DNA of 43,622 bases. Source: Acidobacteriaceae bacterium (lineage in GTDB: Bacteria > Acidobacteriota > Terriglobia > Terriglobales > Acidobacteriaceae). The notes below the pieces were generated by a model. That model was not told the DNA's origin. It ran no database searches and saw only the letters and a program-made list of their open reading frames with translations. Location: the NCBI GenBank assembly GCA_030040425.1, contig JASHTS010000146.1, positions 1 through 43,622 on the forward strand. The letters run 5' to 3'. Made by a program: the position numbers and the translations under genes. Within the stretch, counting starts at the first letter, position 1. The number at the start of each line of letters is the position of its first letter. This document shows positions 1 to 43,622 of this stretch, one piece after another.

Positions 1-108
1 ATGAAGCCGGATGGCGCGCCTCGCGTAGGGCGCACCTCCGGCTTTGCTTTGTGCGCGGCGATGCAGCGATCGGAATGCGGCATACAATCGGTGGAGCAGG
101 CATTCCCT

Positions 109-1329
109 ATGTCCATTGGTCGCGAACCGGCGTCTTCGCGCGGCAAGGCGTTTGTGCTTTCGCTGCTTCTTGCATTCGTGTTCCTGCCCGGCGCGCGCGC
201 GCAAACCGGGTCGCCGCAGGCTGCGCTCAAGGCTGACCTCGAACGCGGGCAGGCGGCTCTCGCGGCGAAGGATTCGGCGGCCGCGGCAGCAGCGTTTCGC
301 GACGCGCTGAAGATCGATCCCGGGAATGCCGCGGCGCACGCCAACCTGGGCGCGATTGCGTTTTTCCAAGGCGATTGCGGCGCGGCGATGCCGGAGCTGA
401 AGAGCGCGCTCGAGGGAGCGCCGACGCTCGAGAATGCGAAGGGGCTGATCGCCATCTGCGAAAAGCGCATGGGCGCAAAGAATGCGGCGGCCGATCTGGA
501 AGCGGCCTTTGCCGCGATGAAAGACGAGCCCCTGCGCGTGCAGGTGGGCGTGGAGCTGGCCGATCTCTATTACCAGTCTGGCGACCTGGACCGCACGCTG
601 CCGGTGGTGCACGAGCTGGTGACGCTGGCGCCGGATAACGTGGACCTGTTGTTTTTCGCGCAGCGAATTTACTCCGAGATGGCCGACGACACCATGAACA
701 AGCTGGCGCTGCTGGCGCCGGATTCGGCGCGGATGCAGCAGTTGATCGCGGAGAAGCTGATCAATGCCGGCGACCTGAACGGGGCCATCGAGCACTACCG
801 CAAAGCGCTGGCCGAGGATCCGCGGCTGCCGGGGATGCATTTCGAGCTGGCGGAGGCGATCCTCGAAGGCGGCAACGACGCGGCCACGCAGGCAGCGGCG
901 CGCGCGGAGCTGGAAGCGGCGGTGAAGGCCGAGGGCGACAACCCGCGCATTGAATGCACGTATGGCCGCATTGCCGCGCTTCAAGGGAACTTTGCCGACG
1001 CGCTCGCGCATTACCGGCGCGCCTACGCAATGGATCCGGCGAGCGGCGAGGCGCAGCTCGGCTTGGGCACGGCGCTGGCGGAGCAGGATCAGCCGCAGCA
1101 GGCGGTGAAGTATCTGCGCATGGCGGTCGCCTCCGATCCCATGAATGCATCCGCACATTACCGGCTGGCGCGGGCTTGCCGCGCGCTCAATCTGGACGAG
1201 GAGGCGCGCAAGCAGACCGGGCTCTACCAGGAGATTCGCGCGGCCAAGGATCGCACGGCGCAGCTCTACCGGCAGATGAACCGCAGGCCGGAGCCTGAAG
1301 ACGAACTGCCCGGCGAGGGCCAGCCATGA
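109..1329 (+). CDS. Secreted tetratricopeptide-repeat protein
   Basis: A 406-residue protein built almost wholly of TPR-like helical repeats, with repeated patterns such as AAxAHANLGAIAFFQGD and ASGEAQLGLGTALAEQ from about residue 40 to the C-terminus. TPR arrays usually bind partner proteins; no enzymatic motif is seen. The reading frame is open to base 1, but I chose the ATG at 109 because it gives a clean signal peptide (basic N-terminus, hydrophobic core, ARA-Q cleavage site near residue 31) and has GGAG about 12 bases upstream. The stop overlaps the next gene's start (ATGA at 1326-1329), so it is probably co-translated with the sensor kinase and regulator that follow. A periplasmic scaffold for that signalling system is a possible role, but this is inference. 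Confidence 0.8.
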   Translation: MSIGREPASSRGKAFVLSLLLAFVFLPGARAQTGSPQAALKADLERGQAALAAKDSAAAAAAFRDALKIDPGNAAAHANLGAIAFFQGDCGAAMPELKSALEGAPTLENAKGLIAICEKRMGAKNAAADLEAAFAAMKDEPLRVQVGVELADLYYQSGDLDRTLPVVHELVTLAPDNVDLLFFAQRIYSEMADDTMNKLALLAPDSARMQQLIAEKLINAGDLNGAIEHYRKALAEDPRLPGMHFELAEAILEGGNDAATQAAARAELEAAVKAEGDNPRIECTYGRIAALQGNFADALAHYRRAYAMDPASGEAQLGLGTALAEQDQPQQAVKYLRMAVASDPMNASAHYRLARACRALNLDEEARKQTGLYQEIRAAKDRTAQLYRQMNRRPEPEDELPGEGQP

Positions 1330-4316
1330 GGGGCGCGCGCCTCAGAGCGGGTTGGGCGCGCGCGGCGGCCGTTGCGCTGCTCGCGGTGTGCGCGGCGGCG
1401 GCGTGGGCAAGCGCGTCCGAGATACCCCCGGCGGGCTTCACGCGCACGGTGTGGCAGACGCAGAACGGGCTCCCCGAACAGACGGTGCAGGCCTTTGCGC
1501 AGACCCCGGATCACTACTTGTGGATTGGGACCACGGGCGGGCTGCTGCGCTTCGACGGCGCGCGCCTGACGGTATTCGACAGCGAAAACACGCCCGCGCT
1601 TAAGGAGAACAGTGTCTTCGCGCTGATGGTCTCGCGCGATGGGAGCCTGTGGATCGGCACCGAAGGCGGCGGGCTGACGCGCTACGCGGAAGGGAAGTTT
1701 CAATCCTACGGCGCCAAAGACGGGCTGAGCGACGGATTTGTGCGCGCGCTCTTTCAGGACAGCGCAGGGACCATCTGGGTGGGAACAGACAACGGGCTGC
1801 TGCGTTTTGTTCAGAGGCGTTTCGTCCGCGTGGATGGAGTCAACGGTGTGCCCGCGGTCGCGGTGCACGCCATTGCCGAAGACCATCGTGGAGGGTTATG
1901 GGTGGGCGGCTCGCGCCTGCTGCGCTTCGATCACGGAACGGCCCGTGAATACCGGCTTCCGGGAGTGAGCAGCCAGAATCGCGTGAAATCGATCCTGGAG
2001 ACGGCGGATGGGACGGTGTGGGTGGGAACGGTTTCGGGTCTCGAAAAACTGCCGGCGGGCAAGCGCGACTTCGAGCGCGTGGCCGGGATCCAGGGCACCG
2101 TGCGCGTGCTGCGGCAGACGAGCGACGGGAGCTTGTGGATCGGCATGATCGGCGACGGGTTGCGCATGGTGCGCGCGCAGGAGACGGTTACCATGTCTGC
2201 CGAAGACGAGCTGCCCAGCAACACCGTGCTCAACGTGTTTGAAGACGACGAGCGGAATATCTGGATCGGGACGCAGGCAGGGATGGTGCGGCTCACGCGG
2301 ACGCCGGTGCGCATTGTCCCGCTGCCGAAGAATGTGGATTCGGACTTCGGCACAATTTACGCGGATCGCGATGGGACCCTGTGGGTGGTCTCGACGGATG
2401 TTTTCAGGATGCGCAACGGGGCGATCAGCGCGTATACCTTTCCGGGGCTGCGCGGCGTGCCGGTGCGCAACGTGTTTCGCGACCGCGCGGGGGCCCTATG
2501 GATCGGCACCGACGGCGAAGGGATCATTCGCAGCGACGGAGAGAAGAAACTGTGGATGACCACCAGGGATGGCCTGGTGAACAACTTCATCCGCGCCATT
2601 CTGGAGAGCCGCGACGGGAGCATGTGGATTGCGACCGACGAGGGCGTGAGCCACTGGAGCCGGCAGCGGGGATTCACCAACTACCGCATGCGCGACGGGC
2701 TGTCGTACTTCAGCACGCGGGCGCTGCTCGAGGACCGCAGCGGGGACATCTGGATCGGGACGGACCGCGGGCTGAACCGCATCCACGCGGGCGCATTTGT
2801 GCACGATGCGGCCACCGAGGGACTGAGTCAGCGCAAAGTTTGGACCATCGCGGAGGACGCGGACGGAGGGTTGTGGTTCGGCACCCGCGACGACGGCCTC
2901 TATCGATGGAAAGATGGCCGGTTGAGCCATCTCACTACCGACCAGGGGTTGGCCAGCAACAGTATCTACCAGGTGATCGAAGACGCGCACCGCGGATTCT
3001 GGATCAGCGGGCCGAACGGAATTTCGCTGTTGAACCGGCGCGATCTGGATGCCGCGGCCGATTCCCCGGGACAGCGGGTTTCGCTCACGTTTTACGGCAT
3101 CTCCAACGAGGTGAGCGCGGCGCAGATTTACGGAGGGCGGCAGCCTTCGGGGTGCATCGACACGCACGGCGAGGTTTGGTTCCCTACCAATCGCGGACCG
3201 GTGCACATTCTCAACGAGCCGATGCCGAAACCGGTCGTGCCCCCCATCGCCATCAGCGAGGTTCTGGTGAACGGGCGCGCCGTAGCCGCGGACGGGCCGG
3301 TGGTGCTGAACCCCGGCAACAGCCGGCTGGAGATCACCTATGCTCCCATTTTGCTTCGTTCGCAGGACGACGTGCGCTTCCGCTACCGGTTGCGCGGATT
3401 CGACCCGGGCTGGATCGACGCGCAGGCGCGGCGCGTGGCCTCGTACACCAATCTGCCTCCGGGGAAATACACCTTTGAGGTAGCCGCGTCGGAAGGCAGC
3501 AACGCGCGGGGCGGCGCCGGGGCCTCACTGGCGGCGCTCGAAATTGTGCAACGGCCCGTGTTCTACCGCAGGCCGTGGTTCATTGCCGTATCCGTGCTGT
3601 TTCTCGCCGCCCTGATTTTGGGTATCTACCGGTTCCGGTTGTGGCAGATCAAGATGCAATTCGAGGCGGTGCTGGACGAGCGGGGACGGCTGGCGCGGGA
3701 GATGCACGACACCGTGATTCAAGGCTGCGCCAGCGTTTCCGCGCTGATTGAGGCGCTGGCGAGCTTGCTCAAGCGCGAAGACCAGCTCACCCAAAACCTC
3801 ATCGAGCACGCGCGCACGCAACTGCGAAGCACCATCGACGAGGCGCGAGAGGCGGTATGGAACCTGCGCCGCAACAAGGCCGCGGAGAACTCGTTTGGCG
3901 CGGCGCTCAAGGGCATGGCGGAGCAGATCGGCAAGGAGTACAGCATTCCCATCAGCTGCGAGCTCACCGGGCGGCCGTTCGTGCTGAATCAGTTTGCCAC
4001 GCACGAGCTGCTGATGATGGTGCGGGAAGCGTTGTACAATGCGGTTCTGCACGCAAAGCCGGAAAGGATCGACATTCGCGCGGCGTTTGCCCGAAATGAC
4101 CTGACGCTGGAAGTGCGCGACGACGGCTGCGGATTCGACCCCGCGGCGATCGAGGCGCGCACCGATCATCATTACGGCCTGGTAGGCATGCGCGAGCGGG
4201 TGCAGTCGGTGGGCGGAAACTTCAGACTGGAAAGCGCGCACGGCAAGGGGACCGAGGTGCAGATTCAGATTCCGCGCAAAGTATCGGTGGCGCAGAGCGC
4301 GATGATGAGCGCATGA
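1326..4316 (+). CDS. Reg_prop/Y_Y_Y sensor histidine kinase, NarL-partner type
   Basis: A 996-residue membrane sensor kinase. After an N-terminal signal/anchor (about 10-30) come about 13 two-component-regulator propeller repeats with the LWIGTxxGLxRF signature (about 50-590), enough for two seven-bladed propellers. A Y_Y_Y domain (about 650-735) and one transmembrane helix (about 750-772) follow. The cytoplasmic part has a HisKA_3 box LAREMHDTVIQG with the likely phosphorylated His794, then an HATPase domain with the N-box REALYNAVLHA and the DDGCGFDP and GLVGMRER glycine motifs. This is the architecture of extracytoplasmic carbohydrate sensors in Bacteroidota, but here the regulator is a separate protein, not a hybrid fusion. 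It overlaps the TPR gene by 4 bases upstream and the regulator by 4 bases downstream, so a three-gene operon is very likely. Confidence 0.93.
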   Translation: MRGARLRAGWARAAAVALLAVCAAAAWASASEIPPAGFTRTVWQTQNGLPEQTVQAFAQTPDHYLWIGTTGGLLRFDGARLTVFDSENTPALKENSVFALMVSRDGSLWIGTEGGGLTRYAEGKFQSYGAKDGLSDGFVRALFQDSAGTIWVGTDNGLLRFVQRRFVRVDGVNGVPAVAVHAIAEDHRGGLWVGGSRLLRFDHGTAREYRLPGVSSQNRVKSILETADGTVWVGTVSGLEKLPAGKRDFERVAGIQGTVRVLRQTSDGSLWIGMIGDGLRMVRAQETVTMSAEDELPSNTVLNVFEDDERNIWIGTQAGMVRLTRTPVRIVPLPKNVDSDFGTIYADRDGTLWVVSTDVFRMRNGAISAYTFPGLRGVPVRNVFRDRAGALWIGTDGEGIIRSDGEKKLWMTTRDGLVNNFIRAILESRDGSMWIATDEGVSHWSRQRGFTNYRMRDGLSYFSTRALLEDRSGDIWIGTDRGLNRIHAGAFVHDAATEGLSQRKVWTIAEDADGGLWFGTRDDGLYRWKDGRLSHLTTDQGLASNSIYQVIEDAHRGFWISGPNGISLLNRRDLDAAADSPGQRVSLTFYGISNEVSAAQIYGGRQPSGCIDTHGEVWFPTNRGPVHILNEPMPKPVVPPIAISEVLVNGRAVAADGPVVLNPGNSRLEITYAPILLRSQDDVRFRYRLRGFDPGWIDAQARRVASYTNLPPGKYTFEVAASEGSNARGGAGASLAALEIVQRPVFYRRPWFIAVSVLFLAALILGIYRFRLWQIKMQFEAVLDERGRLAREMHDTVIQGCASVSALIEALASLLKREDQLTQNLIEHARTQLRSTIDEAREAVWNLRRNKAAENSFGAALKGMAEQIGKEYSIPISCELTGRPFVLNQFATHELLMMVREALYNAVLHAKPERIDIRAAFARNDLTLEVRDDGCGFDPAAIEARTDHHYGLVGMRERVQSVGGNFRLESAHGKGTEVQIQIPRKVSVAQSAMMSA

Positions 4317-4990
4317 CAGGGATGAAAGACAGCGAACGCGGCAACGAACGGCACAACGACCGAACCAAGGTGCTGGTGGTGGACGATCATCCCATCATGC
4401 GCGTGGGCGTGGCCGCGATCATCAACGCCTGCCCGGATATGGTGGCGGTGGCCGAGACGGGGACAGGCGAGAGCGCGATCGAGCTCTATGAGCGCCACCG
4501 CCCCGACATTACCTTGATGGATCTTCGCCTGCCGGGAATCAGCGGCGTGGAAACCATTCGCAGAATCCGCATGCGTCATCCGCAGGCGCTCTTTGTGGTA
4601 CTCACCACGTACGAGGGCGACGAGGACATTTACCAGGCGCTCGAGGCCGGCGCGCGCGCGTACGTGATCAAGGGCATGCCGCACGAGGTGCTGGTGGATG
4701 CGCTCCGACGCGTTCTCGCGGGCGGGCGGTTTCTGCCTTCGCCGGTCTCGCGGGCGCTGGCTTCGCGCACTCCGGACTCGGACTTCAGCGCGCGCGAGCG
4801 CGAGGTGCTGGAGCTGCTGGCGCAGGGCGAAAGCAACAAGCGCATCGCCGCTCTGCTGGGCATTACCGAGGCCACGGTGAAGTGCCACGTGAGCGTGATC
4901 CTGATGCGGCTGCAGGTGGAAGACCGCACGCAGGCAGTGGTGGCCGCGCTGCAGCGCGGGCTGGTGCACCTGCCGCACCAGGCGCGCTGA
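4313..4990 (+). CDS. NarL/FixJ-family response regulator
   Basis: 225 residues with an N-terminal receiver (about 19-135: VLVVDDHPIMR acidic pair, phospho-acceptor Asp70 in LMDLRLPG, and the LTTY and AYVIKG switch motifs). The C-terminal GerE/LuxR helix-turn-helix (about 160-215) reads SAREREVLELLAQGESN then EATVKCHVSVILMRL. It is the cognate partner of the HisKA_3 kinase it overlaps (ATGA at 4313-4316). Phosphorylation would drive dimer formation and DNA binding; the targets are not visible, although the next genes downstream are polysaccharide hydrolases. An alternative start at ATG 4322 has GGG just upstream. It ends 21 bases from the converging GH2 gene, with no obvious terminator between. 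Confidence 0.93.
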   Translation: MTGMKDSERGNERHNDRTKVLVVDDHPIMRVGVAAIINACPDMVAVAETGTGESAIELYERHRPDITLMDLRLPGISGVETIRRIRMRHPQALFVVLTTYEGDEDIYQALEAGARAYVIKGMPHEVLVDALRRVLAGGRFLPSPVSRALASRTPDSDFSAREREVLELLAQGESNKRIAALLGITEATVKCHVSVILMRLQVEDRTQAVVAALQRGLVHLPHQAR

Positions 4991-5011
4991 ACGCAAGATT
5001 GCGCGACTGCG

Positions 5012-7558
5012 TCAGGCTCTGGTAACGATGGAGACCGAGGCCGGCGTCAGGCCCGGGGAAGATGCGGTGATTTTCACAGCGCCGGGATTGCCGGTGGATT
5101 GCACGATGGCGAGGCAAAGCCCGTTCGAGGCGAGCCGGTGGCCGGCCTTGAAGTCTTCATGACTGAACGGATCGCCGTTGTCCACGCCGATCAATTTGCC
5201 CTCGCCCTCGACCGAGAAGGCGATCTCATTCGCTGCCGTGGGCACTGCGCGCCCCTGACCGTCGTGCACCTCGACCACGAGATGCGCCACGTCCCGTCGA
5301 TCGGCGGCGAGCCGGTCGCGATCCGCGGATAAAGAGAGACTTGCCGCCTCACCGGTTGTGGTCACGTTGGCGGTTGCGGCGACGGCTCCATCTTTCACGC
5401 CCACCGCCTGAAGCGTTCCCGGCTCGTAGAGCACGTCCCAGGTCAGATGCAGGTCGGAGGTGGTGCGCAACACGCGCGCGCGCGGCGGATAGTCGCCGTA
5501 GATGTGCTCCATGCCCTGGCGCGGGAATTCGTAGCCTTTCACGCCCAGCGATCTCCCGTTGAGGAGAAGCTCCACCGTGTCGCAGTTGGTGAAACACGTG
5601 ACGGGAATCGGCTGGCCCTCCTTTCCTTTCCAGTTCCAGTGCGGAAACAGATGGATCATGGGCGCGGCCGTCCACTGGCTCTGGTAAAAGTAGAAGCCGT
5701 CTTTCTTGAATCCGCACGTGTCCAGCACGCCCGCGGGCGTAATGCGCATGGGCCAGAGGGCTTCGCCGAGATAGTCGATGCCGGTCCACATGAAATCGCC
5801 GGCCACGTAATCGTAGGTGCGGACGAACTGCCAGAGCTCTTCGGCATCGAGTTCGCGATTTTGCTCAAAAAGAAAGAAGCGCGGCTCGGCGCCGGCCTCG
5901 GGGAAGAGATAGCGGTAGTCGCCGCGAATGCCGCCGATGCCGCCGCTCTCGGTTCCCACGACGCGGCGCTCGGGATGCAGTGCGTGATCGATGCTGTAGT
6001 ATTTGTCGGCGCGGTCGCGCCAGCGGTCGACGTAGTTGTAGCCCACGACGTCGAGCGCGGCGAGAAACTCGGGGCGGACGGTGTTCGAAGGCGGCTCGGA
6101 GGCGATTCGGTCGCAGGCCGCGGTGACGGGACGCGTGGGATCTTCGCGATGAAAGATGGTCATCAGCTCGCGCAGCGTTTCCGTCCCATCGGGCGCGGAC
6201 TGATCGCCGATTTCGTTGCCCGCGCTCCAGATGACGATGCACGGATGATTGCGGTCGCGAGCCAGAAAGTTCATCAGATCGCGCTCGTGCCACTCGTCGA
6301 AATTCTCGCTATAGCCGTGGCGGATTTGCCCCTTGGGCACCCGCCACTCGTCAAAGGCCTCGGCCATCACCAGGAAGCCCATGCGGTCGCAAAGGTCGAG
6401 GAACTCCGAGGCGAAGGGATTGTGGCTGGTGCGAACGGCGTTGCAGCCCATTTCTTTCAAAATCGCCAGGCGGCGCTCCCACACGCGCTCTGGAACCGCG
6501 GCGCCCACGCAGCCGGCTTCGGGGTGCACGCACACGCCGTTGAGCTTGATCGGCTCGCCGTTGAGCAGGAAGCCGCGCGCGGCATCGAAGACGGCTTCGC
6601 GGATGCCGAACGGCGTCTCGTAGGTGTCAACCACGGCGCCGGACTCGCGCAGCGTGCTGCGGGCGGTGTAAAGATGCGGATCGGCCGGCGACCAGATACG
6701 CGGCGTGGCGACGCTGAGCTTCTGCACGCATTCCGCCGTGGCGCCGGCAGCGCAGGTTTGCGAAGATTCGAACCTCGCCGTTTCCACGCCGGTCGCGTCA
6801 AGGATTGCAGTCGAAAGCGTGCAGGAGGCTGAGTTGCTGCGCGCGTTGACGATCTTCGTGCGCACCTCGACGGCCGCTGAATCATTTTGAATGCGCGGGC
6901 AGCGGACCGTGGTCCCCCATTGCGCGATGTGCAGCGGACCGAGCACGTGCAGCCAGGTGTGCCGATAGATGCCCGAACCCGAATACCAGCGGCAGTTGGT
7001 CTGGTTGGAGTTGTCCACGCGGACGGCAACCACGTTGTCCGCGCCCGGTCGCAGATAATCGGCAAGCTCGTAAAAAAAGGGAACGAAGCCGTAGGGGCGA
7101 GTGCCGAGGAGATGGCCGTTGATCCAGACGCTCGAATCACGGTAGACGCCGTCGAAGACGAGAGTAACGGTTTTTCCGCTCCAGGATGCCGGAGCGGCGA
7201 AGCGCTTGCGATACCAGCCGACGCCGGTGGGCATGTAACCGCCGGGGCCCGCGGAGGGCGCGTGCTCGTCAACCGGGCCTTCGATGCTCCAGTCGTGAGG
7301 AAGATCCACGGCACGCCAGTGGGCATCGGGGAAGTCGGGCTGCTCGGCTCCGGAGGGATCGCCGGTTTCAAATTTCCAATCGAAATCGAAACTCCCGGCG
7401 ATGCGCGGCGAGGGCGCGTCTTGGACCTGCGGCGGCGCCAGCGCGTCAAGCGCGTGTAGATACGGTGTCGCGCCAAGAGCGGCTGCGCCGCGCGCGGCTG
7501 CGCCCAGCAACGCGCGCCGGGTGAAACGCAGCTCCGACTCCCTGATTTCGTCCTGCAT
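5012..7558 (-). CDS. Tat-exported glycoside hydrolase family 2 (beta-galactosidase-like)
   Basis: 848 residues. The order is typical of GH2: sugar-binding jelly roll (DFDWKFETGD to the SVWINGHLLGTRPYGF motif), Ig-like domain, TIM barrel, then C-terminal Ig-like domains (DUF4982-like, then VEVHDGQGRAVP). The acid/base Glu449 lies in IVIWSAGNEIGD and the nucleophile Glu537 in VVGTESGG. The N-terminus has a Tat-like signal (FTRRALLGAAARGAAALG). I chose ATG 7558 over an in-frame TTG at 7594 because GGAG lies 7 bases upstream of it. GH2 enzymes cleave terminal beta-galactosides, beta-mannosides or beta-glucuronides with retention. The WSAGNE and DUF4982 layout suggests beta-galactosidase, but the exact sugar is inferred. 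It is divergent from the clan GH-A-like hydrolase. Confidence 0.92.
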   Translation of the reverse strand: MQDEIRESELRFTRRALLGAAARGAAALGATPYLHALDALAPPQVQDAPSPRIAGSFDFDWKFETGDPSGAEQPDFPDAHWRAVDLPHDWSIEGPVDEHAPSAGPGGYMPTGVGWYRKRFAAPASWSGKTVTLVFDGVYRDSSVWINGHLLGTRPYGFVPFFYELADYLRPGADNVVAVRVDNSNQTNCRWYSGSGIYRHTWLHVLGPLHIAQWGTTVRCPRIQNDSAAVEVRTKIVNARSNSASCTLSTAILDATGVETARFESSQTCAAGATAECVQKLSVATPRIWSPADPHLYTARSTLRESGAVVDTYETPFGIREAVFDAARGFLLNGEPIKLNGVCVHPEAGCVGAAVPERVWERRLAILKEMGCNAVRTSHNPFASEFLDLCDRMGFLVMAEAFDEWRVPKGQIRHGYSENFDEWHERDLMNFLARDRNHPCIVIWSAGNEIGDQSAPDGTETLRELMTIFHREDPTRPVTAACDRIASEPPSNTVRPEFLAALDVVGYNYVDRWRDRADKYYSIDHALHPERRVVGTESGGIGGIRGDYRYLFPEAGAEPRFFLFEQNRELDAEELWQFVRTYDYVAGDFMWTGIDYLGEALWPMRITPAGVLDTCGFKKDGFYFYQSQWTAAPMIHLFPHWNWKGKEGQPIPVTCFTNCDTVELLLNGRSLGVKGYEFPRQGMEHIYGDYPPRARVLRTTSDLHLTWDVLYEPGTLQAVGVKDGAVAATANVTTTGEAASLSLSADRDRLAADRRDVAHLVVEVHDGQGRAVPTAANEIAFSVEGEGKLIGVDNGDPFSHEDFKAGHRLASNGLCLAIVQSTGNPGAVKITASSPGLTPASVSIVTRA

Positions 7559-7663
7559 CTCTTCGCTCCGCCTGCTCGCCGGTCGCGTGAGCAAGGCTCA
7601 GCCGCCGGAAAGACACACTCCGCCGCGCCGCTCTAGCATTCCAACACGGCGCACCGGTCCTGC

Positions 7664-7683
7664 AATCCGACTTTGGTCGGATT
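7664..7683. promoter_or_regulatory. Perfect inverted repeat in GH2/GH-A divergent region
   Basis: AATCCGAC-TTTG-GTCGGATT has two perfect 8-base arms around a 4-base centre. It lies in the 258-bp region between two divergent hydrolase genes, about 105 bases from the GH2 start and 133 bases from the other start. It could be a shared operator or a small RNA hairpin. No T-run follows, so a terminator is unlikely. Confidence 0.45.
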
Positions 7684-7714
7684 CTCGTCCGGTTGCCATG
7701 GTATAGAGTGGCAG

Positions 7715-7729
7715 CGGTTCATGGAACCG
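7715..7729. promoter_or_regulatory. Second short palindrome in the same divergent region
   Basis: CGGTTC-ATG-GAACCG has perfect 6-base arms around 3 bases and lies about 88 bases upstream of the clan GH-A-like gene. It may be a regulator half-site pair. The arms are short enough that chance is a real alternative in GC-rich DNA. Confidence 0.25.
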
Positions 7730-7816
7730 GCCGGCGTGGAAACCAGACCGCGGGGCTGGGGCAAGCGCGAATTGCGCCCCGGGATGCGGACACTTCACCC
7801 CCAGAGGAAGTTTGCC

Positions 7817-9943
7817 ATGCGCGCACCTCTGCTCATCTCGTCGTCGATCGCTGTTGCACTGCTGTCGGCGGCCCTGTGCGCCCAGGCGCAGAGCACGGCG
7901 GGGATGGTTCCGTTCGCCCTCGATCACCGCCGGGCGATGGAAGCGCACTCGCCGGTGGATGTGTCGTTTTTGCTGGACGCACCCGCCGGCAAGCACGGGT
8001 TCATCGGCGTGAAAGATGGGCACCTCGCAACCGGCGACGGCCAGCGCATCCGTTTGTGGGGCGTGAATATTACCGACTGGAGCAAGGGCTCGCGGCAGAT
8101 TCCGTCGAAGGAAGACGCGCCCCTGTGGGCGGCCACGCTGGCGCGCTTCGGGGTAAACTGCGTCCGCTTTCAGTTTCTCGATCTCGAAGCGCCGCGGGGA
8201 CTGATCGCCGCGGGGCGAGACGACACGCGCAGCCTCGATGAGAGCCAGGTGGATCGCGAGGATTACTTCATCTGGCAGCTCGAGAAGCGCGGCATCTATA
8301 TTGATTTCAATCTGCTGGTGGGCCGGGGATTCAAAGTGGGCGATGATGTGAAGGACGCAGGCGAGTTGCATCAGGGCGCGAAGGGGACTTCGCTCTTCGA
8401 CCGGCGCTTGATCGAGTTGCAGAAGGAGTATGCGAAGGAGCTGCTGGCGCACCGCAATCCGTACTCGGCCGTGGAGTACACGCATGACCCGGGTGTGGCT
8501 CTGGTGGAGATCAACAACGAAAATGCCATCGACATCGGCTACCGTCCGCCATCGCCGTTCTACGCGGACGAGCTCGCGGAGTTGTACAACCAGTGGCTCG
8601 CCAAGCACCGCAGCCCGGAGCAGATTGCGGCGCTCAGGCAGATGGCCGGCGTAGCGGAGCCGGCGCAGGTGCCGCTGATGTTCTGGCGCGGGCAGGCGGC
8701 CAGCGCGCCGCCAGAGCGCTTCTATGCCGAAGCCGAGTTTTACAACGATCTGCAGCGCGATTATTTCCGCGAGATGCAAGCGTATCTGACGCAGACGCTG
8801 GGACTCGAGTCGCTGGTGATCGATACGGCCGACCACAGCCACTCCAACAGCGGGTACCCGATTCTGAAGGCGGAGGTGGAAAGCGGCGTGGACGTGATCG
8901 ACGGGCACACGTACTGGGAACATCCGGAGGTGTACGTGCGCAAGTCGCCGATGGTCGACGATCCCTTCAATGCGACGGTCGAAGAGCTTTCGCGATCGGC
9001 GATCGCGGGCAAACCATACACGGTGAGCGAGGTGAATGAGCCGTTTCCCAACGATTATGCGGGCGAGGGGATTCCGATTCTCGCCGCGTACGGCGCGTTC
9101 CAGGACTGGGATGCGATTCTGTGGTACACGTTCGAGCCCAAAGAAGATCCCAACTGGGAGCCATACGTGGGCGACCCCTTCGACATCTCGCTGGACCCCG
9201 TGAAGATGCCTGAGATTGCGGCGGGCGCGCTGCTGTTTCTGCGCGGCGACCTGGAAAAGGCGAGGCAGACGCTTGCGCGCACGTACACGGCCGAGCAGGT
9301 ATACGCGAGCATGCTGCTGCCTTCGACGGAACGGCCGTACTTCACGCCGGGATTTCCGCCGGAGCTGCCGCTCGAAGAGGAGATGCGCATTGGGTCGTTC
9401 GACGGGCCGGCGACTCAGGCTTTTGCGGCGGCGCAGGCGGGCGATCCCATTCGCTCCGATACGGGCCAGCTTGCGTGGTATCACGGCGCGCCGGGAACGG
9501 GCATGGTGACGGTGGATTCACCGCGCACGCAATCGCTGATTGGCTTTCTAAAGGCGCACCGGGCGGCAGACACGAACCTGGCCGTCGACGTCGACAATGA
9601 TTTCTGCTCGATTCAGCTCAGTTCACTCGATCGCGAGCCGATTGCGCGCGCCGAGAAGATGCTGCTTGTTGCCGGCGGCCGCGTAGAGAATACAGGGCAG
9701 CGCTGGAACTCCGCGGGGACGGCCGTGACCAACTGGGGTGACTCGCCTACGCTGATTGAGCCGGTGCGCGGAACGCTGCTGCTCAAGCATCTTGCAGCGG
9801 CGCGATCAGTTGAGTTGCAGGCCATCGACGGCGCGGGCCGGCCGCTGGGTGCGCCGGTCGAGGCCACGCGGACCGCCGCGGGATGGAAGTTTCCGCTGGG
9901 CCGGACCGCGACCACGTGGTATGCCGTCACCGTGGCCCGGTGA
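7817..9943 (+). CDS. Secreted clan GH-A-like glycoside hydrolase (cellulase superfamily)
   Basis: 708 residues with a signal peptide (MRAPLLISSSIAVALLSAALCAQAQ, about 1-25) and an N-terminal TIM barrel (about 60-450). Barrel features are IRLWGVNI, FGVNCVRFQF, the acid/base region ALVEINNENA (Glu235) and a likely nucleophile Glu405 in YTVSEVNEPF. About 300 C-terminal residues look like beta-sandwich accessory domains. The frame is open further upstream to 7673, but ATG 7817 is preferred because AGAGGAAG lies 6 bases before it and the signal peptide begins there. It should be a retaining endo- or exo-glycosidase; the GH family (5, 42 or unassigned) and substrate cannot be fixed by eye. It is divergent from the GH2 gene and convergent with the following gene. 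Confidence 0.8.
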   Translation: MRAPLLISSSIAVALLSAALCAQAQSTAGMVPFALDHRRAMEAHSPVDVSFLLDAPAGKHGFIGVKDGHLATGDGQRIRLWGVNITDWSKGSRQIPSKEDAPLWAATLARFGVNCVRFQFLDLEAPRGLIAAGRDDTRSLDESQVDREDYFIWQLEKRGIYIDFNLLVGRGFKVGDDVKDAGELHQGAKGTSLFDRRLIELQKEYAKELLAHRNPYSAVEYTHDPGVALVEINNENAIDIGYRPPSPFYADELAELYNQWLAKHRSPEQIAALRQMAGVAEPAQVPLMFWRGQAASAPPERFYAEAEFYNDLQRDYFREMQAYLTQTLGLESLVIDTADHSHSNSGYPILKAEVESGVDVIDGHTYWEHPEVYVRKSPMVDDPFNATVEELSRSAIAGKPYTVSEVNEPFPNDYAGEGIPILAAYGAFQDWDAILWYTFEPKEDPNWEPYVGDPFDISLDPVKMPEIAAGALLFLRGDLEKARQTLARTYTAEQVYASMLLPSTERPYFTPGFPPELPLEEEMRIGSFDGPATQAFAAAQAGDPIRSDTGQLAWYHGAPGTGMVTVDSPRTQSLIGFLKAHRAADTNLAVDVDNDFCSIQLSSLDREPIARAEKMLLVAGGRVENTGQRWNSAGTAVTNWGDSPTLIEPVRGTLLLKHLAAARSVELQAIDGAGRPLGAPVEATRTAAGWKFPLGRTATTWYAVTVAR

Positions 9944-9963
9944 GAGCGGCGGCGGGCGTCAGG

Positions 9964-10626
9964 TCAGAAACGAAAGACGATGCCGTTCACGGGAATGTCC
10001 ACCTCGTCGAGCATATTCGCGGAGTGAACTTCAATCTTTGGCCCTTTCGCCTGCCGCAACGCGACCCAACCGGCGACCTTCTCTCCCTGCCTGATTTTGC
10101 CGCGGCGCAGATAAGCCTGCGGATTGGGCGCGCCCGCACCGGCCTGCGCACCCGGCGGACCGTCGGGGTCCGGCGACCCAGAGCCCGCGGCGCCGCCTCC
10201 CGGCCCACGCGTAACCTCGCCGGGGCGGATTGAACCCGGATCTATATGCGCGTTCGAAGCCGACATGCCCTGATCGCCGGCCTGTGCCAGCGCTTGCCCG
10301 TCCATTTCGGCAGCCTTGTCGAAGTACGAGAACCGGGTGCGCGAGGCGTCGGAATACAATGCGTAAAAATCTTTCGGATCGACCTGAATGGCCGGAGCGC
10401 CTGTTCGCGCAATCACGACGAATATCAGGAACTGGCCGTCTCCTCGATTCACCGGCAGCGCGATGGCTACGCTCGTGCCGTCATAGGTCGACTCGAGCAG
10501 CGGCCTTCCGCTCGCAAACGCGATCTTGCAATGCTCGGTATCGGCCCGGTCGAAGGTGATAATTTTCGCCGGTGCCTGCCCAAGCGCCGCCGTGGAGAAA
10601 AGCAGAGACAGCGCCAGACCCTTCAT
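9964..10626 (-). CDS. Small secreted protein of unknown function, coupled to alpha-galactosidase
   Basis: 220 residues with a short signal peptide (MKGLALSLLFSTAALGQ). The first half is a beta-rich domain (ESTYDGTSVAIALPVN, GQFLIFVVIARTGAPAIQVDPKDFYALY). A Gly/Pro/Ala-rich linker follows (about 130-165), then a short beta segment (GEKVAGWVALRQAKGPKIEV) that resembles the end of an acidobacterial family of uncharacterised exported proteins I recall only by its general look. Its ATG overlaps the stop of the upstream alpha-galactosidase gene as ATGA (10623-10626), so translation is probably coupled. A periplasmic helper or stabilising role is possible, but no function is assigned. Confidence 0.7.
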   Translation of the reverse strand: MKGLALSLLFSTAALGQAPAKIITFDRADTEHCKIAFASGRPLLESTYDGTSVAIALPVNRGDGQFLIFVVIARTGAPAIQVDPKDFYALYSDASRTRFSYFDKAAEMDGQALAQAGDQGMSASNAHIDPGSIRPGEVTRGPGGGAAGSGSPDPDGPPGAQAGAGAPNPQAYLRRGKIRQGEKVAGWVALRQAKGPKIEVHSANMLDEVDIPVNGIVFRF

Positions 10627-12479
10627 TGCCGGTACCCCGGATCAACACGCGAAGGCAACAGCAGCGAGAGTTGCGTGTGGGAGTGATCGAACGCAGGCGC
10701 TGAGTCCCGCTGCGGAATGCCGTTGGCGCTCGAGGGATTTTTCGATGGCTCGCGGGCATCCTTCGCCGAGGACGCACGCTTGTTGATCCGCAGCATGACC
10801 ACGCCGTGTCCAGGTACGGTTTTAGCGGAAACCTGCGATGCCGTTCCCAGTTCGGCATGCGCCCACAGATCGCGTACTTCGTCGTTCCTATCGATACCTA
10901 ATATGTTCCAGGGAACCACAGCCTGCATCGGCTGGGCATTGTGGTTGAAGATCGCAATTGCGACCTCGCCCGAGGACAGGGGTTTCTCCCACACTTCAAT
11001 ATCGCCGGTGCTGCCCACCCGCTTTCCTCCCGCGCCCTTTGGGTCCTGATCAATTGCGATCACTTCTTTGTTCAGAAGAATTGCCGCTGTATCGGGACTC
11101 ATCTTGCTAATGTCGTTTCCGGCAATCAGGGGCGCAGCAATCATCGCCCACAGGCTGAAATGGGTCTTGTATTCATCCGTCGACATTCCGCCATTGCCAA
11201 TCTCGAGCATGTCGGGATCGTTCCAGTGGCCGGGTCCGGAGAAGGCGGCAAGGTCGCTCTGCGCGAAGCCGATGCGCGCCATGGAATCGTAGCGGTCGCG
11301 AATGTCGGAAGTAGTGCGCCAGAGATTTGCGCCGACCTGGGTCGCCCACTGTTCTACGTCCGCGCGCCCATACTGGCAGAGCGCGTAAACCATGGGCCGG
11401 CCGGTCTTCTCGAGCGCCTCGCCCATCTTCTGGTAAGCAGCCTGCATCTCGCTGTCTTTCCAGATGTGCGAGGCGGAACACCAGTCGTACTTCAGGTAGT
11501 CGATGCCCCACGCAGCGAATGTCGCAGCGTCCTGCTCTTCGTGGCCGTAGCTGCCCTCGAATCCTCCGCACGTCCTGGGACCGGGAGAAGAATAAATCCC
11601 GATCTTCAGCCCTTTCGAGTGAACGTAGTCGGCAAGCGCCTTCATGTCTGGGAAGTTCGGATTCGGCGAGAGCACGCCCTCGGCATTGCGGGTTCCCTGC
11701 CAGCCGTCGTCGATGATCACGTACCGGTAGCCGGCATCCTTCATTCCACTGCTCACCATGGCATCGGCAATGGCTCGAACCGTGGCGTCGTCAATGCGGG
11801 TATGGAATTTGTTCCAGCTGTTCCAGCCCATCGGCGGCGTCTTCGCCAGGCCGTTGGCCGGAATGGGATGCAGCGCCGGAAGCGCGACTCGCGGCAACGT
11901 TGCATAGTCAACAGCGGGGGCTCGAAAGGAAGGAGTCGGCGTACCGCGTACGGCTACGACCGGCCCAATATGGAATGGAGGAGGGCCGCCGGATGGGGCC
12001 CCTGCCGGCTCTCCAGGCAGGGAAGAACTGGGCGCGCCGGCTGGCGGCATGCCGGCATCAGGCCCTCCCGGCCCCATGCCCGGAGGCGGTCCCGGCATTG
12101 CCGGCGTAAGAACGAGAGTATCGCCCACAATTTTTCCGGAGACTTCTTTCTTCTGGATGGTCCCGAACGAGTCCATCTCCACCGTGAAGTGGAATGTGTC
12201 CCCTGCGACCTCGCCGTCGACAATGGGCGAGTCTCCAAAGGGCAAGCTCTGGGTCCCAGTGATCTTGCCGTCGTGGACGTTCAGCTTGTAGACCAGTTCG
12301 ATTTCGCCCATCGGCGTCGTTGCCTTCGCGATCCATGTACCGGAAAGGTCGGCAGTGCCACGGGCGCCCGAAGGATTTTGCTGCGCGGGCAAACGGGCTT
12401 CCGCGTAACTCCGCGTTGCGCCGGAAACAAAGATACCCGTCCACGCGAGCAAGGCTGCGCAGATCACAAAGCTCTTCAA
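10623..12479 (-). CDS. Secreted GH27 alpha-galactosidase with N-terminal beta domain
   Basis: 618 residues. A signal peptide (about 1-28) is followed by a small beta domain (about 45-130: DLSGTWIAKATTPMGEIEL, GKITGTQSLPFGDSPIVDGEV), a Pro/Gly-rich linker (about 130-170) and the GH27 catalytic barrel (about 205-500: TPPMGWNSWNKF, YVIIDDGWQG, IGIYSSPGPRTCGG). The nucleophile Asp332 is in YLKYDWC and the acid/base Asp392 in RTTSDIRDRYD. A C-terminal beta domain follows. GH27 removes terminal alpha-1,6-galactose with retention, for example from galactomannan or raffinose-type sugars. The beta domain plus linker is an accessory module whose role is unknown. The gene is divergent from a TonB receptor, with paired CpxR-like sites in the shared promoter. 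Confidence 0.94.
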   Translation of the reverse strand: MKSFVICAALLAWTGIFVSGATRSYAEARLPAQQNPSGARGTADLSGTWIAKATTPMGEIELVYKLNVHDGKITGTQSLPFGDSPIVDGEVAGDTFHFTVEMDSFGTIQKKEVSGKIVGDTLVLTPAMPGPPPGMGPGGPDAGMPPAGAPSSSLPGEPAGAPSGGPPPFHIGPVVAVRGTPTPSFRAPAVDYATLPRVALPALHPIPANGLAKTPPMGWNSWNKFHTRIDDATVRAIADAMVSSGMKDAGYRYVIIDDGWQGTRNAEGVLSPNPNFPDMKALADYVHSKGLKIGIYSSPGPRTCGGFEGSYGHEEQDAATFAAWGIDYLKYDWCSASHIWKDSEMQAAYQKMGEALEKTGRPMVYALCQYGRADVEQWATQVGANLWRTTSDIRDRYDSMARIGFAQSDLAAFSGPGHWNDPDMLEIGNGGMSTDEYKTHFSLWAMIAAPLIAGNDISKMSPDTAAILLNKEVIAIDQDPKGAGGKRVGSTGDIEVWEKPLSSGEVAIAIFNHNAQPMQAVVPWNILGIDRNDEVRDLWAHAELGTASQVSAKTVPGHGVVMLRINKRASSAKDAREPSKNPSSANGIPQRDSAPAFDHSHTQLSLLLPSRVDPGYRQ

Positions 12480-12585
12480 ACGGCATCTCCTCGTAGGCAG
12501 GACAACCGGCCGCGATCTGATCTTGAATGCGCGCCACCGCCGAAATCAGCAAAGGCATTATTCCACGGCCGCGAGAAGGCGGAAT

Positions 12586-12624
12586 GTAAAGATTTGTAAG
12601 CCGAGAACCTTTACAAATCTTAAG
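12586..12624. promoter_or_regulatory. Pair of inverted CpxR-box-like sites between GH27 and TonB-receptor genes
   Basis: Plus-strand 12586-12600 reads GTAAA-GATTT-GTAAG. The minus strand of 12610-12624 reads CTTAA-GATTT-GTAAA. Both match the general CpxR pattern GTAAA-N5-GTAAA closely and share the same spacer. They face each other across 9 bases, giving perfect 11-base arms 12589-12599 and 12611-12621. The sites are 107 bases from the GH27 start and about 41 bases from the most upstream receptor start. A CpxRA-like gene pair lies just after that receptor, so it is the natural candidate to act here. Confidence 0.6.
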
Positions 12625-12665
12625 CATCCGTCCTCGACGGATAACGTCTACTAAAACCAGACGCC

Positions 12666-15620
12666 ATGATCCCAGTCACGAAGCGAGATCCCATGGAAAT
12701 TTGCCCCATTGCAATCTTCCGCACGCGCCTGCCCCGGCACACAGCGCCCAACCCTCGCATGTGCGTGCGCCTTCGATTCGGTCGCCGAGTCGTGCGATTC
12801 TTGTTTCTTGTTCTCAGCTTTCTTTCCGTGACGCGTGCGCAAGCACCCGGCGGAGGCATTCACGGTTTCGTGACCGATCCGTCCGGCGCGCGCGTTCCTT
12901 CCGCCGTGATCGAAGTCTCCAATCAGGCCGGTTTTTCTCAGTCTGTAACCAGCGGGAAAGAGGGATCGTTCGCGATCGACAATCTGGTCGCGGGGCATTA
13001 TGCGCTGAGCGTCGCGGTCGAGGGCTTCGCGCCCTTTCATTTGCAGGATGTGATCGTGTCGGATGGAAAATCGACAGAGCAAAATGTCGCATTGCAACTG
13101 CCGACGGAAAAGCAGGATGTTCAGGTCGACGCGCAATCTCTGGGCGTAGATACATCTCCCGACAACAATGCAAATGCCATCGTAATCAAAGGCAAGGATC
13201 TCGACGCATTGTCGGACGATCCGGACGAATTGCAGAATGAGCTGAACGCGCTCGCCGGACCCTCTGCCGGGCCGAACGGGGGACAGATTTATATTGATGG
13301 TTTCACCGGCGGCCAGTTGCCGCCCAAGTCGTCCATCCGCGAGATTCGCATCAATCAGAATCCATTCTCTGCGCAATACGACAAGCTCGGCTACGGCCGG
13401 ATCGAGATTCTGACCAAGCCGGGAACAGACAAGCTTCACGGAATGGCAATGGTCAACGGCAACGATTCGGCATTCAACTCCCTGAACCCCTTCGTGACTA
13501 ATGAGCCCCCCTACTTTTCGACCTTCATGAACGGGAATGTGAGCGGATCGCTGGGCAAGAGCGCATCGTGGTTCGTCAATGCCTTTCGCCGCGATAATCA
13601 ATCGAATTCCATTGTGAACGCAGAGGTCCTCAATTCGTCGGGCACTGCGTACAATTTCACTGAAGCCGTTGCCAATCCGCAATCGCGGCTGGACGTCAGT
13701 CCGCGCTTCGACTTTCAGTTGGGAGCGAATAACACGCTCACCATACGCTACATGCTCGATCGCCAGAAGGAAACCAACAGCGGCGTGTCGCAGTTCGCGC
13801 TGGAAGACCAGGCGTACAACGTGTTGAATTACGAAAACACTCTGCAAATAGGCGACACGCAGGTGCTGGGCGCCAGATGGATCAATGAAACGCGCTTTCA
13901 GTACATGCGCGACCGCGATAATCAAAGCGCGCAGGAAAGCAGTCCGACGGTTACCGTCCAGGGAGCCTTCACCGGAGGAGGAAACAACCAGGGCGCCGTA
14001 CGCGACAATCAGGATCATTACGAGCTCCAGGACTACGTGACCGGCGTTTCCGGAGCGCACTCGTTGAATTTCGGCGTGCGGCTGCGACTCACGCGCGATG
14101 CAAATTATTCGACTTCCGGGTTCAACGGCAACTACATCTATCCTTCACTCGACGCGTATGCCGCACACACGCCTTCGGAGTACACCGTGACCGGCGGACA
14201 GCCCGGAGCGGTTGTCGACCTCTTCGATGCGGGATTATTCGTTCAGGACGATTACCGGGTGCGATCGAACCTGACCCTCAGCTATGGGTTGCGCTATGAA
14301 GGGCAAAATCGCATCGGCGACCACGACGACTGGGCGCCGCGGTTCTCCTTCGCATGGGCGCCTGCCGGCCGCCGCACGGGACAGCCGAAAACCGTCATCC
14401 GCGGCGGCTATGGGTGGTTCTACGACCGTTTCAGCTCGACCTACGTTCTCGATGCGATTCGTCAGAACGGAGTGAACCAGCAACAGTACGTGGTCACAAA
14501 CCCCAGCTTTTACGAGAATGCGCCGCCCGCGTCGGAGCTTGCTTCAAGCAGCGCGGGAGCACCCACCATCTATCAGGTTTCTCCGCATCTGAAAGCGGAG
14601 ATCAATATGCAGGCCGCCCTCGGACTGGAGCACCAGTTCGGCAAGGTTGCTACGGTATCCGCAACTTACCTCAACTCCCGCGGCGTGCACCAGTACCTCA
14701 GCGACAATGTCAACGCTTATCTTCCCGGCACCTATAGCGCCGCCACGGGAACGGGAACGCGGCCGAACGGCATCAATGAGAACATTTATCAGTTCCAATC
14801 CGGAGGGGTCTACAACCAGAATCAATTCATTCTGAATTACAGTCTTCGCGCACGCCGCGCATCGCTGTTCGGATTCTACGTGTTGAATTTCGCGAAAGCA
14901 GACACTTCGGGCGCCACCTACTTTCCTTCCAACCAATTCGATCCGGGGATGGACTATGGCCGGTCGAACTTCGATGTGCGCAACCGCTTTCTGCTGGGCG
15001 GCAATGTGCAGGCTCCCTACGGAGTCTCGATCAGCCCATTTCTCGTTCTAAATTCCGGACAGCCGTTCAATATCACCATCGGGCAGGATTTGAGCGGCGA
15101 CAATCAATTCAACGACCGGCCCGCCTGGGCAACCTCTGCCAGCACCGATACGATCGCAACCAGCTATGGTACCTTCGATCTCGATCCAGCCTGGAATGAA
15201 AATCGCATTCCCTACAATTTTGGCAACGGCCCCACGCAGTTCAGCATGAATATGCGTCTCAGCAAGTCCTTCGGTATTGGGCCGCGCGTCGGCAGCCGGC
15301 CATCCGGTTCCTTCGGTGGGCCGGGAGGGGGTCCACCGCCCGGTGGCCCTCCCCCCGGCGGCGGGCCTGGCGGCGGACTGGGACCGGGTGGACTGAGCGG
15401 GAATAACGGCCCGCCGCGCCTGGATCAGGAATTGCCGCGCCGTTACACGCTTACGTTCGCAGCCATGGGCAGGAACGTGTTCAACCACGTGAGCCTTGGA
15501 CAGCCCGTTGGAGTCCTGGAATCGCCCTTGTTTGGCAAGTCCAACTCTCTTTCCGGAGGATTTTTCTCCTCGCCGGCTTCCAATCGCAGCATCGATCTTC
15601 AAATGATGTTCAGCTTCTGA
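12666..15620 (+). CDS. Oar-like TonB-dependent outer-membrane receptor (locus A)
   Basis: Up to 984 residues. A carboxypeptidase-regulatory-like domain (about 60-135: GGGIHGFVTDPSGARVPSA, GHYALSVAVEGFAPF) is followed by a plug-like segment (about 140-265) and a long beta-barrel ending in LQMMFSF with a terminal Phe, as in outer-membrane barrels. A Gly/Pro-rich tract (about 875-918) interrupts the last strands. These receptors import or bind oligosaccharides using TonB energy. The start is uncertain: ATG 12666, 12693 and 12759 are in frame, none has a strong ribosome site, and 12759 gives the best signal peptide (basic MCVRLRFGRR then a hydrophobic run ending TRAQA). It is followed after 12 bases by the CpxRA-like pair, probably in one operon. 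Confidence 0.88.
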   Translation: MIPVTKRDPMEICPIAIFRTRLPRHTAPNPRMCVRLRFGRRVVRFLFLVLSFLSVTRAQAPGGGIHGFVTDPSGARVPSAVIEVSNQAGFSQSVTSGKEGSFAIDNLVAGHYALSVAVEGFAPFHLQDVIVSDGKSTEQNVALQLPTEKQDVQVDAQSLGVDTSPDNNANAIVIKGKDLDALSDDPDELQNELNALAGPSAGPNGGQIYIDGFTGGQLPPKSSIREIRINQNPFSAQYDKLGYGRIEILTKPGTDKLHGMAMVNGNDSAFNSLNPFVTNEPPYFSTFMNGNVSGSLGKSASWFVNAFRRDNQSNSIVNAEVLNSSGTAYNFTEAVANPQSRLDVSPRFDFQLGANNTLTIRYMLDRQKETNSGVSQFALEDQAYNVLNYENTLQIGDTQVLGARWINETRFQYMRDRDNQSAQESSPTVTVQGAFTGGGNNQGAVRDNQDHYELQDYVTGVSGAHSLNFGVRLRLTRDANYSTSGFNGNYIYPSLDAYAAHTPSEYTVTGGQPGAVVDLFDAGLFVQDDYRVRSNLTLSYGLRYEGQNRIGDHDDWAPRFSFAWAPAGRRTGQPKTVIRGGYGWFYDRFSSTYVLDAIRQNGVNQQQYVVTNPSFYENAPPASELASSSAGAPTIYQVSPHLKAEINMQAALGLEHQFGKVATVSATYLNSRGVHQYLSDNVNAYLPGTYSAATGTGTRPNGINENIYQFQSGGVYNQNQFILNYSLRARRASLFGFYVLNFAKADTSGATYFPSNQFDPGMDYGRSNFDVRNRFLLGGNVQAPYGVSISPFLVLNSGQPFNITIGQDLSGDNQFNDRPAWATSASTDTIATSYGTFDLDPAWNENRIPYNFGNGPTQFSMNMRLSKSFGIGPRVGSRPSGSFGGPGGGPPPGGPPPGGGPGGGLGPGGLSGNNGPPRLDQELPRRYTLTFAAMGRNVFNHVSLGQPVGVLESPLFGKSNSLSGGFFSSPASNRSIDLQMMFSF

Positions 15621-15632
15621 TGGGGAGATCTC

Positions 15633-16397
15633 TTGAACCAATGCGCGATACTGATCAACACGGTGAATCAAGCCCTCCGAGAGCCGAACCCGATGGAAAC
15701 CGGTGAGAACTTTAGAGTCCTCGTCGTAGACGACGACGTCGAGTTGTGCCGGATGATGAAGGAATATTTCGCCAGGGTCGGATACCAAGTCGAGTTCACC
15801 CATGATGGACGCAGCGGCCTCTCGCGAGCACTCAGCGGAATCTATGACCTGGTGATCCTGGACGGAATGTTACCCGCCTTGGATGGTCTTGAGGTATTGC
15901 GGCAATTGCGGCGGCGCAGCTCTCTTCCGGTGATCATGCTCACGGCGCGCACCCATGGAAGAGATCGCGTTGCAGGACTTGATAGCGGGGCGGATGATTA
16001 CCTGCCCAAACCCTTTCTTCCAGAAGAGCTCTTCGCGCGAATTCGGGCAGTGATGCGCCGATGGAAAGGCAGCTCGCTGTCGCAGCCCGAGGTTTATCGT
16101 TCCGGGGCTCTGGCATTGAATGCCACCGTGCAGAGCGTGCAGTACGGTGACGAGCCGCTCGATTTGACGGGCACCGAATTCCAGATTCTCGAGCTGCTGG
16201 TGCGCGCCCAGGGACGCACGGTTTCACGCGACGAAATCTCGACGGTTCTTTATCAGCGCGAGTCCAGGCCGTTTGAGCGAAGCGTGGACGTGCATATGAG
16301 CCATCTTCGCAAGAAACTGGAGTCCAAAGGACTGGCCCAGATTGTCACCGTTCGTGGCGTAGGCTATACGCTTTCCGAAGGAAAGATCGGCCAATGA
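15633..16397 (+). CDS. OmpR/CpxR-like response regulator
   Basis: 254 residues from a TTG start at 15633 (GGGGAG 5 bases upstream), or 234 from ATG 15693, which places the receiver at the very N-terminus as usual. Receiver: FRVLVVDDDVELC, phospho-acceptor Asp77 (Asp57 from the shorter start) in LVILDGMLP, LTART and YLPKPF. A C-terminal winged helix follows (LDLTGTEFQILELLVRAQGRTVSRDEI, RSVDVHMSHLRKKLE, VTVRGVGYTL). The receiver, with CRMMKEYFARVGYQVEFTHDG, looks most like the CpxR/RprY group. It overlaps the kinase gene as ATGA (16394-16397). Likely targets include the inverted GTAAA sites at 12586-12624. Confidence 0.92.
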   Translation: MNQCAILINTVNQALREPNPMETGENFRVLVVDDDVELCRMMKEYFARVGYQVEFTHDGRSGLSRALSGIYDLVILDGMLPALDGLEVLRQLRRRSSLPVIMLTARTHGRDRVAGLDSGADDYLPKPFLPEELFARIRAVMRRWKGSSLSQPEVYRSGALALNATVQSVQYGDEPLDLTGTEFQILELLVRAQGRTVSRDEISTVLYQRESRPFERSVDVHMSHLRKKLESKGLAQIVTVRGVGYTLSEGKIGQ

Positions 16398-17725
16398 AGT
16401 CGCTTCGATTCCGAATCCTCGTGATTCTCGCCGTCGTGTTTCTTGTTTCGTCCTTCGCGACGTGGCAAATATCCGATTCCATCGCGCGCCATGTCACCCA
16501 CGACTTTTTTGAGGGTTCCATACGGTTGCAATTGGACGATGCCCGCCGCGCGTTTGAGGCTGGAGGAAGCACTGCGCTCAGGCAATGTCTGTCAGAGATG
16601 GATTCGGCATTTCCGGGAACCCATTATTTGCTCGATGCCCAGGGACGGGACCTCATCTCCGGAATCGATCGGCAACAGATACTGTCCGCAGGATCAGGCC
16701 CACGCAACCATCCTTCCAAAGTCAACGGCCAGTTCGTCATCGTCCGCGCATCGGCGGACCGAAAATATTATCTGCTGGTGATCGCTCCTCCTCCTCCCTC
16801 TGCGGCATGGGTGCGCTTCGCGCCGTACTTTGTTTTGCTCACGCTCGCCATCGTGCTCCTGGGTTGGCTGCTCTCGATTGGAATCGTATCTCCCTTGCGC
16901 CGTTTCGCCCTGACCGTCGACCGATTCGGCAGAGGGGACCTCAAAGCGCGGGTACAGTCGAAGCGGAAGGATGAAATCGGCGATCTGGGGCGCTCATTCG
17001 ACAGCATGGCCGACCGCATCGAGACGCTGCTTACCGCGGAGAGACGTTTGCTGCAGGACGTTTCCCATGAGCTGCGCTCGCCGCTGGCGCGTCTCAGTTT
17101 TGCCGCCGAGCTGATGAAGGGCGCCACCGACCCCGACGATGCGCTGGAGCGCATGCAGCGGGAAATCATGCGGCTTTCCCAGCTTATCGACACTCTTCTT
17201 GAAGTCACCCGCATGGAAGGGGATTTCTTGTCGCGCGAGACGCAACGCTTCTCTTTCTCTTCCCTCATGCAGGAGGTTATGAGCGACTGCGCCTTTGAAG
17301 CGGAGGCCCGCAGCATTGAGATCGTGAGCCGGATCAAGGGAACTCGGGATATGGAGGGAAATCCGGAGCTCATCCGGCGCGCGCTTGAAAACGTGGTGCG
17401 CAACGCTATCCGATTTACGCAGGAGAATTCCAGCATTCAGTTCGAAGCGAACTGCGACTCCAGCGGCATTGTGGTTGTCGTCGGCGATTCGGGGCCCGGC
17501 GTCCCGGAAGAGCTGTTGACCAGAATCTTCGATCCCTTCGTGCGCGCCGATGAATCCCGGGACAGCTCATCGGGAGGAGGAGTGGGGCTGGGTCTCTCCA
17601 TTGCCCGCAGGGCAGTGCTTCTGCATCACGGTTCCATCAGCGCCAAAAATCTCCATCCCGGATTGCAGCTGACCATTACCCTGCCTGCGGCGATCGCTGA
17701 AACCGCGAGTCATTCCAGCTCTTAG
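16394..17725 (+). CDS. CpxA-like sensor histidine kinase
   Basis: 443 residues: first transmembrane helix about 6-25, a short periplasmic loop of about 110 residues, second transmembrane helix about 140-165, HAMP (PLRRFALTVDRFGRGDLKARV), HisKA with His225 in LLQDVSHELRSPLARL, and HATPase with the N-box ENVVRNAIRFT, GDSGPGVPEE and GGGVGLGLSIARRAV. The periplasmic region and HAMP-HisKA layout resemble CpxA, which senses envelope or outer-membrane protein stress. Here the pair follows a TonB receptor gene, so it could sense receptor status or ligand uptake (inference). It forms a tight operon with the regulator. Confidence 0.92.
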   Translation: MKSLRFRILVILAVVFLVSSFATWQISDSIARHVTHDFFEGSIRLQLDDARRAFEAGGSTALRQCLSEMDSAFPGTHYLLDAQGRDLISGIDRQQILSAGSGPRNHPSKVNGQFVIVRASADRKYYLLVIAPPPPSAAWVRFAPYFVLLTLAIVLLGWLLSIGIVSPLRRFALTVDRFGRGDLKARVQSKRKDEIGDLGRSFDSMADRIETLLTAERRLLQDVSHELRSPLARLSFAAELMKGATDPDDALERMQREIMRLSQLIDTLLEVTRMEGDFLSRETQRFSFSSLMQEVMSDCAFEAEARSIEIVSRIKGTRDMEGNPELIRRALENVVRNAIRFTQENSSIQFEANCDSSGIVVVVGDSGPGVPEELLTRIFDPFVRADESRDSSSGGGVGLGLSIARRAVLLHHGSISAKNLHPGLQLTITLPAAIAETASHSSS

Positions 17726-17746
17726 CGGGTAAGAGCGATGCCCGCT
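17724..17746 (+). terminator. Weak hairpin after the kinase gene
   Basis: AGCGGG at 17724-17729 pairs with CCCGCT at 17741-17746 around an 11-base loop, starting in the kinase stop codon. There is no T-run, so this is at best a weak, possibly Rho-assisted, terminator for the receptor-CpxRA operon. Confidence 0.2.
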
Positions 17747-17841
17747 CGAACAACCGCCGCATGCCGGGATTCGATTTTTGCGGGGGACAGGACATCACCG
17801 CCGGCGCGCGGGTTGTCGGGTACCGGTGCGGCAATGATAGT

Positions 17842-19338
17842 ATGCTCCGCATGAAAAACATCACCCGGCGCGCAATGTGCGCCGCGCTGAGCGGATGGGG
17901 CTTGTGCGGCGCAGGGATGGGCCGCGGCCTGGCGCAGCTGATCACCGGCCAGAGCCACGTGCAGCCGAGTCCGGGCCGGCTCGAATCGAAGCTGGACTTG
18001 AGCTCGTCGAGCGACCTGCTTGTGGAGGTGTTTCGCTGGGCGCGCAGCCAGGCCATGGCCTACGCGTTCGACGAGGGTGACCCCGTGGGTCCGTGGTACG
18101 AGGCGGTCGAGCCGGGGCGCGAAGGTTTCTGCATCCGCGACACATGCCACCAGGCGCTGGGGGCGCAGGCGCTGGGACTGGCGCGCTTCAACCTGAATAT
18201 GCTGCGGAAGTTTGCCGGGAATATCTCCGATTCCAAGGACTGGTGCAGCTATTGGGAGATCGATCGCTACAACCGGCCAGCACCCGTGGATTACGAGAAC
18301 GACGCCGCCTTCTGGTACAACCTGCCGGCGAATTTCGACCTGGTGGATTGCTGCTTCAGGATGTATGTGTGGACCGGCGACCGGACGTATGTCGAGGATC
18401 CGGTGTTCCTGAATTTTTACGACCGCACTGTGAGCGATTACGTCGAGCGCTGGGGCCTGGGAGTGGATGAGATCATGGCCCGGCCCCGCCTGCTCAATAT
18501 GCGCGGAATCTACGACGCCCACGCCAAGTTTCCGCGGGCGCGCGGCATTCCCGGCTACAACGAAGGGGATCCCGGCTACGTGGTGGGGTTTGACGTTCTG
18601 GCAACCGAGCGGGTTGCGTTTCTGGCGTATTCCAACCTTGAGGGAGTGCGCGGAAATGCCGAGCGGGCGCAGGAGTTTCTGCGGAAGGCCAAGGCAGTGG
18701 AGGCGCTGATCGAGGGCAAGTGGTGGAACAAGCCGGGGCAATGCTTCTACCAGCGCCTGAGCGCGAACCGCGAGCTCGAGGGCTGCGGGCCGCGGCGCGC
18801 TACGAACGTGCTCTCGCCGGATTGGCGGGCCGACGTGGATCCCGGCGCAGGAGGGTTTCCCGCAGGCGCGACCAGCGACGAAGAAGTGGCGCGGCTCTTG
18901 GACCTGAGCCACGCACGACTCGAATACCCTGAGGTCTCCTTTTCGCGGATCGGCGATCTGGTGACGCACCTCATGGGAGTGACGCTCGACTTCCAGTCGC
19001 CGCTGCTGGCGGCCGTCGAAGGGGGATGGGTGGAAGTGACGGTGCGGACGCTTTCCGGTCTGGGCACGGCCATCCCCTGGGCCGAGATTCGCAATCTGCC
19101 CATCCGTGCCTCCGAAGTGACGGTGCGGCACGAAGGCACGCAGAAGACTACGTTCACCAATGAGCGCGGGCCGGCGCTGATCTGGCGAGCGGGTTTCGCC
19201 GGCCGGCATGAAAAGCTTGCCGTGAATTTACAGCCGATCGCCGCCAACGTGGAAACAGCCGAGGACGGCCGGACGATCTCGTCGGTGCAGGTTGCCGTGG
19301 GCGCCGGAGGCCAGGTGAGCGTAAGCACGCTTTCCTGA
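17842..19338 (+). CDS. Tat-type exported protein, probable six-hairpin glycosidase fold
   Basis: About 498 residues. The N-terminus has a twin-arginine-like signal (MKNITRRAMCAAL, then a hydrophobic run GWGLCGAGMGRGLAQ). The mature part is rich in aromatic and acidic helical segments such as WARSQAMAYAF, GREGFCIRDTCHQALGAQALGL, DYENDAAFWYNLPANFDLVDCCFRMY and VGFDVLATERVAFLAY, then ends in a small beta domain. This pattern recalls alpha/alpha-barrel (six-hairpin) glycosidases, with candidate acids in FCIRDT and GYNEGDPGY, but I cannot name a family. The start is ATG 17842 or 17851; upstream sequence to 17761 is open but lacks a signal. It lies alone between the CpxRA-like pair and a converging regulator gene. 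Confidence 0.7.
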   Translation: MLRMKNITRRAMCAALSGWGLCGAGMGRGLAQLITGQSHVQPSPGRLESKLDLSSSSDLLVEVFRWARSQAMAYAFDEGDPVGPWYEAVEPGREGFCIRDTCHQALGAQALGLARFNLNMLRKFAGNISDSKDWCSYWEIDRYNRPAPVDYENDAAFWYNLPANFDLVDCCFRMYVWTGDRTYVEDPVFLNFYDRTVSDYVERWGLGVDEIMARPRLLNMRGIYDAHAKFPRARGIPGYNEGDPGYVVGFDVLATERVAFLAYSNLEGVRGNAERAQEFLRKAKAVEALIEGKWWNKPGQCFYQRLSANRELEGCGPRRATNVLSPDWRADVDPGAGGFPAGATSDEEVARLLDLSHARLEYPEVSFSRIGDLVTHLMGVTLDFQSPLLAAVEGGWVEVTVRTLSGLGTAIPWAEIRNLPIRASEVTVRHEGTQKTTFTNERGPALIWRAGFAGRHEKLAVNLQPIAANVETAEDGRTISSVQVAVGAGGQVSVSTLS

Positions 19339-19411
19339 AAGTCGGTAATTCCGAGCGCACCCGGCGATGCGCAAAGCGGCAGAGGTGCGTTAATCCGCGC
19401 GCGCACCTGAA

Positions 19412-19426
19412 GCGGGGACGCCCCGC
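19412..19426. terminator. Hairpin in the convergent region 19339-19517
   Basis: GCGGGG-ACG-CCCCGC is a perfect 6-bp stem with a 3-base loop between converging genes. A pyrimidine-rich run occurs only later (about 19484-19500), after a second weak TTTGC/GCAAA pair. Bidirectional termination is plausible. The rest of the 179-bp gap shows nothing recognisable. Confidence 0.3.
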
Positions 19427-19517
19427 GCAAGCCTCTGCCTCCGGAGAAGAGAGTGGATGCAGCCTTTGCGGATGCAGGCAAATCTTTTTCTCTCTCTGCC
19501 TTCGATGTGCCGATTCT

Positions 19518-20756
19518 CTACCAGAAATAGGTAGCTTCAATCTTCGGCGAGCCGGGTTCTCCGTCGATGATCTCCGTGCTCAGAACCACTTCCAGATTCT
19601 TCTTGTCGCCCGCGGCATGAGCCATGCGCATCAACTGCGTCAGGTCGTTATTGTCGGTGAGGAACTCGCCGGCGACGCGCGTTCCCCCGCGGCCAATCCC
19701 GGCAACGACGATCGCCAGCTTTCCCGTGTTTACGTCGGTAAATCGCGCCAGAATGGCGTAGTCGCGGTAATTATTCGTGGCCAGCTGGACTCCACGGTCA
19801 ACGGTCCATTTCGGGCGGCTCGATGAGGCGCTATCGGCAATCCAAAGGTGCGTGATGTCGGCGTCGTTGGCGAAGTGATAGCGGAGGGGATTGGTGAGGC
19901 GCAGGGCCCAGGCGTTATCGAAAGCTCCCACAAAGACTGTGGGACCGCGGCGCAGATCGTCAAGCGTTGTGGCTCCCTCGCCTTTGAGCGAGTACGGCTT
20001 GCCGCTGGATTGCAAAATGCCGGCAACTTTGACGGTGGCGCTCAGGTCGTCGATCACAACCGCGGTGAGCCTGTCGCTCGAAACCACCTGGCGCGACGGC
20101 TGCGAGGCATCGCGAAGAGCGAACACCGAGTACTCGGTTTGATCGGCGATGCAGAGAAGAACGGGATCGCTCGTGGAGAGCACCGGCTGCCAGAACTGCT
20201 CGAAGCCCGACTGGTGGGCACGGTTCCAAAAAAAATACGCGAACGATGCCGCGGCGACTGCCGCAGCCAGGATCAGCGCCAGCGCCAGCGGCCTGTGCGA
20301 TGAAGCACGCGTTGCCGCCGGAGCACGATCCTCCGCCGGCGCCATCGAAGGCGCGTCGGCTTCCGGTAGACCGGCGCCGTTGCTGCCTTTGGGCGGGTGA
20401 AACTCGGGAACATACGAGCCGGGCGGCAGGGTGATCCGCAGCTCATCTTCGTGCGCCGTTTCCAGGTAGTACTGCGCCATGCGCTTGCGCAGTTCGGCAG
20501 CCGTGACGCGAACAATCGGGTCCGATGCGGTATCGTAGTCGGGCTCGCGGCCGAAGATCTCGATTCCGAGGGTCCGTTCCTTCAGGTTTTCGGCATCGCC
20601 GGCCACCGTATGCTCGACCACAAAGCGCAGAAAATTGGGGAGCCGCTTGCTGTGGCTGAAGTATGGACTCGCCACCATGCGACCCAGTTGTTCTCCAATT
20701 TCGCTCTTTGCGGCCTTGTTCAGACCGTCGTGATTGTGACCCGGCGAAGCATCCAT
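19518..20756 (-). CDS. Membrane-anchored CadC-like regulator, acidobacterial type
   Basis: 412 residues. The N-terminal cytoplasmic region (about 20-130) carries VASPYFSHSKRLPNFLRFVVEHT, LKERTLGIEIFGREPDYD and PIVRVTAAELRKRMAQYY, ending LRITLPPGSYVPEF. This block recurs in acidobacterial and rhizobial proteins often annotated as adenylate cyclase or CadC-like, and its end resembles a winged-helix or BTAD-type tail. One transmembrane helix follows (about 165-187: LALALILAAAVAAASFAYFF), then an extracytoplasmic domain of about 220 residues, probably periplasmic. I chose ATG 20756 because AGAGGGAAGG lies 5 bases upstream; the frame stays open to 20864. It is divergent from the receptor-TPR-GH31 operon and is its likely regulator. 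DNA binding is inferred, not shown. Confidence 0.75.
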   Translation of the reverse strand: MDASPGHNHDGLNKAAKSEIGEQLGRMVASPYFSHSKRLPNFLRFVVEHTVAGDAENLKERTLGIEIFGREPDYDTASDPIVRVTAAELRKRMAQYYLETAHEDELRITLPPGSYVPEFHPPKGSNGAGLPEADAPSMAPAEDRAPAATRASSHRPLALALILAAAVAAASFAYFFWNRAHQSGFEQFWQPVLSTSDPVLLCIADQTEYSVFALRDASQPSRQVVSSDRLTAVVIDDLSATVKVAGILQSSGKPYSLKGEGATTLDDLRRGPTVFVGAFDNAWALRLTNPLRYHFANDADITHLWIADSASSSRPKWTVDRGVQLATNNYRDYAILARFTDVNTGKLAIVVAGIGRGGTRVAGEFLTDNNDLTQLMRMAHAAGDKKNLEVVLSTEIIDGEPGSPKIEATYFW

Positions 20757-20863
20757 CAGAGCCTTCCCTCTGGAAGAAGCGATTATAACCCTAAGCCAGC
20801 CGGGGTTCTTATCCTTGCCGGCACAAACATGCGACTTCATTGAAAAGCCGGTACTTGTGAACA

Positions 20864-20892
20864 CTTATCCGATAAGAGATTCTTCTTATCCG
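20864..20892. promoter_or_regulatory. Clustered GATAAG palindromes upstream of TonB receptor B
   Basis: CTTATC-C-GATAAG (20864-20876) is a perfect palindrome. GATAAGA (20871-20877) also pairs with TCTTATC (20884-20890) across 6 bases. CTTATCCG occurs as a direct repeat at 20864 and 20885, exactly 21 bases apart, about two helix turns. The cluster lies between the membrane regulator and the receptor it probably controls, so it is a good operator candidate. Confidence 0.5.
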
Positions 20893-20926
20893 TAAAGACC
20901 TTCGCTCGCCATACCGTAAGGACCTT
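20890..20926. repeat. Imperfect 13-bp direct repeat upstream of receptor B
   Basis: CCGTAAAGACCTT (20890-20902) and CCGTAAGGACCTT (20914-20926) differ at one base and are spaced 24 bases start to start. They abut the GATAAG cluster, about 140 bases before the receptor start, and could be tandem binding sites. Confidence 0.45.
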
Positions 20927-21062
20927 GGCGGTCTCTCCATCGAAATGCCTAGAATGGTCTCCGTTTTTCGGTTGCCACTGCGGCGGGGAGTCAAACGGCG
21001 CACTGCGTGCGCCCGGGCACATCCCTATCCGACGGCAACGGCTACAGGAGGCTGCATTGAAG

Positions 21063-24000
21063 ATGGGACGGAATCTCTGGTTCTGGGGTGGTCTCGCCTT
21101 TCTGGTTGGGCTGCTGACGAGCACCGCTCCACGGAGCAACGCGCAAATTGCAACCACTACGGCGACCATTTCGGGTATCGTCAGCGACTCGTCCGGAGCG
21201 ATCGTCCCGGGCGCAACCGTCACCCTGACCAGCGTGGAGAACGGTATTACGCGGCAGTTCAATTCCGACGCGACCGGCCGCTACGCCTTCAGCCAGCTTC
21301 CCCCTTCACAGTACTCCCTGACCGTGAAGATGACTGGCTTCGAGACATACAAGCAGAACGGAATCGTTCTGAATGCCGCCGAGACAGCCACGCAAAATGT
21401 TGTCCTGACGGTCGGCGCATCGGCCCAGACGATCACGGTGACCGCGAACGCATCCTTACTGAATACCGACAACTCCAATGTCGCCACGAGCCTCGATGCC
21501 AAGCAGATCGTGGAGCTGCCCCTGAACGTGCGCAACATCTACGGCCTGGCCACGCTCAACTCTTCGGTGCAAAACACCTCGGAAGGGCAGTTGCTCCTGG
21601 GTGGCGGCAGCAACACAACCGACACCGCGGATCAGGACATCTCCTTCATGAACTTCGCAGGCGGCTACTTTGGAACCACGGCCTTCCTGGTGGACGGCTC
21701 ATGGGATACCGACACGGAGTGGGGCGGGGTGATCTTTGTCCCCGGCGTGGACTCGGTTCAGGAATTCAAAATCCAGAACAACTCATTCACCGCTCAGTAC
21801 GGATGGAGCACGGGCAACGTGATCAATGTGGTCACCAAGTCCGGGACGAGCAACTTCCACGGCTCGGCGTACGAGTTTCATTCCAGCAACAACTTCAACG
21901 CGCTTAATTACTTTCAATCGCCCGGCAGTTGCCAGGGCCTGCTCAACACCAACCTTTGCACATTTAGCCGCAACCAGGTTGGCGGAACCGCCGGCGGTCC
22001 GTTGTACATTCCCGGCCTGTATCGGCAGCGGACCAAGACCTTCATCTTCGGCGAGTATGAGCACTTTCATGCCAACACTCCGTCGCCCTCCAGCTACACC
22101 GTGCCCGACACCAACTTTCTGGCCGGCAACTTCTCTGAGCAGTTGGCCGGCACCTCCTCGGGCACCGATGCTCTTGGCCGGCCCATCTATGACGGACAGA
22201 TCTACGATCCGCGTAGCGGCCACGCCATTACCGCCGGCCAGGTCGATACCCAGAGCGCCGCAAATCCCTACGGCACAGGGCTGCTGGCCACGCAATCCGG
22301 GTACATCCGAAATCCGGTGGCGGGCAACATTCTCGCCAGCATTGCCGGTTACACTCCCGATCCTGTCGGCTCCAAGCTGCTCAGCTATTTTCCGGCGGCG
22401 AAGACACCGGGCAATGTGCCCAACAACCTGATTCTGGCCGGAGAGGCGCCCACCTATTGGAACGAGTACGGGATCAGGGTCGACCAGAACATCAACAGCA
22501 ATACCAACGCCTATTTCCGTTACTCCTACAAGCAGGAGGCCAAGACCGGCGCTGCCGATAACTGGGGATCCGATCCGGCGGGCCAGGGCAATCAGCGGCC
22601 CAACAACCGCTGGGGTATGTGGGCGGGGCTTACGCATACTTTCAGCCCCACCTTCACCATGAACATCACGTCGGGCGTCCAGATCTGGCATGAAACCTCC
22701 ACCAATCAGTCGATCGGCTTCAATCCCTCGACGACCCTCGGACTCCCGGCGTATGTCAATGCCCAGGACCCCTTGTTTCCCACTGTCAACTTCGGAAACG
22801 GCATCTCCCAACTCGGTCCATTCAGCGGGAACACGGAGGGCGTCAACAACCATGGACCCGTCGGCACTGTGGCTGTCGATCTCATCAAGTCGCTCGGAAA
22901 GAACACCGTCAACTTCGGGTTCATGGGCGTAGAGCAGGTCTTCGACCAATACAACTACTTTTCCGATTCGCTTACCTTCGACGGCAACTTCACCGGCGGA
23001 CCGAATCCCCTCGCCGGGACGCCGGGGGTCAGCTTCACCGGCAACGGAGTGGCTGAGGCGCTGCTGGGCGTCATGGACGGCGCCAGCGTCGGAACGCCGA
23101 CCACGCCCTATGTATCGAACCATCTTTTTGGCGAGTACGTGCAGGACGACTGGAAAGCGACCCACAACCTGACTCTGAATCTGGGCATGCGTTATGAGAT
23201 CCAGACTCCGTTCACTTCGCGCCACAACGAGGGTTCGATCTTCAACCCCAACGCTGTGAACCCGCTCAGCTACGCGGTGGGCGAGCCCCTGCTGGGCGCG
23301 CTCCAGTTCCTGGGGCCCGGCAACCGGTATATCTACAACCCGAACTACAAAAACATCGCGCCGCGTTTCGGCTTCTCCTATCAGGCAATTCCCAAGGCCG
23401 TCATTCACGGCGGATACGGAATCTTCTATCCCGAAGCGGTCAGCAGCTCCGGCTCCATGGATACGGATGGCTTCACCGCGACCACCAACGCCAATCTGAG
23501 CCTCGACGGCGGCATCACTCCGAATCCGAACATCAGCACCAGCAATCCCTGGGGCGGGCAATACGCGCAGGTTACCGGCAGCGCCAACGGGTCGTATCAA
23601 CAGGATGGCAACAGCACGGGCGGAGTCTTTCGCGACAACCCATCCCCTTACGTTCAACAATGGATGCTGGGCGTGCAGTATGCCTTCACCCCGAGCGATC
23701 AACTGGAAGTCGACTACATCGGCAACCGCGGCATTCGCATGGTTTCTCCCGGATGGCAATACAACCAGTTGAACCCGAAGTATCTCCAGATCTATACCTC
23801 TAACCAGCTCGGCGCCCCGGCGCCCAATCCGCTGGGCGCGGCTTTGACCAACCTCACCACTTCCAGTAACGGACAAGTTGCGCCGAGCAGTTGTTCCGGG
23901 TACAGCCTCGACTCGGCGACGATTCCCTTGGCCGATACGCTTCTCGCCTATCCGCAGTACTGCGGAGTAACCCAGGACGACGCGCCTCTGGGCCAATCTC

Positions 24001-24755
24001 TTTACAACGCCTTGCAGGTCACTTACAACCACCGCATCAGCAAGGGGCTTACCGCGCTGGTCTCGTACACCTACTCCAAGTTCCTTGATAACGTCGAGGG
24101 CAACAACGCCTGGTCGTACAACGGAGCGGCGAACTGGGCCGCCACGGCGAACTACTACAACATCGCCGGCGAGAAGAGCGTGGACGCGGGCGATATTCCG
24201 CAGGCGCTGGTGGCCAGCTACAGCTATCAGTTGCCCATCGGCCGCGGCAGAGCGGTGGGTTCGGGAATGAACCGCGTGGCCGATGCCGTGGTCGGCGGGT
24301 GGGAGCTTTCAGGTATCGCATCCTTCAAGGACGGAATTCCACTGAGCGTCTTCGGAAATCAGTGGAACTCCTACGGCGGCGATCCCAGGCCGGATATCGT
24401 CGGGAGCATCAAACCGGCACATCAGAGGATAAGCAGCACTGTAGCCAACTCCTGGGCCAACATCGCAGGTTTCGCCTACGCGCCGTACGGCAGTTTCGGC
24501 ACCGCCTCCCGCTACCTCTCCGATCTTCGCGGACCCCATTACACAAACTGGGATAGCGCGGTTGAGAAGAACTGGGATTTCCGGGAGACGATGACGGCTC
24601 AATTCCGCTTTGAGACCTTCAACTCCTTGAACCATCCAAACTTTTATGCCCCGGGACCTGGAAATATGAGTCTGTATAGCCCCGCTAGTTTCGGGCTCAT
24701 CACCACCGCGTTCCCAGGCAGAGTGGTCCAGTTTGCCGGGAAATTCTACTGGTAA
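21063..24755 (+). CDS. Oar-like TonB-dependent outer-membrane receptor (locus B)
   Basis: 1230 residues from ATG 21063. A TTG at 21057 in the same frame is also possible and sits 5 bases after AGGAGG (21046-21051), a better spacing than the 11 bases to the ATG. Signal peptide about 1-28 (FWGGLAFLVGLLTSTAPRSNAQ), carboxypeptidase-regulatory-like domain about 33-115 (ISGIVSDSSGAIVPGATVTL, QYSLTVKMTGFETY), plug region (LPLNVRNIYGLATLNSSV, VQEFKIQNNSFTAQYG) and a very long beta-barrel ending QFAGKFYW with an aromatic terminus. Two residues in LCTFSRNQVGG and CQGLLN are rare extracellular-loop cysteines. It heads an operon with a TPR protein (8 bases later) and GH31 alpha-glucosidase, and is divergent from the membrane regulator. 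Confidence 0.93.
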   Translation: MGRNLWFWGGLAFLVGLLTSTAPRSNAQIATTTATISGIVSDSSGAIVPGATVTLTSVENGITRQFNSDATGRYAFSQLPPSQYSLTVKMTGFETYKQNGIVLNAAETATQNVVLTVGASAQTITVTANASLLNTDNSNVATSLDAKQIVELPLNVRNIYGLATLNSSVQNTSEGQLLLGGGSNTTDTADQDISFMNFAGGYFGTTAFLVDGSWDTDTEWGGVIFVPGVDSVQEFKIQNNSFTAQYGWSTGNVINVVTKSGTSNFHGSAYEFHSSNNFNALNYFQSPGSCQGLLNTNLCTFSRNQVGGTAGGPLYIPGLYRQRTKTFIFGEYEHFHANTPSPSSYTVPDTNFLAGNFSEQLAGTSSGTDALGRPIYDGQIYDPRSGHAITAGQVDTQSAANPYGTGLLATQSGYIRNPVAGNILASIAGYTPDPVGSKLLSYFPAAKTPGNVPNNLILAGEAPTYWNEYGIRVDQNINSNTNAYFRYSYKQEAKTGAADNWGSDPAGQGNQRPNNRWGMWAGLTHTFSPTFTMNITSGVQIWHETSTNQSIGFNPSTTLGLPAYVNAQDPLFPTVNFGNGISQLGPFSGNTEGVNNHGPVGTVAVDLIKSLGKNTVNFGFMGVEQVFDQYNYFSDSLTFDGNFTGGPNPLAGTPGVSFTGNGVAEALLGVMDGASVGTPTTPYVSNHLFGEYVQDDWKATHNLTLNLGMRYEIQTPFTSRHNEGSIFNPNAVNPLSYAVGEPLLGALQFLGPGNRYIYNPNYKNIAPRFGFSYQAIPKAVIHGGYGIFYPEAVSSSGSMDTDGFTATTNANLSLDGGITPNPNISTSNPWGGQYAQVTGSANGSYQQDGNSTGGVFRDNPSPYVQQWMLGVQYAFTPSDQLEVDYIGNRGIRMVSPGWQYNQLNPKYLQIYTSNQLGAPAPNPLGAALTNLTTSSNGQVAPSSCSGYSLDSATIPLADTLLAYPQYCGVTQDDAPLGQSLYNALQVTYNHRISKGLTALVSYTYSKFLDNVEGNNAWSYNGAANWAATANYYNIAGEKSVDAGDIPQALVASYSYQLPIGRGRAVGSGMNRVADAVVGGWELSGIASFKDGIPLSVFGNQWNSYGGDPRPDIVGSIKPAHQRISSTVANSWANIAGFAYAPYGSFGTASRYLSDLRGPHYTNWDSAVEKNWDFRETMTAQFRFETFNSLNHPNFYAPGPGNMSLYSPASFGLITTAFPGRVVQFAGKFYW

Positions 24756-24763
24756 TCCCATTC

Positions 24764-26731
24764 GTGACCCATTGCAACAAATTGCTGCTGGCGCTGCTGG
24801 CCGGATCCCCGATCGGAGCACTGATCGGATTCGGCCAGCTGCCGCCGGCCTCCAGCCTGGACTCTGTGCTTGCCGGCGCGCAGCATGCCCAGGCCTCAGG
24901 AGACTACGCGGCCGCCGCGAACGACTTGAAGCAGGCAGTGAGGTTGCAACCGGCCTTGCCACAGCTCTGGGCAAATCTCGGACTCATGCAGCACGAAACC
25001 GGAGATACTGCGGGAGCCATTGCAAGCTTTCAGCATGCACTTCGTCTCGAGCCTTCACTCTACGTTCCCAATCTCTTTCTGGGAATCGATTATGCGCACT
25101 CCGGCCGGGCGAAAGAGGCGGTTCCTTACCTGCTCACTGCGGAGAAGCTCAACAAATCGGATGCGCAGGCGCCGCTGGCGCTCGGACGGACCTATTTTGT
25201 GCTGGGTAAATTCTCTTCCGCCGCTCAGGCGCTCGTGCGCTCCACCACGCTCGATCCCAATCTCGGCCCTGCCTGGTTCACGCTGGGCATAGCCCGCCTC
25301 GATGAAGTGGAAGAAGAGGCGCGCATCATGTCGGAGGAAGGGAAGGACTCGCCATTCTCCGGCGCACTCTACGCCGATTCACTGGCTAAGCAGGGGCGAT
25401 TCGGCGAGTCCGCAAGTCTCTACAAAACTCTTCTCGATGCAAATCCACAGCCGCCATGCATTCGCTCGAAGTACGGGTTCGCGCTTCTGCGGGGACACGA
25501 CGAAGCCGGCGCCGTCTCTGCCTTTGCTCAAGAAAGAGCTGCGCACCCGGAATGCGGCCTCGCTCTCCTCGGCCAGGCGCGCATCGACCTTGACAGTGGC
25601 AACACCGGTCAGTCCGCCGCCGTGACTCGTGAGTTGTGGGAGCGCGACCATGGGTTCTTCAGGACGAATGTCGGCGTGCTCCTGGAAGGCCTGCCCGGCG
25701 AGAAAGCCGGATCGATCGCCGCGTCGCTTGTTGAAGACCAAGCCTTGTCTTCCGATCTGCGCGGCGCCCTGGCAACGGCCTTCAATCTCTCCGGCCCTGA
25801 GAACGGATCTTCCGGCGTTGCAGAAGAGAGTTCTCCGTCTTCGCAACCTGATCGGTCTGCCGATTCAGGCAATGCGGCGTCTCAGGACTACGCCGCTGGG
25901 CATTTCGCGCTGTGCGAACAGCGGCTGGCGTCGAGCCCCGTACCGCTGAATGCTGAGAAGCTTCATCTGCTCGCCACCTGCGCCTTTTTCACCGGCGACA
26001 ATCAGCGCGCTTTTGAGGCTGCCTCCGCGCTGAGGGCGATGGAGCCTCAGGCCGTCGAAGCGCTTTACTGGTCCATCCAGGCAGAGGAACGGCTTGCCTT
26101 CGCGGCGCTGGCGCGCTTCCAGCAGTTGGATCCTGACTCGGCGAAGAATCACGTGCTTCTCGGCGACATCGATCATCAGCTCGAGCGCGACGACGATGCG
26201 CAAGCGGAATACCTCAAAGCGCTTTCCCTCGCCCCCGGCGATGCGGGAGCGATGGTCGGCTTGGCGACGGTCTACCTGAGCAACAACAACGAGAAAGGCG
26301 CGATAGAGATTGCGCAGGCGGCGCTCTTGCGCTCGCCGGACGATCCGGAGCTGAATCTCATCGTCGCTGAGGCGCTCATCGCGCAACACCGGTACGCCGA
26401 ATCGCAGCCCTATTTGAACAAAAGCCTGCACGTCAAGCCGCAAATGCTGCCGCACGTTCATGCGTTGATGGGCAAAGCGTATGCCGGAATGGGCCAGACC
26501 CAGCAGGCGATCGAACAGCTCAAGTTGGGCGCTCCCAGCGACGCGGATGGTTCGGTGCAGTATCTGCTCTCCCGTCTCTACCGCCAGATCGGAGATACCA
26601 AGGACGCCAAAGAAGCGCTCAACCGCATGATGGAGATCAAAGAAAAGCGCGAGACGCGCGGCTTCAAGCGGGTCCAGGATCCGGACCTGTCGCCGCTGGA
26701 ATCCTCGGTCAACCGGGCCCCTCCGACTTAA
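24764..26731 (+). CDS. Large TPR protein paired with TonB receptor B
   Basis: 655 residues from a GTG start with no clear ribosome site, 8 bases after the receptor stop, so translational reinitiation is likely. A short hydrophobic N-terminus (NKLLLALLAGSPIGALIGF) suggests export. Many TPR units follow (AQASGDYAAAANDLKQAVRLQP, WANLGLMQHETGD, ALYADSLAKQGRFGES, later AMVGLATVYLSNNNEKGAIEIA and VQYLLSRLYRQIGDTKDAKEAL). A Ser/Gly-rich break lies near residues 345-365 and may separate two TPR blocks. The same receptor-then-TPR order recurs at 33754-38287, so the TPR protein is probably a periplasmic partner of the receptor or enzyme (inference). Confidence 0.85.
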   Translation: MTHCNKLLLALLAGSPIGALIGFGQLPPASSLDSVLAGAQHAQASGDYAAAANDLKQAVRLQPALPQLWANLGLMQHETGDTAGAIASFQHALRLEPSLYVPNLFLGIDYAHSGRAKEAVPYLLTAEKLNKSDAQAPLALGRTYFVLGKFSSAAQALVRSTTLDPNLGPAWFTLGIARLDEVEEEARIMSEEGKDSPFSGALYADSLAKQGRFGESASLYKTLLDANPQPPCIRSKYGFALLRGHDEAGAVSAFAQERAAHPECGLALLGQARIDLDSGNTGQSAAVTRELWERDHGFFRTNVGVLLEGLPGEKAGSIAASLVEDQALSSDLRGALATAFNLSGPENGSSGVAEESSPSSQPDRSADSGNAASQDYAAGHFALCEQRLASSPVPLNAEKLHLLATCAFFTGDNQRAFEAASALRAMEPQAVEALYWSIQAEERLAFAALARFQQLDPDSAKNHVLLGDIDHQLERDDDAQAEYLKALSLAPGDAGAMVGLATVYLSNNNEKGAIEIAQAALLRSPDDPELNLIVAEALIAQHRYAESQPYLNKSLHVKPQMLPHVHALMGKAYAGMGQTQQAIEQLKLGAPSDADGSVQYLLSRLYRQIGDTKDAKEALNRMMEIKEKRETRGFKRVQDPDLSPLESSVNRAPPT

Positions 26732-26800
26732 CCCAACAAAGACCACTTTAGAACCCCTTGGCTACACCGCGGGGAGATGCTCTCTTTTTGAGGAGTCATC

Positions 26801-29323
26801 ATGCGCTCGAAAGGGCTCTTTATAGCAGTAATTTTCGGTTTACTTTTCTCGGCCGCGGCATGGGCTCAACCGGAATCGGCAGCTTCGAGTTCTTCGGTTT
26901 CGTACCTGCAGAACGGAATCGAAGCACAGCATGGTTCGTTGCACGAGCGCATCACGGCTCTCCGCGACGATGTGCTCCGCATTCGCATCTGGCGGGGAGA
27001 CACTCCTCCCGAGGATGCGTCCTGGGCAGTTCTTCCCGAAGCGCGCCATGCATCCGCGCCTGTGATGAAAGAGGAGGCAGGAGAGCAGCCCGGATTCCAC
27101 ACCGGCGCGTTGTCCTTGACGCTCGACCGGCAGACGCTCGAAATCGCGATTCGTGACAAGACGGGTGAGATTCTTCTTCAGGATGCCCGGCCCATTCGCT
27201 ATGACGGCGATGCATTCCGTATTTACAAGGTCATGCCCATCGACGAGCATTATTTCGGATTGGGCGACAAAACCGGCCCGCTGGACCGGCGCAACGAGGC
27301 CTTTACGTTGTGGAACACCGATGCCTACCGGTTCCAGGAATCAACCGATCCCCTCTACAAGAGCATTCCTTACTTCATGACCTATCGCGCGGGACGAGCG
27401 GCCGGTGTGCTGCTCGACAACACCTGGCGCTCGAGCTTCGATTTCGGCAAGGAATCTCCGGTGGAGTACTCCTTCGGGGCAATTGCCGGACCGGTCGACT
27501 ACTATTTCTTCTACGGTCCCGATCCAAAGCGCGTGGTGGAAACGTATGCATGGCTCACCGGAAAATCGCCGCTGCCGCCGCTCTGGTCGTTCGGCTTTCA
27601 GCAATCCCGTTACAGCTACGCTCCCCAGTCACGGGTGCTTGAAGTGGCGAAACGCTTGCGCACTGACCGTATTCCTGCCGACGCCATCTATCTCGATATC
27701 GACTTTCAGGAGAAGAACCGGCCTTTCACAGTCGATCGATCGGCCTTCCCTGATCTGCCGGGAATGATCGCCCAACTGAAAGCCGAGAATTTTCATCTGG
27801 TGATGATTACGGATCTGCACATCGCCGATCTCCACGAGCCCACCTATCCTCCGTACGACACGGGAGTCGCGGGCGACAACTTTGTCAAGAACCCCGATGG
27901 GTCGATCTATTCAGGTATTGTTTGGCCCGGCCGCAGCCTGTTTCCCGACTTCACGCGTCAGGAAACGCGAAAGTGGTGGGGAACTCTTTTTCGCGATTTT
28001 GTCCGCGACGGCGCCGATGGTTTTTGGAACGACATGAATGAGCCGTCGATTTTCAACACACCCACCTCCACCATGCCGCTGAACGTGGTGCACCGCATCG
28101 ACGAGCCGGGCTTTGCCTCACGCGACGCGACACACGCCGAGATTCACAACGTCTACGGCATGGAAAATTCGCGCGCCACTTACGAGGGATTGCTCGCCCT
28201 CAACCCCGGCAGCCGCCCGTTTGTTCTTACCCGGGCCACCTATGCGGGCGGACAACGATATGCCGTGACCTGGACCGGCGACAACAGCAGCAGCTGGAAT
28301 CATCTCCGCATGACCACGCCCATGCTCGAAAATCTGGGACTCAGCGGCTTTGCGTTCAGCGGCGCCGATGTGGGCGGGTTCGCCGGCACGCCTTCGCCGG
28401 AGTTGCTTACCCGGTGGCTGGAATTGGCTGCGTTCCAGCCCATCGATCGCGACCATACCGAGAAAGGCACCGGGGATCAGGAACCATGGGTCGGAGGGCC
28501 GGAGCAGGAGAGCATTCGCCGGCATTTTATCGAGACCCGTTACGAGTTGATGCCGTATATCTACACGCTCGCTGAAGAAGCATCGCGCACCGGCCTGCCG
28601 CTCGTCCGGCCGCTTTTCCTGGAATTTCCCCATGCCGCGGCGGATGGTCATCCCATGGACCTCGATTCGGGAGCCGGAGCCGAGTTTCTGCTCGGGCCCG
28701 ATCTGCTCATCGCGCCCCAGCCGTATCCCGACGAGATCGACAACTATCAGGTCGAGCTTCCAACCTCCGGTTGGTACGATTTCTGGACCGGCGAGCGCGT
28801 CGATTCTCATCTTCTGCCGCAACCGGTCACGGCCGCTCTCGATCCGGAACAGACAAGTGACCCGAAACAACCGTATGCCGTTCAGGTGGTCCCGCACCTC
28901 GATCGCCTGCCCGTCTTCGTTCGCGCCGGATCGATCGTTCCCATGGCGCCCCTTGTCGAAAGCACCGGCGAAACACCCCCAGGCCCGCTCACTCTGCGCG
29001 TTTATGTCGGAGATTCTTGCGCAGGCAGTCTCTACCAGGACGACGGCAAGAGCTTTGCCTATAAGCATGGCGCGTATCTGCGGATGAATTTCAGTTGCCG
29101 GCTCACCAAGGAAGGCCTGCAACTTAAGCTCGGCCCGCACCAAGGCTCGTATTCCGCATGGTGGAAGGAGATCCACGCGGAAGTCTACGGATTCGCCCCG
29201 CGCGACGGTGCAATTGTCTCCATCGACTCGAAACAAACTTCAATCAGGGTCGATCGGGGAGAAAACCGCGCCGGCTTTGTCATTCCCGACGACGGCAACG
29301 GCGCCGAGGTGGAAATTCGCTAG
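26801..29323 (+). CDS. Exported GH31 alpha-glucosidase
   Basis: 840 residues with a signal peptide (LFIAVIFGLLFSAAAWAQ). The N-terminal beta domain includes the GH31 motif YFGLGDKTGPLDRR and FTLWNTDAYRF. The catalytic barrel has PPLWSFGFQQSRYSY, IPADAIYLDIDF, nucleophile Asp411 in GFWNDMNEPSIF and acid/base Asp494 in TWTGDNSSSW, then FSGADVGGF. Proximal and distal beta-sandwich C-domains follow (DLLIAPQPYPDEID, VFVRAGSIVPMAPL). GH31 releases alpha-glucose, or sometimes alpha-xylose, with retention; the MNEP motif and overall layout fit alpha-glucosidase best. GAGGAG lies about 8 bases before ATG 26801. It is 69 bases after the TPR gene and probably in the same operon as receptor B. Confidence 0.95.
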   Translation: MRSKGLFIAVIFGLLFSAAAWAQPESAASSSSVSYLQNGIEAQHGSLHERITALRDDVLRIRIWRGDTPPEDASWAVLPEARHASAPVMKEEAGEQPGFHTGALSLTLDRQTLEIAIRDKTGEILLQDARPIRYDGDAFRIYKVMPIDEHYFGLGDKTGPLDRRNEAFTLWNTDAYRFQESTDPLYKSIPYFMTYRAGRAAGVLLDNTWRSSFDFGKESPVEYSFGAIAGPVDYYFFYGPDPKRVVETYAWLTGKSPLPPLWSFGFQQSRYSYAPQSRVLEVAKRLRTDRIPADAIYLDIDFQEKNRPFTVDRSAFPDLPGMIAQLKAENFHLVMITDLHIADLHEPTYPPYDTGVAGDNFVKNPDGSIYSGIVWPGRSLFPDFTRQETRKWWGTLFRDFVRDGADGFWNDMNEPSIFNTPTSTMPLNVVHRIDEPGFASRDATHAEIHNVYGMENSRATYEGLLALNPGSRPFVLTRATYAGGQRYAVTWTGDNSSSWNHLRMTTPMLENLGLSGFAFSGADVGGFAGTPSPELLTRWLELAAFQPIDRDHTEKGTGDQEPWVGGPEQESIRRHFIETRYELMPYIYTLAEEASRTGLPLVRPLFLEFPHAAADGHPMDLDSGAGAEFLLGPDLLIAPQPYPDEIDNYQVELPTSGWYDFWTGERVDSHLLPQPVTAALDPEQTSDPKQPYAVQVVPHLDRLPVFVRAGSIVPMAPLVESTGETPPGPLTLRVYVGDSCAGSLYQDDGKSFAYKHGAYLRMNFSCRLTKEGLQLKLGPHQGSYSAWWKEIHAEVYGFAPRDGAIVSIDSKQTSIRVDRGENRAGFVIPDDGNGAEVEIR

Positions 29324-29370
29324 ACGCATCTCCGGTTTTGTCGCCGCCGCCCGCGCGGCTCTACCGACGT

Positions 29371-29388
29371 CGGAGCGGTTGTGCTCCG
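29371..29388. terminator. Hairpin between convergent GH31 and response-regulator genes
   Basis: CGGAGC-GGTTGT-GCTCCG forms a 6-bp stem with a 6-base loop in the 126-bp gap between two converging operons. There is no T-run on either side, so termination is only suggested by position. Confidence 0.3.
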
Positions 29389-29449
29389 CCGCCTGGCTGG
29401 AAGCATCATTCTGGCGCGCGACAACTGCGGGAAAGGGCGTCGCGGGAGG

Positions 29450-30271
29450 TCAGGTCCTCACATCGCTTTCATTAGCAGGTCTTGTACGGCGCATGGCAAG
29501 CGATGCCGCCGTACGATTCAATTCAAAGCCATATTCTCTTACCACGCGCATGACGGCCGTGCGCGTCTCGTCCGTGTGATTGCCCTTGTTATGAAGAACG
29601 CGGGAGACGGTGGAGATGGAGACTCCCGCCTTGCGCGCGACCTCTTCAATCGTGATCTTCGCGCCGGAAGAGTGGTGCGTCATATCGGACGGCGCTTCGT
29701 CGATCAGTTGCTCGAGAATGCCGTCAAATCGTTCCCATACCGTCTTTCTCTTGATGTGCAGACGCTCGGCAATCTCGCCATCGTTGGCCCCGCTCGCCAG
29801 CAGATCCAGCAGTTGTATATCGGAAGCGGAAAGACCCGCTCGCGGCGTGCACTCGACGAAACGAGACGCGATATAGGGCGGCAGGTAGCGCTGGCCGTCC
29901 ATGGCCGAATGAATTGCCTCCAGCATCTCCTCATCGGAACTCACCTTGAGAAGATAGCCGTCGGCGCCGGCGAGGATGGTTTGATAGATATCTTCGTCGG
30001 TTTCAAAAGTTGTCAGAATGATGACCTTCGGCGGAGCGTCCAATTTCTTCACGGCGCGCAGCGTTTCCAGCCCGCTCATCTCCGGCATGCGAAGATCGAG
30101 CAGTACGACGTCGACAGGAGATATCTGAATGGCCGCCAGAGCCGCAGCGCCGCCGGCTACGCTTCCGGCCACTGCAAGCTCCGGAAAAGAACTGAGCATG
30201 CTTGACAGCCCCGCCCGCACCACCGGGTGATCGTCGACAATCAAGACGCGAATCTCTTTCGACTTAGCCAT
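29450..30271 (-). CDS. Response regulator fused to a LacI-type DNA-binding domain
   Basis: 273 residues from ATG 30271. Receiver about 6-125: RVLIVDDHPVVRAG (Asp13/14), phospho-acceptor Asp59 in VVLLDLRMPEM, ILTTF, and Lys109 in GYLLKVS, of the NarL type. A GerE-like helix-turn-helix (about 147-193) is recognisable but altered (DGEIAERLHIKRKTVWERF). Residues about 205-260 are a full LacI domain: ITIEEVARKAGVSISTVSRV, then TRTAVMRVVREYGFELN and the hinge-helix pattern NRTAASLAM. The chain ends 13 residues later, so the LacI sugar-binding core is absent. It overlaps the kinase stop by 8 bases. Predicted targets are the palindromes at 33511-33679. This is an unusual architecture; the domain calls are firm, the function is inferred. 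Confidence 0.93.
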   Translation of the reverse strand: MAKSKEIRVLIVDDHPVVRAGLSSMLSSFPELAVAGSVAGGAAALAAIQISPVDVVLLDLRMPEMSGLETLRAVKKLDAPPKVIILTTFETDEDIYQTILAGADGYLLKVSSDEEMLEAIHSAMDGQRYLPPYIASRFVECTPRAGLSASDIQLLDLLASGANDGEIAERLHIKRKTVWERFDGILEQLIDEAPSDMTHHSSGAKITIEEVARKAGVSISTVSRVLHNKGNHTDETRTAVMRVVREYGFELNRTAASLAMRRTRPANESDVRT

Positions 30272-32417
30272 CGCCGTTCGATCTTTTGTGCCCGTTCTGA
30301 TTAATATACGACAGAGAAAACAGCCAGAACGGTTCTGTCTTGCAGGCGGCAGCCACCGTGATCCGGGCGCCCGTCCCGTTGCTCTCCACGCGTAACTTCG
30401 CGCGAATACTGTCAGCTCGGCGTCGCATGCCGATGAGCCCGAATCCTTCCCCATCCTGGTCGACGGGAAAGCCGCGCCCATCGTCTTCCACCACCATGAC
30501 CAACTGCGACCGCTGGTAGTCGATGTTGAGTTTCAAACGTTGCGCGTGGCTGTGCTGAACCGCGTTGGCAATCGCCTCCTGTCCGATGCGAAAGAATGCA
30601 TCCGCAATGCGGACCGGCAGATGCCGGGGCTGCCCGGCGATCTCAGCCTTGAATTGCATCGGGCTTCCCGCCGTCATACGATTTCCCACCTGAGTCAGGG
30701 CGTCAGCCAAACCCTGTTTGTCCAGAATCTCCGGCCGCAGCGAAGTGAGGCTGCGCCGGGCTTCGTCGTGGCTATGACGCACCAACTCGCAGGCTTCCTG
30801 CAACTCCTCCTTGAGTTTTGCCGCATCCACCTTCTGCTGGTCGCGCAGCGTACGGTTGCGTATGGCACGGAGTTTGAATTCCAACCCGGCAAAGCTTTGC
30901 GCCAGGGTGTCGTGCATCTCTTGCGCCAGCCGCTCTCGCTCGCCCAGGACGGCGGCGCGGCGCCGCTCGTCGGCATGACTGTAGAGAAGATGCATGAGAA
31001 AGCCAAGCGCGAGCATTCCCACGGCCATGAGTGCCAGATGTTCAGCCGTCCACCACGGCGGGCCCGAGAGCACTTCCAGATCGTCGGGCGATCGCACGAT
31101 GAGCGCAAAGGGCAGCTTGTTGTCTGTATAGGCAGTTCCGACCAGGCAGATTCCGCGCATGCGGAGCACGCTGCCATTTTTCAACCGGGAAAACCGGATG
31201 GCCGTCTCGCGGGAATTTGAGATCGCATAAAACTCCTGTTGTCCGCCGCTGAGATCGAGCCTCACCACCGGGTCCCCGGTCCGCGACTCCGATTCGAGCC
31301 TGCCTTCCAGTTCCACAAACATGCCGTCATAGCGCCCCATGGCGGCCTGAAGCGGAGTGATGGAGAGAGCTGGGGCCGGCACTACGCCGGCGATGCTCTG
31401 CTCTGAGGCGTTTTCAATGCGCAGGCTTAACCCGTCGAGATGCGCCTCGCCGGCCACCTCCACTTCATCGCCCAGTTTCAATGAAGTGTCCTGGGCGAAT
31501 AATACCTCCGCTCCGGAAGTCGCATCCTGGATGTAGACATGGGGCGAGGTGAGCGTCACCGTGCCGCTTACGCTCACGTGGACGGGCCGGGAAACGGCCA
31601 GCAGGCGAATGCTGCCGATGGGTAGAACCTCTGCATCGGATTTCGTTGAGTTCATCAACAATTCGGCATTGCGGTCGATGCCGTAGGTCCGCGGACTGGG
31701 CCCCTGGCTGGTGGGATAGAGAGAAGTCGGCGTCGGCGATCGCGGCGCGGAGGCAAGTTCTCCCAGATCTTTCAGCCGATGTACGGTCACGTTGCGCCAG
31801 ATGCCGCCGGAACCGACGGCGCGGACGCCGATCTTTCCGGAGCGCGGACATCCGGGATCATAGACCGAGACGTGCGTCCGGTCGCCCGTGTCCAAAGCTG
31901 TGGCCGTTGCCTCGATGTTGCAGCCAATGGCGGAGAGAGTGAGACGATACCAGCGGTTGAGGTCGACACCCCCCGGCATGCGAACCGGCGGAAACTCGAG
32001 CCAACCGTATTCGGCGCGCCCCACTACCAGGGATTGGTCGTCCATGCGCAGGCCGGCATAGTAACCGTTGTAGGAGTCCACGCCCTCGTCGGGGTCGGTT
32101 GCGCGAATGATGAGGCCGGCATCGCCTCGCCCCAGCAGTTGAACCTCTGCTTCCGCCTCGTAATCGGTCCAAAACGGCGACCCGGTGATGAGCTTGGCGC
32201 CCCGCTCATCGGAATCGTCGCGCAGGGCGCCATCCACGATACTCCACGTTCCGCCAAACTCCTGCCATTCGCTGAGCCTTCCCTTGGCGAACTGATCGTG
32301 ATAGGGGAGTCCGCGCACAGGGCTGCGCTGATAAACAAGCGCGGCGACTCCGAGCCCAAGCAGACCGAGCGCCGAAAGCGCGATGGCCTTGATCGCGATG
32401 GATCGCCGCGCCCGCAT
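30264..32417 (-). CDS. Histidine kinase with lectin-like extracytoplasmic domain
   Basis: 717 residues from ATG 32417, which overlaps the previous stop as TGATG and has GGAG 8 bases upstream; an in-frame ATG at 32438 is less likely. TM1 is about 6-28. The extracytoplasmic part begins with a jelly-roll-like domain of the DUF1080/concanavalin-like type (about 38-205: GRLSEWQEFGGTWSIVDGAL, GDAGLIIRATDPDEGVDSYN, VDLNRWYRLTLSAIGCNI), then two OB-like beta repeats (about 265-455). TM2 is about 462-485. The HisKA_3 box RERLAQEMHDTLAQSFAGLEF carries His502, and HATPase motifs are QEAIANAVQHSHA, VEDDGRGFP and GFGLIGMRRRAD. It probably reads the upstream sugar-binding lipoprotein or a polysaccharide fragment directly and phosphorylates the LacI-fused regulator. 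Confidence 0.92.
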   Translation of the reverse strand: MRARRSIAIKAIALSALGLLGLGVAALVYQRSPVRGLPYHDQFAKGRLSEWQEFGGTWSIVDGALRDDSDERGAKLITGSPFWTDYEAEAEVQLLGRGDAGLIIRATDPDEGVDSYNGYYAGLRMDDQSLVVGRAEYGWLEFPPVRMPGGVDLNRWYRLTLSAIGCNIEATATALDTGDRTHVSVYDPGCPRSGKIGVRAVGSGGIWRNVTVHRLKDLGELASAPRSPTPTSLYPTSQGPSPRTYGIDRNAELLMNSTKSDAEVLPIGSIRLLAVSRPVHVSVSGTVTLTSPHVYIQDATSGAEVLFAQDTSLKLGDEVEVAGEAHLDGLSLRIENASEQSIAGVVPAPALSITPLQAAMGRYDGMFVELEGRLESESRTGDPVVRLDLSGGQQEFYAISNSRETAIRFSRLKNGSVLRMRGICLVGTAYTDNKLPFALIVRSPDDLEVLSGPPWWTAEHLALMAVGMLALGFLMHLLYSHADERRRAAVLGERERLAQEMHDTLAQSFAGLEFKLRAIRNRTLRDQQKVDAAKLKEELQEACELVRHSHDEARRSLTSLRPEILDKQGLADALTQVGNRMTAGSPMQFKAEIAGQPRHLPVRIADAFFRIGQEAIANAVQHSHAQRLKLNIDYQRSQLVMVVEDDGRGFPVDQDGEGFGLIGMRRRADSIRAKLRVESNGTGARITVAAACKTEPFWLFSLSYINQNGHKRSNGDG

Positions 32418-33403
32418 CACTGGAACTCCGCTCTCCAATCGTTGGCGATGAATGGTTTTGTCGCGGGGGCATCCACATTGGCCGCCGTGATCAGGTAGGG
32501 CGACAGCTTGATCACCTGGGGATTCCGGCTCTGCCCCTGAGTCAGAAGCTCCATGGCGCGGTATCCCATCTGATAGGTATCTTCGGCAACGAGGGAATCG
32601 ATCTGATGCAGGCGAACCGCGTTGGCGAGCTCGGCGCTCTGTTGCACGCCGACCACCTTCACCTGATCGGTAAGCCCGCGGCTCTTCAGGGCAAGGTACG
32701 CTCCAATGGTTCCTAAAGAGTCGAGCGAAAAGATGGCATTGATCTTGGGATGGGACAAAATCACCTGGCTTGCGATCAGCTCTGCATCGAAGTTGCTGCT
32801 CGCGCCGGTGCGGCGCTCCACGATCGCAATTTCCGGAAAGCGCTCTTCCAGCGAGGAGACGAAACTGCGCAGTATGGCCAGCGAGCTCAAAGATTGCGGA
32901 TCGATGCCGACCACAGCTACTTCGCCCTTTCCCTGCAATACCTCGCCGATTCGAAAAGCGGCCGTGCGACCGGCCATCGCATCGTCGTTCACAACGTAGG
33001 AAAGATTCCGCTGCGCCGGAAGCGAAAGAGAAGATCCGACGACCACGGTGGGAACACCCGCCGCCAGAGCCCGCTCCACGGGCACCATCAAGGCTCGCGG
33101 TTCATCCGGAGCCAGGATCAGTCCCTTGCATCGCGCGTTAATGGCGCGATCGACCATCTCGATCTGCAGTTGCACGTCGTCTTCGCGCGTGGGCGCATTC
33201 CACAGAATATCTACGCCTGCCTTGCGCGCGGCGAACGCGGCGCCCGCATGTTCCGCTTCCCAGAAGGTTGTAGAGGTTGTCCTGGGAATGACTGCGATGA
33301 CGTCGGACCTGCCGCCGCAGGCCCCAACCGCGAGCAGTCCGGGGCACAGGCACAACAGAGGAACCGGTTTCAAGAACGTTCTGAGGCGGAGCATAATCGG
33401 CAT
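32417..33403 (-). CDS. Sugar-binding lipoprotein, type I periplasmic binding protein
   Basis: 328 residues. The signal peptide ends in a lipobox-like LLAVGAC with Cys29 as the likely lipidated residue. The mature protein is a type I periplasmic binding protein (RbsB/Peripla_BP_4): DVIAVIPRTTSTTFWEAEHAG, LQIEMVDRAINARCKGLILAP, VPTVVVGSSL, KGEVAVVGIDPQSLSSLAILRSF, INAIFSLDSLGTIGAYLALKSRG and VKVVGVQQSAE. No ABC permease or ATPase genes are near, so it is unlikely to serve transport and more likely senses sugar for the kinase next to it. XylFII-LytS of clostridia is a known precedent for such coupling. This is also the fold that forms the LacI core, which the regulator of this operon lacks. The frame is open upstream to 33832, but ATG 33403 gives the signal peptide; ATG 33394 is an alternative. 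Confidence 0.9.
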   Translation of the reverse strand: MPIMLRLRTFLKPVPLLCLCPGLLAVGACGGRSDVIAVIPRTTSTTFWEAEHAGAAFAARKAGVDILWNAPTREDDVQLQIEMVDRAINARCKGLILAPDEPRALMVPVERALAAGVPTVVVGSSLSLPAQRNLSYVVNDDAMAGRTAAFRIGEVLQGKGEVAVVGIDPQSLSSLAILRSFVSSLEERFPEIAIVERRTGASSNFDAELIASQVILSHPKINAIFSLDSLGTIGAYLALKSRGLTDQVKVVGVQQSAELANAVRLHQIDSLVAEDTYQMGYRAMELLTQGQSRNPQVIKLSPYLITAANVDAPATKPFIANDWRAEFQ

Positions 33404-33464
33404 GCAATCGGAATCCCGAGGCGCCGAGGCGCCAAAGCTCGACCGAAATCGGCTTGAAAAATTC

Positions 33465-33506
33465 CCTTGACAAAAATAATTGGGCGAGAGTAGCTTCCTG
33501 TCAAGG
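33465..33506. promoter_or_regulatory. Facing TTGACA hexamers as an 8-bp inverted repeat
   Basis: CCTTGACA (33465-33472) and TGTCAAGG (33499-33506) are perfect inverted copies 26 bases apart. Each contains a consensus -35 hexamer, reading rightward and leftward. The leftward one would use an AT-rich -10 near 33474-33481, upstream of the binding-protein operon. The rightward one has only a weak TAGCTT near 33491. They could be overlapping face-to-face promoters or a regulator site. Confidence 0.45.
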
Positions 33507-33510
33507 TTAT

Positions 33511-33524
33511 TGGAAGCGCTTACA
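33511..33524. promoter_or_regulatory. LacI/GalR-type operator candidate O1
   Basis: TGGAAGCGCTTACA is a near-perfect palindrome (6 of 7 positions) with the central CG typical of LacI/GalR-family operators. It lies 107 bases from the binding-protein start and just downstream of the rightward TTGACA. Confidence 0.65.
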
Positions 33525-33536
33525 CAGGCGCAAACC

Positions 33537-33563
33537 AAAGGGCTTCTCGGGAAGCCCTTTTCT
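33537..33563 (+). terminator. Intrinsic-terminator-like hairpin inside the promoter region
   Basis: AAAGGGCTTC (33537-33546) pairs perfectly with GAAGCCCTTT (33551-33560) around the loop TCGG, followed by TCT, so the 3' side reads TTTTCT. A 10-bp stem with a T-rich 3' flank fits an intrinsic terminator for rightward transcripts. It sits between operators O1 and O2 and about 190 bases before the receptor start, so it may act as an attenuator or insulate the promoters. Confidence 0.65.
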
Positions 33564-33572
33564 AGCGCGGAC

Positions 33573-33590
33573 TGTGGAAGCGCTTCCGCA
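33573..33590. promoter_or_regulatory. LacI/GalR-type operator candidate O2
   Basis: TGTGGAAGCGCTTCCGCA is palindromic at 8 of 9 positions and shares the TGGAAGCGCTT core with O1. Its centre is 64 bases from that of O1, about six helix turns, so both would lie on one DNA face and could be looped. Confidence 0.7.
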
Positions 33591-33665
33591 ACCCCCGCAC
33601 GCAAACGCGCCGAGGGTAGGGAACGCCCCGGGAGAAGGTTTCGTTCCTGGCGTTCTTGTCTTGGC

Positions 33666-33679
33666 TGTAAATGTTTACA
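33666..33679. promoter_or_regulatory. LacI/GalR-type operator candidate O3
   Basis: TGTAAATGTTTACA is palindromic at 6 of 7 positions and has the TGTAAA half-site seen in LacI/CcpA-type operators, though with TG instead of CG at the centre. It lies about 75 bases before the receptor start, where it could overlap or follow the promoter. Confidence 0.55.
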
Positions 33680-33741
33680 TGGACCGGCCGCGTGGTTCCC
33701 CACACACCGCCGGCAAAGTACAGCTTCGATCCGATTTTCAT

Positions 33742-33749
33742 GGAGGAGG
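33742..33749 (+). promoter_or_regulatory. Strong ribosome binding site for receptor C
   Basis: GGAGGAGG ends 4 bases before ATG 33754 and decides the start. The frame is open 100 codons further upstream, but those codons run through the operator region and encode no signal peptide. Confidence 0.75.
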
Positions 33750-33753
33750 TCGC

Positions 33754-36700
33754 ATGAAACACAGTGCATGGCAGCCAAAGTCGTGGCCGATGCCGGTTGC
33801 GAAACACTTCGGAGGGGCGCTTCTGGCCGCATTGCTCACCGCCTGCCTCTGCAGCGCAAACATCGCTCGCGCCCAGGGCATCACCACCAGTCAGATCAAT
33901 GGAACCGTCACCGACAGCAGCGGCGCGGTTGTGCCCGGGGCCAGCGTCACGGTAACCAACTCCGCCACCGGCGTTGAGTATCACGTGATGACGGACGACC
34001 TGGGCGGTTATCACGTCACCGACCTGCTCCCCGGAACCTACACGATGGCGGTGACCAAATCCGGATTTGCAACCCAGCAGACTCAGCCTTTCACGCTCAT
34101 CGTCGGCCAATTGTTCCAGCAGAACGTGATCCTGGGGGTCGGCAAGGCCGAGCAAACTATTTCGGTCAACGCCGCGGCATTGCTGCTCAACACCGAATCT
34201 TCCCACGACCAGCAGCTCATTGAGAGCCAGCAGATTGACGATATGCCTCTGAATGGCCGCGATTATCTGCAACTGGCGCAGCTTGACGCCGGTGTGGTGC
34301 CCGTCTCCGGGGTCGCCGGTATCAGCTCTCCCGCATCCTCCTGGGCCTCGGACTCCGGCGTGGTGGCGGTCGACGTTAGCGGCCTGCGGGAAGACGATAA
34401 CAGCTACCTGTACGACGGAATCGAGACGCGCAATTTCTGGTATGGCGCGGTGGGTCTGCAGCCGGATCCGGATATGGTTCAGGAATTCGTGATGATCAAC
34501 TCCGACGCCCCCGCTCAATACGGCGCAGGCGGCGCTTTTGTCAGCGTCGTCACGCGGTCCGGCACCAACCAGTTTCACGGAACCGCGTACGAGTATCTTC
34601 GCAACAATGACTTCGACGCCAGGAATTATTTCGATGTCACCTCGAGTGCCCCGCCCTTCCACCAGAATCAGTTCGGGGCAAGTGTGGGAGGACCCATCAA
34701 GAGGAACCAGCTCTTCTTCTTCGGCAACTACGAAGGTTTCCGCCAGCTCGTGCCCAGCGACGATTACAATCTGGTTCCCAACGGCAACCAGGAAAGCGGC
34801 AACTTCAGCGCGGACACGCAACAACTTTACAATCCCTACATCCAGGATGCGGCCTCGCCGACCGGCTATGCGCCGCTCATGGGCAATCAGGTGCCCAGCA
34901 CCTATTTCAGCGCCATCGGTCAGAAGATCCTGGCGCTCTATCCGGGATCGAATGGCTCCTATTTGAACGGCGCCGCCAATTACTTCAACGTCGCGACCAC
35001 AGTCAATAACTGGAATCAGTTCAGCGGCCGGATCGACTACACGATCTCGCCCACGAACACGGTCTTCGGCCGCTATACCGGCGAATATCAAACCGCGGTC
35101 GGGCCCGGCATGACCCCATACAACAGTCAAACCTTCCCTTCCTCGCCGAAGAATTTGGCGATCGGATGGACGCACGTCTTTTCTCCCCGCCTGGTCAACA
35201 ATGTTCGCTATGGCTGGTCTCACACGGCCGTCGGCCTTGAGCGGTCGGATGGCTACAATACTTCCCTTGCCAACCCACTGGGACTGGTGGACGAAGAGGA
35301 TCAGCCCGGCTCCGACGGCCCTCCCCAAATTGGCGTGAATGGATATGGCAATCCCGGGTCCACCAACGGCACCGATCTCGTGCGAGAAGGTTTGAACATG
35401 TGGACGGAATCCCTGATGTTCCAAAAGGGAAAACATCAGCTGACGACCGGCCTGGACATCCGCTACGAGCCGGCGTATCTCTACGAAGACTGGTCGGCCA
35501 CGTCGATCGGTTTCAATGGAGCGTACACCGGAGACCCGGTCGCCGACCTGTTGATGGGCGTACCGGATACAACCCGGACATCGTTAGGCGGTCCCACGAT
35601 GAATTTGCGGGTGTGGTACCAGGCCTACTACGTTCAGGACAACGACAAAATCAGCCGCAAGCTGACCCTGAACTATGGATTACGCTGGGAGCATCGCTCG
35701 CCTGCGATCGAGGCCAACAATCGGGTGGGCAGCTTCGACGTGGCCACCGGCCAGGATCTGACCTACCCCGCCACCAGCGTTCTGGGGCTCGGGCGGAATA
35801 TGGTCAAGCCGGTGTGGACCAACTGGGCGCCACGGTTCGGCTTCAACTTCTTCCCCTCCGACAAGCTGAATGTCGACGTCAAGGGCGGATTCGGGATGTA
35901 TTATTTGCAGGCCAATATCAACCAATATGAAGTTGAAGTCGACACCACCCAGCTTTACGAGGTCGACTACTTCAATAATCCCGCGGTCGGCCAGCCCCTT
36001 GCCTTTAACCTCGATGGCACGCATGGTCTGCCGGGAATGTTCTCAACCGCGATGACCAATGGAAACTTCTCTGGAGGCGGTCCCACGGTTTCGTTCATCC
36101 AGCCGAACGCTCCCACACCTTACGCTTACGAGTGGAATCTGACCATCGACAAAACCGTCAGGGACTGGCTCTTCGAAGCTGCCTATGTGGGAACCTCGGA
36201 GCGGCACTACGAGGAGCGCAACGAGATCGACCCGCTCAATACCAGCGGCATTCCAATTCTCTATGACACTTGCGGGCCAAACCACAATATCGGCTGCTAT
36301 AGCGGCGTCCAGGAAAACCAGCTCACCGGGACCTCGAACTACGACGCACTGGTAGCCCGTGCGGAAAAGCGGTTCAGCTCCGGATTCTCAACCGCGGTCA
36401 ACTACACGTTGTCCAAGTGCCTGGGCACGCCGTATCAGGATGAATTCACTTGGCACGTCGACATGCATCTCGACTACAGCCACTGCACAGAAGATATCAA
36501 CGATATCTTCACGGCGAACGGCATCTATGAGCTGCCCTTCGGGCACGGCAAGGCGTTCCTCAACACCGGCACGGCTGCCGATGAGATTGCCGGCGGCTGG
36601 AAACTGGCGGGCATCGCGACACTGCGCACCGGTCCCTGGACCACGTTGGGCAGTCAGCAGAACATCGGCTTCTTCGATGGCGCGCTGCCTAACCTGAGTG

Positions 36701-37047
36701 GTCCCATCAATAACCATTCCCTGCATGCGGGTTTGGGCAGAAATGGCAGGCTCGGACCGTATATCAACACCCAAAATGCAGTGAACCTCACCGCCATAGG
36801 CGTGCAGGGCAGCTCGGGAACGCACAATGTGCAGAACCCCGGCTATCAGGATTACGACATTTCGGCTTACAAGAGCTGGAGGTTCGGCGAAAAGCCAAAC
36901 CTGACCTTCCGCGCAGACTTTTTCAATATGTTCAATCGCGTCAATTTCCAATCCATCAGCACTTACGACCTCGCGACCAATTTCGGCGATGTTTCCAGCG
37001 CTTATCCTGCGCGCGAGATCCAGCTGAGCCTGCGGTTTGCTTTCTGA
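33754..37047 (+). CDS. Oar-like TonB-dependent outer-membrane receptor (locus C)
   Basis: 1097 residues with a signal peptide about 1-40 (basic start, LLAALLTACLCSANIARAQ). The carboxypeptidase-regulatory-like domain (about 45-130) has INGTVTDSSGAVVPGASVTV and GTYTMAVTKSGFATQQ. The plug region has IDDMPLNGRDYLQLAQLDAG and MVQEFVMINSDAPAQYGAGG. A long barrel ends IQLSLRFAF with a terminal Phe. It is expected to bind and import oligosaccharides across the outer membrane with TonB. It is divergent from the binding-protein/kinase/LacI-regulator operon and preceded by three operator-like palindromes, so it is the clearest candidate target of that system. A TPR gene follows after 4 bases and a GH5-like enzyme after that. 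Confidence 0.93.
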   Translation: MKHSAWQPKSWPMPVAKHFGGALLAALLTACLCSANIARAQGITTSQINGTVTDSSGAVVPGASVTVTNSATGVEYHVMTDDLGGYHVTDLLPGTYTMAVTKSGFATQQTQPFTLIVGQLFQQNVILGVGKAEQTISVNAAALLLNTESSHDQQLIESQQIDDMPLNGRDYLQLAQLDAGVVPVSGVAGISSPASSWASDSGVVAVDVSGLREDDNSYLYDGIETRNFWYGAVGLQPDPDMVQEFVMINSDAPAQYGAGGAFVSVVTRSGTNQFHGTAYEYLRNNDFDARNYFDVTSSAPPFHQNQFGASVGGPIKRNQLFFFGNYEGFRQLVPSDDYNLVPNGNQESGNFSADTQQLYNPYIQDAASPTGYAPLMGNQVPSTYFSAIGQKILALYPGSNGSYLNGAANYFNVATTVNNWNQFSGRIDYTISPTNTVFGRYTGEYQTAVGPGMTPYNSQTFPSSPKNLAIGWTHVFSPRLVNNVRYGWSHTAVGLERSDGYNTSLANPLGLVDEEDQPGSDGPPQIGVNGYGNPGSTNGTDLVREGLNMWTESLMFQKGKHQLTTGLDIRYEPAYLYEDWSATSIGFNGAYTGDPVADLLMGVPDTTRTSLGGPTMNLRVWYQAYYVQDNDKISRKLTLNYGLRWEHRSPAIEANNRVGSFDVATGQDLTYPATSVLGLGRNMVKPVWTNWAPRFGFNFFPSDKLNVDVKGGFGMYYLQANINQYEVEVDTTQLYEVDYFNNPAVGQPLAFNLDGTHGLPGMFSTAMTNGNFSGGGPTVSFIQPNAPTPYAYEWNLTIDKTVRDWLFEAAYVGTSERHYEERNEIDPLNTSGIPILYDTCGPNHNIGCYSGVQENQLTGTSNYDALVARAEKRFSSGFSTAVNYTLSKCLGTPYQDEFTWHVDMHLDYSHCTEDINDIFTANGIYELPFGHGKAFLNTGTAADEIAGGWKLAGIATLRTGPWTTLGSQQNIGFFDGALPNLSGPINNHSLHAGLGRNGRLGPYINTQNAVNLTAIGVQGSSGTHNVQNPGYQDYDISAYKSWRFGEKPNLTFRADFFNMFNRVNFQSISTYDLATNFGDVSSAYPAREIQLSLRFAF

Positions 37048-37051
37048 TCTT

Positions 37052-38287
37052 ATGGTGAATTGCAATCTGTGGTTTAAGCCAAGGCCCTCCCTTCCCGCCA
37101 TCCTCGCGGTCAGCTTTCTGCTGGCCGCCGGGACTGCGGATCGGGTCACGGCCGAGGCGTCGCCGCAGGTTCATTCCAATCCCAGCCGGATCTGCCCCGC
37201 CGCCGGCGAGTTGGACCGGACCCTGGGCGAAGCCAGCAACCTGATGGAGCAATCGCGCTTCCAGGATGCCATCGCCTTGCTCCAGCCGGCCTCCGCCGGG
37301 AATTGCAACCCGCGCGTCAGCCTGCTGTTGGCTGCGGCTCTGGAAGGAGGAGGTGACACACCGGCGGCGACAACGGCGCTTGAGCACGCTCACTCTGTCT
37401 GGCCGGCCAATAATAGCGTTGCCGCTTCTCTGGCGCGAATCTATTTAGCCAACGGGCAGAACGGCAAGGCTCTCCAGGCGCTGGCCCGCTTTCATGCCAC
37501 CGCCCAAACGCCCGGGCAGGAGATGGAAATGGCGGTGGTTGTGTACCTCGCCGCACAGAGGCTTGTCTCCGCGCAGAAAATCGCTGAGCAGAATTACAAA
37601 TACTACCCATCGGTGCATTCATTGCTGCTGCTTGCCAATACCCTGCAGATGCAGGGGCGCTACCCGGATGTCAACCGTCTCCTCGGAGCCCAGCGGGCAA
37701 TGTACGCTGACTCGCCGGACTTTCTTGTCACCCTGGCTGAAAGCGAATTCGACGCTTCCATCTTTCTTGCGGCGCGCCAGGACCTGCAGCGCGCCATCTC
37801 TCTGAATCCTGGAATGTATCAGGCGCACTACCTGCTGGGCAACGTGCTCGCCAAAGCGAATGACACGGAGGGTGCGATTGCCGAATATCGCCGCGCCATC
37901 GAGCTTGCTCCCGAACAGCCGCGAACTTATTATCAGCTGGCCCTCGTCCTGCGCGCCAAACAGGACGATGCCGGCGAACAGCATATCCTCGAGCAGGCGC
38001 TGGCAGCCGACAATCAGTACGCTCCCGCGCACTGCGAAATGGGCAGAATCCTTCTCGAAGACCATCGCCCGGCGGATGCGGTGGTGCACCTGCTTGCAGC
38101 CGTCCAATACAATCCCCGGTCTGAAGAGGCCTATTTCCTTCTCGCCCGTGCCTACGCGGCATTGGGCGACAGGGATAAAAGCAACGCAATGGTGAAGCGT
38201 CTCGAGGCTGTGCGGCAAGAGAACCGTCCGGGACCCAATAATCGAGCAGCAAGGGTTTCAATCGCCGAGCCATCGACGAGCCAGTGA
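37052..38287 (+). CDS. TPR protein paired with TonB receptor C
   Basis: 411 residues from ATG 37052, 4 bases after the receptor stop. The N-terminal hydrophobic segment (LPAILAVSFLLAAGTADRVTA) suggests export. TPR-like units include ASNLMEQSRFQDAIALLQPA, SLARIYLANGQNGKALQALA, YQAHYLLGNVLAKANDTEGAI and AEYRRAIELAPEQPRTYYQL. Two Cys residues near the N-terminus of the mature part (ICPAAGEL, GNCNPRV) could form a disulfide. It mirrors the TPR protein of receptor B in order and spacing but is shorter. A role as periplasmic partner of the receptor is inferred. Confidence 0.85.
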   Translation: MVNCNLWFKPRPSLPAILAVSFLLAAGTADRVTAEASPQVHSNPSRICPAAGELDRTLGEASNLMEQSRFQDAIALLQPASAGNCNPRVSLLLAAALEGGGDTPAATTALEHAHSVWPANNSVAASLARIYLANGQNGKALQALARFHATAQTPGQEMEMAVVVYLAAQRLVSAQKIAEQNYKYYPSVHSLLLLANTLQMQGRYPDVNRLLGAQRAMYADSPDFLVTLAESEFDASIFLAARQDLQRAISLNPGMYQAHYLLGNVLAKANDTEGAIAEYRRAIELAPEQPRTYYQLALVLRAKQDDAGEQHILEQALAADNQYAPAHCEMGRILLEDHRPADAVVHLLAAVQYNPRSEEAYFLLARAYAALGDRDKSNAMVKRLEAVRQENRPGPNNRAARVSIAEPSTSQ

Positions 38288-38409
38288 TCGGAGAGATGGG
38301 TATCGCTGGGGGACGGGAATCGAAAGTTTGTGGCCGCTGCAGGGTCAGGCAGGCTGGATTCGATACTCTCCCTCTCGCAGGCCTGAAACCAGGAAAGAGT
38401 GCCAATACC

Positions 38410-39603
38410 ATGAAGTTGATTCTTTCAGCGGGGTTTCTGCGTTTATTCCGTGCCGTGCCGATCTGCCTTGGGCTTGCGCTGCTTTGCGCCTCGCTGCGCG
38501 CTCAGAGTGCACGGTGGTCCGAGGAGCGCGCCAATGCGTGGTATGCCCAGCAGCCGTGGCCCGTCGGCGCGAACTTTCTTCCCTCCAATGCGATCAACGA
38601 GCTGGAGATGTGGCAGGCCGATACCTTCGATCCCAAGACCATCGATCGCGAGCTCGGCTATGCCGAAGGCATCGGCATGAACACCATGCGCGTTTTTCTG
38701 CATAACCTGGTCTGGGAGCAGGACCCCAAGGGATTTGACAGCCGCATCGACACTTTCCTCACCATCGCCGCCAGGCATCACATCCGTCCTATCTTTGTTC
38801 TCCTCGATTCCTGCTGGGACCCCTATCCAAAGCTCGGACCGCAGCATCCGCCCATTCCCGGCGTGCATAACTCCGGCTGGGTCCAGGCGCCCGGCGCAAA
38901 AATTCTTGCCGACCCTGCGCAGTACCCGCGCATCGAGAACTACGTGAAGGGCGTGATCGGCGCCTTTGCCGACGATCCGCGCATTCTTGCCTGGGATCTA
39001 TGGAACGAGCCCGACAACAGGAACGAGATCGCCTATGGCTCTGTTGAGCTGAAAAATAAGGTCGCAATCGTCGAAAAACTGCTCCCTGAGGTATTCCAAT
39101 GGGCGAGAGACGCCCATCCAAGTCAGCCGTTGACGAGCGGCCTCTGGTCAGGAGACTGGTCGAGCCGGGAAGTCATGAATCCGATTGCCCGCATTCAGTC
39201 GGAGGAATCGGACATCATCACCTTCCACAACTACGCCTGGCCTGAAGACTTCGAGCGGCGAATCAAAGAGCTGCAACAGTTTCACCGCCCCATCATTTGC
39301 ACGGAGTACATGGCCCGCAGCGCAGGAAGTCTGATCGATACCATCTTGCCCATCGCCGAAAGATACAAGGTGGGTGCCATCAACTGGGGACTCGTGGCGG
39401 GAAAAATGCAGACATACCTTCCCTGGGATTCATGGCAGCGTCCTTACGTGACGATCTCTCCCACGGTATGGTTCCACGACATCTTCTATCCGGACGGGAG
39501 ACCCTACCGCAGGTACGAGGTCGACCTCATCCGCCAGCTGACGTCGCAAGCGATGGCTTCCGATCGAGAGACAGGAAGCGGATTGCACTCCGCGCACCCA
39601 TAA
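38410..39603 (+). CDS. Secreted GH5-like glycoside hydrolase
   Basis: 397 residues with a signal peptide (about 1-30: LRLFRAVPICLGLALLCASLRAQ). One TIM barrel fills the rest: WPVGANFLPSNAINELEMWQ, GYAEGIGMNTMRVFLHNLVW, IRPIFVLLDSCWDPYPKLGP, the acid/base Glu200 in LAWDLWNEPDNRNE, DIITFHNYAWPEDFE, and the nucleophile Glu299 in IICTEYMAR. This is a clan GH-A enzyme closest to GH5 cellulase/mannanase-type sequences; substrate unknown. ATG 38410 is chosen for the signal peptide, with AGGAAAGAG about 10 bases upstream; the frame is open to 38284. It follows the TPR gene by 122 bases and is probably in the receptor C operon. Confidence 0.88.
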   Translation: MKLILSAGFLRLFRAVPICLGLALLCASLRAQSARWSEERANAWYAQQPWPVGANFLPSNAINELEMWQADTFDPKTIDRELGYAEGIGMNTMRVFLHNLVWEQDPKGFDSRIDTFLTIAARHHIRPIFVLLDSCWDPYPKLGPQHPPIPGVHNSGWVQAPGAKILADPAQYPRIENYVKGVIGAFADDPRILAWDLWNEPDNRNEIAYGSVELKNKVAIVEKLLPEVFQWARDAHPSQPLTSGLWSGDWSSREVMNPIARIQSEESDIITFHNYAWPEDFERRIKELQQFHRPIICTEYMARSAGSLIDTILPIAERYKVGAINWGLVAGKMQTYLPWDSWQRPYVTISPTVWFHDIFYPDGRPYRRYEVDLIRQLTSQAMASDRETGSGLHSAHP

Positions 39604-39734
39604 GAAAATCGCCGCTGCGGGACCTTGATGCGAGCCTTCTCCTGTTGGCGGTCCGGTTGTTGGCCTGCCCGCTTGCCGCCTTGCCGTTGAACTATCTTGT
39701 GAACCATTGCGGATCCTCTGCGGCCGCAGCACCT

Positions 39735-40004
39735 GAACCTCTTCACCCTGCTTTCCACCAGCGAGTCATCTCCGTTGTGATAGGCCGCCGCCGCGTAGCC
39801 GTGGACCGTCTGGCAATCGTGGTAATCGTTGAAAGACGAGACACAGGTCGCGATCGGCTCACGCTCGCCGGGCGTGAGCGTGTGCTCGGAGCGAAGCAGG
39901 ATTTTGGCAAGCTGGCGCAGAGGCCCCGCTGTTTCCGGGCGAAAGACCATGGGACCGCGGATGCCCGGAACTCCCGGTTCCAGACGAATGTGGGGCATAT
40001 CCAT
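39735..40004 (-). pseudogene. Truncated AhpD-like (carboxymuconolactone decarboxylase family) remnant
   Basis: About 90 codons match the N-terminal half of the peroxidase-related AhpD-like family (IRGPMVFRPETAGPLRQLAK, LTPGEREPIATCVSSFND, CQTVHGYAAAAYHNGDDSL). The usual N-D-C-x-x-C active site reads NDYHDC, so the first cysteine is lost. Family likeness stops at about 39735, although the frame runs on to 39504. Normal members have about 180-200 residues, so the C-terminal half is missing. An intact relative lies at 41441-42091. The rest of the 39604-40116 interval shows no gene I can support. Confidence 0.6.
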
Positions 40005-40116
40005 TCCGCACCATACGGGACAAAGACAGGCGAGTCCTGCGCCGGAAGGATGAGCAATTTATCCGCCTTTAGGCGGGTAGCCGTGTTTCAACGCGCCGCG
40101 TAGGATGGTTGCTTGC

Positions 40117-41454
40117 ATGGAATCGCGCAGGCAAATCGGCTCGGCCCCCGCGGCAAACTCCTCTGATCACCCCGGCACATCTGCGGAAGAAAGCCTGCGC
40201 TATCCGGGCTGGCGAGTGGTTTTCATCTGCCAGATCGGCGTACTGTCGGGCATCGCCACCATTTTCTTCACCCTGTTCACGCTCTTTATCAAGCCCTGGC
40301 AGCATGACTTTGGATGGAACAGGGAGCAGATATCGCAGGCATTCACCCTTGCGGCCATATCTGTCGCAATCTGCTCACCGGGGATGGGCAGGCTGTTGGA
40401 CCGATTTGAGCCGCGCAAGCTCATTGCCGGGATGATGATCGCTTTCGGGCTGGGATTTGCTTCGCTCGCCGGCCTGACTCCGAACCTGGGGCGTTTCGAA
40501 GCGACCGCCGTGTTTATCGGCATTGCGGGCACCGGGACTTACCAGTTGGGCTACGCGCGCATCGTGGCCAGTTGGTTTGAGCGCCGTCTGGGCGTGGCCC
40601 TGTCGATCGTGGTGGCCGGCTCGGGCGTGGGTTCGCTCTTCATTCCGCCTCTGGTGCAGCACTTCATCACCGTCCACGGATGGCGCACCACCATCCTGAT
40701 CCTGTCGATCTTGCCCCTGCTGGTCGGAGCGCCGCTGACGTTCTTCTTCGCTCCATCGCCCCGCACCCTCCTTGCGCCCAAGACCTCCCATTCTCAACCC
40801 GGCTCGGCTATCGGGCTGTCCTGGCGGCAGGCCCTCGTCACTCGGGCCTTCTGGTTGATCGTTCTGGGAGTCGGCTGCATGGCGCTCGGCGAAAATGGAG
40901 TGCTTGTGCATTTGGCGCCCATGTTGAGCGATCGCGGCATCAAGGTGGAAGACGCTGCCTTGATCGTCTCCATCCTCGGCGGCTCGGCCGTGGCGGGGCG
41001 CCTGCTGCTCGGCTGGGTTCTGGACTACCTGGAGGGCGCCCGCATTGCCATGGGAGCGATGCTTCTTGCCGCCGGCGGAATTTTCCTTCTCGGCCAGGCG
41101 CGGACCTTTCATGCCGCCGCGCTGGCCGCGCTGGTCGTGGGGCTGGGGATGGGCTGCGAATACGACCTGATCCCCTACATGTTCAAGCGCTACTTTGGCA
41201 TGCGGTCGTTCTCCACGCTGTACGGGCTCTCCTACAGCGTGTACGCCGTCTTTGGAGGAACCGCGCCCCTGCTGCTCGGGTATGTCTACGACGCCACCGG
41301 ATCCTATACGCGCATCCTGACCATGTTTTCTGTTGTCGCCGCATCCGTAGCCCTGGCGATGCTCACATTGCCTGCCTACCGTTTTGCCGCGTCGTCACCC
41401 GATGCCTTTGAATCCCTTCCCCTCGATAAGGAGGCAGCCGTTGAAAGCAATTGA
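40117..41454 (+). CDS. Major facilitator superfamily transporter
   Basis: 445 residues with about 12 hydrophobic helices. Typical MFS loop motifs are GRLLDRFEPRKLIAG between helices 2 and 3 and RLLLGWVLDYLEGARIAMG between helices 8 and 9. GTGTYQLGYARIVASWFERRLGVALSIVVAGSGVG resembles the oxalate/formate-monocarboxylate (OFA/MCT-like) group. The substrate is unknown; a sugar acid or organic acid is possible. ATG 40117 is favoured by AGGA 11 bases upstream; ATG 40105 is also in frame. The last codons overlap the ribosome site and start of the next gene, so the two are probably co-transcribed. Confidence 0.88.
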   Translation: MESRRQIGSAPAANSSDHPGTSAEESLRYPGWRVVFICQIGVLSGIATIFFTLFTLFIKPWQHDFGWNREQISQAFTLAAISVAICSPGMGRLLDRFEPRKLIAGMMIAFGLGFASLAGLTPNLGRFEATAVFIGIAGTGTYQLGYARIVASWFERRLGVALSIVVAGSGVGSLFIPPLVQHFITVHGWRTTILILSILPLLVGAPLTFFFAPSPRTLLAPKTSHSQPGSAIGLSWRQALVTRAFWLIVLGVGCMALGENGVLVHLAPMLSDRGIKVEDAALIVSILGGSAVAGRLLLGWVLDYLEGARIAMGAMLLAAGGIFLLGQARTFHAAALAALVVGLGMGCEYDLIPYMFKRYFGMRSFSTLYGLSYSVYAVFGGTAPLLLGYVYDATGSYTRILTMFSVVAASVALAMLTLPAYRFAASSPDAFESLPLDKEAAVESN

Positions 41455-42091
41455 GCAGCAACCGATGTATCTTCGCGAGGTCGAGGCAAACCCGCAGTCC
41501 AGCCCCTATGCCGATTTGATTCACATCGCCACCGCCGCCGGCCGCGAATACTGGCAGATTTGGCATCTGTTTGCCTTCCGGCCGGAAGTTACGTCCCACC
41601 TCGCGAGCTTTACCGAAGGGGTGATGCGCTCTCCGTCGTCGCTCAGTCTGGGACTGCGCGAGCTGATCGCAGCCTACACTTCCTGGATCAACGAGTGCCC
41701 GTTTTGCTGGAAAGCGCACAGTGCCGTGGCTGCGGAACTGCTGGGCAGCGAAGAACGGGTGCGCGCCGTTCTCGACGATCTTGAGTCTGCGCCCTTGCCG
41801 GAGAAAGACAAAGCGCTCCTGCGCTTTGCCGCAAAGATCACGAAGCATCTGCCGGAAATGAGCCGGAAGGACGTGGACGACCTGCACGCGCAAGGCTGGG
41901 CAGATGAGGCTGTTTACTTCACCATCCTCGTCGTCTCTCTGTTCAATTTCTACAACCGCTGGGTTACCACCTCAGGCGTGCATCCCGTTTCTGAGGAAGC
42001 GCACCGCTCCCACGGCAAGCGCCTTGCGCTCAGCGGTTACGAGCCGAAACACAGACTCGAAGGCATGCAGAACGCTTTGTCGGGATATTGA
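41441..42091 (+). CDS. AhpD-like / carboxymuconolactone decarboxylase family protein
   Basis: 216 residues from a TTG start at 41441, placed 6 bases after AAGGAGG (41428-41434) and overlapping the MFS stop by 14 bases. ATG 41465 is an alternative with no ribosome site. The core has LSLGLRELIAAYTSWINECPFCWKAHSAVAAELL, where CPFC is the paired-cysteine redox motif with the downstream His, then LLRFAAKITKHLPEM and FNRWVTTSGVH-like ends (FYNRWVTT). Such proteins reduce peroxides or catalyse related thiol chemistry. Pairing with an MFS carrier suggests detoxification or use of an imported compound (inference). Confidence 0.85.
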   Translation: MKAIEQQPMYLREVEANPQSSPYADLIHIATAAGREYWQIWHLFAFRPEVTSHLASFTEGVMRSPSSLSLGLRELIAAYTSWINECPFCWKAHSAVAAELLGSEERVRAVLDDLESAPLPEKDKALLRFAAKITKHLPEMSRKDVDDLHAQGWADEAVYFTILVVSLFNFYNRWVTTSGVHPVSEEAHRSHGKRLALSGYEPKHRLEGMQNALSGY

Positions 42092-42098
42092 GGTTGCG

Positions 42099-42122
42099 GC
42101 CGGCTGCCCGGGCTCTGCCGGC
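42099..42122. terminator. Weak bidirectional hairpin between AhpD-like gene and glnS
   Basis: GCCGGC (42099-42104) pairs with GCCGGC (42117-42122) around a 12-base loop that itself contains CCCGGG. It lies in the 37-bp gap between converging genes, where a terminator is expected, but has no T-run. Confidence 0.3.
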
Positions 42123-42128
42123 AAACAC

Positions 42129-43622
42129 TTACCCCGCAGCCTTCTTCTCGATCTTCGCCCACGAATCCTTGAGCGCCAGCGTGCGGTTAAACACCAGCCC
42201 TCCCGGCGTCGAGTCAGGATCCACGCAGAAGTAGCCCACGCGCTCAAACTGGAATCGCTCTCCGGCCACGGCGCCCGCAAGCGAGGGCTCGATCTTCGCA
42301 TCGCTCACAATTTCCAGTGAGCGGGGATTCAGATTGTCGAGAAAGCTTCCGCCCTCCTTCACGTCGCCGGGATCGGGATTCGCGAACAGTTTCTCGTAAA
42401 GCCGCACCTCCGCTGAAAGCGCGTGCCTCTGCGACACCCAGTGGATCGTCGACTTCACCTTGCGCCCGTCGGGCGAATTGCCGCCGCGGCTCGCAGGATC
42501 GTAGGTGCAGTGCACCTCCACCGGATTCCCCGCGGCGTCCTTCACTACGCTCCGCGCGGTCACAAAGTAGGCGTTGCGCAGCCGCACCTCCTTGCCCGGT
42601 GAAAGCCGGTAATACTTCGGCGGAGGCGTCTCGCGAAAATCGTCCTGCTCAATCAGGAGCTCGCGGCTGAACGGCACCTTGCGCGTCCCCGCCGTCGCGT
42701 CCTCGGGATTGTTCGCCACTTCCACCTCTTCCGTCTGACCCTCCGGATAGTTGTCGATCACCAGCTTGAGCGGCCGCAGCACCGCCATCGCCCGCGCCGC
42801 GCGCCGGTTCAGGTCATCGCGCTGAAAATGCTCGAGCATCTCGATGTCCACGATGCCGGTCGTCCGCGTGGCGCCCAGTGAGGCCACAAAGGCGCGAATC
42901 GCCTCCGGCGTAAACCCGCGCCGCCGGATACCGCTCAGCGTGGGCATGCGCGGATCGTCCCACCCGCGCACGTGCCCCTCCTCGACCAGTTGCAGCAGCC
43001 GGCGCTTGGAGAGCAGCGTGTACGTCAGGTTGAGCCGGTCGAACTCAATCTGTTGCGAGGGAAAGATGCCCAGCTGGGCGATATACCACTTGTAGAGCGG
43101 CTGGTGGTCCGCAAACTCGAGCGTGCACATCGAGTGCGTCACCTTCTCGATCGAATCCGACTGCCCGTGCGCGAAGTCGTACATGGGGTAGATGCACCAC
43201 GCGTCGCCGGTGCGGTGATGCGTGGCGTGCAGGATGCGGTACATCACCGGATCGCGCAGGTTCAGGTTGGGCGAGGCCATGTCGATCTTGGCGCGCAGCA
43301 CGCGCGAGCCGTCGGGAAACTCACCCGCCTTCATGCGCTCGAAAAGGTCAAGGTTTTCTTCGACCGCCCGGATGCGATAGGGGCTGTCTCGTCCCGGTTC
43401 GGTCAGCGTGCCGCGGTAGCGGCGAATCTCCTCGGCCGAGAGATCGTCCACATACGCCTTGCCTGCCTTGATGAGCTGCAACGCCCACTCGTAGAGCTGC
43501 CCGAAATAATCCGACGCATAGCGGAGCTTCTCCCATTCGAAGCCCAGCCAGCGCACGTCCTTCATGATCGATTCGACGTATTCCGTCTCTTCCTTCTCGG
43601 GATTCGTATCGTCGAAGCGCAG
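42129..43622 (-). CDS. glnS: Glutaminyl-tRNA synthetase, partial (5' end outside window)
   Basis: The C-terminal 497 residues of a class I glutaminyl-tRNA synthetase, running off the right edge (first visible residues [19 protein letters not shown]). Visible hallmarks are [31 protein letters not shown], the Gln/tRNA-binding [34 protein letters not shown], and the KMSKS-like LLSKRRL loop. The two anticodon-binding beta-barrels follow ([28 protein letters not shown]). The HIGH motif is off the window. It charges tRNA-Gln with glutamine in the cytoplasm. The name is certain because GlnRS, not GluRS, signatures are seen in the C-terminal barrels. Confidence 0.97.

Follow-up and report, generated by a model that had tools for sequence, protein, structure and literature searches.

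The closest described relatives of the locus reported here are XylFII-LytS-YesN and CuaDSR, which it resembles in having a sugar-binding lipoprotein gene beside kinase and regulator genes. AraPST is another binding-protein/kinase/regulator three-component system, and the kinases of all three are of other types than HisKA_3. In an ordinary LacI repressor, the core that senses the inducer is part of the same polypeptide as the headpiece, and the DNA-binding domain of the response regulator GltR is not of the LacI kind. Passages of the CuaDSR account describe CuaD as binding CuaS and improving the cellobiose response, with a YesN/AraC output in CuaR (PMC10384115). According to excerpts of the GtrS/GltR account, GltR of Pseudomonas aeruginosa represses sugar genes through an operator of consensus tgGTTTTTc and leaves DNA once phosphorylated (PMC4081096).

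We analyzed a 43.6-kb stretch of DNA (i.e., the window) from an Acidobacteriaceae genome that is 75% complete. With a probability of roughly 70%, we interpret the locus as one in which a lipoprotein and a kinase control a LacI-headed, phosphorylation-controlled repressor of polysaccharide use.

Gene layout and encoded proteins

Between positions 29450 and 33403, the minus strand of the window holds three overlapping genes that run leftwards from approximately 33403 in the order lipoprotein, kinase, and regulator, with one TGATG overlap and one 8-bp overlap at their junctions (Table 1). Gene calls and domain scores confirmed the original prediction of a sugar-binding lipoprotein, a histidine kinase, and a LacI-ended regulator without a core, with Peripla_BP_4 as the domain of the first and HisKA_3 as that of the second. 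The accompanying claim that no ABC transporter genes flank the binding protein also held, in that no importer was recognized near the trio by a search of the window for LSGGQ-type signature motifs (short of a full domain search); the lone match lies inside the periplasmic part of the kinase and was taken as chance. PADLOC returned a single weak HTH match.

The lipoprotein (Peripla_BP_4, 137 bits) carries a lipobox-like VGAC that supplies its cysteine. The solved relatives that score best against it are ABC-type sugar-binding proteins, and it scores 67 to 68 bits against 5xsd/5xsj/5xss, which we take to be XylFII. The kinase carries the HisKA_3 and HATPase_c domains and a likely N-terminal transmembrane helix, and its structure model contains a beta-sandwich (residues 52 to 214) and, ahead of the second long helix, further beta domains. 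Foldseek aligned the kinase model with the CBM66 structure 4b1m over 172 columns (TM, 0.78 to 0.80 by target); the sandwich, matched to this alignment by its size, is likely the CBM66-like fold.

In the regulator, the Response_reg domain scores 91 bits and the LacI domain (PF00356) 57 bits (cut-off, 27), and a domain search found no Peripla_BP core after the LacI domain. The chain ends at residue 273, 14 residues past the predicted hinge helix, without a C-terminal ligand-binding core. A receiver, a middle LuxR fold, and a LacI helix-turn-helix are all seen in the structure model (mean pLDDT, 86.6), although the GerE score of the middle domain (19.9 bits; cut-off, 23.5) falls short of a typical LuxR helix-turn-helix. 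The middle LuxR-like domain, the CBM66-like fold of the kinase, and the sister operons without a LacI domain (see below) were absent from the original prediction.

Table 1. Features of the window and exact operators outside the lipoprotein promoter in carrier genomes
Feature	Position or genome	Strand	Basis or remark
Response regulator: receiver, degenerate LuxR-type middle domain, and LacI headpiece; no LacI core	29450..30271	-	
Hinge-helix-like segment, residues 251-259	29495..29521	-	Sequence and model, low confidence in part
LacI helix-turn-helix, residues 207-250	29522..29653	-	PF00356, 57 bits; model
Middle LuxR-fold domain, residues 147-192, Trp179 in place of recognition-helix Arg	29696..29833	-	GerE subthreshold, model, alignment
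Receiver domain, residues 9-120	29912..30247	-	Pfam and alignment
HisKA_3 sensor histidine kinase, large predicted periplasmic part	30264..32417	-	
Predicted periplasmic beta-sandwich of the kinase, residues 48-214	31776..32276	-	Pfam 3keto-disac_hyd at 48-169; model
Type I sugar-binding lipoprotein (Peripla_BP_4)	32417..33403	-	Start codon 33403 or 33394
Predicted promoter towards outer-membrane gene, TTGACA - 18 bp - TAGCTT (weak -10)	33467..33496	+	Operator 1 just downstream
Predicted -35 TTGACA towards lipoprotein gene	33499..33504	-	6 bp from operator 1
Candidate operator 1, TGGAAGCGCTTACA	33511..33524		0 mismatches
Candidate operator 2, TGGAAGCGCTTCCG	33575..33588		1 mismatch
Candidate operator 3, TGTAAATGTTTACA	33666..33679		1 mismatch; same sequence on other strand in L159
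Divergent outer-membrane barrel protein with CarboxypepD_reg domain; predicted target gene	33754..37047	+	PF25183, 616 bits
Candidate operator at GH51 arabinofuranosidase gene	G453, G407, G469, G139, G579		Alpha-L-AF_C domain
Candidate operator at GH5-like gene	G453, G407, G469, G337		
Candidate operator at GH67/GH43 divergent pair	G407		
Candidate operator at GH39 gene	G579		
Candidate operator at outer-membrane barrel gene	G579, G337		
Candidate operator at GtaA-like gene	G453		
Two further candidate operators, unassigned	G453:C14, G579:351054		

Distribution of the trio and origin of the LacI headpiece

Among the best 120 regulator relatives listed from 5.8 billion proteins, 106 contain both the receiver and the LacI domains, and on this ground we rejected a sequencing or frame artefact. 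The listed proteins P0108 to P0110 are receiver-LacI proteins without the middle domain; a search for their genomic context, made without a positive control, matched 0 of 272 genomes.

A whole-protein profile search of the phylum (six candidates scored per genome) was swamped by ordinary receivers, a problem that a C-terminal profile solved. The full C-terminal profile was matched in at least 8 of 398 genomes of the family Acidobacteriaceae, where 10 candidates were scored per genome and carrier counts are thus lower bounds. These carriers (G000, i.e., the window's genome, and G633, G407, G469, G453, G139, G579, and G337) represent six genera, including that of the window. A draw of 396 genomes from across the phylum gave full-profile matches in three of these same genomes (G000, G139, and G337) and in no others (10 candidates scored per genome; a lower bound). 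A scan of genome contigs kept 80 loci, of which only three (L010 to L012) are full-length relatives, the same as those of G633, G337, and G579, and genus searches with fuller scoring (2, 4, 9, 28, and 80 genomes) added no carriers.

Co-occurrence of the three genes in relatives had been proposed as a check on the original prediction, and the lipoprotein-kinase-regulator trio indeed recurs in identical order in all seven other carrier genomes. In the window and in L155, L156, L157, and L159, an outer-membrane gene and the lipoprotein gene are transcribed divergently; in L160 and L161 such a gene lies nearby in a different arrangement, and BLAST found none at L158. Of the eight loci searched for ABC-signature motifs, L158 had one real-looking match, approximately 5 kb from its operon, and the other seven had nothing beyond kinase matches.

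Six sister operons (L163 to L166, L168, and L169) encode relatives of the lipoprotein (37 to 45% identical) and of the kinase (40 to 45%) together with a regulator that ends in an ordinary LuxR domain, and two more (L167 and L170) consist of a kinase and a plain LuxR-type regulator without the lipoprotein; these eight LuxR-type operons are a non-exhaustive set drawn from the best receiver matches. Both kinds of operon occur in G139 (L158, LacI type; L166, LuxR type). The split between the LacI-type and LuxR-type operons received 100% support in the trees of the kinase, the lipoprotein, and their concatenation and 96% support in that of the receiver alone. These trees are unrooted, but the two operons that lack the lipoprotein group with the LuxR type, which fits a single graft of the LacI headpiece. 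Since the sister operons pair the lipoprotein and the kinase with an ordinary LuxR-type regulator, the headpiece was probably grafted later onto an existing lipoprotein-kinase-regulator system. The original description of the locus as a LacI repressor split across the membrane thus fits its function but probably not its history. We rejected the division of one ancestral LacI protein in two because trios with a plain LuxR-type regulator occur as well; the ABC-type solved relatives of the lipoprotein and the placement of the headpiece behind a degenerated LuxR domain also argue against it.

Candidate operators and the DNA-binding domain

The LacI-type palindromes that had been predicted in the divergent promoter were found there (three between 33511 and 33679) and also at carbohydrate genes of the carriers. 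Over the whole window, the palindrome pattern at two mismatches is not significantly enriched (8 found; mean, 4.6; number reached in 12 of 100 shuffles), so the weight of those in the promoter lies in their position and conservation. Allowing at most one mismatch to TGNAARCGYTTNCA, we found four matches in the window, three of them intergenic. Seven of the eight LacI-type loci have such matches (two to five each, most adjoining the operon), whereas the eight LuxR-type loci gave one match, in a single locus. L158 has no operator near its operon; the single one in its genome (G139) lies elsewhere, at a GH51 gene.

The eight carrier genomes contain 21 copies of the exact form, TGKAARCGYTTMCA, versus one of the reversed pattern. 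This enrichment is partly circular in that the pattern was derived from these operons, but the lipoprotein promoter region accounts for just 5 of the 21 sites. The count in 390 non-carriers is at chance level (112 sites versus approximately 124 for the reversed pattern by hand count). At least one exact site is present in 8 of 8 carriers versus 95 of the 390 non-carriers (Fisher p, 1.6e-5), and at least two are present in 6 of 8 versus 15 of 390 (Fisher p, 2.7e-7); the window's genome, incomplete as it is, has only one. Thirteen of the 16 exact operators outside the lipoprotein promoter are at glycoside hydrolase or outer-membrane genes (Table 1), several of which are orthologues, so that some of the sites are not independent of one another. 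Among the GH5-like proteins, two have no Pfam match and were assigned by N-terminal likeness to the two that do, and the GH5-like gene of G337 starts 582 bp from its operator. Like LacI/GalR repressors, the regulator may bind palindromes with a central CG near promoters; the candidate operators are enriched in carriers and suitably placed. The theme of the predicted target genes is an arabinoxylan-like polysaccharide, which makes a pentose a likely ligand in those carrier genomes; the ligand of the window's own system may differ, since its neighbor genes are GH31, GH2, and GH27-like.

The sequence TTGACA starts 40 to 45 bp upstream of 7 of 31 carrier sites (window, L159, L155, L156, L157, and, twice, L161) compared with a mean of 0.36 and a maximum of 3 at random nearby positions (2,000 draws), a spacing that was noticed before it was tested; the other 24 sites lack it. 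The 31 sites omit window 27537, L160 4015, and L161 10890 (at most one mismatch, away from the genes at issue). Given the -10-like boxes, the operator would start approximately 7 to 9 bases after the transcription start, and the TTGACA-spaced operators would occupy a repressor-like position, as for a roadblock repressor. At three GH5-like promoters, a weak -35-like box and a weak -10-like box flank the operator, and at three GH51 genes, provided that the assigned starts are right, it lies inside the signal-peptide codons. Operator 1 of the window and of L159 ends 6 to 7 bp from the TTGACA -35 that faces the lipoprotein gene, a placement that activation or autoregulation would fit as well as repression. 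NarL-type regulators usually activate, and phosphorylated dimers on the same operators, upstream of the lipoprotein promoter, might thus switch on the operon and the outer-membrane gene. We consider this the least unlikely of the alternatives to repression by the LacI-headed regulator, but the seven operators downstream of a TTGACA promoter-like box are in a poor place for an activator, as are those between boxes or in signal-peptide codons.

It is more doubtful still that the operators serve ordinary full-length LacI repressors and that the LacI-tailed regulator acts elsewhere. The exact form resembles the GalR and CcpA consensus sites, i.e., it is of a general LacI/GalR/CcpA kind, and one remote site in G453 (L186) has a LacI-type gene next to it. 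Moreover, the non-carrier G496, in which a genus search with fuller scoring found no LacI-tailed regulator, has an exact site adjoining a gene that resembles (by N-terminal likeness) the GtaA gene of G453. Ordinary LacI proteins may thus share some of these sites. However, 295 of the 390 non-carriers have no exact site, and the sites of the others are about as frequent as those of the reversed control. Ten of 11 remote regions of the carriers (approximately 10 kb each) showed no LacI-type gene, and nearly all LacI-type loci have sites.

An alignment (A4) of six LuxR-type regulators and 77 LacI-type regulators from the first 104 listed proteins (27 kept out, picked by redundancy or length) bears on which domain would contact these sites. 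The receiver residues D13, D14, D59, T87, and K109 are kept in 77 of 77 LacI-type proteins (i.e., an intact phosphorylation pocket), and T207, T221, S223, R224, H232, A255, L258, and A259 of the LacI part are equally invariant. The recognition-helix Arg of the LuxR-type proteins (6/6) is Trp in 71 of the 77 LacI-type proteins, and their helix-turn Asn (6/6) is Asp in 67. Because these residues have changed while the receiver and LacI positions are invariant, the middle LuxR unit seems no longer to bind DNA, and it is likely now a dimerization spacer. The converse, a LacI headpiece decayed to a passenger and a middle domain that binds DNA, would fit the LuxR fold still present in the model but is very improbable, as the LuxR contact positions are the changed ones and those of the LacI headpiece and hinge are invariant. 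Lacking a core, the regulator is outside the LacI family, and with its degenerate LuxR unit it is not a standard NarL-type regulator.

Proposed mechanism and comparison with known systems

In the repressor mechanism that we propose, sugar would probably bind the lipoprotein and perhaps also the CBM66-like module of the kinase. The ligand-bound lipoprotein would switch the kinase, which would change the phosphorylation of the receiver and thereby operator occupancy. The LacI headpiece would bind the LacI-type palindromes, and the regulator would repress the outer-membrane and polysaccharide-degrading genes until the sugar arrives. DesR-like regulators usually bind DNA when phosphorylated. For the polarity, we lean slightly towards sugar turning the kinase on and the phosphorylated regulator leaving DNA, by analogy with GltR of P. 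aeruginosa, which behaves so in the excerpted account (PMC4081096); the opposite is also possible.

On balance, we also favor a new class of response-regulator output, in which a LacI headpiece would stand behind a LuxR domain turned dimerization module, and phosphorylation by a kinase that listens to a lipoprotein would take over the inducing role that sugar binding to the core has in ordinary LacI repressors. Phosphorylation seems to control the headpiece, and the sugar seems to be sensed on the outer side of the membrane. If this is true, a LacI-type regulon can respond to a sugar without requiring its uptake into the cytoplasm, and the locus shows how a classic repressor can be given a new input while its operator code is retained. 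It would also offer an operator motif, ready for use, for the plant-fibre regulons of acidobacteria, as well as a natural part that connects LacI operators to two-component sensing. A literature search, which covered the subscription literature in part and is thus a weak negative, found no description of a response regulator with a LacI output; in PMC4558063, LacI has 0 occurrences, but so has GerE, which makes this source weak on LacI outputs.

We rejected a hybrid two-component system (HTCS), in which a single chain combines kinase, receiver, and AraC output, since the genes here are separate and the output is LacI, with no AraC domain. The regulator resembles the NarL/FixJ proteins (DesR, LiaR/VraR, and NarL), its top solved relatives, in its receiver and middle fold, but its LuxR recognition-helix residues are gone and DNA binding has apparently moved to the appended LacI headpiece. 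It shares this headpiece and the hinge (by sequence; low model confidence) with LacI/GalR/CcpA but, in place of the ligand-binding core, it has a receiver and a LuxR-fold domain, which lie on the opposite side of the headpiece. The GtrS/GltR system differs in its operator consensus, and the excerpted account mentions no binding protein (PMC4081096). Unlike XylFII-LytS-YesN and CuaDSR, the window's system has a LacI output, a HisKA_3 kinase with a likely CBM66-like fold, and predicted repression. Most likely, as judged from the sequences compared here, it acts as a three-component sugar sensor whose output is a LacI-type repressor head.

Relatives of the regulator and the kinase

In the regulator relatives P0108 to P0110, the LacI headpiece is joined directly to the receiver, without the middle LuxR domain; these proteins possibly represent a second form of receiver-LacI fusion. 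Their genomic context was not found in a search of 272 genomes (conducted without a positive control). The periplasmic module of the operon's kinase also occurs in longer proteins (i.e., P0150 to P0153 and P0179), which contain PAS domains and are of the HisKA, not the HisKA_3, type.

ORFs with LacI or LacI-like headpieces

The Edaphobacter lichenicola M8US30 ORF (66 bits) is located immediately upstream of the lipoprotein gene. The G519 ORF lies close to a contig end; approximately 3 kb from it are a binding-protein-like ORF and a second ORF with a LacI-like headpiece.

Promoter elements, operators, and a second two-component pair

The inverted repeat in the window (CCTTGACA...TGTCAAGG) is made by two facing TTGACA boxes between the divergent promoters; its equivalent in another carrier (L159) is 1 base shorter. 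Exact operators (i.e., perfect matches to the LacI-type palindrome pattern) fall inside three GH51 genes, in codons of the signal peptide that read V-S-A-S, provided that the assigned starts hold, and the residues flanking V-S-A-S differ among these genes. The window also carries a separate kinase/regulator pair, with GH2 and melibiase genes nearby.

Coordinates of the features described
Feature	Sequence	Position	Strand
125-aa ORF, LacI helix-turn-helix without core	L161 (M8US30)	6037-6414	+
113-aa ORF, LacI-like headpiece	L162 (G519)	9343-9681	-
Operator at GH51 gene	L155 (G453)	8716	
Operator at GH51 gene	L190 (G407)	5100	
Operator at GH51 gene	L192 (G469)	5091	
8-bp inverted repeat	Window	33465-33506	
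Reg_prop/Y_Y_Y histidine kinase and LuxR-type response regulator	Window	1326-4990
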